The notes beneath the pieces were generated by a model. That model saw only the letters and a program-made list of their open reading frames with translations. It was not told the origin of the DNA and did not search any database. From Planctomycetales bacterium (GTDB lineage Bacteria; Planctomycetota; Planctomycetia; Isosphaerales; Isosphaeraceae), in the NCBI GenBank assembly GCA_027449865.1, contig DAIDKV010000031.1, positions 1-49,170 of the forward strand: a stretch of DNA of 49,170 nt. Direction: 5' to 3'. A program made the position numbers and the translations under genes. Below, in pieces: positions 1 to 49,170 of the stretch (its first letter is position 1; each line of letters starts with the position of its first letter).

Positions 1-325
1 AACGGAATGTCAGAATACACCCAAAGGTAGATCCAATAATCCCCTGGCAGTCCTTGCATAGGACGTCGGGATCGATGGAACGGGCCGGCCCTCAAGACCG
101 TTGTCGGGCCCTGGGCTCGGATGGGACGGGGACAGCGAAGGGAGAGGGAAGCCCATTCGCTTCCCCCTGGGCCAGCCCCCGGATCTCTCCTACCAGAATT
201 CCTAGGCCATTCGTGACGCCACGGCAAGTGGCTCGTCCCGGAATCGACGTTTTCGCGGGGCAAGCCAACCCGGCTCGACGCGAGGGAATCCGGTCGATCG
301 CCGGTCCGCGTGACGATCAAATCCT

Positions 326-354
326 TTGACAGTCGGTTCCACTTCGACTATGTT
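326..354 (+). promoter_or_regulatory. Sigma-70-like promoter for the MMPL exporter
   Basis: A TTGACA -35 box (326-331) and a TATGTT -10 box (349-354) are separated by exactly 17 bases, about 105 bases upstream of the exporter start at 461. The first 325 bases of the window hold no convincing gene. The match is by eye. Confidence 0.55.
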
Positions 355-460
355 CGGCTATTGCGCCAGGGACGGCGGCGACCGAGGGTAGGGGAGGTGC
401 GCGACGGGTGGTCCGTGGCCCTGGACCGGGCCGGTCGCCGCAGCAGAATGCGATTTTGAT

Positions 461-2863
461 ATGTTCTCCGCGATCTCCCGCCTCGTCATCCGACGCCCGG
501 GCGCCGTGGTTCTGTGCGGTTTCGCCGCCGCCGCGCTGCTCCTCTCCGTCGCGCCGCGGTGGGACGAGGTCACCAAGGACGACGACGTTCGCTTCTTCCC
601 GCCCGGCTATCCCAGCGTCGTCGGCCAGGAACTGCTCGAGCGCGGCTTCCCGCGCGACGCGGCCAGTTCGCAGGTCGTGCTCGCCTGCGAGCGTCTGGAC
701 GGTCCTTTGACCTCCGCCGACTACGCGGCGATCGACGCGATGATCGCCCGTTTCTCCAGGCTGGTCCAGGAGCAACGCAACCTGGGTGTCAAGCGGATCG
801 ACACCTACAAGACGCCCGTCATCGGTCCCCGTCTCCGGGGCGACGGTGGCGACATCGGCGCTCGGGCCGTCCTGACGATCATCTCGCTTGATGGAACCTA
901 TCAGGCCAAAACGACCCGGGTGGCGGTGGATCGAATCCTCGACTGGGCCGACCAGCAGCGCACCGAGTTCTCCAGCGGGCTCCGGCTCGGTGTGACTGGC
1001 TCGGCGGTCGTCGGCCACGATATCAATACGGCTGCCAACGAGAGCATTGAGAAAACGACCTGGATGACCGTCTTTCTCGTCGTCGTGATCCTGCTGATCG
1101 TCTACCGATCGCCGCTTCTGGCGATGATCCCACTGGTAACAATCGCTCTCTCGGTGGTCGTCTCGCTTCGATCGGTCGCGATGCTTACGAAGTTTCCGGA
1201 CATTGGCTTTCAGGTGATCAACATCACCAAGGTTTTCGTCGTGGTCGTACTCTTCGGCGCGGGGACCGACTACTGCCTCTTCCTGATCGCCCGATACACC
1301 GAGGAACTGAAGCGAGGGCGGAGCCGTGTAGATGCGCTCCGGCATTCGATCGAGCAGGTAGGTGGGGCCCTGGTGGCTTCGGCCGGAACGGTGATCGTCG
1401 GCCTGGGAATGCTCTTCTTCTCCAGCTTCGCCAAGATCAAGTACACCGGACCGACAATCGCGGTGAGTCTGGCCGTCGCGCTTCTGGCCTCTCTTACAAT
1501 GGCGCCGTCGATGCTCGCCCTGCTCCGGGGGGCGATCTACTGGCCGTTTCGCGAGGTCCGTCGCGAGGGTGGTTCCGCCGCGGACGACCCGGATTTCGAC
1601 GAGGCCCCCGCACCCGGTTTCTGGATCTACGCGGCCGATCTGATCGTCCGGCATCCGGGGGCGATTCTTTCGGTTTGCCTGGTTGCTCTGCTCCCGCTAG
1701 CGGTCGTCGGATACCGGGCGAGACCAAGTTATAACCAGCTCGCCGATCTCGATCCCGACCGGCCGAGCGTCGTCGGCTCGGAGATGATCCGCCGGCATTT
1801 CGCGGTGGGAGAGCTCAGTCCGGCCACGGCCCTGATCGACGACCCGAAACTTGACTTCCGTTCCGAGGCTGGCCGATCGGCAATCGCCGAGGTCAGCCGC
1901 CGCCTGCTCGCCATCGAGAATGTCGCCGAGGTCCGGTCGCTCACGCAGCCGGTCGGCCGGCCACTCGGTGGTCCTGATCGCGGGTTTTTCGGCGGCTTCA
2001 CCGACGACCTCCTCCGCCGGGGAGCCGTCTCGCGTTACGTCGGTGTCAAGCCGGCCGATTCGGCCGACGCCGGACATATCACGCGGTTCGACATCATTTT
2101 CAAGACCGACCCCTTCTCGCAGATCAGCCTGGACACCCTGGAGCGGGTTCGGACCGTGCTTGACGAGGCGACCGCCGATGGACAGCCGATCGCCGGCACC
2201 CGCGCGATCGGAATGGCAGGCTCCACGTCCATGGTCAACGACCTCCGCCGCGTCACGACCGCCGACCTTCGCCGAATGTATGTTCTGATCACGATAGGAA
2301 TCTACGTGATTTTGGTCGTGCTGCTGCGACGGCCGGGGATCGGCCTCTACCTGGTCGCGACGGTGGTTCTGGGCTACCTGGCCTCGCTCGGGCTGACCGA
2401 CCTTGTTTTCTCGGCGATGCACCGGGGACCAGCTCCCTGGGGCGGCCTCGACTGGATTGTCGGCTTCTTCCTGTTCGTGATCCTGGTGGCTGTGGGCGAG
2501 GACTACAACATCTTCCTCATGGCGAGGGTGCTGGAGGAGGAGCGGAAGTACGGTGTGACCGAAGGGACGCGTCGGGCCGTGGCGCACACCGGCGGGATCA
2601 TTAGCTCGTGCGGCCTGATCATGGCCGGGACCTTCGGAGCCCTGCTGGTTGGCAAGCTCGCCTCGCTCCGTGAACTGGGCTTCGCGCTGAGCCTGGGCGT
2701 TCTGCTCGACACGTTCCTGGTTCGTCCGATCCTGGTTCCGGCTTTCCTGGTCTTGCTGGACCGGGCCTGGCATCGGCCCCCCGGGACGGCAATGGTCCGG
2801 CAGGCGAGTTTCCTTGAGGCCGGCCGGTCGCACGCCGTCGAGCCGTCTTCCGAGGGCGTCTGA
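461..2863 (+). CDS. MMPL/RND family transporter
   Basis: This 800-residue integral membrane protein is of the MMPL (RND superfamily) type, which moves lipids or hydrophobic compounds across the inner membrane using the proton gradient. The topology is the usual duplicated one: a TM helix near residues 10-30, a large periplasmic loop, a cluster of five or so helices (about 200-360), a second lone helix near 395-415, a second loop, and a final cluster (about 610-770). Each cluster carries the family signature with a buried aspartate: GTDYCLFLIARYTEEL in the first and GEDYNIFLMARVLEE in the second. The length is normal. It is transcribed alone and converges on clpC. The substrate cannot be read from sequence; in planctomycetes such proteins may handle hopanoids or other envelope lipids, which is a guess. 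Confidence 0.9.
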   Translation: MFSAISRLVIRRPGAVVLCGFAAAALLLSVAPRWDEVTKDDDVRFFPPGYPSVVGQELLERGFPRDAASSQVVLACERLDGPLTSADYAAIDAMIARFSRLVQEQRNLGVKRIDTYKTPVIGPRLRGDGGDIGARAVLTIISLDGTYQAKTTRVAVDRILDWADQQRTEFSSGLRLGVTGSAVVGHDINTAANESIEKTTWMTVFLVVVILLIVYRSPLLAMIPLVTIALSVVVSLRSVAMLTKFPDIGFQVINITKVFVVVVLFGAGTDYCLFLIARYTEELKRGRSRVDALRHSIEQVGGALVASAGTVIVGLGMLFFSSFAKIKYTGPTIAVSLAVALLASLTMAPSMLALLRGAIYWPFREVRREGGSAADDPDFDEAPAPGFWIYAADLIVRHPGAILSVCLVALLPLAVVGYRARPSYNQLADLDPDRPSVVGSEMIRRHFAVGELSPATALIDDPKLDFRSEAGRSAIAEVSRRLLAIENVAEVRSLTQPVGRPLGGPDRGFFGGFTDDLLRRGAVSRYVGVKPADSADAGHITRFDIIFKTDPFSQISLDTLERVRTVLDEATADGQPIAGTRAIGMAGSTSMVNDLRRVTTADLRRMYVLITIGIYVILVVLLRRPGIGLYLVATVVLGYLASLGLTDLVFSAMHRGPAPWGGLDWIVGFFLFVILVAVGEDYNIFLMARVLEEERKYGVTEGTRRAVAHTGGIISSCGLIMAGTFGALLVGKLASLRELGFALSLGVLLDTFLVRPILVPAFLVLLDRAWHRPPGTAMVRQASFLEAGRSHAVEPSSEGV

Positions 2864-2876
2864 GATCCAGAAGGAA

Positions 2877-2912
2877 GGCCCGCCGGGGGATCCTGGGATC
2901 CCCGGGCGGGCC
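2877..2912. terminator. Bidirectional terminator between MMPL gene and clpC
   Basis: Two 17-base arms (2877-2893 and 2896-2912) pair with a single mismatch around a 2-base spacer, giving a very stable GC-rich hairpin. It lies in the 81-base gap between the two convergent stop codons, so it can serve both transcripts. No clear U-tract follows on either side. Confidence 0.65.
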
Positions 2913-2944
2913 GGTTCGCATCGGATGTCGCGGGGAGGCGAGGC

Positions 2945-5473
<2,529 letters not shown>

Positions 5474-6005
5474 GCGGTCTACTCCGATCCGACGATTGTC
5501 CCCACTTCGCGCCGTCCCACATCCTGCTCCACCCTTCATTCTACGCAAGAGGGAGCCAATCAGTCAGCGGTGTTATCCGCAACCTGGGAGGCGGCCGTCA
5601 TCCCGTCATTATAAGCGGGCCTGACGCCTGGGGTGAGGCGTCGGCGTGGGATTCCAGGGAATTCGAGCCTTGACGCCGCGGGAAGACAGGTTTGGGTCGG
5701 GATGAGGGGACAAGTGGCCAAAAACGCGTCGGGATTCGTCCGCGGTTCCTCTATTGTGTACAGGATGAATCACCAGGCGCCGCTTCGCGCCAGAATTCCG
5801 TTCCACGGCGGGGCGGATGCCTGAATGGACGGGCAGTGGTCAATGGATCTCCATGGCCCGAGAATCCGACGGGGACGGTCCCCGTGGCTCTCACAATCCG
5901 GGATCGCGGAAATCCATCCCGGCCGGATTCTGAGAGGATTCTAGGAGGGGTTTCCCCCCGAATCAAGCGAACGTTTGGATGGCTGGGGTGGGTGTTCCGT
6001 CGGGA
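5474..6005. other. 532-base intergenic region upstream of clpC
   Basis: I see no convincing gene. On the minus strand a TATAAT hexamer (5608-5613), about 135 bases ahead of clpC, could be a -10 element, but no good -35 box sits at the expected distance. The other side of the gap is the downstream end of the AsmA-like gene, which is also on the minus strand. No CIRCE (HrcA) operator was seen. Confidence 0.35.
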
Positions 6006-7295
6006 TCAGCGGAGCAGTCCCTCGCGGAGTTGCCGACCGAGGAGCCGGAGCCGCTCTCGATCCTCGGCGGGAAGGTTACGCAGCGGGTCGCGGATCTTTT
6101 TTTTGTCGATCGCCTTGCCGTTCACGGCCACCACCATCTGATCGAGAGTTCCCTGGAGTGTCAGCGTAGTCATCGAACCGAGGTCCACTTTCAGTTCGCC
6201 GAGAAGGCGGCGGGCCTGGTCGGGGAGCTGGTTCTCGAGACCGACGATCCGGAGTCGGTAATCGATCCGGCCGTCGAGGTCTGTCCAGCCAGACATCGCC
6301 ACCGGGACGCGCCCGATGTTGAGCGTCATTCGATCGGTCGAGATCCGGCCGTCCCGGTAGCCGAAGGTGGTCTGGATCGTTCCCACCCGGCGACGGGCGC
6401 CGAGGTCCACGAACCGGGAGAGCTGGGTCATCAGCGGTGTACCGTCGATCGAGACCCGTTTCAGGGCGACCTCCCCTCGGCCTCGGAGTTTTTTGACAAG
6501 CATCGGCCAGGTCGTCCCCTGGCCGCGGACGACCAGGTCGGCGCCGAGCCGTCCGGTGGTCCCCTCGGTCGCTCCGGCAAGGACGGGCACGGCGTAACGG
6601 AGCACTCCAAGGTTGGCGTCGATCCCGACGTCCTCCGCTCGAACCCGAGCCTCGGCGACGAGGTTCGAGGCGGTTCGGTCGATGCGGGCGGAGAAACGCA
6701 ATTCTCCTCCGTTGACCGCTCCCCGAATCTGCTCGACAACGAGCAGGCGGCCGACGGTGTAGCCGATCCCCTCGATCTCGCGGCCTTCGATCCGGGTCCG
6801 GCTGGGTTCGTCGACGACGGCGATCCTGGCCCGATGCAGCCGCATCGCGATCTGTGCGTCCTCGGGTGCGGGGCGGCCGTCGCGACCGATCCGAGGCCCC
6901 TTCGGGCGGAGCAGGTCCGCGAGTTCAAGCTTTCCGTCGGCCCGGCGGAGGACGCGCAGGTCCATTCCATCGACCTCGATCCGGTTCGGCCGCCACTCGC
7001 CGGAGAGCAGCCGCATGACGCCGAAATCGAGCCGGATACTACCGGACTTCAACCAGGGATCCTTGAGGTCGGTCGCGGAGCCGATCCGAAGGCCAGTGAG
7101 GTGGATGCCTCCCAGTAACCCGATCGAGACCGAGTCGAGTTCCACCCGGCGCCCACTGCGCGCTTCAAGTTGCGCCACGATCCGCCGACGTACCCACTCA
7201 GTCGGTGCGGCCAGCACGATCAGGGTCCAGAGTGTTGGAGCGATCAGGGCCACGAGGCCGATCTTGCGAGCGCGCCGCCATCGCGGTGATGTCAT
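6006..7295 (-). CDS. AsmA-like envelope protein
   Basis: A 429-residue protein with one N-terminal TM anchor (about residues 12-32) followed by a region resembling AsmA/TamB-type repeating beta-groove proteins: VRRRIVAQLEARSGRRVELD directly after the anchor is the typical opening. AsmA-like proteins sit in the envelope and are linked to lipid transport or outer-membrane homeostasis. The start at 7295 (MTSPRWRRARK) has an AGGGG box ten bases upstream; an ATG at 7313 is also in frame but lacks such a site. It lies 100 bases behind the nitrilase-family gene on the same strand, so the two could be co-transcribed. At 429 residues it is shorter than many AsmA family members. The specific role is unknown. 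Confidence 0.7.
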   Translation of the reverse strand: MTSPRWRRARKIGLVALIAPTLWTLIVLAAPTEWVRRRIVAQLEARSGRRVELDSVSIGLLGGIHLTGLRIGSATDLKDPWLKSGSIRLDFGVMRLLSGEWRPNRIEVDGMDLRVLRRADGKLELADLLRPKGPRIGRDGRPAPEDAQIAMRLHRARIAVVDEPSRTRIEGREIEGIGYTVGRLLVVEQIRGAVNGGELRFSARIDRTASNLVAEARVRAEDVGIDANLGVLRYAVPVLAGATEGTTGRLGADLVVRGQGTTWPMLVKKLRGRGEVALKRVSIDGTPLMTQLSRFVDLGARRRVGTIQTTFGYRDGRISTDRMTLNIGRVPVAMSGWTDLDGRIDYRLRIVGLENQLPDQARRLLGELKVDLGSMTTLTLQGTLDQMVVAVNGKAIDKKKIRDPLRNLPAEDRERLRLLGRQLREGLLR

Positions 7296-7395
7296 GGGAA
7301 TCCATCCCCTCATCGAGACGAGGTGCCTCCGTCCTGTCCGGACCCGGTCCCGCCGGGTCGAGTGGACCATAACCCGGTTCGCCCATCCCGGCAAG

Positions 7396-8400
7396 TTAAG
7401 TTCGGGGAGTAACCGGACGATTATTCTCCCTTTCTGCGATTTCATGGGCCAGTTTCCAGCCGGGGCTCGTCAATGGCGAATGGCCGGGGGGATGGGGCTC
7501 GAGCAGTTTTCCGTACAGCTCGGGACGCCGGGCGCGCAGATACCGGCGGCCAGGAGCGAGTTCGAGGGCCTCGGCCGTCAGGAGACCGACGACGACCTCA
7601 TCATCGAGAGCATGACTCTCGACGATCACGTCGCCACTCGGATCCAGAATCATCGAGAGGCCCGGTTTGATTGTCTCGTGGTCGCGGCCGATGTTGTTGG
7701 CAAAGATGGCGAATACGCCATTTTCCCAGGCCCGCGCGGGGAGCCACCGCGAGAGCCAGGCTCGTCCCTTCGGCCCGCGGAACTCCAGCCGGAGACGCTC
7801 CGGGTCGCGATGACGGTTCTCCCAGAGTGCGGGTTCGATCGTCCCTCGGCCTGGCATTGTCGATGGCGTGCCGCCGGTCACGTGCGGCATCACAATCACC
7901 TCGGCGCCCATCAAGGTTGTTGCTCGGACGTTCTCCGGCAGGTTGTTGTCGTAGCAGATCAGGAAGCCGAATCGGACGCCTCGGATCTCGACCACTTCAT
8001 ATCCGCGCCCAGGTGTCAGGAACGGGCTGATGAACGGGTGAAGCTTGTGGAACCGCGCGAGCAGTCCCTCGGGCCCGACCGCCACGTAACTGTTGTAGAG
8101 CCGGCCGTCGGGCTCACGCTCGATCAAACCGGCCATGACAACGGCCCTGGCCTCGCGGGCGATCTCGACCAGCGCGGTGACGGAGGGCCCGTCGGGCACG
8201 GGTTCGGCGAGGGCGTCGAGCTGTTCGCGCGAAAGGGTCTGCAAGAATGTGTAGGCCGTGATGCTGCACTCGTGGAAGCAGACGACCTCGGCGCCCCGGG
8301 CGGACGCGTTTTGAGTGAGCTCTCGGATGCGCCCGAGATTGTAATTCTTGTCGCCGTCGCGGTGCTCAAACTGCGCGGTGGCGATGACGATGTCTCGCAT
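7396..8400 (-). CDS. Carbon-nitrogen hydrolase (nitrilase superfamily)
   Basis: A 334-residue enzyme of the nitrilase/amidase superfamily, which hydrolyses non-peptide C-N bonds through a Glu-Lys-Cys triad. All three residues can be placed: Glu in VVCFHECSITAY, Lys in LLARFHKLHPF and the nucleophilic Cys in GFLICYDNNLPENVRA. The start at 8400 (MRDIVIATAQFEHRDGDK) fits the family N-terminus and has GAGGGA upstream; longer in-frame extension is unconserved. No signal peptide is seen, so it should be cytoplasmic. The substrate cannot be assigned; an amide or carbamoyl compound is most likely. It is the first gene of a possible two-gene unit with the AsmA-like gene. Confidence 0.9.
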   Translation of the reverse strand: MRDIVIATAQFEHRDGDKNYNLGRIRELTQNASARGAEVVCFHECSITAYTFLQTLSREQLDALAEPVPDGPSVTALVEIAREARAVVMAGLIEREPDGRLYNSYVAVGPEGLLARFHKLHPFISPFLTPGRGYEVVEIRGVRFGFLICYDNNLPENVRATTLMGAEVIVMPHVTGGTPSTMPGRGTIEPALWENRHRDPERLRLEFRGPKGRAWLSRWLPARAWENGVFAIFANNIGRDHETIKPGLSMILDPSGDVIVESHALDDEVVVGLLTAEALELAPGRRYLRARRPELYGKLLEPHPPGHSPLTSPGWKLAHEIAERENNRPVTPRT

Positions 8401-8595
8401 CGGCGATCCCTCTGGTCCTGGATGAGCCAGGCATTCTACCATCGCGTCCAGGTTGCGACATGAGCCCGCTTCCCGGGTCTTCCATCTCGGGTTCGTCGGG
8501 CCGCTCCTTGAACGTCGGCACCGGAGCGGGTAAACCGGGTTTGGACGTCGAGCTCCACGGATTTCGGACAACCGGCGATCAGGTGAGGAACCCAG

Positions 8596-10899
<2,304 letters not shown>

Positions 10900-10917
10900 G
10901 CCACCAAAGTCCGGCGA

Positions 10918-10945
10918 GGGGCGGGATCGGACTGGATCTCGCCCC
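10918..10945. terminator. Hairpin terminator between convergent genes
   Basis: An 11-base arm (10918-10928, GGGGCGGGATC) pairs with 10935-10945 around a 6-base loop, with one G-T pair. It lies 18 bases after the metallohydrolase stop and 80 bases after the stop of the small minus-strand gene, so it may serve both. There is no U-tract. Confidence 0.5.
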
Positions 10946-11025
10946 GACTCGGTCGATGCACGGGGTTTGCGAGGAAATTCGCCCCCCCGAGATCCGAATC
11001 CCGATCGTCATTCCTTCACGAAGCA

Positions 11026-11367
11026 TCAGGCCATCTCACGCTCGCGAACGGTGACGTAAACCTCCTGGCAGGCCTCGGCGATCTTCTCGCCGAGTCCCTG
11101 GTGCTTGCTCTCGAGCTGACCGGAATACATGGAGAGGACCTTGCAGAGAAAGGCGCCGTGGCAGGCGTCGGCCTCGTGGGAAAGCTGATCGAGCGACTCC
11201 TCGATCTGATCGGCGAGGTAGAGCAGGAACTGGGCCTGCCCCTTGATCTCGGCGAGCGACCGCCGGAGTTCGGGTGAGGCGGAGCCGGCTCGCGGAGGGC
11301 CGGCGACGGTCGCGGTTGCGGCGTCGGGTCCGTCGAATTCATCGCGAGGAGCGTCGAGGGTTCGCAT
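11026..11367 (-). CDS. Small helical protein of unknown function
   Basis: A 113-residue protein not assigned to a family. It begins at 11367 (MRTLDAPRDEF), seven or so bases after a strong GGAGG. The first 30 residues are low-complexity; the rest is predicted to be alpha-helical (LRRSLAEIKGQAQFLLYLAD, then QIEESLDQLS), with two cysteines. It lies 35 bases behind the next gene on the same strand, and their middle helices resemble each other (IKGQAQFLLYLAD against IRGKLQFMDYLVR), suggesting a paralogous pair that may form a complex. No signal peptide or TM segment. Confidence 0.7.
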   Translation of the reverse strand: MRTLDAPRDEFDGPDAATATVAGPPRAGSASPELRRSLAEIKGQAQFLLYLADQIEESLDQLSHEADACHGAFLCKVLSMYSGQLESKHQGLGEKIAEACQEVYVTVREREMA

Positions 11368-11402
11368 GAGGAGACCTCCCTGGTTGCCGTTCGTCGGGGT
11401 GA

Positions 11403-11708
11403 TCACGCGAATTCCCCCGAGTCGGGGGCGTCGAACGGGCCTTCGACCAGGGATTCCAGCTCGCCGCAGAGGTCGCCGACGAGCCGCATGTTCTGCCCCT
11501 CCTGCCGGAGGTTGGCCGCGTGCATTTCGACGAGCTGCCGGATGAAGATCCGGGTGCCGGGATCGGTTTCGTCCTGGTAGCGTTCGGCGTCGGCGACGGC
11601 GGCGCGAACCAGATAATCCATAAACTGGAGCTTCCCGCGAATCGCGACACAGAGGCGCGAGAGCTCGGATTTCCGTGCGGATTCGGGTGCGGCAGTGAGT
11701 TGGGACAT
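11403..11708 (-). CDS. Small helical protein, probable paralogue of its neighbour
   Basis: A 101-residue protein of unknown function, likely co-transcribed with the gene at 11026-11367. The start at 11708 (MSQLTAAPESARK) has GGAG eleven bases upstream; longer in-frame extension has the codon pattern of untranslated DNA. It is mostly alpha-helical, with the helix LCVAIRGKLQFMDYLVRAAV matching the corresponding helix of the neighbour, and has acidic ends. No known domain, TM helix or signal peptide is visible. Confidence 0.68.
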   Translation of the reverse strand: MSQLTAAPESARKSELSRLCVAIRGKLQFMDYLVRAAVADAERYQDETDPGTRIFIRQLVEMHAANLRQEGQNMRLVGDLCGELESLVEGPFDAPDSGEFA

Positions 11709-12033
11709 CCTTATCGCGTCTCCGACCGAGGGGCCGGAAGCCAGGGCCCGATCGGGCCTCGGCATCCGTGCCGGTGTTGATGTCCGCGCGGCGACCCCCG
11801 TGGGCGATCGGTGGCCATTGGGTCGAGGGGACGGCACGGGCCTGGTCCGTCGTCAACAGAAGTACGCCAGCGGGCACCAGATTACTCGGAGCCCGCCCCG
11901 CCCGCAAGCGGAAACGCCAGGGCGCCGGGCTTCGTGATCTGGCCCGTTCCCTTGGACCTCCGGCTCGGGTAAAACGGGTCGGATCGGGGCCCGTGGCCCG
12001 CTGCTTTCCTTCCCTCTTCCGGAGTCTCCCACG
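11709..12033. other. 325-base divergent intergenic region
   Basis: This gap separates the minus-strand small-protein pair from the plus-strand ThuA gene and should hold both promoters. I see no gene in it and no confident promoter hexamers. Confidence 0.4.
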
Positions 12034-12939
12034 ATGTCGAACGGAATGAGTCGTCGCGATCTGCTCCTGGCTGGTGGTGCCGCCTGGCTTGGCGCCGGCG
12101 CCCTGGGACAGGCCCTGGCCCGGCCCGAGGGGCCTACCAAAAAGGTCCTCTTCTTCATGAAGAGCGCCGGCTTCCCCCACCCGGTCGTCACCCGAAAGGG
12201 CGGCAAGCCAAGCCTCGCCGAAACGGTCCTGACGAAGGCCGGCAAGGAACACGGCTTCGAGGTCGTCGCCACTAAGGATGGCCGGATGTTCGATCCCGAC
12301 AAGATCGGCCAGTGGGACGCCTTCGTCTTCGAGACCACCGGCGATCTCACCACCGAGGGCGGTTCCGAGAAGTCGCCCGCCATCTCCGCCGACGGTGAGA
12401 AAGCCCTCTACGACGCCATCCGAGGCGGCAAGGGCTTCCTCGGAATGCACTGTGCCTCCGACACTTTCGGCCACCACGGGAAGCGGAACAAGGGCGCGAG
12501 CGACCCTTACATTCAGATGCTTGGCGGTGAGTTTATCGTCCATGGCGCTCAGCAAGAGTGCCAGATCGACATCGTCGATCCGAAGTTCCCCGGCGTCGCC
12601 GATGGATTCGGCCGCGAGGGCCACTCCTTCCGGTTGAAAGAGGAATGGTACGCCCTCAAGAACATGACCGACGATCTGCACGTCATCATGGTGCAGAACA
12701 CGAACGGCATGCAGGGCAAGATGTACCATCGTCCGAACTACCCAATGACCTGGGCGCGAATGCACGACAAGGGCCGCGTCTTCTTCACCTCGATGGGCCA
12801 CCGTGAAGACGTCTGGGAAAGCCCGATGTACCAGGCCCTGCTGATCGGAGCCCTCCGCTGGGCGACCGGCCAGGTCGAGGTCGATGTGGAGCCAAATATC
12901 CGGAAGGTCACCCCGCATTACGACCAACTCCACGCCTGA
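12034..12939 (+). CDS. Tat-exported ThuA-domain protein
   Basis: A 301-residue protein with a twin-arginine signal (MSRRDLLLAGGAAWLGAGAL at residues 5-24) followed by a ThuA-like fold, related to class I glutamine amidotransferase domains. ThuA proteins were first linked to trehalose utilisation, but in planctomycetes they are abundant and functionally undefined, often thought to act on sugars outside the cytoplasm. Family features are KVLFFMKSAGFPHP at the first strand, AFVFETTGDLT, GFLGMHCASDTF and a C-terminal FFTSMGHREDVWESP. The length is normal for a secreted ThuA protein. It appears monocistronic; its stop is 27 bases from the tRNA promoter. Confidence 0.88.
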   Translation: MSNGMSRRDLLLAGGAAWLGAGALGQALARPEGPTKKVLFFMKSAGFPHPVVTRKGGKPSLAETVLTKAGKEHGFEVVATKDGRMFDPDKIGQWDAFVFETTGDLTTEGGSEKSPAISADGEKALYDAIRGGKGFLGMHCASDTFGHHGKRNKGASDPYIQMLGGEFIVHGAQQECQIDIVDPKFPGVADGFGREGHSFRLKEEWYALKNMTDDLHVIMVQNTNGMQGKMYHRPNYPMTWARMHDKGRVFFTSMGHREDVWESPMYQALLIGALRWATGQVEVDVEPNIRKVTPHYDQLHA

Positions 12940-12965
12940 GCCGATCGAAAGCGACGGCCGCGGGC

Positions 12966-12993
12966 TTGCCCCGGCCGTCGCGGCTGCTATACT
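12966..12993 (+). promoter_or_regulatory. Promoter of tRNA-Arg
   Basis: TTGCCC (12966-12971) and TATACT (12988-12993) are separated by 16 bases. The -10 box ends 11 bases before the mature tRNA 5' end, a spacing normal for a stable-RNA promoter. Confidence 0.6.
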
Positions 12994-13004
12994 TGTTGTC
13001 ACCG

Positions 13005-13077
13005 GCGCCCGTAGCTCAACGGATAGAGTCGCGGACTTCGAATCCGAAGGTTGTAGGTTCGAATCCTACCGGGCGCG
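13005..13077 (+). tRNA. tRNA-Arg (anticodon UCG)
   Basis: The sequence folds into a complete cloverleaf: a 7-bp acceptor stem (13005-13011 with 13070-13076), a D arm GCTC...GAGT, an anticodon loop CTTCGAA with anticodon TCG at 13038-13040, a 5-base variable loop and a T arm GTAGG-TTCGAAT-CCTAC. The outermost anticodon-stem pair is a G-A mismatch. The discriminator base is G. CCA is not encoded. It reads CGA codons and, by wobble, CGG. The gene borders a stretch of worn, accessory-looking DNA, so its 3' end is a natural candidate attachment site, though I found no second copy of that end in the window. Confidence 0.95.
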
Positions 13078-13671
13078 CTTCAGCCGGGAATTTGTCAGTG
13101 GCTCCATTCCCGGGACAATCTGCGACAAGTCTTCGTAAATTAACAGGTTAGAGCGAGCCTAGGGATTATCTCCGGGCTTTCTCTTTGCGCCCCGAGTGCC
13201 ATCTTGAGTCATTGCGGGCCATGCCGGGCCAGTCTCATACTTCCACCAATACTTCCAAAATGAGGCTCTGAAACCCACTGCTTCGACAGTCGGACCATCA
13301 GCCCTCGCACCCGTTCACAGTCGAGGGATACCTCGGTGGTTCCCAGTGGACGCGCAGCCAGGCTCAAATTCCTTCCAGATGATCTCCCGGCACCGCAGTC
13401 ATCGGAATCGGGCCGCTGACTCGTGTCCAGTCCGCCGCGTCACGCTTTTCGGCCTTTTCTCGAAGGTACCAGAGTCCGCACTCCCCCTTCACAAACGTCC
13501 CGGCTGGGGCCTCACGGGTGCAGGACCTGGATCGCCTCCCTCACGACACGGCCCCGTGATGGAATCTTCTACAAACTGCCTGCCGCAGGCGCCCTATCGG
13601 AATATCCGTTACAGTCGAAGGGTCGTACTGTACGCTTGGCCTAAACCTATGATCCTGTCAATCATCGAGGC
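13078..13671. other. 594-base stretch without an intact gene, behind the tRNA
   Basis: No intact gene is visible. It contains one short minus-strand reading frame that looks like a protein tail (listed separately, 13364-13540). The remainder has no features that I can support. Confidence 0.4.
13364..13540 (-). pseudogene. Probable C-terminal fragment of an unknown protein
   Basis: An open frame bounded by stops encodes 58 residues that read like a natural protein end, including GECGLWYLREKAEKR and WTRVSGPIPMTAVPGDHL. There is no good start codon or ribosome-binding site (a GTG at 13490-13492 is possible). I do not recognise the family. It may be the tail of a gene destroyed when foreign DNA inserted behind the tRNA. 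Confidence 0.3.
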
Positions 13672-13917
13672 ATGCGGGACGAACTACCGAACGACATGCG
13701 GTCCCGGCTCGGCAACCGGATCGCCTACGGCGAGGCGGCTCGCCTCCACGAGATGGCGGCGTACGATCACGGTTGGGGCCGCGACTTCGCCGCGGGGGTC
13801 GGCGGCGGGGCCGACGCGACCGAGCGGGAGGTGCTGAAGCGGTTGTCGCCCGGGATCGCCCCCGAGTTAGTGCGCCTCGCCGTCCAAGACGTGGTGGACC
13901 AACGAAAGCCCCGCTAG
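13672..13917 (+). CDS. Small hypothetical protein
   Basis: An 81-residue frame with protein-like composition (IAYGEAARLHEMAAYDHGWG, then a helical C-terminal half ending VVDQRKPR). The ribosome-binding site is poor: GAGG sits only one or two bases before the ATG. No family is recognised. It could be a real orphan gene of the island or chance. Confidence 0.4.
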   Translation: MRDELPNDMRSRLGNRIAYGEAARLHEMAAYDHGWGRDFAAGVGGGADATEREVLKRLSPGIAPELVRLAVQDVVDQRKPR

Positions 13918-14359
13918 TGATCTCCGGCATCACCGAGGCGGGTGATTTGCTGGCCTGCTACATTGAAGACAGCTCGGCCGTCGGATGAGGCGGCGGTGTC
14001 CGGTCGGGCGGCACGTCGGCGCGCCATCGAAGGCGTCGGCGTGCTTTCAACCCCGCCTGCCGGGGCGTCCGCCTTAATCCTTGGCCGGGCGGCCCCGGCC
14101 TCTCTCCCTTCCCTGCCGACCCTCCTCCGCGACGCCGGGTGTCGTCGACGCAGCGGAATCCTCCGATGTCGAGGGAGCCCCCGGTGTGCCACAATCGTCA
14201 CGAGTGGACAGAAACGCCCCTCTTGCGGCACCGGCGTTGGCGGCTACACTGGCGCTGTTCGACGCAATTATTTGTTCTGTCGAGAGTTAGGACTTCTGGG
14301 ACGAAGGTTTCGTCAGGAGCGGTGGAGCGGATCGCCAACACCAGCGGGGAGGGACAGCC
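13918..14359. other. 442-base gap ahead of the double-HTH gene
   Basis: No gene is visible. Short GC-rich inverted motifs occur around 14050-14100 (CCGCCTGCCGGGGCGTCC and GGCCGGGCGGCCCCGGCC), but no repeat array or clear terminator. The promoter of the gene at 14360 should lie here; I could not place it. Confidence 0.35.
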
Positions 14360-14980
14360 GTGGGGGACGAACTTCTAACGGTGACTGAGGCGGCGAGGAT
14401 GAAGATGAGCGAGGCGCAGGTCCGACGGCTTACCAAGGCACGCCTCATCGAGCATACGCGACCGGGCTACGGTGGGAAGTGGATACTGATTTACGCCCGG
14501 GAGGTCGAGCGTCATGTGAGGGCCTGCACCGTCCCTCCGATCGCCGAGGACCCCGCGCCGGCTCGTCCGATGTCCACGACGGGCGCTGGCGGGCGACGCT
14601 CGAAACACTCGGCTACCGACGTCCCGGTGGTCAACGAGGGGAGTGGCCCGGCCTCGAAGGAAGCGATCGAGGCGGGGTGGCGAATCCGCCGGCTGCGGGA
14701 AGAACAGGGAATGATCCCGTCAAGGCTGGTGAAACCGATCGGTCTCAAGCGAGTCCGGCAGTTGCATCTCCTGGAGGTGGGCATCGGGCTGGACGGACCG
14801 GGTGCCCCGCAGATCATCGTGAAGATCGCCGGCGTCCTCGGAGTCGAGCCGGGTGACATCTTCCCCGATCCTTGGCCCGGCGGCGAACGATTGCGAAGCA
14901 TGCCGCCTGCCTGCTCCGGTCCGGTCGGTGAGGTCAGATCGCCCGGAGAGCCGAGCCCGGTCCGCCCCCAAGTCCCCTAA
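14360..14980 (+). CDS. DNA-binding protein with excisionase-like and XRE-like HTH domains
   Basis: A 206-residue protein starting with GTG at 14360, seven bases behind a GGGGAGGGA box. Residues 1-55 look like a helix-turn-helix of the MerR/excisionase type (LLTVTEAARMKMSEAQVRRL then a short wing ending in YAREVERHV). After a proline-rich linker, residues about 97-170 resemble an XRE/Cro-type HTH (GWRIRRLREEQGM ... IVKIAGVLGVEPGDIFPDPW). Such a double-HTH layout suits a regulator or a recombination directionality factor of a mobile island. The last 35 residues are probably disordered. No integrase is found nearby, so the exact role is open. Confidence 0.65.
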   Translation: MGDELLTVTEAARMKMSEAQVRRLTKARLIEHTRPGYGGKWILIYAREVERHVRACTVPPIAEDPAPARPMSTTGAGGRRSKHSATDVPVVNEGSGPASKEAIEAGWRIRRLREEQGMIPSRLVKPIGLKRVRQLHLLEVGIGLDGPGAPQIIVKIAGVLGVEPGDIFPDPWPGGERLRSMPPACSGPVGEVRSPGEPSPVRPQVP

Positions 14981-15077
14981 TACCTCATGAATGTACTGCG
15001 CTCGGTCGGATCGACATCCGACGTGGGTTGGGGGCTCCCGCCGTCCGCAATCGGGCCCGAGGGCACCCAGGATTGGT

Positions 15078-15725
15078 CTACGGTGTGGTTCTGTGGTCTG
15101 ACGCGGATCTAAGTTGCATTCCGAGGATTTCGTCAAGGAACAAGCCCATCTGCCTGATGTCCAGGACATGAACCTTCCATGCATCGTCTGCATCCCTCAG
15201 CGCCTCGATATACCGCCTCCGATTCGCTACGATGTGTTCGTGGATCGTTGGGTTGCCTGGCGGTATGAAGCCGAGTCGTACGCAGAGGGCCAAGTGGGTA
15301 ACGGCTCGGGACGTTCGTCCGTTGCCGCCCATGAAGGGATGAATCCAGTTTAGCCTCCAAAGTAGGTAAGCGGCGGTCTGGATGGGGTTCCACTCATCCC
15401 GTGAGTCGTTGGCCCTCTCGCACATCTCATCGACCAGGTGCGGGACGGACTGGTGTGACGGGGGTTTGTGGGGCGAAGAAGTGATTTTTACGTTCCGACT
15501 CCGGAAGGAACCGGCACAGGAGTAAATTCCCTGGATGGCAGAGAAGTGAAGGGCTTTGATGATCTCGGGCGTCAGCCGCAACAGGTGACCTGCGTCTTTC
15601 GGCTCGCCCCGGGCGTCGGGGATAAGATCGATGACCCGGCGGAACTGGAGGCGCGCGTTCCGCGCCTCCAAATGGTCTTTCTCAGCCGGGTCCGAATAGA
15701 GAGGTTGATCGTGTTCCACCTTCAA
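15078..15725 (-). CDS. fic: Fic family protein (probable AMP transferase toxin)
   Basis: A 215-residue Fic/DOC-fold protein. The catalytic motif IHPFMGGNGRTSRAV (HPFxxGNGRxxR at about 129-140) is complete, including the active histidine and the arginine that holds ATP phosphates. Fic enzymes usually transfer AMP to a hydroxyl side chain of a target protein and many are toxins. No inhibitory [S/T]xxxE[G/N] helix is visible within this protein, so inhibition, if any, must come from a partner. Its ATG overlaps the stop of the small upstream gene by 4 bases, the usual antitoxin-toxin arrangement. The target cannot be inferred. Confidence 0.88.
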   Translation of the reverse strand: MKVEHDQPLYSDPAEKDHLEARNARLQFRRVIDLIPDARGEPKDAGHLLRLTPEIIKALHFSAIQGIYSCAGSFRSRNVKITSSPHKPPSHQSVPHLVDEMCERANDSRDEWNPIQTAAYLLWRLNWIHPFMGGNGRTSRAVTHLALCVRLGFIPPGNPTIHEHIVANRRRYIEALRDADDAWKVHVLDIRQMGLFLDEILGMQLRSASDHRTTP

Positions 15726-15919
15726 CCGGAAGCCGTATTATCCGCCAATCGACTGCTGCCCGGCGTGGGCAGCGCGCGAACCACCATCTCACGCGTGATA
15801 CGCTCGTTCTCGAAGTGAGCGTTACCGTAGGCGAAACTAATTTCTTGCTCCGTTAGTTCTTCAACCGACATCTGGTAGTTACGAGCTTGATCGATGAGGC
15901 TCTTGAGTTGCTCAGACAT
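15722..15919 (-). CDS. Small putative antitoxin of the Fic protein
   Basis: A 65-residue protein starting at 15919 (MSEQLKSLIDQARNY), with GGAGGAC seven bases upstream. It overlaps the fic start by 4 bases, so translation is probably coupled. The centre contains EISFAYGNAHFENERITREM. SFAYGN loosely resembles the Fic inhibitory motif [S/T]xxxE[G/N] but has Gly where the key Glu is expected, so it may inhibit by another contact or be only a translation partner. It has no DNA-binding domain that I can see. The antitoxin role is an inference from position. Confidence 0.65.
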   Translation of the reverse strand: MSEQLKSLIDQARNYQMSVEELTEQEISFAYGNAHFENERITREMVVRALPTPGSSRLADNTASG

Positions 15920-15965
15920 GGCGTCCTCCGGTCTCTTGCGTCCCATATGCGTCCAGCCGCCTCCG

Positions 15966-15994
15966 AGTATAGATCGGTCAGCAGGTGACCGCAA
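15966..15994 (-). promoter_or_regulatory. Promoter of the antitoxin-fic operon
   Basis: On the minus strand TTGCGG (15989-15994) and TATACT (15966-15971) are separated by exactly 17 bases. Transcription would begin about 40 bases ahead of the start at 15919. Confidence 0.5.
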
Positions 15995-16277
15995 GAGAAT
16001 CGTAGTTCGCAAAAATCTGGCCGAGATGATGAGACACGACGAACGCTATATCCTGCCTAGTTTGCGCAATGCGTTTCTCTTTTTCAAGCTGCTGCGCCTG
16101 CTTAAAATGGATTAAAGTCGCGCAAGTCTCTCTAGACCGCAGGATCTCTACAGTTCCATCTCGACTTCACTCGTCGCTGATTTTGATCCAAGTTGACGAC
16201 TGATCAGCCCAGCCAAATCCCAGGTTGCGACGTGGCAACACGCCGGACACCGCCGTCCGGAATCCGGCCCGATGGCC

Positions 16278-16305
16278 TTGCGTTCACGCCGGGGCGAGAT
16301 ATCAT
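16278..16305 (+). promoter_or_regulatory. Promoter of the zinc-ribbon membrane protein gene
   Basis: TTGCGT (16278-16283) and TATCAT (16300-16305) are separated by 16 bases and lie about 40 bases upstream of the start at 16347. It diverges from the promoter of the fic operon. Confidence 0.45.
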
Positions 16306-16346
16306 ACCGGCGTTGGTGCAATGAGTCATCTGCGGCGTAGGCGGAG

Positions 16347-17129
16347 ATGTCGATCCGGTTCGAGTGTAAGTGCGGGCAGAGGCTAGTGATGGCCGAAGAG
16401 TACGCCGGCCGGGTTGTCCGCTGCCGTCAATGCGGAACGGAGCAGGCGGTCCCGGGTGCGGCAGGGCCTCCCTTGATCGTCAATCAGCCGGCCGGATCAC
16501 CGCGCACAGGAGGAGAGGCGACCGGGTACTTCTACAGGACGGTCCAGATACCACCGGTGATCGAGGCCGAGCCAGGGGCTTCGGTCTGGCAGATGGCGGC
16601 GTACCTGGAGAGGGTCGTCAATGCTCAGGCCCGACAGGGGTGGGAGTTTTTCCGGACCGACCCGATCGGCATCAGTGTGCCGCCGGGTTGCCTCGGGGCT
16701 CTACTGGGCCAGCAGACGACTACCGTGCAGTATCACGTCATTACTTTCCGGCGCCTGGAGAACCGGTCGGACGAATCTGTTCATAAGTCCATAAGCACGA
16801 CGACCGAAGCGAGCCCCGAGAAACAGAGATTACTCGCTCAGGAGTTGGCCGAGAGAGAGGAGAAGGCAAGGAGGGAGGCAGCCGAAAAGGAGGCAGCTGA
16901 ACAACGTGCCTGGCGGAAGGCCATCGCAAACGAGGAGTCTCTTGCAAGGCGGGAGGCGGCGCAACGCCGTCGGGTCGAGCGGGACAAGGCGTACAAGTCT
17001 CGCGGAATCGAGCCCGGACCGATGGCGTGGTTCCGAGCGTTGTCCGACACCAATCAGGCGATACTCCTGGGACTCGGGATCGCCGTGCCGGTGGTGGCTT
17101 TGGTGGCACTGATCTTCCGGGCGATGTAG
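16347..17129 (+). CDS. Zinc-ribbon, DUF4177-like, single-TM protein
   Basis: A 260-residue protein with four parts. Residues 1-35 form a zinc ribbon (CKCGQRL ... RCRQCG, four cysteines). Residues about 60-138 resemble the DUF4177 family, with the signature QARQGWEFFRTDPIG. Residues about 155-215 are a charged coiled coil rich in Glu, Lys, Arg and Ala. A C-terminal TM helix (about 236-257, ILLGLGIAVPVVALVALIF) probably anchors it with the bulk in the cytoplasm. This assembly is common in planctomycetes but its job is unknown. It has its own promoter; the GGCGGAG box sits directly against the ATG, so the start is a little uncertain. Confidence 0.7.
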   Translation: MSIRFECKCGQRLVMAEEYAGRVVRCRQCGTEQAVPGAAGPPLIVNQPAGSPRTGGEATGYFYRTVQIPPVIEAEPGASVWQMAAYLERVVNAQARQGWEFFRTDPIGISVPPGCLGALLGQQTTTVQYHVITFRRLENRSDESVHKSISTTTEASPEKQRLLAQELAEREEKARREAAEKEAAEQRAWRKAIANEESLARREAAQRRRVERDKAYKSRGIEPGPMAWFRALSDTNQAILLGLGIAVPVVALVALIFRAM

Positions 17130-17168
17130 ACAGGTGTTGGGATGGGGACGGAGCCGGGAATCCCCCAA

Positions 17169-17993
17169 TCACTCCGGCCGAAGATCATCCGACAGCACCC
17201 AGGCGAGCCGGGCGCCGGCCCGGTAGGTTTGTCGCCTGACGATGGGCAGGCTCGCGTAGTAATACGCTTCACCGAGGACGTCGCCCGTCTCGACCCGTCG
17301 GCCCTTCGCGGGCTCACGATAGGCGAGCCGGGCGGCTTCGAGCGATCCGGTGGCCCAATCCTCGGCCGTCCCGTCCATCGCGGCGGCGAGGCCGATCGGT
17401 TCGTCTATCGCGACCAGATCCGCGAGCCATCGGGATTCGCGAGCCATCGGGCCTCATCGCGGCTCCTGTGCTCCTGAATCAGCGTGTCCCAGGCGTGGTG
17501 CAGGTTCGTCGATCGCCGGAAGAACCGCACCTAGAGGGCGTTGCCGCCCCGGTCATTGTTCTCGCCGACGTGGAGCGGCTGGTGCAGGTCGCTGACCAGG
17601 TGGACGAAGTACCGCAATGCCATCCGACGGGCCGGCAGCGGTCGGCTACGGTCCCGTGAGGATCGCTCGGAACTCCGCGAGCTTCGGCACGATCTGACCC
17701 GCCCCGGCGAGGTCGTCCCGGTATCGGGGCTCATCGATCGGGACGTTGGCGTAGTGCCAGGGGCCCGACCCGTGGACCTTGAGCCTGTTCTCGTCAGCCC
17801 ACGTAGAGGCGTCCGCCAGCGTCTCGCCGGGCTCCAGCAGTTCGGCAATCGCATCGCGGGCGGCGGGACTGATGTGCCGCTCGGCAAACTCGGCGACCAC
17901 GCGATGCCCGAGCTTGCCCCACGCCCATGCCGGGCCAGCAACCTGGAAGGCGATCAGGAACGCGAGGGCGGACATCAGGGCTCGGAGGGCCAT
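17169..17993 (-). pseudogene. Decayed S1/P1 nuclease
   Basis: Remnant of a secreted zinc-dependent S1/P1-type nuclease. The first part (17646-17993) has a signal peptide ending in AWA and the diagnostic mature N-terminal WGKLGHRVVAEFAERHIS, whose Trp and His bind zinc. It ends at a TAG near 17646, and the sequence resumes in another frame with DLHQPLHVGENNDRGGN, the second zinc motif. A further in-frame TAG at 17531 follows GGNAL, where VRFF...NLHHAWD continues the family sequence. The last part (17169-17447) is back in the first frame. At least two frameshifts and a stop make a working enzyme very unlikely. Sequencing error could explain one lesion but hardly all. Confidence 0.82.
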
Positions 17994-18234
17994 CAGGAAG
18001 GCTCCAGGGTGTCGGACGATCGGCTCCGATGATACGCGAACGTCATGGCGTTGCAAGTCGGCATGCTAAAGATTCGCGTGTACACGATTTGATCTTGCGT
18101 TCAGAGGAATCCCAAGTATGATACTTCCACAAGCCGTAGTATCCTCCGCGTCGATGCGAGAGGCGGCCGACCTGCGCTTCGTTGGTGTCCTTTCGGCAGC
18201 CCTGCAAAAAGTACCGCGCTGATGCCAGGCTGGG

Positions 18235-18714
18235 GTGCTCGGCAGCGAGTGGCACCCATCTCGGCGCGTTTCGGCAAGATCCGGGCGAGGGCCGACGGCG
18301 GGCCTCCTCGCTGGTGGGCAAACGCCTGATGCTTCTTCTCCGGAACTCGCCGAGGATCGTAAGACTCCTCACCGGCTCCGCGCCATCCGGGCGGCTGCAC
18401 CGACCGGTTGCGGTAAGTCGAAGGACGACCCTGTACCCGATTCCTCCGCGAGAGCAAAACTGCGACGACAGGCGTTGGAATGGCTTCAGGCCGAGTTGAA
18501 GGTCCGGGAGATCCTGATCCGGGATTCCGCCTCTCCGTTTGAGATCGAGGTCCTGGAACGCTGGAAGACCGACCCCGACCTCGCGGATGTTCGCGAGATG
18601 ACCGCCCTGGCGAAGTTCCCGGAGGATGAGAGGGACGACTGGTCGATCTTCTGGAAGGCCGTGGACCAAGTGATCACCCTCGGCCGACCCGTGGCGTCCT
18701 CATCGACGCATTGA
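18235..18714 (+). pseudogene. C-terminal remnant of a planctomycete Ser/Thr-kinase/TPR protein
   Basis: The last 100 or so residues (ARAKLRRQALEWLQAEL ... WKTDPDLADVREMTALAKFP ... WSIFWKAVDQVI) match the conserved tail that I know from very large planctomycete serine/threonine-kinase and TPR proteins. No kinase domain or TPR array remains; upstream sequence in this frame is not protein-like. The frame has no convincing start or ribosome-binding site, so it is called a truncated remnant. Confidence 0.6.
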
Positions 18715-18802
18715 GCATCCACCGTCAAATCTCGACCTCCGGGAAGCCTGCATCCCGCATTAACTGAGCCTGGCCCACCTCATAGGGGCTAAAGAGAATC
18801 GC

Positions 18803-18837
18803 AGGAATGGCCGCGGCACGGAGCCGCGGCCATTCCT
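18803..18837. terminator. Perfect 15-bp bidirectional hairpin terminator
   Basis: Arms 18803-18817 (AGGAATGGCCGCGGC) and 18823-18837 are perfectly complementary around a 5-base loop. It sits between the kinase remnant on the plus strand and the end of the long minus-strand operon, so it probably ends the latter's transcript. Confidence 0.75.
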
Positions 18838-18855
18838 CTTCGATCAACGATCACA

Positions 18856-19179
18856 TCAGGGCCTGTAGTACCCATTGCGAGACAGATACTCCGCCCCTCC
18901 CAGGAATCCGCCACCGAACCCGATCAGTACCCCGAGCGGGCCGAGTGCATTCCATCCCAGGATTGCCCCAAGCCCGCCGATCAGTAACGCGATCATGCAG
19001 CTGAAATCGTTGAAGATCCGGCGTCGGGCCCGGCCTCGAATACCGAGTAGCAGAAGGTCGTAGAACACCTTGAGCCCAAAGGCCTGGTACGAACGCGGTC
19101 GGGGCGGCTTTCCGCCGTTTGGGTAGCGGAGCCGACGGTTCGGACGACTCCGTCTTCGGCCGTGATAGGGTCGGGACAT
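18856..19179 (-). CDS. Small membrane protein, last gene of the Ycf46/clamp-like operon
   Basis: A 107-residue protein beginning at 19179 (MSRPYHGRRRSRPNRR), with GAGGAGGG ahead of the ATG. The first 30 residues are strongly basic, followed by a glycine-rich hydrophobic region (about 60-95, including IALLIGGLGAILGW and LGVLIGFGGGFLGGAEYL) that should form two short TM helices. The basic N-terminus could contact nucleic acid or lipid headgroups. The start is 2 bases from the stop of the gene above it, so the two are co-transcribed. No family recognised. Confidence 0.68.
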   Translation of the reverse strand: MSRPYHGRRRSRPNRRLRYPNGGKPPRPRSYQAFGLKVFYDLLLLGIRGRARRRIFNDFSCMIALLIGGLGAILGWNALGPLGVLIGFGGGFLGGAEYLSRNGYYRP

Positions 19180-19180
19180 C

Positions 19181-19735
19181 TCATCCCTCCTCTCCGGACG
19201 CCGGTTCGATGGCCAGCGCCTCGCGTTCGAGCCGGGTCGGCTCCTCGCCCAGCAACTCGCCGACCTTCTTCCAGAACGACCTGACCTGCGAAGACGAGGT
19301 CGCCAGCCAGATCGAATCCAGCAGATTTTCCCGTTCCGCCCGGAGTCGAAGGACCTGCCGGCCCGTCTCATCCCCGGCGAGGATCTCGGCCTCGTGCAGC
19401 GCCGTTCGTTTGTCGAGGGCCGCCCGGATCTCCGGATGGTCGTGGACGCGGCTGTAGGGATCCAGTTCATCGGCCGGGACGCCGCGGACCCTTGCGAGCA
19501 TCTCGCGGCGGACCTGCGCATCTCGCCGGTCCAGTTCGGCGCGATGACTGGCGATCTGGTCCAGATCTTTCTGAAAGTCGGCCAGGCCGAGTGATTCCAA
19601 AGCCCGGCCCTTCGCCTCGCGGCGGACTCGCTCCATCAGTCCGGGATCGCCGGCAGTGATCGCCTCGATCCTGCGGTCGATCCGGATCTGGATGCGGTCG
19701 CGCCAGTGGTTCTTCTCGGCGACTGTCAGTCCCAT
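19181..19735 (-). CDS. Helical/coiled-coil protein of unknown function
   Basis: A 184-residue, highly charged, mostly helical protein (MGLTVAEKNHWRDRIQIRID at the N-terminus, coiled-coil-like stretches around 45-80 and 110-150). GGGAGGG lies about nine bases before the ATG. There is no TM segment, signal peptide or known motif. Position in the operon, between a clamp-like gene pair and a small membrane protein, suggests a structural or adaptor role in the same complex. Confidence 0.7.
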   Translation of the reverse strand: MGLTVAEKNHWRDRIQIRIDRRIEAITAGDPGLMERVRREAKGRALESLGLADFQKDLDQIASHRAELDRRDAQVRREMLARVRGVPADELDPYSRVHDHPEIRAALDKRTALHEAEILAGDETGRQVLRLRAERENLLDSIWLATSSSQVRSFWKKVGELLGEEPTRLEREALAIEPASGEEG

Positions 19736-19799
19736 AATCGTGACCCTCCCGGTTGTGGTGATCGTGTTCTGGACGCGTACGGACGGGACGTGGGACCGC

Positions 19800-20282
19800 T
19801 CAGACGCCGGCGACTGCCTTGAGAGCGTCGATCAGTTCCGAGGCCTGCCGGATCGACAGGTCCTCGGGGCGGCTGGCGCCGTAATCACGGAGCAACGCGT
19901 CGAGGTCGGCGCGCTGCCTCGAGGCGATCGAGCGGATCGCTCGAACCTGGTTCTCGGGCGCCGGCCGGCGCGGGCGAGATCGCCCGGACGTCGGTCGATC
20001 GACGTGTCCATTGCCGTTGGTGTGGCCGTTCGAGGCCGGGCGGGTCGGAGGGGACGGCGACTCGCAGGGGATCTCGACGGGCGCCTGCAGTCGGGCCAGC
20101 TCATCGTGGACGGCCTGGTGGGCCGCGACATACGCGTCCCGAACCCGGGAGTGGAAGGCGTCCAGGTCGCGATCGAGCAGGGCCGCGTCGACCTCGACCT
20201 GCACGTTGCAACTGGCTCCGATCGAGCCGTAATCCGGGAGCCCCACCTTGCGGCTGACCCCCACGTTCAGCAGTAGCGGCAC
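19800..20282 (-). CDS. Two-domain hypothetical protein with a phage-recombination-like tail
   Basis: A 160-residue protein. GTG at 20282 is chosen because AGGAGG lies seven bases upstream; an ATG 14 codons earlier lacks this. The N-terminal half begins PLLLNVGVSRKVGLPDYGSI followed by a beta-strand segment and helix. A linker rich in Pro, Asn, Gly and Arg follows. The C-terminal 35 residues (LDALLRDYGASRPEDLSIRQ, then ASELIDALK) resemble the small helical tail found at the end of some phage RecT/Erf-like recombination proteins, which is a tentative match from memory. It lies directly after the sliding-clamp-like gene, supporting a DNA-related role. Confidence 0.62.
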   Translation of the reverse strand: MPLLLNVGVSRKVGLPDYGSIGASCNVQVEVDAALLDRDLDAFHSRVRDAYVAAHQAVHDELARLQAPVEIPCESPSPPTRPASNGHTNGNGHVDRPTSGRSRPRRPAPENQVRAIRSIASRQRADLDALLRDYGASRPEDLSIRQASELIDALKAVAGV

Positions 20283-20351
20283 GTTGTTGCCTCCTCGTGA
20301 TGGACGTTCGGACGTGATGGACATCGGGGACGATTCGGTGATCGCGCGGGC

Positions 20352-21824
20352 TCAGCCGGCGGCCTCGACCAGCTTCAACTGCCGGAGCGACTTCAGGGTC
20401 TCGTTCAGAAGCCGCGACTGTTTCCGCTGCCGCCTCAGCCCGGCGACCAGCCGGGCCGATCGGGATTTCATCTCGGCCAGGGCCGCGTGCAGCGACTCGG
20501 CCTCCTGGATCAACGCCGCCAGATTCGTCCCCGGCGACTCGGCCGACGGGATGGACCCGGCGGGCCTGGTGGTCCGACTGTTGCGGTCCTCGGCCGATCT
20601 CAGCGGCTCGTGACCGTTCCTCAATTCGCGCACGGTCGTGGTCCTTGTGTCCTCGATGCTCGTCGGGGCACGACGCTCGCTCCCGGATGCGGCCCCCGAT
20701 GTGATCCGGATCACCTCCGCGTCCTCCGGCGGTTCCGATCCTCCACTGAGCGGCTGGACGGCGTAGATGTGATCTCCGTTTCGGCAGACGAACGGCGACT
20801 CCACGCCGGTGAGACCGACCTCCCGGAACCCCATCTCCAGCGCCCGTTCGAGCAGCACCCGGTTGGTGCAGAGGCTCGCCGGGACACCGGTGTAGCTGGA
20901 CCGATCGAGTACCAGCTCGGTGACCCGATGCGGCCCCTCGGCCGAGATGGCCCGAACGGCGATCTCGCCGTTGAGCTCGATGGTCACCGGGGAATGGATG
21001 TCCCCGACTCCGGGCAGGCGGCCGAGAGCAGTCTGCAGGAAACGGGCGTCGTGATCATCGAGCCGGAGCCGGGTGACGACCTCCGACGGCTGCGGGATGA
21101 CCCGATCCACCTGCGGGAACCGGACCTCCTTCTGGATCGCGCACCACACCGTCCACGGGCCGGCTCGAAGGATCACATGCGTCTCCGTCCGGCCGACCTC
21201 GATGGGTCGATCTCTCGGGATCGACCGGCAGGCGAAGACCGGTCGGGCCCTGATGAGCACGTCGTCTTCCCAGGGGAAGCGGAACCCTGAGCGGACGAGG
21301 AGCTGGCGACCGTCGGTGGCGACGACCTGGCCACGCCGACCCTGGAGCTGGAGGCAGTTCAGGGCGTAGCGGGTTGAGTCGTCGGTGGCCGTCTCGGTCG
21401 CCTCGGCCAGGGCGTCGAGCAGTTCGCCGGGGACCGTCGACCAGTTCGTCGGAAGGGCTGGTATCGGCTCGATTCGATCGATGGACGTGACGAGACTGTA
21501 CTCGCGGATCTGGGGGATACCGCGGTCATCCCAGCGGACAGTCGTTCGGTCGGGGGCTGTCGCCTCGATGGTGACAGGGGACTCGGCGGACCCCTCGAAA
21601 TCCGAGAGGGCGTCGAGCGGGATCGCGACGGTTCCAGCCGATCGGGTTGCCATCGGCTCGACATGCTCGACGGCCAGGTCGGCGTACCGATGTTGCGCCC
21701 TTAGTTGGCCGTTCTCGGCGCGGAACACGAGTTCGCTGACAACACCGCGATGGTTGATGCCCAGAGTCGAGCGACGGAAGACAGTCCGGAGTCGACGGAC
21801 CTGATTGCGCGTCAGGGTGATCAT
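20352..21824 (-). CDS. Sliding-clamp-like protein (DnaN/beta-clamp fold suspected)
   Basis: A 490-residue protein starting at 21824 (MITLTRNQVRRLRT) with AGGAG ten bases upstream. Residues about 1-360 look like three successive domains of the DNA polymerase III beta clamp. The strongest sign is around 148-180: DDSTRYALNCLQL, then VVATDGRQLLV, matching the clamp pattern of an Arg-x-Leu segment followed by ATDGxRL. FPQVDRVIP (about 236-244) matches the segment between clamp domains II and III. After about 370 a flexible linker leads to a helical, basic C-terminal tail (435-490) that beta clamps lack. A housekeeping DnaN is normally in the dnaA region; this is a divergent, operon-borne version. 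Whether it forms a ring or binds polymerases is unknown. Other reading: a scaffold that only shares the fold. Confidence 0.6.
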   Translation of the reverse strand: MITLTRNQVRRLRTVFRRSTLGINHRGVVSELVFRAENGQLRAQHRYADLAVEHVEPMATRSAGTVAIPLDALSDFEGSAESPVTIEATAPDRTTVRWDDRGIPQIREYSLVTSIDRIEPIPALPTNWSTVPGELLDALAEATETATDDSTRYALNCLQLQGRRGQVVATDGRQLLVRSGFRFPWEDDVLIRARPVFACRSIPRDRPIEVGRTETHVILRAGPWTVWCAIQKEVRFPQVDRVIPQPSEVVTRLRLDDHDARFLQTALGRLPGVGDIHSPVTIELNGEIAVRAISAEGPHRVTELVLDRSSYTGVPASLCTNRVLLERALEMGFREVGLTGVESPFVCRNGDHIYAVQPLSGGSEPPEDAEVIRITSGAASGSERRAPTSIEDTRTTTVRELRNGHEPLRSAEDRNSRTTRPAGSIPSAESPGTNLAALIQEAESLHAALAEMKSRSARLVAGLRRQRKQSRLLNETLKSLRQLKLVEAAG

Positions 21825-21879
21825 AAGACAGAATCTCCTGGTGGATGGGATCGATGACGGAGGACGAGGACTCGGATGG

Positions 21880-22191
21880 TCAGGCCGGGATGTAGCGGCG
21901 GCGAGTCGACTCGGCGATCGCGCGAGTGGTGGCAGGAAAAACGTCGTGGTCGGTGAAGCCGAAGTAGACATCGCAGGCGTCGCACTCGGCCATCGCTGTC
22001 GAGCCGTCGCTCGAACGGCCGGGATAAGGCACAGCACTCCGGCAGAACGGGCAGTGGACGACGAGAGTGATATCCTCAGTCGTTGGCTCCTCGTCGGGCA
22101 CGGAGACGATCTGGAATCCGAGGCGGCGGATGACGGCAAGGGACTCGCCGGTGCGGGTCGCGATCCGGTGGTTAAGCTGGGCGCTGGTCAT
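21880..22191 (-). CDS. Small zinc-ribbon protein
   Basis: A 103-residue protein starting at 22191 (MTSAQLNHRIATRTGE), seven bases behind AAGGAGG. The N-terminal 35 residues are helical; then a zinc ribbon is formed by CPFC and CDAC (about residues 51-75), ending in a short helix. Its gene lies 55 bases upstream of the clamp-like gene. The function is unknown; a nucleic-acid or protein adaptor is plausible. Confidence 0.68.
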   Translation of the reverse strand: MTSAQLNHRIATRTGESLAVIRRLGFQIVSVPDEEPTTEDITLVVHCPFCRSAVPYPGRSSDGSTAMAECDACDVYFGFTDHDVFPATTRAIAESTRRRYIPA

Positions 22192-22368
22192 GGTGTCCTC
22201 CTTCCCGCGCTGCCCGCGTGCCACCACTCCCGGCGCGCACCGACCCCACGGCCGGCGCGCGTCGGGAGGGGACACGACAGGGCCGGGCGCGGGGGTGTCG
22301 TAGGGGTGGTGAAGAATGCGGCGGTCGAGGGCGATCGCGATCGACGAGGCGAAGGGGGTAGACGATGT

Positions 22369-22614
22369 TCAGATCGGACGGGTGAGCCAGTGGTTCTCCA
22401 GCCAGTCGAGTTCGGCCTGCAGGGCCTCGCTGCGACGGCCGAACGGCCCGAGGACCGGCCCGCCCACCGGCGTCAGGTCGGCCTGCCAGAGGCCTTCCTG
22501 CGTGGGTTCGACGTGACTCGCCCGAGCGATCGTCGGGTGTCCGATCGCAGAGAGGTCGATCGCCTCCTGGTAGATCGACAGAACGGTCCCATCGGGCTGG
22601 ACGAGCAGCTTCAT
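22369..22614 (-). CDS. Small conserved-type hypothetical protein
   Basis: An 81-residue protein whose ATG overlaps the stop of the 330-aa gene by 4 bases, so it is translationally coupled. It has the pattern RASHVEP ... WQADLTPVGGPVLGPFGRRS then a final helix EALQAELDWLENHWL. I remember similar small proteins on phage-like or accessory elements but cannot name the family or function. Confidence 0.7.
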   Translation of the reverse strand: MKLLVQPDGTVLSIYQEAIDLSAIGHPTIARASHVEPTQEGLWQADLTPVGGPVLGPFGRRSEALQAELDWLENHWLTRPI

Positions 22615-23603
22615 GACGCGTCTCCGGATGCCGGTGCCGGACCCCGAAGGATCCGCCGCCGCGGCCGGTCGACGAGCATCGCATCGAGCGAGGCCTGGAC
22701 CCGCGAGAGCTGGGTCGCCACCTGCGACCGGAGGTTTTCGCTGTCGCGCAGGTCCTGGGCGCCGACGTTCCGGACCGCCCGCTGAGCCTGTGTGACCAGA
22801 TCGTCGAGTTGCTGGTTGCTCCTTATGTTCAAGGACCGGAACCGATCGAAGAACGAGTCGAGGTTTTCGACGGCCGAATCACGAAATACCTTCGGCGTGC
22901 CGTCGTCGTTGGCCCCCGTGATCCTCTCGGTCAGGTGGCCGACCAGGCGGGCGAAATCTTCGAGGAACGCCTGCTCGGCCAGGCGGACGGCCTCCTCGAA
23001 CCGGGCGCGGACCCGCTCCTGCTCGCGCTGATAGAGCTCGGGCGAGAGCTGGACCAGATAGTCGGGCGGGTCGATCGCCGGATAGTCCCACGCGACGCCG
23101 AAGAGGCCACGGAGAGTCTCCGGATAATCTCCAGGGTTGAACAGCGATCCGAGCCGCAGCGAGGCGGCCCGCTTCAGCTCGTCGAAGTGGCGGTCGAGAT
23201 TGGCGACCGCGTCGTCGAGTTCCGCTCGATAGTCCGTCATCATGCGATCGAAGGACGCGAGGTCCTCCTGCTTGATGAGTCGGACGCCGGGCTCGGGAAA
23301 GGGCAGTGAGAGACCCTTCCAGGTGTCGACGATCTTCGTGCGGATCGCCGTGACGGCGCGGAAGGCGGTGTGCTTCGTGTCGAGCAGTTTCTTGCCGGCC
23401 GAGAGGAACGGACCCTCGGCATCGAAGGCCTGGGCGGCCTGGGCCTTCTGCTCGGCGGTCAGGGCACGCTGGACGCCCCACCACGTGAACTGGACGCGGC
23501 AAGCGGCCATGGTGGTCCGCAGCCGCTCGGCCGGGGCGGTCGGCGTGGGGCGATTCCAGCCCTCGGCGACCGGGGATTCGAGGTTGTCGAGCAAGGTGGG
23601 CAT
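22611..23603 (-). CDS. 330-residue helical protein of unknown function
   Basis: Starts at 23603 (MPTLLDNLESPVAEG) behind GGAGGAG. It is soluble, almost entirely helical and rich in Arg, Asp and Glu, with recognisable segments VQFTWWGVQRALTAEQ, KKLLDTKHTAFRAVTAIR and VENLDSFFDRFRSLN. The organisation somewhat recalls DUF3150-type proteins that accompany AAA+ ATPases on integrative elements, but I hold this only as a possibility. Located between the AAA+ ATPase and the clamp-like gene, it is a good candidate for a structural partner or substrate of the ATPase. Confidence 0.7.
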   Translation of the reverse strand: MPTLLDNLESPVAEGWNRPTPTAPAERLRTTMAACRVQFTWWGVQRALTAEQKAQAAQAFDAEGPFLSAGKKLLDTKHTAFRAVTAIRTKIVDTWKGLSLPFPEPGVRLIKQEDLASFDRMMTDYRAELDDAVANLDRHFDELKRAASLRLGSLFNPGDYPETLRGLFGVAWDYPAIDPPDYLVQLSPELYQREQERVRARFEEAVRLAEQAFLEDFARLVGHLTERITGANDDGTPKVFRDSAVENLDSFFDRFRSLNIRSNQQLDDLVTQAQRAVRNVGAQDLRDSENLRSQVATQLSRVQASLDAMLVDRPRRRILRGPAPASGDAS

Positions 23604-23730
23604 GTCTCCTCCTGGGCAAGGAATGAGGCGGCCGACCACCGGGGCCGACCGCCTCGTGAATGTGCTATCGCATGTTGATGAAATTCCAATCGCGTGGGAC
23701 ATTTGCAGTCGTCGGGCTGCTCGTCAGGCT

Positions 23731-23853
23731 TCAGCCCTCCTCCTCGAGCACTTCGGTGATCCACTCGATCGTCTCGATGTTCCACGTTCGTTCGCGGATC
23801 TCCTCGACGATCTCCGCGAGTTCTTTGAGGGGCAGCTCGGATAGCGACTTCAT
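23731..23853 (-). CDS. Forty-residue acidic peptide
   Basis: A short gene starting at 23853 (MKSLSELPLKELAEIVEEIR) with GGGAG upstream. It is amphipathic and acidic, ending IEWITEVLEEEG. Although short, its spacing in the operon, ribosome-binding site and non-random composition support it being real. Function unknown; perhaps a small regulatory subunit. Confidence 0.5.
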   Translation of the reverse strand: MKSLSELPLKELAEIVEEIRERTWNIETIEWITEVLEEEG

Positions 23854-23937
23854 CCGTCGGCTCCCATGGTGGCCCTCGGATACGAGGAAGCTGACAAATC
23901 GCGGGGCGTTCCCTTCCGACACCCCCAACCTGTCGGC

Positions 23938-24279
23938 TCATCGCACAATCCCGGGGATCGGGATGCCGCAGGTCGTAGGCGACCAGTCGGCCGGGTCGAG
24001 GGGGACAACCCTCAGCTCACCGTCGTAATCGCCGGTAAAGACGGCTGGCTCGGTTGCATACCGGCCCAGCGAGCCGAGGATCGCGTCGAGCTCGTCGGCC
24101 CCGTCATCGGTGAACTCCGAACCGCCGCGGAACGTCAGCTCGATCGTCCGTGAGCCGGCGTCCTCGGTGATGACCTCGAACTCATCGCCCCGCAGGTCGC
24201 GGAGTTCGTCGAGGATCGATTCGACCTCGGGACATCGGCGGAGCCGCGCCGTGCCCGAGATCAGATACCAGGTACACAT
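23938..24279 (-). CDS. Small hypothetical protein behind the AAA+ ATPase
   Basis: A 113-residue protein starting at 24279 (MCTWYLISGTARLRRC) about seven bases behind a full AAAGGAGG. It has alternating strands and helices (ESILDELRDLRGDEFEVITE, then TIELTFRGGSEFTDDGADEL) in an alpha/beta layout somewhat like small ferredoxin-like domains. It follows the ATPase gene by 88 bases. No family recognised. Confidence 0.68.
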   Translation of the reverse strand: MCTWYLISGTARLRRCPEVESILDELRDLRGDEFEVITEDAGSRTIELTFRGGSEFTDDGADELDAILGSLGRYATEPAVFTGDYDGELRVVPLDPADWSPTTCGIPIPGIVR

Positions 24280-24367
24280 CTCGAAACCTCCTTTCGTTGC
24301 CATCCAGGCAGTCAGATGGGCCGATGCCGGCCCTCGCAACCACCGGCAGCCCGGACCTGCGGACTCA

Positions 24368-25861
24368 TCAATTGGCGTTTGGTTCGCCGCGGTGGACGCT
24401 CCGCCCCGAGCGGGGCATCCCATTGCCCTCGCGTGAGTAGACGCCCGGTCGGTCGGCCGACAGGCACCGACCTGCCGCCCACTGCCGGAGCTTCTCGACC
24501 GACTCGCCGGCCGTGACGGCCACCGGGACGATGTTCGTCGCCGCCTCGATCAGCGGGACGTCAAGCAACGCCGCGAGCCGGCAGCACGATCGGATCTCGG
24601 CGCCGGTCCAGTCTCGCGATTCCGGACGACGCTGATCCGGGTCCAGGCCGAACCTGCGCACATACATCGACCAGATCTGCTCGCGCTGCTGGAAGCCGGG
24701 CAGGTCGAGGAAATAGATGGCGTCAAACCGTTCGGCCCGACTCAGCTCGGCCGGCAGCCTGGAGATGTCGTTCGCCGAGGCGACCACGAAGACGTCGCTT
24801 TCGTGGTCGCTGAGGTAGGTCAGCAGCGTGCCGAACATCCGCGTCGAGACGCCGCTGTCACCCGAGCCACCCACGCCGCTGAGGGCCTTCTCCAGCTCAT
24901 CAATCAGAACAACGCAGGGCGCCATCGCGTCAGCGATCCGCAGGGCCTGGCGCGTCCGTTCCTCGCTCTGGCCGATCAACGAGCCCATGAGTGAACCGAC
25001 GTCAAGGAACAGCGTGGGCCGTCCCGTCTCGTGGCCCAGGGCCTTTGCGATCGCGCTCTTGCCCGTACCGGGCGGACCGAGCAGGAGCACGCCGCGAGCC
25101 CGGACGTCCGATCGGCGACCTGGTCTCAGGGCGCGGGTGCAGAACGATTTCAGGGCGTCCAGCCCACCCAGGTCGGCGAAGGTCTCGCCGCCACGGTGGA
25201 GGGTCAGCAGGCCGCTCTTCCTGAGCGACTGCGCCTTCAAATCCCAGAGGACCTCGGGAGCCAGCCGGCCGTGGCGGACCAGGCTCAGGGAGAAGGCGTT
25301 CTCGGCCTCAACCCGGGTCAACCCGGCCGCGGCATCGAGGACAGCGTCCAGGCCGTCACCGTCGGGCAACTCGCCCGGCTCGGTGGCGACCCCGCGGGCG
25401 ATCGTCCCGATCTGATCGCGGGCAGGCAGATCGTGCTCGATCACAGCGAACTGGCGCTCCAGCTCGACCGGGATCTGGACGACCGGCGCCAGCACGACAA
25501 CGAAGGTCCGGGCCGTCCGTCCAGCGGCGATGGCCGAGTCGAGAGCCTGGATGACCTCGACGTTGCTGGTGAACCGGTGGTAGTTGCGGAGCACGAGGAG
25601 CGACGTGCCCTCGGGATTGGCCATCGCACCGAGGGCCCGAATCGCGGCTAGCGGATCACCGGCGCTGACCGCCGTGCCGGGTTCCGATCCCCGGCCGACG
25701 AGGTTCAACCCGCGGTCGATGTCCCAGGTGGCCAGATTCCAGCCCTGCTCTCGGCAGAGGCGGGCGATCTCGGCGATCGCATCGTCGTGCTCGTAACTCT
25801 GAATCCAGAGGCCCGTGAAGGCAGCGCGGACGTACTCCGCAAGGCGCTCGGCGAGCGTCAT
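24368..25861 (-). CDS. Ycf46-like AAA+ ATPase
   Basis: A 497-residue protein. Residues 1-210 form an N-terminal domain like that of Ycf46 (DIDRGLNLV, LLVLRNYHRFTSN near 88-100, VVVLAPVVQIPVELERQF near 121-138). Residues about 225-470 form a classical AAA+ domain: Walker A GPPGTGKS (262-269), Walker B VVLIDELEK (317-325), sensor 1 in VVASANDISRLP and an arginine-finger region at SRAERFD. The last 30 residues are basic and may be disordered. AAGGAGC precedes the ATG. Ycf46 proteins are known from cyanobacteria, chloroplasts and various bacteria, with a reported connection to carbon use but no clear biochemical role. Two other members of the Ycf46 association, DUF2997 and DUF1257, lie directly upstream. 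Confidence 0.85.
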   Translation of the reverse strand: MTLAERLAEYVRAAFTGLWIQSYEHDDAIAEIARLCREQGWNLATWDIDRGLNLVGRGSEPGTAVSAGDPLAAIRALGAMANPEGTSLLVLRNYHRFTSNVEVIQALDSAIAAGRTARTFVVVLAPVVQIPVELERQFAVIEHDLPARDQIGTIARGVATEPGELPDGDGLDAVLDAAAGLTRVEAENAFSLSLVRHGRLAPEVLWDLKAQSLRKSGLLTLHRGGETFADLGGLDALKSFCTRALRPGRRSDVRARGVLLLGPPGTGKSAIAKALGHETGRPTLFLDVGSLMGSLIGQSEERTRQALRIADAMAPCVVLIDELEKALSGVGGSGDSGVSTRMFGTLLTYLSDHESDVFVVASANDISRLPAELSRAERFDAIYFLDLPGFQQREQIWSMYVRRFGLDPDQRRPESRDWTGAEIRSCCRLAALLDVPLIEAATNIVPVAVTAGESVEKLRQWAAGRCLSADRPGVYSREGNGMPRSGRSVHRGEPNAN

Positions 25862-25978
25862 GAGGCGGCTCCTTTTCTTTAGTCGATGGAAGGTCGGAAG
25901 GGAGGGACGACGTCGTCCGTCACGGTCAGAATTGGGGTTGTTGCTCCTCGCGATTCTCCCGACAGGAGGAGACCAGAG

Positions 25979-26173
25979 TCACTGCGACTGCTGGATTCGC
26001 GGCTCGGCCTGCTGGTTCTGATAGAACTCGGCCGTGAGTTGCTCGTTCGTCGATGTGCCGAGGGCCTGCTCCAGGAACCGGCTGGCCTCACGGCACGCAC
26101 CACCCGAGAAGCCCTTCGTCTCGACCCTCGTCTCGCCCTTCGGGCCGACGATCACGCGGAGGACCTTCTTCAT
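25979..26173 (-). CDS. DUF2997 protein
   Basis: A 64-residue protein with the DUF2997 pattern: a short strand-turn VIVGPKGETRVETKGFSGGA followed by CREASRFLEQALG. Its start overlaps the DUF1257 stop by 4 bases and has GGAGG six bases upstream. DUF2997 genes usually sit beside DUF1257 and a Ycf46-like ATPase; their function is unknown. Confidence 0.82.
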   Translation of the reverse strand: MKKVLRVIVGPKGETRVETKGFSGGACREASRFLEQALGTSTNEQLTAEFYQNQQAEPRIQQSQ

Positions 26174-26538
26174 GACTGGCCTCCGATCTCGATCTCGACC
26201 AGGATCGAACCATCGGCCAGGGACTGCTCGGTCGTGACGTAGTTCTTCTTGCGGGCCTCGGCGCGGGCTCTCTCGACCGCGTACATCTGCAGGAAGCGGT
26301 GGAGGTGCTTCTCGTCACCCCAGGCACCTCCATAGTTGTCGTAGCGGACGCTTCCACTGACGGTGTCGATGACGACCGGGTAGAGCCAGTCGGGAAGCCG
26401 GACGAGCAGGCCGCTCATTGGACCGCTATAGAGCTGGGCCTTGCCCTCGACCGGCTCGGGCAGAGAGAGCCGACGGCAGGCGGCCGTGACCGCGGATGGG
26501 TCGCGGACCTCGGTCTGGACCGTGACGATGTGCGACAA
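26170..26538 (-). CDS. DUF1257 (Ycf35-like) protein
   Basis: A 122-residue protein starting with TTG at 26538, six bases behind GGAGG. The start is decided by the family N-terminus SHIVTVQTEVRDPSAV; a longer in-frame extension to an ATG has a poor context. Further family features are QLYSGPMSGLLVRLPDWLYP and VRYDNYGGAWGDEKHLHRFL. DUF1257/Ycf35 is conserved in cyanobacteria and chloroplast genomes of some algae with no known function. It is the first gene of the operon. Confidence 0.82.
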   Translation of the reverse strand: MSHIVTVQTEVRDPSAVTAACRRLSLPEPVEGKAQLYSGPMSGLLVRLPDWLYPVVIDTVSGSVRYDNYGGAWGDEKHLHRFLQMYAVERARAEARKKNYVTTEQSLADGSILVEIEIGGQS

Positions 26539-26576
26539 GGTGATTCCTCCGGACCAGGGTGAAGCATGTGGATCGA

Positions 26577-26640
26577 AGGGGCGATCGCCCCTAACACGCC
26601 ATTCAAAGATATATGACGCATAATCTATGTTTATTAAGAC
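26577..26640 (-). promoter_or_regulatory. Palindromic operator and AT-rich promoter region of the Ycf46/clamp-like operon
   Basis: A 16-bp perfect palindrome, AGGGGCGATCGCCCCT (26577-26592), ends 38 bases ahead of the DUF1257 start. Just upstream of it (26601-26640), 30 of 40 bases are A or T, in a genome otherwise very GC-rich. This fits a promoter with an overlapping or downstream operator. Exact -35 and -10 boxes could not be fixed. Confidence 0.5.
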
Positions 26641-26752
26641 AAGCCAGGACACCCGGCTCCCGGCCAACCGGATCGGCAGCAGCCAGTGGGCCGGGTAAGC
26701 TGGACGTCAGGAATCTCTGGCACTCCGTCTCTCCCGGATGAGGAACCCGGTC

Positions 26753-27628
26753 ATGCTCCCCACGATCGTCGGCCTCGGCGAGGTCCTCTGGGATCTGTTT
26801 CCGGACGGCCCCCGCTTTGGCGGCGCCCCGGCCAACTTCGCCTGCCACGCCGCCATGCTCGACGCTGAAGCCGCGGTCGTCAGTCGGGTTGGCGAGGACG
26901 ATCTCGGTGAGCGGGCCGTCGCTGCCCTGCGGCAGCACGGTGTCGAAACGGCTTTCGTGGGCCGCGACCGGGATCACGCGACCGGCGCGGTGCGCGTGCA
27001 ACTCGATCCCGAGGGGCGGCCGCAATACGAGATCACCGAGGACGTGGCCTGGGACCACATCGCCTGGACCGACGACCTGGAGGATCTGGCTCGCCGTGCC
27101 GACGCGGCCTGCTTCGGGACGCTGGCCCAGAGAAGTGAGGTCTCGCGGGCGACGATCCGCCGATTCCTGCGAGAGATACGACCGGGTGGTCTGCGCATCC
27201 TCGACGTCAATCTTCGCCCGCCGTTCGTGGATGGCCGAGTCGTGCTCGATTCGCTCGGACTCGCCGATGCGGCGAAGCTCAGCGATGAGGAGCTACCGGA
27301 AGTGGCTGCGATGTGCGGCCTGTCGGGAACGGCGCCGGACCTGATGCGTGGCCTGCGTGAGCGATACGAATTGCGGCTGGTCGCAGTGACACGCGGGGCG
27401 GAAGGAGCGATGCTCCTCGGGGATGAGGGGTTCGTCGAGTGTCCAGGTGTGACGGCCGTCGTGAAGGACACGGTTGGTGCAGGCGACGCGTTCACCGCGG
27501 CGATGGTGGTGGGCTGGCTACGTGGTGCTGACCTCGAATCGATCGGGTGTCATGCCTGCCGGGTCGCGGCGTTCGTCTGCACGCAGCCCGGCGCGACGCC
27601 CGAGTTGTCCGGAGAGCTGAAGTTCTGA
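26753..27628 (+). CDS. PfkB-family sugar kinase (fructokinase-like)
   Basis: A 291-residue cytoplasmic ribokinase-family enzyme that phosphorylates a sugar with ATP. It has the N-terminal GLGEVLWDLFPDGPRFGGAPANF with the sugar-binding GG, the strand LRILDVNLRPPF, and the C-terminal catalytic motif DTVGAGDAFTAA (about 239-250, Asp as base). The start at 26753 has GAGGA eight bases upstream; an ATG at 26738 adds five residues with a poor site. Fructose is the best-supported substrate for proteins opening this way, but this is not proven. It is divergent from the DUF1257 operon and not clearly tied to it. Confidence 0.88.
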   Translation: MLPTIVGLGEVLWDLFPDGPRFGGAPANFACHAAMLDAEAAVVSRVGEDDLGERAVAALRQHGVETAFVGRDRDHATGAVRVQLDPEGRPQYEITEDVAWDHIAWTDDLEDLARRADAACFGTLAQRSEVSRATIRRFLREIRPGGLRILDVNLRPPFVDGRVVLDSLGLADAAKLSDEELPEVAAMCGLSGTAPDLMRGLRERYELRLVAVTRGAEGAMLLGDEGFVECPGVTAVVKDTVGAGDAFTAAMVVGWLRGADLESIGCHACRVAAFVCTQPGATPELSGELKF

Positions 27629-27686
27629 CTCCGGCACACGCATCCCGGCCCCGTCAGGATGTGGCGGACTCGAGCCGGCCGTTTAT

Positions 27687-27926
27687 TCACCGCATCGCTC
27701 GACGCGTCACGGGTTGTCGCTTTCTCGCGGCGTCGACGCGACCGATGAGATCGGCTGCGGACGCCTGCAGGGCATTGCAGATGCGGAAAAGCGTGTCGAC
27801 GGTCGGCGACTTGAGTTCCCGCTCGAGCTTGCTGATGTAGGGGCGTGAGAGCCCAGCCAGGAACGAAAGCTGTTCCTGGGTCATCCCGGCCCGCTGGCGT
27901 GCCTTCCTCAGGTCCCGGCCCATCAT
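27687..27926 (-). CDS. XRE-family transcriptional regulator
   Basis: A 79-residue protein, essentially one Cro/C1-type HTH domain: DLRKARQRAGMTQEQLSFLA, GLSRPYISKLE, then helices ending ICNALQASAADLIGR. Met1 and Met2 are adjacent, so the start is 27926 or 27923; the ribosome-binding site is weak. It is divergent from the GTPase operon across a 191-base gap and is the natural candidate to repress that operon and itself. Confidence 0.88.
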   Translation of the reverse strand: MMGRDLRKARQRAGMTQEQLSFLAGLSRPYISKLERELKSPTVDTLFRICNALQASAADLIGRVDAARKRQPVTRRAMR

Positions 27927-27956
27927 GGGCCCGAATATGGCCGAACTGGAGACTTC

Positions 27957-27988
27957 CTGGCGGGAAACTATGGTTTACACGCCGCCAG
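27957..27988. promoter_or_regulatory. Candidate operator between XRE gene and GTPase operon
   Basis: CTGGCGG (27957-27963) and CCGCCAG (27982-27988) form a 7-bp inverted repeat, with a nested AAAC (27965-27968) and GTTT (27973-27976). The nested centre is offset by about 2 bases from the outer one. It lies 31 bases upstream of the regulator start and 129 bases upstream of the first GTPase. A TATGAT hexamer close by has no -35 box at proper spacing. Confidence 0.35.
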
Positions 27989-28117
27989 CCTTGTATGATC
28001 TCCTGACTCCGTCGATTGACCCCGACATGCTCGCCCCACTCGATATCGGCGATCCAGGCCCCGGGCCTGGGGCACCATCGCTGCCATCTGCTGTGTGGCC
28101 GATTTGGAGGAGGTTCG

Positions 28118-30022
28118 ATGCAGATCCAGGCTCGGCCGGGACGGGAACTTATCATCCGGAAGGTTATCGAACTTGGCGAGGCCCTCTCCAGGTCAGTCGA
28201 TCACACAGTTGCCGACTCGTTGGGGGCTATCATCCAGACCTTCCGTCGCGAATCCTTCACGATCGCGATTATGGGGAAGGCCAAGCGGGGTAAGTCGACT
28301 CTGATCAATGCCCTGCTCGGCCGGACCGATGACCTGGTGGCCCCCGTCGACCGGTTGCCCGCCTCGAGCGCCGTCTCCCGCTTCCGTTATGCGGCCGCCG
28401 AGAAGGCCACCGTCTCTTACAGGGAGGGCAGGTCTGAGGTTATCTCGCTCGATTGCATCCGGGAATACGTGACCGAAGAGTCGAACCCCGGCAATCGTAA
28501 GGGCGTGGGTGTCGTCGAGGTCGAGGGGCCGTTTCCCGGGCTACAGGACGGACTGATCCTCGTCGACACACCTGGGGCCGCCTCGATTCACGAGCACCAC
28601 GATCAACTCCTCCATCAGTTCATCCCCGAGGCCGATGCGGTGATCTTCCTGGTAACGGCCCGGATGCCGCTCGACCAGGACGAGTTGGATCTGCTGCGCG
28701 AGATTCGGGTCGCTGACATCCGGAAGGTCTTCTTCGCGATCAACCGGGTCGATGAATGTTCCGAGGGCGACCTCCGTGATGCAATCAATCACAATCGGCA
28801 GCTCCTGCGGTCGGTCGGCCTGGCGATCGACCTCATCCATCCGATCAGCGCCCGGCAGGCGTTCCGGGGCCAGGTGGGGACCAGCGGCCTACCCACCCTG
28901 GCAACGGATGTCTCGGCCTTCATCGGGCAGCACCGGGCGAGGGTCCTCGAGGAGCGGTTCATCGCCCGCGTGATGGCAGTGGTCGAGCCAACCCTGAGGG
29001 ACCTGGAGTTCGAGATGGCGACGACCCGCAAGGCGGACGTCGAGTTGCGGGAGGAACTGGAGTCGCTCCGCCGCCGCCGGGGCAGCATCGAGGCGACGCG
29101 TGACCTCGCCGAGCGCGAGTTCCTCCACGCCTGGAACGATGCCCTGGATCGAATGGAACAGGCTCTCGATGTCGAGCAAGGCCGGGTCCGGGCCGAGCTG
29201 GTCCGCCACGTCAATGGCGCCGGGGTACTCGACATCCGCAAGCTGGCTGACGATCTGCCCACCTGGCTGAACCGGACGATCGAGGACCACCTGATGATCG
29301 TCGGCCAGTCCTTCGAGGAGAGGGCTCGCGCCGCCTGCGAGAAGCTGCAGACCGAGTATCCGGCCCTGGGTGTCCAGGAGGGTACCGGCGTCGTGCTCCG
29401 GACGCGGGCGGGGAATGAGTTGATTTCGGGGGCCATTGGCGGGGTGGCGTTGACGGCCACTGGCATCGGAGTTGCCAGCGCCGCGGGTACAGCTGCGGCA
29501 GGGATCGCCGCCGCCAACGCGGCGGCCCTGGCGGCGACCACGACGGTCTCGGCACCCTCACTTCTGGCATCTTGGCTGGTCGCCCTGGGGTTTGGCGAGC
29601 TGGCCCCTCTGGCCACTGGTACGGCAACCGTGGTGGCGCCGGCGGCCCTCACCGCGACACCGTTCTGGGTCGCGCTGGGTGGGCCAGTCGGTTGGACACT
29701 GGCCGGAATTGGGGCGCTGGCAGTCCCGTTCTCGTGGCACCTCTCGCGGACCCGGCTCCGAGATCGACTGGAGGCCGAGGGGATCGAGCAGGTGGATCGC
29801 GTCTTCCTGCACATCCGTAAGGATCGCCTACCGGCGCTCCGCAAGATGGCCCGATCGATCGCGGGCGAGTTCCGGCTCCGCCTGGATCGGCAGATCGCCG
29901 GCCTCGAGGAGGCCATTGCCAAAGCGATGAGCCGACCAGCCGCGAGCCCTCAACTCGACGATCGAGCAGCCCAGATCGCCCGCATTCGTGAGATCCTTGA
30001 CCAGATTCGCTCGCGAGCATGA
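28118..30022 (+). CDS. Dynamin-like GTPase with hydrophobic hairpin
   Basis: A 634-residue protein starting at 28118 (MQIQARPGRELIIRK) behind GGAGGAGG. The G domain has P-loop GKAKRGKST (53-61), a DTPGA G3 motif (about 149-153) and NRVD as G4 (about 209-212), typical of dynamin-family or GTPase-of-immunity-like proteins. Residues 290-420 are a long helical stalk with coiled-coil pattern. Residues about 437-541 are strongly hydrophobic, rich in Ala, Gly and Thr, and should insert as two or more membrane helices or a hairpin, as in bacterial dynamin-like proteins. The C-terminal helix returns to the stalk. Such GTPases remodel or sense membranes; some bacterial ones protect against phages. It leads a four-gene operon. 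Confidence 0.82.
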   Translation: MQIQARPGRELIIRKVIELGEALSRSVDHTVADSLGAIIQTFRRESFTIAIMGKAKRGKSTLINALLGRTDDLVAPVDRLPASSAVSRFRYAAAEKATVSYREGRSEVISLDCIREYVTEESNPGNRKGVGVVEVEGPFPGLQDGLILVDTPGAASIHEHHDQLLHQFIPEADAVIFLVTARMPLDQDELDLLREIRVADIRKVFFAINRVDECSEGDLRDAINHNRQLLRSVGLAIDLIHPISARQAFRGQVGTSGLPTLATDVSAFIGQHRARVLEERFIARVMAVVEPTLRDLEFEMATTRKADVELREELESLRRRRGSIEATRDLAEREFLHAWNDALDRMEQALDVEQGRVRAELVRHVNGAGVLDIRKLADDLPTWLNRTIEDHLMIVGQSFEERARAACEKLQTEYPALGVQEGTGVVLRTRAGNELISGAIGGVALTATGIGVASAAGTAAAGIAAANAAALAATTTVSAPSLLASWLVALGFGELAPLATGTATVVAPAALTATPFWVALGGPVGWTLAGIGALAVPFSWHLSRTRLRDRLEAEGIEQVDRVFLHIRKDRLPALRKMARSIAGEFRLRLDRQIAGLEEAIAKAMSRPAASPQLDDRAAQIARIREILDQIRSRA

Positions 30023-30023
30023 C

Positions 30024-31160
30024 ATGACGCCCACAGCCGACGATGCCTCGCCACCCGCGGCCACCGGGACGATGGACATGGACTGGGCTGGACTCCTGTC
30101 CCTGACGAACGAATTGCTGATGCTGGTCCACGAGACGGAACTGTACCACAAGTGCCGCCGGGTGGCCTCAGCACTGGGCGATGCCCGGAGGAGTCTGGTC
30201 GCGATCCGGCGTCGTATCGAGCAGTCCGGCAGGCGCGACGTGGTGGCTGTCGTTGGCCTGACGAATGTTGGGAAGTCGACCCTTCTCAACGCGCTCCTGG
30301 GCGAGGAGTTCGCCCCTCGTCGCAACCGCCCCTGTACCTCGATCCCGATCGAGTTCTGCCACGGCCCTAGCCTGGGCGTGACGGTTTACTACGAGGAGCG
30401 GCTCGAGCGGCCTACCTGGCGGTTCGACACACCCCGCGAGGTCCACGGGTGCCTGGAGCGACTCGGCGAGGGCGAAGGCGGAACGGCTCGCGGGGCGATC
30501 CGGCGGATCGAGGTTACCCTGCCGAGTCCGCTCCTGGCCGGTGGCCTGGTGATCGCTGACACTCCGGGCTTCGGCGCGGGTCAGGTTGGCGAGGCAGCCG
30601 GCAGCCATGAGGCGGCCCTTCGGGGTTACCTTGAACGGGATGTGACACGAGTGTTCTGGGTGGTGCTGGCCGACCAGGGGATCGGCCGGCGCGAGGTTGA
30701 GTTCCGCGACCAGTTCTTCGCGAGGGTCTGTGACGATCTGGTGATCACGGGTTGCGAGGACTGGGACGTTGATGACCGGGCTCGATTCCGGGCTCGCTAC
30801 GCGGACTCCTTCGGTCACCGGGTGCCCGCGTTTCATTTCGTCTCGGGGTTGCAGGGCCTGGATGCACGGCGAAACGCCGACGAGCGAGCCCTCGAGGACG
30901 CGGGGATCGTGGAGCTAGAGCGCCGGATTCGCGACCTGGCGAATCCGGAGGATCGGCTTCGCTCGGCCTCGGAGGAGCTTGTCCGCCTGACAGAGGATCT
31001 CGCGTACTGGCTGTCCGGCTACCACGACGATCGCAGTCGGCCGCTTACCCTCTGGTGGCGTCCCGATAGCTGGTCCCGCTGGCTTGCGATCGACCGCCCC
31101 GCCCCGCTGAAGCAATCCCTGGATCGGCGACTGGTCCGGCGCAGGCTGCATCCCGGCTGA
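30024..31160 (+). CDS. Second P-loop GTPase of the operon
   Basis: A 378-residue protein whose ATG lies 1 base after the stop of the dynamin-like gene. P-loop GLTNVGKST (78-86), a threonine-rich switch I area (PCTSIPIEF) and DTPGFG as G3 (about 179-184) make it a TRAFAC-class GTPase. The G4 motif is unusual: TGCEDWD occupies the place where NKxD or TKxD is expected, so nucleotide specificity may be altered. There is no membrane span, but an N-terminal helix could contact its partner. It could be the second member of a heteromeric dynamin-like pair, as in paired bacterial systems, which is an inference. Confidence 0.78.
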   Translation: MTPTADDASPPAATGTMDMDWAGLLSLTNELLMLVHETELYHKCRRVASALGDARRSLVAIRRRIEQSGRRDVVAVVGLTNVGKSTLLNALLGEEFAPRRNRPCTSIPIEFCHGPSLGVTVYYEERLERPTWRFDTPREVHGCLERLGEGEGGTARGAIRRIEVTLPSPLLAGGLVIADTPGFGAGQVGEAAGSHEAALRGYLERDVTRVFWVVLADQGIGRREVEFRDQFFARVCDDLVITGCEDWDVDDRARFRARYADSFGHRVPAFHFVSGLQGLDARRNADERALEDAGIVELERRIRDLANPEDRLRSASEELVRLTEDLAYWLSGYHDDRSRPLTLWWRPDSWSRWLAIDRPAPLKQSLDRRLVRRRLHPG

Positions 31161-31226
31161 TTCGTTCACCATATTCCGCTGGCGGAGATGTCTGCTGGAC
31201 CCGGAGGACCGATAGGGTTTCGATCC

Positions 31227-32543
31227 ATGTCGAACAAAACCCAGGGCGGCGCTGGGAAATCGACCAGCCCCACGATTGCGATTATCGGGACGGAAGGCTC
31301 TGGCAAAACAGTCCTGACCGCTGTGCTCGCGCGGCGATTCGGACACCTTGACCTCAACAGACTCGATGCTCAGCTCGTGTTCCTGAACCCACAAAACGTT
31401 GCGACGATGCGCTATGTGGAGCGGGTCTGGCAGGTCCTGCAGGGCGGGGACTGGCCACCTTCCACGCCGCCGGGCGAGTTGTTCGAGCTTCGCTGGAAGT
31501 TCGAAGTCCGGGGTGAGGACATGGAATGCCAGGTCCGCCTGATCGACGCGGCAGGTCAAGATCTGAGGCTCCTGTTCGGCGAGGAGAAGATCCATCGGAT
31601 GGAGGATCTGCCGGAGTCTCTCCGCGAACTGGCCGCCTATTGTCGTTCGGCCGACATCGTGCTCTTCCTCGTCAACCTCAAGGACTTTGAGGGCGAGGGC
31701 GATGCGCTCCGACGTACGGACAACGAGGCGGCCATCAAGATCGCCATGGATTACCTGAGCCAGGTCGATCGGCGGCGTCGATTCTGCGTCGTATTCACCC
31801 AGGCGGATCTGTATCGGGAGAGGGCCCGATTAAGGGAGGGTTGGTTGGCCCTGGCCTCGGAGATCATCCCCTACATCACCGGGGCCTATCTGCAATCCAT
31901 CCGGATCCCGATGGGCGACCGTGTTCCGGTCTTCCCCGTGTCGGCGGTCAACCGGACGAGAATCGCCGTGGACGATCAGGGCGTCCCGAGACGCGTGCCA
32001 GATCCGCCCTTCGGGTCGGACGGGCTCGAAGTCGTCGTCGAGTGGATGACGACTCAGGTGCGGGAGATCCACAGGCTCCAGAATCCGCCTCCAATTCCTT
32101 CCGTTCCACCGAAGCCGGAGGGCCTTTTCGAGCGTGCCGATGAATGGCTTGGGCAGGGCTGGCGACAGATCGCAAAGGTCGCGCCTTTTGTGGCGAAGAT
32201 CGCTGTCGGGGCACTTGTCTTGGCGATGATTCGCTCCTGCTCCGGGGGCTGGGCTCCTTCAGAACCGACTGGCCCGGTACCTGTCGTGACCGAGGCACGC
32301 TGGCAGAAGAACCCGGGGCTTTTCGACGACACCGTGACCTCGTTCGGGACCGTCCGGAATAACGGGAAGGCCGGTAAGATCACCGTCACATCCTGGGTCA
32401 TCGAGAACGGAAGCCAGGCCGATCGCCGTAGCCAGAGTTTCTTCCTCAAGGCCGGGGAATCGACCCGATTCCAGATCGAGTTGCCCGGCATTTACAGCGT
32501 GCGCAATCCCCACGAGGTACAGACCGTGGCGACCGCGGAGTGA
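31227..32543 (+). CDS. Membrane-tethered GTPase (double-GTPase-like type)
   Basis: A 438-residue protein with P-loop GTEGSGKT (21-28), G3-like LIDAAGQD (about 105) and FTQADLY (about 190) as base-recognition segment. Such Glu/Ala-containing variants recall the DO-GTPase families described in bacterial conflict systems, a match from memory. Residues about 318-335 (KIAVGALVLAMIRSC) form one TM helix, and the final 100 residues form a beta-rich domain (FDDTVTSFGTVRNNGKAG) probably outside the membrane. The start at 31227 has AGGG nine bases upstream; an ATG at 31188 is possible but its GGAG touches the start codon. It lies 66 bases after the second GTPase. Confidence 0.7.
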   Translation: MSNKTQGGAGKSTSPTIAIIGTEGSGKTVLTAVLARRFGHLDLNRLDAQLVFLNPQNVATMRYVERVWQVLQGGDWPPSTPPGELFELRWKFEVRGEDMECQVRLIDAAGQDLRLLFGEEKIHRMEDLPESLRELAAYCRSADIVLFLVNLKDFEGEGDALRRTDNEAAIKIAMDYLSQVDRRRRFCVVFTQADLYRERARLREGWLALASEIIPYITGAYLQSIRIPMGDRVPVFPVSAVNRTRIAVDDQGVPRRVPDPPFGSDGLEVVVEWMTTQVREIHRLQNPPPIPSVPPKPEGLFERADEWLGQGWRQIAKVAPFVAKIAVGALVLAMIRSCSGGWAPSEPTGPVPVVTEARWQKNPGLFDDTVTSFGTVRNNGKAGKITVTSWVIENGSQADRRSQSFFLKAGESTRFQIELPGIYSVRNPHEVQTVATAE

Positions 32544-32562
32544 GACGCCTGGGACATCTGCC

Positions 32563-33714
32563 ATGACGACATGCCGGTTCGCCCTCTATGACCCCGCGCA
32601 ACCCTCTCCAGGCGGCTCCTACTGGGCCTGGATCGCGCAAGGCCTCGACGTCGCCCGACTGAACCGGCTCTACTACGAGGCCGCCGTCCGGAACCGCCCG
32701 CCGGATCCGAACCGTCTGCCCCCCGAGAAGATCTGGGGCGGGATCGTCGACATGGGCGACGACCTTGTCGGCATCTATCGCTACTTTGACGGAGGTCGGG
32801 ATGCTCGGGGGCGTCCAGGCCGATTCGTGATTCTGGTGGCCCTCCTGGCGCAGGATGAAGTCCTGGGCAGGGATCTCTCGCCCATCTTCCTCTGCGAGAC
32901 GGCACGCCGGGTCGCGCTGCGGGCACCGGAGGAATGTCCCCTGGCGATCCCCACCAGCCTTGAGGAGGAGGTCGAATTACCGATAACGACAAGCAACGGC
33001 ACCGCGATGTTCTTGCCAGGCGACCCGTCCTGGCATCGTAAAATCCGCCCTGGGGCAAGCCCCGGAGAGCCCCCCTGGATTCATGACGAGGAGCGTGTTG
33101 CGCCACGCGAGGCAACGATCCGGAGCGCAGGGATTGAGGGCGAAGAGGGGGCCGCACCAACGCGATCGGAATCGGACCAGGCCGATTCGTCTCCTCAGTT
33201 TTGCGTTTCTCTCGACGAGATCCGGGTTACCCTTTTGGGATTCGCAAGGTCCGTGATCGGTCGTATTATCTTCGCTTGCATGATACTTCTACTCCTGTAC
33301 GACATCTGGAGCTTTTTCCCCAGCAGCCCGATCGTGCCGATTCCAGACCAGCCGAGCGTGACGACCAACATCCCTGTCACCACTCCAAAAACGCCCAGGA
33401 GTTTACGTTTTCTCGATACGCGCGGGGTACGCCCAAAGAGGTTGCTGAGCAAGCCGAACCCCAGCACGCCCCTTACGAGACATCTCGACACGCGAGCGGA
33501 AGGTGATGTGCTTGTTGAGGGCGACTCGTCCTCGGACTGGTCGTCAGGAAGGACGGGCAAGGTTTACTCCAACATACCGGTCGAGTCGGAAGATAGCGGG
33601 TTGTGGTGGACGATGATCACGGTTCTGCTCATGATCTTTGCCGCGGTCGTGTTCCCGATCATTTTCGCTCTCGTGAGGTTCCTCCTGATCCAACGAGGAA
33701 GAGGGCGAAGTTGA
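32563..33714 (+). CDS. Two-TM partner protein of the GTPase operon
   Basis: A 383-residue protein of unknown family, starting 19 bases after the membrane-tethered GTPase. Residues 1-130 form a compact domain (GSYWAWIAQGLDVARLNRLY, then GIYRYFDGGRDARGRPGRF, then VILVALLAQDEVLG) that may be a GTPase-associated regulatory domain of the GAP1 kind, unproven. A first TM helix is near 240-255 (IIFACMILLLLYDIW), then a long, poorly ordered, probably exposed segment, and a second TM helix near 345-372 (WTMITVLLMIFAAVVFPIIF), with a basic tail. Its ribosome-binding site is weak, so it may depend on coupled translation. Confidence 0.68.
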   Translation: MTTCRFALYDPAQPSPGGSYWAWIAQGLDVARLNRLYYEAAVRNRPPDPNRLPPEKIWGGIVDMGDDLVGIYRYFDGGRDARGRPGRFVILVALLAQDEVLGRDLSPIFLCETARRVALRAPEECPLAIPTSLEEEVELPITTSNGTAMFLPGDPSWHRKIRPGASPGEPPWIHDEERVAPREATIRSAGIEGEEGAAPTRSESDQADSSPQFCVSLDEIRVTLLGFARSVIGRIIFACMILLLLYDIWSFFPSSPIVPIPDQPSVTTNIPVTTPKTPRSLRFLDTRGVRPKRLLSKPNPSTPLTRHLDTRAEGDVLVEGDSSSDWSSGRTGKVYSNIPVESEDSGLWWTMITVLLMIFAAVVFPIIFALVRFLLIQRGRGRS

Positions 33715-33818
33715 TCCGGGCGCGGGCATGAGCCCTCTCCCGCGAGAGCCTGGCCGACGACCTGTCCAACCGACTTCGCCGCCGGGGGAATCAGTGCCAG
33801 ACCGGGACTCGGCGGGCG

Positions 33819-33827
33819 TGGCTCATC
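33819..33827. repeat. Left 9-bp target-site duplication (TGGCTCATC)
   Basis: TGGCTCATC lies directly before the left end of the ISKra4-type element and is repeated exactly at 35282-35290 directly after its right end. This shows a transposition event whose footprint has not yet mutated. Confidence 0.85.
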
Positions 33828-33910
33828 GGGTGTAACCAAGTCCTCTGGTGGTGATTCTAGCGCCGGCGCAAGATAGGTTGTCTCGATTTTTCTCCCAAGG
33901 AATCCACACC

Positions 33911-34144
33911 ATGTCACGGAAGACCATCGCGCTGGAGATCGACGCCGAGGACGAGGGCTTGATCCGAGGCTATGCCGCCTTCCTCGCGGAGATGAGAGAC
34001 CTGGCCGGCACGGCCGCCGACGGGTCGGTCTTGGCCGTCTGCGAGGAGGCGGTCGTGGGACGCGGCCGCGAACACCAACGCCGCGTCCTGGAGCAGGCCG
34101 TCCAATCGCGGGTCGACTCCGCCGAAAAAAAGGGGCGCCGTTGA
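33911..34144 (+). CDS. ISKra4 transposase, upstream frame
   Basis: A 77-residue frame (MSRKTIALEIDAEDEGLIRG ...) that ends at 34144 shortly after AEKKGRR. In ISKra4 transposases this segment is normally continuous with the zinc-binding RRCPCG region that here lies in the -1 frame. The stretch encoding EKK is A7 followed by GGGG and contains the heptamer A AAA AAG, a classical -1 slippage site. The frame is therefore probably the N-terminal part of a frameshift fusion. Confidence 0.75.
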   Translation: MSRKTIALEIDAEDEGLIRGYAAFLAEMRDLAGTAADGSVLAVCEEAVVGRGREHQRRVLEQAVQSRVDSAEKKGRR

Positions 34145-35256
34145 GGCGCTGCCCGTGCGGAATCGCCCGCGAGAACCGTGGGCCGGCCACCCGCGACGTC
34201 TTCACCTGTCTGGGGCCGATTCGGCTGCGGCGGCGGTGGTGGGGGTCGAAGTGCCCCTGTACGCCGGGTGGGTATCTCGTCGACGCCGTCCTCGGGCTCG
34301 ACGGCGGGCTCAGCCCGCGGTTGCAGACCAAGGCCTGCCGTCTGGCCGCCGATGTCTCCTTCGCGGTCGCCGCCGAGCACCTCAAGGAACTCCTCGGGGT
34401 GACGCCGGCGGTCGAGACTTTGCGTACCTACTGCGAGCGGCAGGCCGGGCGGATCGCCCACTGGCAGGCGAGCGAGACCGGCTCGGCGGAGGCCTTCCAC
34501 GCCGCCGAAGGGGGCTGGGAGTTCACCATCGACGCGGGCAAGGTCAATACCCGCGAGAAGGGCTGGCGCGACCTCAAGATCGCCGTGGCGCAGAAGCGGC
34601 CGACCGCAAAGCCGGCCACGCCGGCGCAGTGGGAGTCGCGCGTGTTGCCCGAGCCGACGGCGCGGGTGATGTGGGCCGACATCACCAAATCGGAGCGATT
34701 CCGCCGCACCTGGCGGAGCCGGCTGGGCCGGCTGGGGCTGAAGGCACCGGCTCAACTGCACGTGTTGGGGGACGGGGCGTCGTGGATCTGGAAGGCGACC
34801 GGCCGGGCGCTGACCGGCTGCCGCCAGACACTGGACGTGTACCACGCCTGCGAACACCTCGCGACGGCCGGCAAGCGGCTCTACGGCGATGCGACCCCGG
34901 AAGCGGCGGCGTTCTTGGAGCGGGGTCGCAAGGTCCTCTTGAACGAGGGATGGAACGGTGTGTGCCGGCTGGTGGGCGAGGAACTGGCTGCCTCGGACAC
35001 GCCGAAGCGGCGGGCGGCGTTAGACCGGCTAGTGAACTACTTCGTGGCGCACCTCAACCGGCTGGACTACCGGGGGCGACTGGCCAACGGGGACGCCATT
35101 GGTAGCGGCGCGGTGGAGGGGGCGGCCAAGACGCTGGGCTTACGGCTGAAGGCGCGGGGGGCTCGCTGGCGGCACAAGAACGCCAAGGCGATGGCGGCGT
35201 TGGTCTGTTGCCGCCACACCGGCCAGTGGGACCTGTTCTGGGCCAGACCCGCGTGA
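34141..35256 (+). CDS. ISKra4 transposase, main catalytic frame
   Basis: A 371-residue frame, reached by -1 frameshifting or by a TTG at 34141 that overlaps the upstream stop (TTGA). It begins with a zinc-binding motif CPCG then a second cysteine pair, CPC. The RNase H-like catalytic core includes WEFTIDAGKVN (first Asp), LHVLGDGASWIW (second Asp) and GSGAVEGAAKTLGLRLKARG (Glu), the usual DDE arrangement of ISKra4. The C-terminal WRHKNAKAMAALVC is also typical. It looks intact. Confidence 0.85.
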   Translation: MRRCPCGIARENRGPATRDVFTCLGPIRLRRRWWGSKCPCTPGGYLVDAVLGLDGGLSPRLQTKACRLAADVSFAVAAEHLKELLGVTPAVETLRTYCERQAGRIAHWQASETGSAEAFHAAEGGWEFTIDAGKVNTREKGWRDLKIAVAQKRPTAKPATPAQWESRVLPEPTARVMWADITKSERFRRTWRSRLGRLGLKAPAQLHVLGDGASWIWKATGRALTGCRQTLDVYHACEHLATAGKRLYGDATPEAAAFLERGRKVLLNEGWNGVCRLVGEELAASDTPKRRAALDRLVNYFVAHLNRLDYRGRLANGDAIGSGAVEGAAKTLGLRLKARGARWRHKNAKAMAALVCCRHTGQWDLFWARPA

Positions 35257-35281
35257 ATCCCAAGATTTCGCGGGTACACCC

Positions 35282-35290
35282 TGGCTCATC
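35282..35290. repeat. Right 9-bp target-site duplication (TGGCTCATC)
   Basis: Exact copy of 33819-33827, adjoining the right end of the ISKra4-family element. Confidence 0.85.
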
Positions 35291-36378
35291 CAGGGGTGGG
35301 GAGACCCGCGGATTTCAGGTCCCAAGATCGCTGTCAGATCAGGTTGCGCCCTGTCTGTCACCCGGCCTGCCGGGGGCTGGCAACGGATTTCAGTTCCATT
35401 GCGACTCACGCCCTAAACCTGAAATCGTTGGTGGTGACTCCGGGGACCGACCCCGGAATACGTCGATCACCCCTGGCGATCCGCTCGCTTCTCGCCATGA
35501 ATAAATGGGGTGTTCGGTGGCGGGGCCGGATCACCAGATCGAGACCAAGGGGGAGGCGGGGCATCATGAGCACCGCGGGAAGGTGAGGATTCCGCTCAGG
35601 AGCCTGAAGGGCAACACGCCATTGCTGCCGGAGTCTCGCGCCAAAGGGACGATCTTTGTTACCTGCTATTCGTGATGGGTGAAGCGACTGAGCCAGAAGA
35701 AGGCATCTCTGGCGTTGGCGCACAAGATCCTGGTGGTGATTTGGCACATGCTGAAGGAGCGGACCGAGTACCACGAGCGTCAGGCCTCGGCCCCAGCCGC
35801 CTGAGACCCTCCCTGGAACTTTTTCGAAGGAACTCTTTATAAGCGTTCCTGTATCCTTGATGCTGCTAATCCGACCGGGTAAGCTAACCTTCCGAAGCCA
35901 AGCAACCACCCAACGAAGGGGCAAATTCGAAGACTGAATCAACCGAAGCAACCTGTTGCTCTGTAAGGTGATCCGTTCAGGCGTCCCCTCGTGCACGGCG
36001 CTCTTAAAGGCCACTAAACCGGCTCGGGGCCGAGGTAGGGGGGCTTCCCGGCATCTCGACTTTGGCGCTGTGCAGGAATGGCGAAAATTGGATTCAGGGT
36101 TCCGACTTGGCGGCCTAGGGTTTGAGAAACGGTGGGCGGCCGATCCTGTCGCGGCGGGAGCGAGTTAAGAAGCCCGAGAAGCGCATCGCACCCCTATCGA
36201 GAAAACCTATGGTCCTCGGAAAGCGGCTTTCGGATCGACTGCATGGAGGAGCAGGCTTTGATGGAGGCCGGGTGGAAGCGACGGATCAGCTGATCGGAAA
36301 CCAAATCCCGAGCCTGCTCGGACGATCGGTGGGCGAGGCAGGGATTAGACGGCAAGCGTAAAAGCAGGTGCGACCAAC
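35291..36378. other. About 1.1 kb of gene-poor DNA between the IS and the ATPase gene
   Basis: Apart from a transposase remnant (35592-35804) it holds no recognisable gene. GATTTCAGGT (35311-35320) and ACCTGAAATC (35417-35426) are a 10-bp perfect inverted pair bordering 116 bases, perhaps a small non-autonomous element. The 200 bases before 36379 should contain the promoter of the ATPase gene; none could be placed. Confidence 0.4.
35592..35804 (+). pseudogene. C-terminal remnant of an IS110-type transposase
   Basis: The frame reads AKGTIFVTCYS, an in-frame TGA (35673-35675), then WVKRLSQKKASLALAHKILV and VIWHMLKERTEYHE before a natural stop. The second part matches the end of IS110-family transposases (GKKKAxVAVAHxILVIxYHLL pattern). 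The rest of the element is missing. Confidence 0.6.
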
Positions 36379-39300
36379 ATGCAATCCGACCAGGCTGAGA
36401 CCTACCGACCGTTGCTTGAGGATGATCCTCCGGCCTTTCTCGATCGGGTCAATACCCCCTGGGAACTCCTTCCCGACCTGGAGGAATACAATCAAGCGGC
36501 CTATCGCCGGATCTTACGTGCCCTGAAGAACCTCGTGCGCGCGAAGGAGAGCGGGAACGAGCCAAACTCCGAGGGTATTCTGATCCTTGGCGAGGCGGGC
36601 ACGGGCAAGACTCATCTCCTGATGCGGATCGCTCGCAACCTCTCCGACACCAATCACATCCTCTTCGTCCGCAAGCCCAACAATGAGGATGCCGTCGCCC
36701 AGCACATCTGGGCGAACATGGTCAGCAGCCTTGCCTGGTCGCTCCCTGCCAGCGGGTCCAGGAAGAGCCAACTGGACGACCTGCTCGCCCACGTCTTCAC
36801 CGCTGTACTGATCCCAGAGTTTGAGCAGGATATCCAGCAGGGCCGGGACGCCGACCAACGACGGCGATGGGTCAAGGACCTCGGTGCCGATCCCTACAAC
36901 CTGTTCTTGATGCTCGGCGAGGGGGAGCGCCGGCAGACGAACATGGACCTGATCCGGCGGCGGACCCTCCGCTATCTCCAGACGCATCACCCCGTCGTGG
37001 ACCAGCGGATCGCCCACGTTCTGATCACTTACTGCTTCGTCGCCCGGGAGGATCGCAAGCGGGTTCTCCTGACCTGGCTCTCGGGCCAGGACGTTGACGA
37101 GGCCGAGGCGAAGGACCTCGGCCTCGATGCCTCCTGGGTCAAGTTCGATGAGACTTCGGCCGATGTGTCCACGCAGCAGCAACGGGAGGAGCAGGCCCTC
37201 CGGGCGATTCGGACCATCGGGGTCCTCTCCACCCATTACCAACCGCTCATCCTGGCCTTCGACCAGTTGGAGGGACTGCGGGGCCACGAGAAGCTCTCGC
37301 AGCGTTGGGGCGACACTGTGCGGGAAATCTTCACGATGACCCCCAACTTGCTGGTCGTCACCTGCATCTTCCCGAGTCTCTGGGAATCGTGGTTCAGCAC
37401 CACGCTCGACCCCAGCGTCTCGCAGCGGATCGCACAGCAGGTCGTCACCCTGGAGACCTTCGGCCCGCAGCACGGCCTGAAGATGCTGGCGAAGCATATG
37501 GAGCCGTCCTTCGCCAAGCACCGCCTGCCGACGAACATTTATCCTTTCACAGAGGAGGATGTGGGCGCCGTCTGCGCCAGCGCCACCTCTCCCCGCACCT
37601 TCATCCAGGCGGCCCGCTCGGCCTTCGAGGCCTGGCTGGACGAAGACCTCTTGCCCGTTATCCCGAAGACCGAGACCCCGAAGGTCGTGACCCGAGAGGA
37701 GGTGGACAGCATCATCCGCACGACCATCGAACAGTTCGAGCGGGGACATCTGGCGACGTACGACCGGGAGATTCCGATCGAGCAGGACTTCTTCGGACGC
37801 ACCCGGAACATCGTCGAGACCCTCTTGCTCCACTCCGGAGAGAAGGCCGTCTACGATCAGGCGACCAGCGGGGCCAAGGTCATGCCGCCGAACATGATCG
37901 TCCGGACGCCGGGGAAGGACGATGTGGTCTGCGTGTGCATCAACAACGCCGTCGGCAATTCCTTCACGGCCAAAATGAAGAATCTCCTCGATGTGATGCA
38001 GGCGAGCCAAGGCCCGAAGAGGGTTGTCCTCCTGAGAGATCGCCGGTGTAAGGCGGCGGGAACCAAGGGCCAGGAATACGTCGAGACGTTCCAGGAGATG
38101 GGTGGCGTCTACCTACCCGCCGGAAGCGGCGAAATCTCGCTCATCAACGCCATCTACGACACGCTGGTCGAGGTCGAGCAGCACGACCTCTCCATCGGCG
38201 AGCACGAGATCGACAAGAAACAGTTCGTCGAGTTCCTCAAAAGCGACGGCGTGGGACGCAAGACCCACTTGCTCCGGGGCGCCGCCGAACTCTCCGAGAC
38301 ATTTGCCAGAGCCCTGGGCCTGGATGGATCGGCGACGGCAGCGAACGGATCGCTGACGAACCGGGCGGCCAGCCCGCAGCTCGTCACGAAGGAGGATTCG
38401 CAGACGGCTCGGCCCGCAATCTCGAAGCCGCAGTCCGGGCCGGCTCAAGCGACGAAGGCCGGTCCGAATCCGACGACCAAGCCGATCGCTCGCAAGGCGA
38501 AGGCCGTCGAAGCGTCCCCATCCGTCCCGGTGGAAGTGGTGGTCGGGGACAAGGACCTGGAGAGCCCCAGCCTCGGCCTGATCGGGCGGCTCAAGGACGG
38601 CAAGCGGGGGCTGGCTATCTCATTCACGAAGCCCCAGTGCATGGTGGTCCTGGGCTACATGGGATCGGGCAAATCCTACGCCCTGGGCGTGTTGATCGAG
38701 AGCGCCTTGATGTCGCTTCCGAACTTGAGCCGACACAAGCGCCCCATGTGCGTCGTCGCCTTCAACTATCGCAAGAATCCCGAGGCTCGATTCGAACACT
38801 GGGGGTTCGGCCAGCCGAACGCCAAGCTGGCGGAAGTGGAGCGGCTCCGCAAGGAATACGGCGCCGAGGCCGCCGGGGTCGAACGAATCAACGTCTTCGG
38901 CTTCGGGCCGGAGCTACAGCGGAGGCAGGACGAATATCGGGGCCTCCCTCTCTACCCGATCCAGTTCCGGCCCGACGAACTCGGGGCCGAGCACTGGGAG
39001 ATCCTGATGAAGCCGCCCAGCCCCCAGGCGGAGTACATGGACGTGATCCGGGACATCATCCAGAAGCTCTTCTACCAGGAGCGGCTGACGTACAAAAACC
39101 TGGAGAAGCACATCCTCACCGACGAGCGGCTCAGCAACACGCAGCGGCAGCGGGCGAAGAACCGCCTGAGTTTCGCCAGCAAGTGGCTGACCGACGACCG
39201 TATCTACGAGTGGGATGAGATCCTGAGCGGCGGGAGTCTGAACATCTTCGACCTTCGGATGCAGGCGCTCAGCAGCGACGACGCCCTGAAGCTCTGCCTG

Positions 39301-39750
39301 GTCCTGACCGACCTCGTGCGGCGGGCTAAGAACGGCGTCAACAAGATGGTCGTCTTCGACGAGGCCCACGAGTACGTGGACTCGAAGGATCTGGTGGCCG
39401 AGCTTGAGAACGCCATCACGCAGATCCGCCACGACGGGATGTCCTTCGTCCTGGCGTCCCAGTTCCCGGACCGCATCCCGGCCCGGATCTTCAAGTATTT
39501 GCTCACCCGGCTGATCTTCAAGACGGCGGACCGGAAGGCGATCGACGCCATCCGCAAGGCGGCCCCGAATCTAGAGGCGCTCTCGGCCCAGCAGGTCAGC
39601 AACCTGGACCTGGAACAGGGCGTCTGCTTCATCCAGACCGACGACGACTGCACCGACTCGCTGCTGAAGGTCCCGCAACTGCTGGCCATCCGACCCCGAT
39701 GCAGCATGCACGGCGGGGAGACGGTCAGGAACAACGGCGATGGCCGATGA
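36379..39750 (+). CDS. Double P-loop ATPase with HerA/FtsK-like C-terminal module
   Basis: A 1123-residue protein with two ATPase modules. The first has Walker A GEAGTGKT (71-78) and Walker B-like LILAFDQLEGL (about 288-298), in the style of Cdc6/ORC or STAND-type AAA+ proteins, extending to about 430. Residues about 500-640 form a mixed alpha/beta region. A Pro/Ala/Lys linker (about 660-720) follows. The second module, from about 735, has Walker A GYMGSGKS (about 758-765) and Walker B KMVVFDEAHEYVD (about 988-1000), then LASQFPDRIP, resembling the HerA/FtsK DNA-pumping family seen in many phage-defence loci. Its stop overlaps the start region of the Mrr-type gene. The role, probably DNA translocation coupled to a nuclease, is inferred. 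Confidence 0.75.
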   Translation: MQSDQAETYRPLLEDDPPAFLDRVNTPWELLPDLEEYNQAAYRRILRALKNLVRAKESGNEPNSEGILILGEAGTGKTHLLMRIARNLSDTNHILFVRKPNNEDAVAQHIWANMVSSLAWSLPASGSRKSQLDDLLAHVFTAVLIPEFEQDIQQGRDADQRRRWVKDLGADPYNLFLMLGEGERRQTNMDLIRRRTLRYLQTHHPVVDQRIAHVLITYCFVAREDRKRVLLTWLSGQDVDEAEAKDLGLDASWVKFDETSADVSTQQQREEQALRAIRTIGVLSTHYQPLILAFDQLEGLRGHEKLSQRWGDTVREIFTMTPNLLVVTCIFPSLWESWFSTTLDPSVSQRIAQQVVTLETFGPQHGLKMLAKHMEPSFAKHRLPTNIYPFTEEDVGAVCASATSPRTFIQAARSAFEAWLDEDLLPVIPKTETPKVVTREEVDSIIRTTIEQFERGHLATYDREIPIEQDFFGRTRNIVETLLLHSGEKAVYDQATSGAKVMPPNMIVRTPGKDDVVCVCINNAVGNSFTAKMKNLLDVMQASQGPKRVVLLRDRRCKAAGTKGQEYVETFQEMGGVYLPAGSGEISLINAIYDTLVEVEQHDLSIGEHEIDKKQFVEFLKSDGVGRKTHLLRGAAELSETFARALGLDGSATAANGSLTNRAASPQLVTKEDSQTARPAISKPQSGPAQATKAGPNPTTKPIARKAKAVEASPSVPVEVVVGDKDLESPSLGLIGRLKDGKRGLAISFTKPQCMVVLGYMGSGKSYALGVLIESALMSLPNLSRHKRPMCVVAFNYRKNPEARFEHWGFGQPNAKLAEVERLRKEYGAEAAGVERINVFGFGPELQRRQDEYRGLPLYPIQFRPDELGAEHWEILMKPPSPQAEYMDVIRDIIQKLFYQERLTYKNLEKHILTDERLSNTQRQRAKNRLSFASKWLTDDRIYEWDEILSGGSLNIFDLRMQALSSDDALKLCLVLTDLVRRAKNGVNKMVVFDEAHEYVDSKDLVAELENAITQIRHDGMSFVLASQFPDRIPARIFKYLLTRLIFKTADRKAIDAIRKAAPNLEALSAQQVSNLDLEQGVCFIQTDDDCTDSLLKVPQLLAIRPRCSMHGGETVRNNGDGR

Positions 39751-39763
39751 TGGGGAATTGATC

Positions 39764-40689
39764 ATGGCCATCCCAGATTTCCAGACCGTCATGCTGCCGA
39801 TGATCGAGGCTCTCGCCGACGGCCGGGAGCGGACCATGCGGGAGTTGACCGACCTGCTCGCCGACCGCTTCGGGCTGACGGAGGACGAGCGCCGCGAGGT
39901 CCTGCCCAGCGGGCAGCAGAGCATCATCAGCAACCGGGTCGCCTGGGCCAAGTCGCACCTGAAGGCGGCAGGACTGCTAGAGAACCCCATCCGAGGGAGG
40001 GTCCGCATCTCTGACTCGGGGCGGAAGATCCTGGCCAAGGCCCCCCAGGCGATCAACATCCGGTTTCTGCGGCAGTTCCCCTCCTACTGCGAGTTCATCG
40101 GCAAGGCGCAGCCGAAAGATGTGACTGTCGGCGAAGTTGAGGCCACCGCTCCCATCGAGGAGCAACGGACGCCGCTGGAGTTGATCGACGCCGCTTACCG
40201 ATCGCTGAGGCAGGCGACGACCGAGGAGTTGCTCTCCCGGCTCCTGGCGTGTTCCCCGGCGTTCTTCGAGTCCGTCGTGGTTCGTCTCCTCATGGCCATG
40301 GGGTACGGTGGAGTGGCGGGGCACGGGACGGTCACCGGCCGGTCCGGCGACGGCGGCATCGACGGCGTGATCAAACAGGACAAGCTGGGCTGGATGTGGT
40401 GTGCATCCAAGCGAAGCGGTGGGAGGGGCCGGTGGGCAGGCCGGTCATCCAGGGGTTCGTTGGCAGCATGGACTATATCCGGGCCAAGAAGGGGGTCATC
40501 ATGACCACCTCCGGCTTCACGAAAGATGCGGCGGACTTCGTGGATCGGATCGAGGGCAAGAAGGTCGTGCTGATCGACGGCGACCAGTTGGCCGATCTGA
40601 TGATCGAGCACGGGCTGGGCGTGGTGACGACCAAGACCTATGAGTTGAAGGAGGTTTCCAACGACTTCTTCGACGAGAGCGAGGGGTGA
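39764..40689 (+). pseudogene. mrr: Mrr-type restriction endonuclease with a frameshift
   Basis: Mrr enzymes cut DNA carrying modified bases, or respond to other signals. The N-terminal winged-helix domain (MAIPDFQTVMLPMIEALADG ...) is intact to about residue 130, and the nuclease domain begins well (SGDGGIDGVIKQDKLG). Near 40390 the frame breaks: a single missing base separates KQDKLG from LDVVCIQAKRWEGPVGRP in the next frame, which continues to a natural stop at 40689 with KGVIMTTSGFTKDAADF. The catalytic Asp and the QAK lysine both survive, but in different frames. Restoring one C after GGG would recover a normal Mrr. The lesion may be genuine, phase-variable or a sequencing error. Start 39764 fits the family; an ATG at 39740 overlaps the gene before. 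Confidence 0.82.
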
Positions 40690-40831
40690 CGCCCATCGGG
40701 AATGGGACGCCGATTGGTAGTTATGGCCTCGCAGCGTCGGCTGGAGGCGTCGAAGTCGCCAATCCCGTGGAGCCAGGCTCTTACGGCCCCCCGGTAATTC
40801 GTGGTCGGCAGAGCGAATTGTATTCTGTCTC

Positions 40832-41752
40832 TCACTCCTCCTCGGCCTCGATCCAATGGCGTATGAGGACGGGGATGACCTTGGGCTCACTCTCTCCTTC
40901 TGCTAGCCGCTCCAGCCGTGGCCTAAGTCTCCGCCCATACTCCTCAAAGGACCAAGTGTTCAGAACTCGAATCGGGTTCTCCTTGTTGGTGGGATTTACC
41001 GGAAGCTGACGCTCAATGTCATAGACCTTGCCGCCTCGGGCTACGTGTCGCAACCGAGCCAGAGTTCCTGCAATGGTACCGAAGATGTCCTCGTTGTCGG
41101 TGCTCTCCAGCCAGTCCACGAAGAACTCGATCAGCCCGGCCGTTGCAAAGCCAGAGCCCACCTTCGCCAGGGCATCACGCCCTTCCTCGCCTAGCAGTTC
41201 CCAGCACCCTCGGAGCATGGGCAGGAGCCTGCGGTCGCCGAGGAGAACCAATCCCATCAGGATAGCGGTACGTACCTCCTCGGAGGCATCAGGTCGGCGA
41301 GCCATTGCCATCAAGAATCGAGGACCAGTGAGGGGGTCGTCATCCCTGAGAGGCCAATAGACGGCCGTACTCATGGCGGCGGTCGAGGACACACTTGTGT
41401 CCGGGTCGAACAGGAGGAACGGCTGCAGCGCTTGACAGTTCGGACCACCCTCTTCCACGGCATTCCCGACAAGCACGCATGTCTGAGCCCGGTCTCCAGC
41501 GGGGTATCTCTCGACAAACCGGGCATAGAGGGGTTCGATCGAGCGGGTAAGTTCGATGGGGTCTACACCGCTTTCGTACCCGAGCCGCACACACTGGAGG
41601 ACAACGAGGGCTACCAGGGTCTCATCGTCCAGGCGTTCCCAGGTGTCGGGCCGCTCGGCGAGCTTCAAGAGTGCTTGAAGCTGCTTCTTGGAACCGAGAA
41701 GTTGTGTTGCGCTAGACTGCCAATCCTGACCAGAGCGTTTCCTCGCCATCAT
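40832..41752 (-). CDS. Hypothetical protein, repeat-like helical
   Basis: A 306-residue soluble protein of unknown function, reading opposite to its neighbours. It is mostly helical, with segments that could be HEAT-like repeats (EVRTAILMGLVLLGDRRLLP, then GLIEFFVDWLESTDNEDIFG). AGGAGG lies just ahead of two tandem ATGs; the second (41749) has the better spacing. Its place between Mrr and the DISARM-like helicase suggests a defence-island passenger, but no domain is recognised. Confidence 0.7.
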   Translation of the reverse strand: MMARKRSGQDWQSSATQLLGSKKQLQALLKLAERPDTWERLDDETLVALVVLQCVRLGYESGVDPIELTRSIEPLYARFVERYPAGDRAQTCVLVGNAVEEGGPNCQALQPFLLFDPDTSVSSTAAMSTAVYWPLRDDDPLTGPRFLMAMARRPDASEEVRTAILMGLVLLGDRRLLPMLRGCWELLGEEGRDALAKVGSGFATAGLIEFFVDWLESTDNEDIFGTIAGTLARLRHVARGGKVYDIERQLPVNPTNKENPIRVLNTWSFEEYGRRLRPRLERLAEGESEPKVIPVLIRHWIEAEEE

Positions 41753-42151
41753 CGCCTCCTCGTGGATGACCGCCCTTATCCGCGTCGTGTCCTCAGCAGG
41801 ATGCAGTGATCGCCGAACGGGGCTGGTCGTCGCCCCGAAATCCTGTCTCTTTGCTTGCGATCATAGCTCTCCCGTGCCAGGAAACCAGCGGTTACCGAGT
41901 GACGCCGAGCATTCGGCCCTGCATCTAAGCCGGAGCGAAGCCGGCAGCGGACTTGAGCGGTGGCCTCCCGATCGACCGAGGCGGCATTATGGAGTCGAGC
42001 TTGGACGATCAAGCGCTCGCTGGCGTCGGTGGCGACGGCACCGGAGTCGGGCCTCAACTAATAGGGTAGCGACCATTCGATTGGAGAGACGGCGGGGCGT
42101 AACACCGTTTATTGCCCTCGCCCTGCGACGGATTCATCTCGCAGCATTCTC

Positions 42152-42180
42152 TTGATCGAGTACGTCGGGCCGGATAATCT
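42152..42180 (+). promoter_or_regulatory. Promoter of the DISARM-like operon
   Basis: TTGATC (42152-42157) and TAATCT (42175-42180) are separated by exactly 17 bases, 79 bases upstream of the helicase start. The rest of the 506-base divergent gap (41753-42258) holds no gene that I can support. Confidence 0.5.
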
Positions 42181-42258
42181 AGGGAGCCTGAGTCAATACA
42201 ACCACCCAATCGGATCGGTGCCGACCGGACTCGAACGCCGTAAGTTCAGCGAGGAACG

Positions 42259-45200
42259 ATGGTTGCCGCCCAGACCTCGGCCCCGGAGCAGGGACAACTC
42301 GTCAGCGTCCGGTCCCGCAACTGGATCGTGAACGAGGTCGTCCCCGGTAGGCTCCCGATCAGTGGCCTGCGAGCCATCACCGAACCCCAGACCCTCCTCT
42401 CGCTCGCTTCCGTGGAAGACGACGGCCTCGACGAGGAGATCCAGGTCGTCTGGGAACTGGAGCCCGGCGCCCGGCTGATCGAGAAGGTCGCCCTCCCCGA
42501 TCCCACCGGATTCGATCCTCCCGAGCAACTCGGCGCCTTCCTTGATGCCGTCCGCTGGGGGGCCTCCTCCTCGGCGGATGTCCGCAATATCCAGTCCCCG
42601 TTTCGCTCGGGCATCGAGATCGAGGACTACCAGCTCGACCCAGTGGTCCGGGCGATCCAGATGCCGAGGGTCAACCTCCTGGTCGCCGATGATGTCGGCT
42701 TGGGGAAAACAATCGAGGCGGGGATGGTCGCCCTCGAACTGATCATCCGCCACCGGGCCAGGAAGATCCTGATCGTCTGCCCTTCCTCCCTCCAGATCCA
42801 GTGGATGGAGCAGATGCGGGACAAGTTCGGCCTGGACTTTCGCATCGTCAACAGCGAACTGATGAGGGAACTGCGGCGGGAGCGGGGCATACACGTCAAC
42901 CCCTGGAACCACTTCCCTCGCCTCATCACCTCCATCGACTACCTCAAGCGGGAGCGACCGCTGCGGATGTTTCGGGAGATCCTCCCCGGCCCGAACGACC
43001 CGCTCTATCCCCGCAAGTTTGACCTGCTGATCGTGGACGAGGCTCATAACTGCGCCCCTTCGGGACGAGGCCGGTACGCCACCGACTCGCTGAGGACCAA
43101 GGCTCTGCGACTGCTGGCCCCGCACTTCGAGCACAAGCTCTTCCTCACCGCCACCCCCCACAACGGCTACCCCGAGAGCTTCTCGGCGCTGCTGGAACTC
43201 CTCGACAACCAGCGGTTCGCCCGCAGCACCCCGCCCGATCGCCGGCAACTCGAAGCGGTGATGGTGCGGCGGATGAAATCGACGTTGCCGCCCCGGTGGG
43301 ATGGCACGCCCCGGTTCCCAAGGCGGGCGCTGGAGCCGCTGGAGGTGCCGTACACCGATGAGGAGAAGGCGATCCACGCCGCCCTCAAGAGGTACGCCGA
43401 GATGCGATCGAAGCGGGCTCGGGACAACGCCGAGTCGCTGGCGACCGACTTCGTGCTCAAGACCCTGAAGAAGCGGCTGTTCTCCAGCCCGGCGGCGTTC
43501 CTGACGACGCTCAATAAGCACGAAGCGTCGTTGCGAAACGGCGCCAGGAAGTTGGCGAGCACGAAGCCGACGCTCGGCATGCTGAGGCGGGAGATCGACC
43601 TGATCGACGAGGACTATGCCGACGACGAGGAATACGACGACGCCACCGGCGAGGCCGTCGAGACCGCCAGCCGCCTGTTCTCCGAGCCGAGCGATCAAGA
43701 ACTGGCGTTGATCAAGACGATGCGGGACTGGGCGGAACGGGCGTGCTCCCGGAATGACTCGAAGGCCCGGCAATTGATCGACTGGCTGAAGGAGCATATC
43801 CGCCCGGATGGTCGATGGACCGACGAGCGGGTCATCATCTTCACGGAGTATCGGGCCACGCAGAAGTGGCTCACCGAAGTCCTCGCGACCGAGGGGCTCG
43901 CCGGGCAGGAACGGATGATGTCGATGTACGGTGGGATGGACTCCAAGGGCCGGGAGGCGGTCAAGGCAGCGTTTCAGGCCGCACCGGACCAGAGCCCCGT
44001 CCGCATCCTGCTGGCGACCGACGCTGCCAGCGAGGGGCTCGATCTCCAGAACCACTGCTCGAAGCTGATCCACTACGAGATCCCCTGGAACCCCAACCGC
44101 ATGGAGCAGCGGAACGGCCGCATCGACCGGCACGGGCAGAAGGCCGACCTCGTTGAGGTCTTCCACTTCGTCTCGCAGGGATTTCGGGCTCGCCGGAACG
44201 CAGGGCTCGCCGTGCCCGCCAGCGACCTGGAGGCCGACCTCGAATTCCTCATGCGGGTCGCCCAGAAGGTAGAGACGATCCGTGAAGACCTGGGGAGCGT
44301 CGGCCAGGTGCTCGCCGATGACGTGGAGATGGCGATGCTGGGTCGTGGCTACAGCCTGGCCCGGACGGACACCGCCGAGCGGGGTTCAAGTGCCGTCAGC
44401 AAGATGCTCAAGTTCGAGCGAGACCTGAAGAAGCAGATCCAGGCGCTCCTGGACCAGTACCGGGAGACGCAGAAGGAACTGCGGCTGTCTCACGCCAACA
44501 TCCAGAAGGTTGTCGAGGTCGGGCTGAAGCTGGCCCAGCAACCGCCTCTGATCCCTGTGGCCGACTCGAAGGGCAGGCCGATCTTCCGCTTGCCGGCCCT
44601 GCGGGATAGCTGGGCGGCGTGTGCCGAGGGGCTGGAACACTCGCACTCGAAGGCGATCCGCCCGATCACCTTCGACCATGCTGTGGCGAACGGTCGGGAC
44701 GACGTAGTGCTCGTCCACCTCAACCACCGGCTCGTCCAGATGTGCCTGCGGCTGCTCCGGGCCGAGGTCTGGTCGGAGGCGGCCCGGAAGAAGCTGCATC
44801 GCATCGAAGCTCGGGTCGTGCCGGACAACGCCCTGCCGAACCCCGCCGTGGTCGCCCACGCACGCCTGGTGGTCATCGGAGGCGACAGCCACCGGCTGCA
44901 CGAGGAGATCATCACGGCGGGTGGCCACCTCAAGGAGGGGCGATTCGCCCGGATGAACGTCGGGCAGGTCGCCGAGGCGCTGGCGGCGGCGACTAACGAA
45001 GAGCCGTCCGAGGCGACGAAGAAGCGGTTCCTGAAGCTGTGGGGGGAGATCGCCCCGTCGCTTCAGCAAGCCCTGACGGCCCGGATGTCGGAACGCTCGA
45101 AGGGGCTAGAGAAGCGACTCCAGGAGCGTGCCGACAAGGAGGCCGGGGATATCGAGTCGATCCTGACGGAGTTGAAGCGGTCGATCGAGGCGGAACTCGA

Positions 45201-45414
45201 CGAGCCTGAGTATCGGCAGTTGGAACTCTTCAGCGACCCGGAGCGGGAGCAGTTCGAGCGGAACAAGGACTTCCTGCGGGAGCGGGTGCGGCAGATCCCC
45301 GGCGAGATCGAGCGGGAGACGGCAGCGATCCGGGCTCGGTTCGCCGACCCGCAGGCCCGGATGTTCCCGGTGGCGGTGACGTTGTTGGTGCCTGAACGGT
45401 TAGCAAAGGCGTAG
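42259..45414 (+). CDS. drmD: SNF2-family helicase, DrmD-like (class 1 DISARM)
   Basis: A 1051-residue SF2 helicase/translocase starting at 42259 behind GAGGAAC. The N-terminus begins QGQLVSVRSRNWIVNEVVPG, as expected for DrmD. Motifs: Walker A DDVGLGKT (about 144-151), DEAH box VDEAHNC (about 259-265), TATPHNGYP (about 297-305) and a C-terminal helicase domain with LLATDAASEGLDLQ and WNPNRMEQRNGRIDRHGQ (about 585-625). A long coiled-coil tail follows. In class 1 DISARM, DrmD is the first gene, followed by the adenine methylase DrmMI and then DrmA, DrmB and DrmC. Here the methylase lies downstream on the same strand but two membrane-protein genes come between. DrmA, DrmB and DrmC would lie beyond the window. 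Confidence 0.82.
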   Translation: MVAAQTSAPEQGQLVSVRSRNWIVNEVVPGRLPISGLRAITEPQTLLSLASVEDDGLDEEIQVVWELEPGARLIEKVALPDPTGFDPPEQLGAFLDAVRWGASSSADVRNIQSPFRSGIEIEDYQLDPVVRAIQMPRVNLLVADDVGLGKTIEAGMVALELIIRHRARKILIVCPSSLQIQWMEQMRDKFGLDFRIVNSELMRELRRERGIHVNPWNHFPRLITSIDYLKRERPLRMFREILPGPNDPLYPRKFDLLIVDEAHNCAPSGRGRYATDSLRTKALRLLAPHFEHKLFLTATPHNGYPESFSALLELLDNQRFARSTPPDRRQLEAVMVRRMKSTLPPRWDGTPRFPRRALEPLEVPYTDEEKAIHAALKRYAEMRSKRARDNAESLATDFVLKTLKKRLFSSPAAFLTTLNKHEASLRNGARKLASTKPTLGMLRREIDLIDEDYADDEEYDDATGEAVETASRLFSEPSDQELALIKTMRDWAERACSRNDSKARQLIDWLKEHIRPDGRWTDERVIIFTEYRATQKWLTEVLATEGLAGQERMMSMYGGMDSKGREAVKAAFQAAPDQSPVRILLATDAASEGLDLQNHCSKLIHYEIPWNPNRMEQRNGRIDRHGQKADLVEVFHFVSQGFRARRNAGLAVPASDLEADLEFLMRVAQKVETIREDLGSVGQVLADDVEMAMLGRGYSLARTDTAERGSSAVSKMLKFERDLKKQIQALLDQYRETQKELRLSHANIQKVVEVGLKLAQQPPLIPVADSKGRPIFRLPALRDSWAACAEGLEHSHSKAIRPITFDHAVANGRDDVVLVHLNHRLVQMCLRLLRAEVWSEAARKKLHRIEARVVPDNALPNPAVVAHARLVVIGGDSHRLHEEIITAGGHLKEGRFARMNVGQVAEALAAATNEEPSEATKKRFLKLWGEIAPSLQQALTARMSERSKGLEKRLQERADKEAGDIESILTELKRSIEAELDEPEYRQLELFSDPEREQFERNKDFLRERVRQIPGEIERETAAIRARFADPQARMFPVAVTLLVPERLAKA

Positions 45415-45435
45415 GCCGGGTGTAGTTTTCGAAGG

Positions 45436-46014
45436 ATGACTACGGTGACTCGTCGCATCAGGCTTCGACTGACTCGTGCTTCCGGCATGCTTGCCGTTCT
45501 TGTTGCCTTCTCATGCGGTGGATGTGGCGGCGAACCTCAGAATCAGACCATCCCTGGCTTGCAGGAACAAACGAAGGTCCAGCAAGAACAGATCAAGGAG
45601 TTGAAACAGCAGGTCGCAGGACTGAAGAACGAGAAGGTGGCCGTCGATCAGGCCGGACAGGCAAGGATCGAGGATATCAAACGTGAATACGAAGAGCGCC
45701 AGGCAAATGCAGAGGAGTTACATCGATCCAAGTTGGCCCAGTTGGAAAGTGAGATATCAAACTTGCGTTTAGAATTGGGGTCGGTCCAGCGGGAGAAGAT
45801 CGCACTGCAAGAACTTCTCGAACGGGAGCCGAGGATCGAGGCGGCGAACTCAACTCGCAGAGGGTACGACACCATCGTTTTCGGAGTGATGATCGCTGCC
45901 TTGATTGCGATGCTTCTCTTTGTGGTCTACCGTTACCGTTCCGTGCAGGATCGCTTGAACCTGCTTACTATGCAGCAGGCGTCTGAGCTTCGCCGCATCG
46001 GAGCGAGATCATGA
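45436..46014 (+). CDS. Coiled-coil membrane protein between DrmD and DrmMI
   Basis: A 192-residue protein 22 bases after the helicase. It begins with a hydrophobic segment and cysteine cluster (MLAVLVAFSCGGCGG, residues 18-32) that could be a lipoprotein or membrane signal. Residues about 40-140 are a long coiled coil with abundant Gln, Glu and Lys (QEQTKVQQEQIKELKQQVAG). A TM helix near 150-170 (VFGVMIAALIAMLLFVVYR) and a short basic tail follow. The stop overlaps the next start by 4 bases. No family recognised; it is not a DISARM core protein known to me. Confidence 0.7.
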   Translation: MTTVTRRIRLRLTRASGMLAVLVAFSCGGCGGEPQNQTIPGLQEQTKVQQEQIKELKQQVAGLKNEKVAVDQAGQARIEDIKREYEERQANAEELHRSKLAQLESEISNLRLELGSVQREKIALQELLEREPRIEAANSTRRGYDTIVFGVMIAALIAMLLFVVYRYRSVQDRLNLLTMQQASELRRIGARS

Positions 46015-46736
46015 AGAATCACGCTGTCGTCGGCCTGATCGGTCTACTGACGGGCTTCTTCTTCTGCTGGTGGTACTTGGTTCGCCCCTTGGAGGCCAGG
46101 CTGGATGCCCGAGAGAAGGCCATCCAGGAGTGGGAGCGGATCAATCGGATGGAGCGTGAAGCGATTGCCAACATAAAGACGATCAACATCGAAGAGTTGC
46201 GGAAATGGGTGGCCACGTTGGATGAGCAGAACACCAGATATACAAAGTTGCAGTCGCTTCTCCACAAGCAAGAACTGGCATTGACCGGGCCTGCGACCAC
46301 CCATCTCTACATCTCTCTCGTCGCAGTCATCGGGACTATGGGCTTCGTTGCCTGGATGATGAGGGATAGCAATGCGGACGCAGCTAGGACGCTGAACAAT
46401 GCCGTTGCTGTGTTGCCATCCCTCCGTGAAGCCCTCCAGGCCAGACAGGCGAATCCGACCGCCATTGAGGTAGACGGGAATCTCGTGATTGAAAGTATGA
46501 CCAGCCCCCGACTGGGCGGTCCCACTTCCTGCGGTAGGATAGTCAAGTACTTCGATGGTAGGGGCTTCGGGTTCATCCGGCCGGAGGGAGGCGGCGAGGA
46601 GATCTTCTTCCATCAAGATCAATTGGCTGCTCCTCGGGGAATCCGACTAAGGGTTGGATTGAGGGTTTCGTACCAGAATGGGCTGGACAGCCGACGACGG
46701 CCCTGCGCCAAGAACGTAGAAGTCATCGATCTTTGA
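46011..46736 (+). CDS. Membrane-anchored cold-shock-domain protein
   Basis: A 241-residue protein overlapping the preceding gene by 4 bases. It has an N-terminal TM helix (VVGLIGLLTGFFFCWWYLV, about 6-24), a helical periplasmic or cytoplasmic segment, a second TM helix (about 97-116, LYISLVAVIGTMGFVAWMM), and a C-terminal cold shock domain (about 172-240): GRIVKYFDGRGFGFIRPEGG with RNP1 GFGFIRP, EEIFFHQDQL with RNP2, and a final strand AKNVEVIDL. Cold shock domains bind single-stranded nucleic acid. Fusing one to two membrane helices, in the middle of a DISARM-like operon, is unusual; it might hold invading DNA or RNA at the membrane. That role is an inference. Confidence 0.82.
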   Translation: MKNHAVVGLIGLLTGFFFCWWYLVRPLEARLDAREKAIQEWERINRMEREAIANIKTINIEELRKWVATLDEQNTRYTKLQSLLHKQELALTGPATTHLYISLVAVIGTMGFVAWMMRDSNADAARTLNNAVAVLPSLREALQARQANPTAIEVDGNLVIESMTSPRLGGPTSCGRIVKYFDGRGFGFIRPEGGGEEIFFHQDQLAAPRGIRLRVGLRVSYQNGLDSRRRPCAKNVEVIDL

Positions 46737-46776
46737 TGTGAGCCGGATTAAGTCCGACGGTCGCAGAAAGTCAACC

Positions 46777-49170
46777 ATGTCCATCGCCAAGTACCATGCC
46801 GACCTGCTGAGGCTCATCGAGGTTTCGGGGCCGTTCCTGAGCCTGCCGGTGCTCGTTCAGCACTTCCCGCAGGGGATGGACGCCCACGACCCTGAGCACG
46901 CCAAGGCCCTGCGGCAACGCTATGAAGAGTGGTACGAGGACCAGAACGGCGACCGGCCCGACCCGGCCATTCACCGCCAGTGGATCGACTGGGTTCTCCG
47001 TAACACGCTCGACCTGAGCGACGTGCTGGTGGAGGGGCAACAGATCCCGCAGACGCTCAAGGCGGACCTCGCCGAGCACGGCGAGACGCTGCGCCCCGAC
47101 AAGGTGGTCATGGAGCCGGGTGGCGGCAAGGCGAGATTGCTCATCCAGACCTATCCGCTCAGGCAGAAGCTCGGCCGGGTCGTCGAAGGCAAGCCCTGGG
47201 CCGCATCGCCCGACACCCGGATGATGCAACTCCTACACGACACGGGCATCAGGCTGGGGCTCGTCACGAACGGCGACCAGTGGATGCTCGTAGATGCCCC
47301 CAAGGGCGAAACGACCGGGTACGCCTCCTGGTATGCCCCACTCTGGCTGGAAGAGCCCAGGACGCTCCAGGCGTTCCGCACGCTCCTCGGCAGCTATCGG
47401 TTCTTCGGCGTGCCCGAGGACCAGACGCTCGAACGGCTCCTGGCCCAGAGCGTTAAGGACCAGCAGGAAGTCACCGACCAGCTTGGCTATCAGGTACGCC
47501 AGGCCGTCGAGGTGCTGGTCCGGTCGATCGACCGGGCGAACCGGGACGGCGGCGGTGCCTTACTCAAGGGGGTGGCCGAGGTCAAGCTCTACGAGGCCGC
47601 CCTGACCGTGATGATGCGGCTGGTCTTCCTCTTCTGCGCCGAGGAGCGGGAACTGCTGCTCCTGGGCGACGACCTCTACGACAAGAACTACGCCGTCTCG
47701 ACCCTACGGGATCAGTTGGTGGTCACGGCCAACAACTTCGGCGAGGAAGTTTTGCAACTCGGCCATGACGCTTGGATTCGACTGCTGACGACCTTCCGGG
47801 CGGTCTATGGCGGCATCCAGCACCCACGGCTCAAGCTGCCCGCCTACAAGGGCGAACTCTTCGACCCCGATCGGTTCCCGTTCCTGGAGGGGCGGAAGCC
47901 CGGCACAAGCTGGAAGGACACCCCCAGCCAGCCGATCCCGGTCGATAACCGCACCGTGCTCCACCTGCTGGAAGCCCTCCAGGTGCTCCAGGTCCGCATG
48001 CCGGGCGGAGGTTCGGCCACGCCCCGGAAGCTCAGCTTCCGTGCCCTGTCGATCCTTCAGATCGGGCACGTCTACGAGGGCCTGCTCGACCACACGGCGG
48101 TGAAGGCGACCGAGCCCGTGCTGGGGCTGAGCGGGACTCGGGACCGAGAGCCCGAGGTGCCGCTGTCGAAGCTCGAAGCCCTGGCGGCCAAGGGCGAGGA
48201 CGAGTTGCTGGCGTTCGTGAAGGAGGAGACGGGTCGGTCATCGGTCTCCCCGGTGAAGCGTCTGCTCGGGTCGGCACCGGACGACCATACGCTCAGCCGG
48301 TTCCGCACCGCCTGCCAGGGAGATGAGACGCTCCTGGGGCGGATGAGGCCGTTCGCCGGGCTGGTCCGGCTCGACACTTTCGACTACCCGGAAGTGATCC
48401 TGCCCGGCAGCGTCTACGTCACGGCGGGGACTGACCGCCGCTCCAGCGGGACCCACTACACGCCCGAGAGCCTAACCGAGCCGATCGTGCGGTACACCCT
48501 GGAGCCGCTCGTCTACGACGGTCCGGCCGAGGGGAAGCCACGGGATCAGTGGCGGCTGAAATCGCCGAAGGATCTGCTGAATCTCAAAATCTGCGACATG
48601 GCGTGCGGCAGCGGGGCGTTCCTGGTCCAGGTCTGCATCTACCTGGCGGAACGGCTGCTCGAAGCCTGGGCGGCGGCTGAGAAGCGGGCGGAGGGCTCGC
48701 CCCGGATCACACCCTACGGCGAGGTCTCGACGGGTCTGCCCGAGGAGCAACTCATCCCCCTCGACCGCCAGGAGCGGCTGACCTACGCCCGCCGCCTGGT
48801 GGCCGAGCGGTGCGTCTACGGAGTAGACAAGAACCAGCTGGCCGTCGAGATGGCGAAGCTGTCACTCTGGCTCTTGACGCTGGCGAAGGACAAGCCGTTC
48901 ACGTTCCTGGACCATGCGATCCGGTGCGGTGACTCGCTGGTGGGGCTCAGCAGCATCGACCAGTTGCTCCGGTTCTCGATGACCGAGAATGCCAGGGTGA
49001 GGCCGTTGATGGAGCAGCAGCGGCAGCAGATCGAGAAGCGGCTCCAGGCGACGATGCTCCTCCGCAAGCAGATCGAGACGCTCCCCTCGAACACGCCGCA
49101 GGACATCGAGCGGAAAACCGTGATGCTCGCCAATGTCGAGGATCAGACCAGGCGGTTGCGTTATGCCGCC
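46777..49170 (+). CDS. drmMI: DrmMI-like adenine-specific DNA methyltransferase (partial, 5' part)
   Basis: The first 798 residues of a large enzyme that continues past the window edge (the frame stays open to the final base). It starts MSIAKYHADLLRLIEVSGPF. The long N-terminal part contains a predicted nuclease-like or helical region. The methyltransferase domain begins at HYTPESLTEPIVRYTLEPLV, with SAM-binding motif I DMACGSGAFLVQ (about 607-618). The catalytic motif IV (NPPY or similar) must lie beyond the end. The gene order after a DrmD-like helicase and the length fit DrmMI of class 1 DISARM, an N6-adenine methylase that marks self DNA. A type IIG/BREX PglX-like enzyme is a less likely alternative. 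Confidence 0.8.
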   Translation, partial: MSIAKYHADLLRLIEVSGPFLSLPVLVQHFPQGMDAHDPEHAKALRQRYEEWYEDQNGDRPDPAIHRQWIDWVLRNTLDLSDVLVEGQQIPQTLKADLAEHGETLRPDKVVMEPGGGKARLLIQTYPLRQKLGRVVEGKPWAASPDTRMMQLLHDTGIRLGLVTNGDQWMLVDAPKGETTGYASWYAPLWLEEPRTLQAFRTLLGSYRFFGVPEDQTLERLLAQSVKDQQEVTDQLGYQVRQAVEVLVRSIDRANRDGGGALLKGVAEVKLYEAALTVMMRLVFLFCAEERELLLLGDDLYDKNYAVSTLRDQLVVTANNFGEEVLQLGHDAWIRLLTTFRAVYGGIQHPRLKLPAYKGELFDPDRFPFLEGRKPGTSWKDTPSQPIPVDNRTVLHLLEALQVLQVRMPGGGSATPRKLSFRALSILQIGHVYEGLLDHTAVKATEPVLGLSGTRDREPEVPLSKLEALAAKGEDELLAFVKEETGRSSVSPVKRLLGSAPDDHTLSRFRTACQGDETLLGRMRPFAGLVRLDTFDYPEVILPGSVYVTAGTDRRSSGTHYTPESLTEPIVRYTLEPLVYDGPAEGKPRDQWRLKSPKDLLNLKICDMACGSGAFLVQVCIYLAERLLEAWAAAEKRAEGSPRITPYGEVSTGLPEEQLIPLDRQERLTYARRLVAERCVYGVDKNQLAVEMAKLSLWLLTLAKDKPFTFLDHAIRCGDSLVGLSSIDQLLRFSMTENARVRPLMEQQRQQIEKRLQATMLLRKQIETLPSNTPQDIERKTVMLANVEDQTRRLRYAA

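Follow-up and report, generated by a model that had tools for sequence, protein, structure and literature searches.

A planctomycete operon that joins a Ycf46-like AAA+ ATPase and its DUF1257 and DUF2997 neighbours to a protein resembling the sliding clamp raises the question of what such a motor and such a clamp do together. The window analysed here is a stretch of 49,170 nucleotides from a Planctomycetales bacterium, and twelve open reading frames span positions 26538 to 18856, all on the minus strand and each with GGAG within 22 nt upstream, confirming the co-oriented twelve-gene run put forward in a preliminary description of this DNA; the operon is real. The "several" 4-base overlaps of that description exist but number just two (g01/g02 and g06/g07); one other pair lies 1 nt apart, and the remaining gaps are 55 to 177 nt. 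Purifying selection is evident against the nearest relative, L064, in the seven genes that can be compared (g03 to g09; the L064 contig is without g01, g02 and g10 to g12), with dN/dS of 0.08 to 0.22 (g03, 0.11; g04, 0.17; g05, 0.22; g06, 0.08).

The ATPase, g03 (24368..25861, 497 aa), is the clearest of the predicted proteins. Its AAA domain matches Pfam PF00004 at 4.7e-28, bearing out the earlier call of an AAA+ enzyme, which we take to be of the Ycf46 type, and ten aligned ATPase sequences share invariant Walker A and B residues, together with two invariant arginines. The best PDB profile matches are to Cdc48, VCP and AFG2 (E 1e-49 to 1e-46), whereas clamp-loader models match weakly (PHROG 168 at 6e-6; the NCBIfam RFC large subunit at 0.0043); a bpMoxR model scores 0.026. 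On this basis g03 is a Cdc48-type ATPase, membership of the RFC/DnaX clade was rejected, and the proposal that the enzyme acts as a loader of a ring is not upheld.

Around g03 lies a set of smaller proteins, of which g02 (25979..26173, 64 aa), adjoining g01 in core loci, is a secure DUF2997 member (PF11211, E 1.2e-15, 57.5 bits against a cut-off of 24.1), as first described. The DUF1257 assignment of g01 (26170..26538, 122 aa, TTG start; Ycf35-like), which opens the conserved core, stands in part. It aligns over its full length with a Manganitrophus plasmid protein that carries the DUF1257 annotation and is 30 to 57% identical to plasmid and planctomycete relatives, but its own match to PF06868 (E 0.1, 13.3 bits) falls under the cut-off of 22.2, so we call it DUF1257-like only; the annotated relative in L031 scores 19.2 bits, and a search of the source genome with PF06868 gave no match at 1e-3. 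The "large helical protein" is g06 (22611..23603, 330 aa), a well-conserved partner of the ATPase and a relative of DUF3150: tblastn pairs it with a plasmid DUF3150 protein (31% identity, 4e-33), and, while PF11348 finds nothing in the window g06, it matches the L031 relative, 31% identical to g06, at 1e-8. Identity to eight planctomycete relatives is 51 to 63%; the AF2 model is poor (pLDDT 66.5), and Foldseek returned no match for it at E ≤0.001. Overlapping g06 by 4 nt is g07 (22369..22614, 81 aa), found in 58 loci. The zinc ribbon reported for g08 (21880..22191, 103 aa) is present in the window, but a conserved zinc-ribbon partner was rejected, as two CxxC pairs occur in just 2 of 59 g08 proteins (window and L064); what is conserved in g08 is an N-terminal motif. 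Together, g01, g02, g03, g06, g07 and g08 form the constant core.

Profile matches and a predicted fold indicate that g09 (20352..21824, 490 aa) is a true DnaN homologue, a three-domain paralogue private to the operon, and the description of it as clamp-like was correct. Its AF2 model (pLDDT 82) shows the three-domain clamp fold: Foldseek matches it at E 2.4e-22, and model residues 1 to 362 align to beta clamps with Z about 30 over 342 residues; profiles reach 7rzm (1.2e-8) and PHROG 947 (5.4e-10), and single-sequence Pfam searches of g09 gave nothing significant. The TDG loop of the peptide-binding pocket is kept among full-length clamps (T170 and D171 in 26 of 27, L176 in 25 of 27). Although g09 shares the fold and this loop with DnaN, it is only about 15% identical to bacterial DnaN, carries an additional disordered linker and a long C-terminal helix, and is set in an accessory operon; the source genome encodes another DnaN. 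The domain-1 pore helix is basic, and the pore helices of the clamps carry a net positive charge (median +4, range −1 to +8); the average for four of the six is close to neutral or acidic, and the body of the clamp has a net charge of −6.9. The protein may form a closed ring that is loaded on DNA. The clamps of L026 and L027 are shortened to about 270 to 283 aa. A clamp-binding motif was sought by eye, and we claim none.

The remaining genes differ in how far they travel with this set. Downstream of the clamp is g10 (19800..20282, 160 aa, GTG start), with an N-terminal domain, an Asn/Gly-rich linker and a C-terminal motif, followed by g11 (19181..19735, 184 aa) and g12 (18856..19179, 107 aa), a small membrane protein judged by eye. 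Single-sequence profiles, which could miss distant relatives, found homologues of g04 (23938..24279, 113 aa) and g05 (23731..23853, 40 aa) in L064 only, of g11 in the clamp loci L071 and L258, and of g12 in L257 and L269. Twelve genes as a recurring unit was therefore rejected: what many planctomycetes share, in an unchanged order, is a block of about eight genes. That order is also seen in named strains, Pan216 and Ca. Laterigemmans among them, and order and strand are fixed across several families.

The preliminary description held that the linkage would be chance if homologues of the clamp gene were never next to DUF1257/Ycf46. Instead, g06 adjoins the clamp in 29 of 34 clamp loci, 26 of them with g03 as well, in a count that sets aside three plasmid loci (L031 to L033) and L075, a duplicate of L022, and in which the g06 of L066 is a 43-aa fragment and that of L072 is cut by the contig end. 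In a second set, made up of further loci whose upstream sequence was long enough, g06 did so in 21 of 32 (18 with g03 too), a count used in place of 23 of 34 because L254 and L255 repeat L065 and L073. This set is non-random, since its 40 loci were selected from a ranked list of clamp matches (most new places to E of about 1e-100, then some weaker) and several share one genome; rows at E 1e-10 to 1e-14 were taken to be ordinary DnaN. The association of the clamp with the DUF1257, DUF2997 and AAA genes is not chance. Each part also occurs alone. The core is missing in 11 of the 34 clamp loci of the second set (before removal of the two duplicates), and the clamp module stands without it in L022, L028, L262, L265, L270 and L278. 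Among 53 g06 loci (61 places, less eight fragments or second pieces), 35 are without the clamp and 18 have neither it nor a ubiquitin-like module downstream, some of both groups being on short contigs.

What follows the core is variable. Other planctomycetes carry a ubiquitin-like/E1/JAB module where the clamp would be, and three loci (L071, L263 and L277) have both; in a quick g03 tree with long branches the downstream module swaps between clamp and ubiquitin-like sets, with at least eight and six label changes on starred branches. In relatives a RecB/Cas4-type nuclease, missing from the window, is often added downstream, with g10 before it. This PD-(D/E)XK protein matches PF12705 at 5.8e-36, and eight sequences, one without its N-terminus, keep the catalytic H, D, DxK and QxxxY and the cysteines (H64, D160, D173, K175, Q192, Y196, C264, C267 and C273 are invariant); its relatives appear in 17 phage and five plasmid records, each below 60% identity. 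More divergent clamps are preceded by a bpMoxR gene and by a gene with a weak match to VWA. A genome may hold up to five g06 copies; the five of G361 have the operon and a tiny ORF in common and no further family in three or more copies. A transposase-like gene lies downstream in two of these five; this name, like integrase, RadC, RecA-like and PilT-like, is a reading of the sequence and not a family scan.

The core also occurs on plasmids, a setting envisaged in the preliminary description, and on tailed-phage contigs, ten of them of 197 to 205 kb. Our list covers 80 of 84 phage loci, ten pairs of which share an exact 500-mer, and the 36 examined were chosen for a visible g06 and long flanks. 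On the phage contigs g06 was found by profile, after a scan for the ATPase; pattern scans of viral contigs for g06, g10 and g09 gave nothing, searches of phage records for g06 and for the g10-like protein of L121 gave no match, and g08, g09 and g10 are absent from the examined stretches of the 80 contigs. On the Manganitrophus plasmid, genes for PRTRC proteins, ParB, toprim and a helicase lie no more than 25 kb from the core, and in phage Firecracker a related AAA protein, ParB, a Ku-like protein and a DnaN-like factor share one 17-kb stretch. In the window, tRNA-Arg (13005-13078) was considered as an attachment site, and no second copy of its last 15 to 25 bases was found there.

Comparison with described systems yields partial likenesses. 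Cyanobacteria and plastids likewise have an AAA gene of the Ycf46 type, with DUF1257 and DUF2997 genes side by side. The portion considered here of the account of the duf2997-ycf35(DUF1257)-fed7 cluster gives it a ferredoxin partner and names no DUF3150, clamp, g10 or nuclease (PMC4284462). PRTRC plasmids share a DUF3150-like protein whose partners are ATPase or VWA proteins: it lies beside a VWA-like gene on a Paraburkholderia plasmid, near PRTRC genes including ThiF and proteins A to C; in Rhodovastum, with an AAA ATPase on one side and a VWA-like gene on the other; and in the order AAA-DUF1257-DUF2997-DUF3150 on the Ca. Manganitrophus plasmid, near PRTRC proteins B and C. Unlike the window operon, these plasmids have no clamp annotated beside the core, and genes for Ubl, JAB and ThiF are absent near the operon; from −7 to +8.5 kb around g06, the window holds none of the PRTRC-type families X1, X4 and X21 that are present in other versions. 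IetAS is a defence system pairing an AAA protein with a protease, and in PADLOC 2.0.0 ten of the twelve operon proteins gave AAA-domain matches only, to IetA (2.4e-16) and TRIP13; the likeness to IetAS is limited to that domain, the other partners differ, and PADLOC holds no model of the whole operon. MoxR-vWA ternary conflict systems, reportedly described by Kaur et al. in 2020, resemble the loci in which divergent g09 relatives follow a bpMoxR gene, but the window ATPase is Cdc48-type, and none of the twelve proteins matches VWA in Pfam. In the part of their description considered, those systems combine an AAA+ ATPase and fixed partners with variable further parts, in planctomycetes, and a term search of its main text returned no "clamp", "DnaN", "Ycf46" or "DUF1257" (PMC7159879). 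Neither PADLOC nor our literature searches brought up an AAA+ system in which a sliding clamp of its own is an exchangeable component, in keeping with the suggestion that the arrangement is new.

Genes divergent from the operon encode a DrmD-like helicase in L023 (by PADLOC) and in L021 and L025 (by clustering), a type I R-like protein in L026 and a NERD-kinase in L027; in the window DrmD lies about 16 kb from the operon. PADLOC matched 181 models among 110 of 166 neighbour proteins, three of which matched DrmD models, versus 107 among 110 of 253 random controls, a control that included a CRISPR locus, and we see no clear defence enrichment in this comparison.

Our leading reading, held tentatively and at somewhat less than even chance, treats the operon as one form of a modular, mobile AAA+ remodeller that acts at DNA by way of a private clamp, most likely in conflict with phages or plasmids. 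The core would be a protein-remodelling motor with dedicated partners, joined here to g09 and g10 and in many relatives to the nuclease. None of the twelve genes is recognised as a loader, so the host clamp loader would presumably place the clamp on DNA, where it would act as a platform that the motor may contact; motor and partners would then pull or unfold proteins on clamp-bearing DNA, while g10 and the nuclease, where present, would process the DNA. A rather unlikely alternative is a module for recombination, repair or replicon upkeep that stems from phages or plasmids and serves its carrier and not defence, with clamp, g10 and nuclease handling DNA ends and the AAA core remodelling a repair complex. 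The tailed-phage loci, the Manganitrophus plasmid and Firecracker favour it, as do distant G020 contigs that unite g10, the nuclease, the core and a RadC-like gene (by eye), and a RecA-like ATPase, also by eye, adjoining the core in G275 and G328. The chromosomal loci read, however, do not lie within a recognised phage or plasmid, the five G361 copies show no larger common element, and a role in DNA repair is difficult to reconcile with the Ubl-E1-JAB alternative.

That the ATPase loads or unloads the clamp is suggested by their shared operon and by the frequency with which g03 accompanies clamp loci, but we regard it as very doubtful given the Cdc48/VCP-like AAA domain, the core's occurrence on phages and in so many loci without the clamp, and the pairing of divergent clamps with MoxR-type ATPases. 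We give as little credence to two independently mobile sets, the AAA core and a g08-clamp-g10-nuclease set, sharing islands with no joint function: each half does occur alone, yet the constancy of gene order and strand across several families argues against it, as do the 4-nt overlaps within the core, purifying selection on all seven testable genes and the linkage of core, g10 and nuclease in G020 at great sequence distance. A bolder form of the remodeller reading, which we consider improbable, likens the system to the Cdc48/p97-ubiquitin-PCNA axis of eukaryotes, of which it would be the bacterial counterpart: a Cdc48-type motor with fixed adaptors would extract or unfold proteins from DNA, steered by a ubiquitin-like conjugation module or a private clamp (three loci carry both), and giant phages and plasmids would use the motor part as well.

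If the remodeller reading is true, the operon would join the Ycf46/DUF1257/DUF2997 genes, which have no assigned role, to plasmid ubiquitin-like modules and to clamp-directed DNA processing. Three usually separate subjects would thereby be linked, the phage-borne core would become comparable with the chromosomal one, and orphan families would gain a testable setting.

Twelve ORFs, g01 to g12, run from 26538 to 18856 on the minus strand of the window, which bears out the operon of the preliminary description; where several 4-base overlaps were reported there, only two pairs show one (g01/g02 and g06/g07), with 1-nt spacing in one further pair and gaps of 55–177 nt elsewhere. The host assembly is that of a planctomycete (8.48 Mb, 278 contigs). 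The nearest relative of the operon is on contig L064 of Planctomycetales bacterium isolate clean381, a contig that does not include g01, g02 or g10–g12, so that comparison with it covers only g03–g09, whose proteins are 78–95% identical with dN/dS of 0.08–0.22. Constraint across this whole stretch shows that the small g04, g05 and g08, too, behave as real genes.

The core of the operon comprises g01, g02, g03, g06, g07 and g08. DUF2997 is encoded by g02 (Pfam 1.2e-15), and duf2997-ycf35-fed7 is listed as a cluster in PMC4284462. The window copy of g01 scores below the Pfam cut-off for DUF1257, and a search of its own genome with PF06868 at 1e-3 gave no match; g01 aligns over its full length with its relatives and with a plasmid protein annotated as DUF1257, and is DUF1257-like. 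The g06 protein resembles DUF3150 in sequence, being 31% identical (4e-33) to a DUF3150-annotated protein on a Candidatus Manganitrophus plasmid that itself matches PF11348 at 1e-8; its AlphaFold model was of too low quality for use, and DUF3150 went unmentioned in the literature searched, which took in a minority of subscription papers. The g08 protein is 56–75 aa long in the first ten relatives read, and the zinc ribbon once proposed as a partner of the AAA+ enzyme is not conserved in it, two CxxC pairs being present in just 2 of 59 members. Across 10 aligned sequences of the ATPase g03, the Walker residues are invariant, as are two arginines in the second region of homology. The same genome encodes a second full-length relative of g03 (7.9e-100), which lies near another DUF2997 gene (2.9e-15) and, by eye, a PilT-like gene, and which may be a housekeeping form. 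In nine loci (L118:12924-13553 and eight others), g03 is directly preceded by a gene of family X7, about 200 aa long and without a Pfam match.

The clamp-like call on g09 holds, as several comparisons agree that it is a beta clamp. A profile search with it recovers DnaN structures (7rzm, 1.2e-8), the protein matches PHROG 947, "DNA polymerase processivity factor" (5.4e-10), and its model (pLDDT 82) superposes on DnaN over 342 residues with Z of about 30 at roughly 15% identity (Foldseek E 2.4e-22). The protein also has a disordered linker (379–431) and a long C-terminal helix (432–489). Another DnaN of the same genome lies on a different contig. The T and D of the pocket loop TDG are kept in 26 of 27 full-length clamps. 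The domain-1 pore helix carries a strong positive charge (mean +4.0), but of the six pore helices four come out near neutral or acidic, and the body of the clamp has a net negative charge.

The arrangement recurs in other planctomycetes. Strong matches to g09 (E < 1e-40) occurred in 10 of 294 planctomycete genomes, at 11 loci including the window, all within one class, and the order g01-g02-g03-g06-g07-g08-g09 was kept in 8 of the 10 relatives' loci; a clamp scan of named genomes gave 15 loci (e.g., Planctomycetes bacterium Pan216 and Candidatus Laterigemmans baculatus). With the g06 profile, matches came from 29 of 392 planctomycete genomes, a single genome holding as many as five complete copies. 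The clamp was present in 34 of a first set of 69 loci, from which plasmids and one duplicate were excluded; g06 lay on its strand in 29 of these 34 (once as a 43-aa fragment), with g03 as well in 26, and one of the five clamp loci without g06 begins at the clamp itself. Another 40 clamp loci were picked from a ranked list rather than at random, and among the 34 with at least 6 kb upstream, g06 was found in 23, same-strand g03 and g06 in 20, and no core in 11; without two repeats of first-set loci, g03 and g06 were present in 18 of 32 and g06 in 21 of 32. The proposed linkage of the clamp to the DUF1257/Ycf46 genes is therefore real, though not universal. In six loci (L262, L265, L270, L278, L022 and L028) the clamp and g10, the 160-aa protein after it, have no AAA core alongside them in the sequence read, and a nuclease follows them in all except L270.

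Clamps also travel with other ATPases. Divergent core-less clamps (L281–L288) follow genes for MoxR-type AAA, VWA-like and DUF6744 proteins. L281 has a bpMoxR ATPase (2.3e-51) and a DUF6744 protein (2.6e-10) before the clamp, with a weak VWA match below cut-off (7.5e-4); L286 carries a further AAA_5 ATPase together with DUF6744-like and DUF2201 VWA-like (1.1e-22) proteins. Of 15 loci whose proteins were clustered, 7 contain the MoxR cluster. The private clamps therefore have partners from two or more AAA+ clades. An exact 500-base stretch, perhaps a transposon, is common to L286 and L079, which are of different families.

What accompanies the core varies. Among 53 loci reached via g06, the clamp was present in 18 (three also with the nuclease), a ubiquitin-like module in its place in 14, the nuclease without a clamp in 3 and neither module in 18, some on short contigs. 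The nuclease, C1, is a PD-(D/E)XK protein (PF12705, 5.8e-36) with invariant catalytic residues and cysteines. The alternative module comprises a ThiS-like protein (4.6e-6), a ThiF-like E1 (1.1e-20), a cysteine-rich protein that matches nothing in Pfam and, in some loci, a JAB-like protein below the Pfam cut-off (4.9e-4). On a quick g03 tree of 84 rows, the clamp label changes at least eight times and the ubiquitin-like label at least six on starred branches, which shows that the two modules have been swapped on one core. Both occur together in three loci: L263, where the g01-g02-g03 part lies 9–10 kb upstream beyond an inserted GTPase set; L277, whose g06 is split across two ORFs and whose upstream sequence gave no g03; and L071, where no g03 lies within 3.6 kb before g06 and other copies exist elsewhere in the genome. 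In the distant planctomycete G020, one contig links the nuclease, g06 and g03, with RadC-like, DUF1257-, DUF2997- and g10-like ORFs by eye, and another carries g10, C1 and g06 together; no clamp was seen on these contigs. Upstream of and divergent from the window operon, at 28118-33714 (+), lies a four-gene set encoding a dynamin-like GTPase and proteins of 362 aa, 438 aa (double-GTPase-like) and 383 aa; among the loci examined it recurs only in genome G609 (L289:3384-8164, 36–56% identity), inserted between g03 and g06.

The core extends to phages and plasmids. An ATPase-profile scan of viral contigs gave 84 relatives, with identity up to 54–56%. Among the 80 of these 84 on which the counts rest, ten contigs are 197–205 kb long, g01, g02, g03 and g06 occur together by profile in 53 loci (in the window's order in 40, as g03-g01-g02-g06 in 12 and otherwise in one), a C1-like nuclease is present in two, and g08, g09 and g10 in none of the stretches read. 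A terminase large subunit is among the neighbours of the core in 25 of 36 selected viral loci (PF05876, 5.5e-13, in the one scanned), which marks the carriers as tailed phages. The closest members of the tailed-phage group L167–L246 have a core with about 50% ATPase identity. Mycobacterium phage Firecracker (L248) has AAA-ATPase, ParB-like, Ku-like and "DNA polymerase processivity factor" genes within 17 kb, the last cut at the edge of the stretch. Parts of the core likewise occur on plasmids: DUF1257, DUF2997 and ATPase genes are together on Geminocystis and Paenibacillus plasmids, and Manganitrophus has ATPase-DUF1257-DUF2997-DUF3150 with PRTRC genes nearby. A Thermovibrio plasmid has the same three genes by profile, the two small ones pointing away from the ATPase; a Paenarthrobacter plasmid has the ATPase and DUF2997, and a Treponema plasmid the ATPase only.

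How these parts work together may be read from their families. The best matches of the g03 AAA+ domain are AFG2 and Cdc48/VCP, which favours a protein remodeller over a clamp loader, and the loader mechanism first suggested for it is not upheld. PMC10954446 describes an AAA antitoxin from the SpoVK/Ycf46/Vps4 group. Since no clamp loader was recognized among the twelve operon genes, placing g09 on DNA would fall to the loader of the host. The simplest joint reading is that the clamp would serve as a platform, g10 and the nuclease as its cargo, and the remodeller would clear proteins from DNA. The DrmD-like, type I R-like, NERD-kinase and integrase-like genes that adjoin several operon copies, together with multiple copies per genome and module exchange, point to a role in conflict. 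Weighing against this, PADLOC gave no clear difference between 110 neighbours and 110 control proteins, and carriage by phages and plasmids suits a role in recombination or upkeep no less than conflict. Our search of the clamp and conflict-system literature, covering a minority of subscription papers, returned nothing on this arrangement, and a term search of PMC7159879 and PMC12839542, main text only, found neither "DnaN" nor "Ycf46". Elsewhere in the window, 36379-45414 encodes a STAND/HerA-like 1123-aa protein, an Mrr-type restriction enzyme and a DISARM DrmD helicase (PADLOC E 0), and two of the five copies in genome G361 (L113 and L114) are followed by the same gene of about 405 aa, transposase-like by eye. 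What emerges is a mobile AAA+ core common to chromosomes, giant phages and plasmids, with clamp-nuclease and ubiquitin-like modules that are exchangeable.
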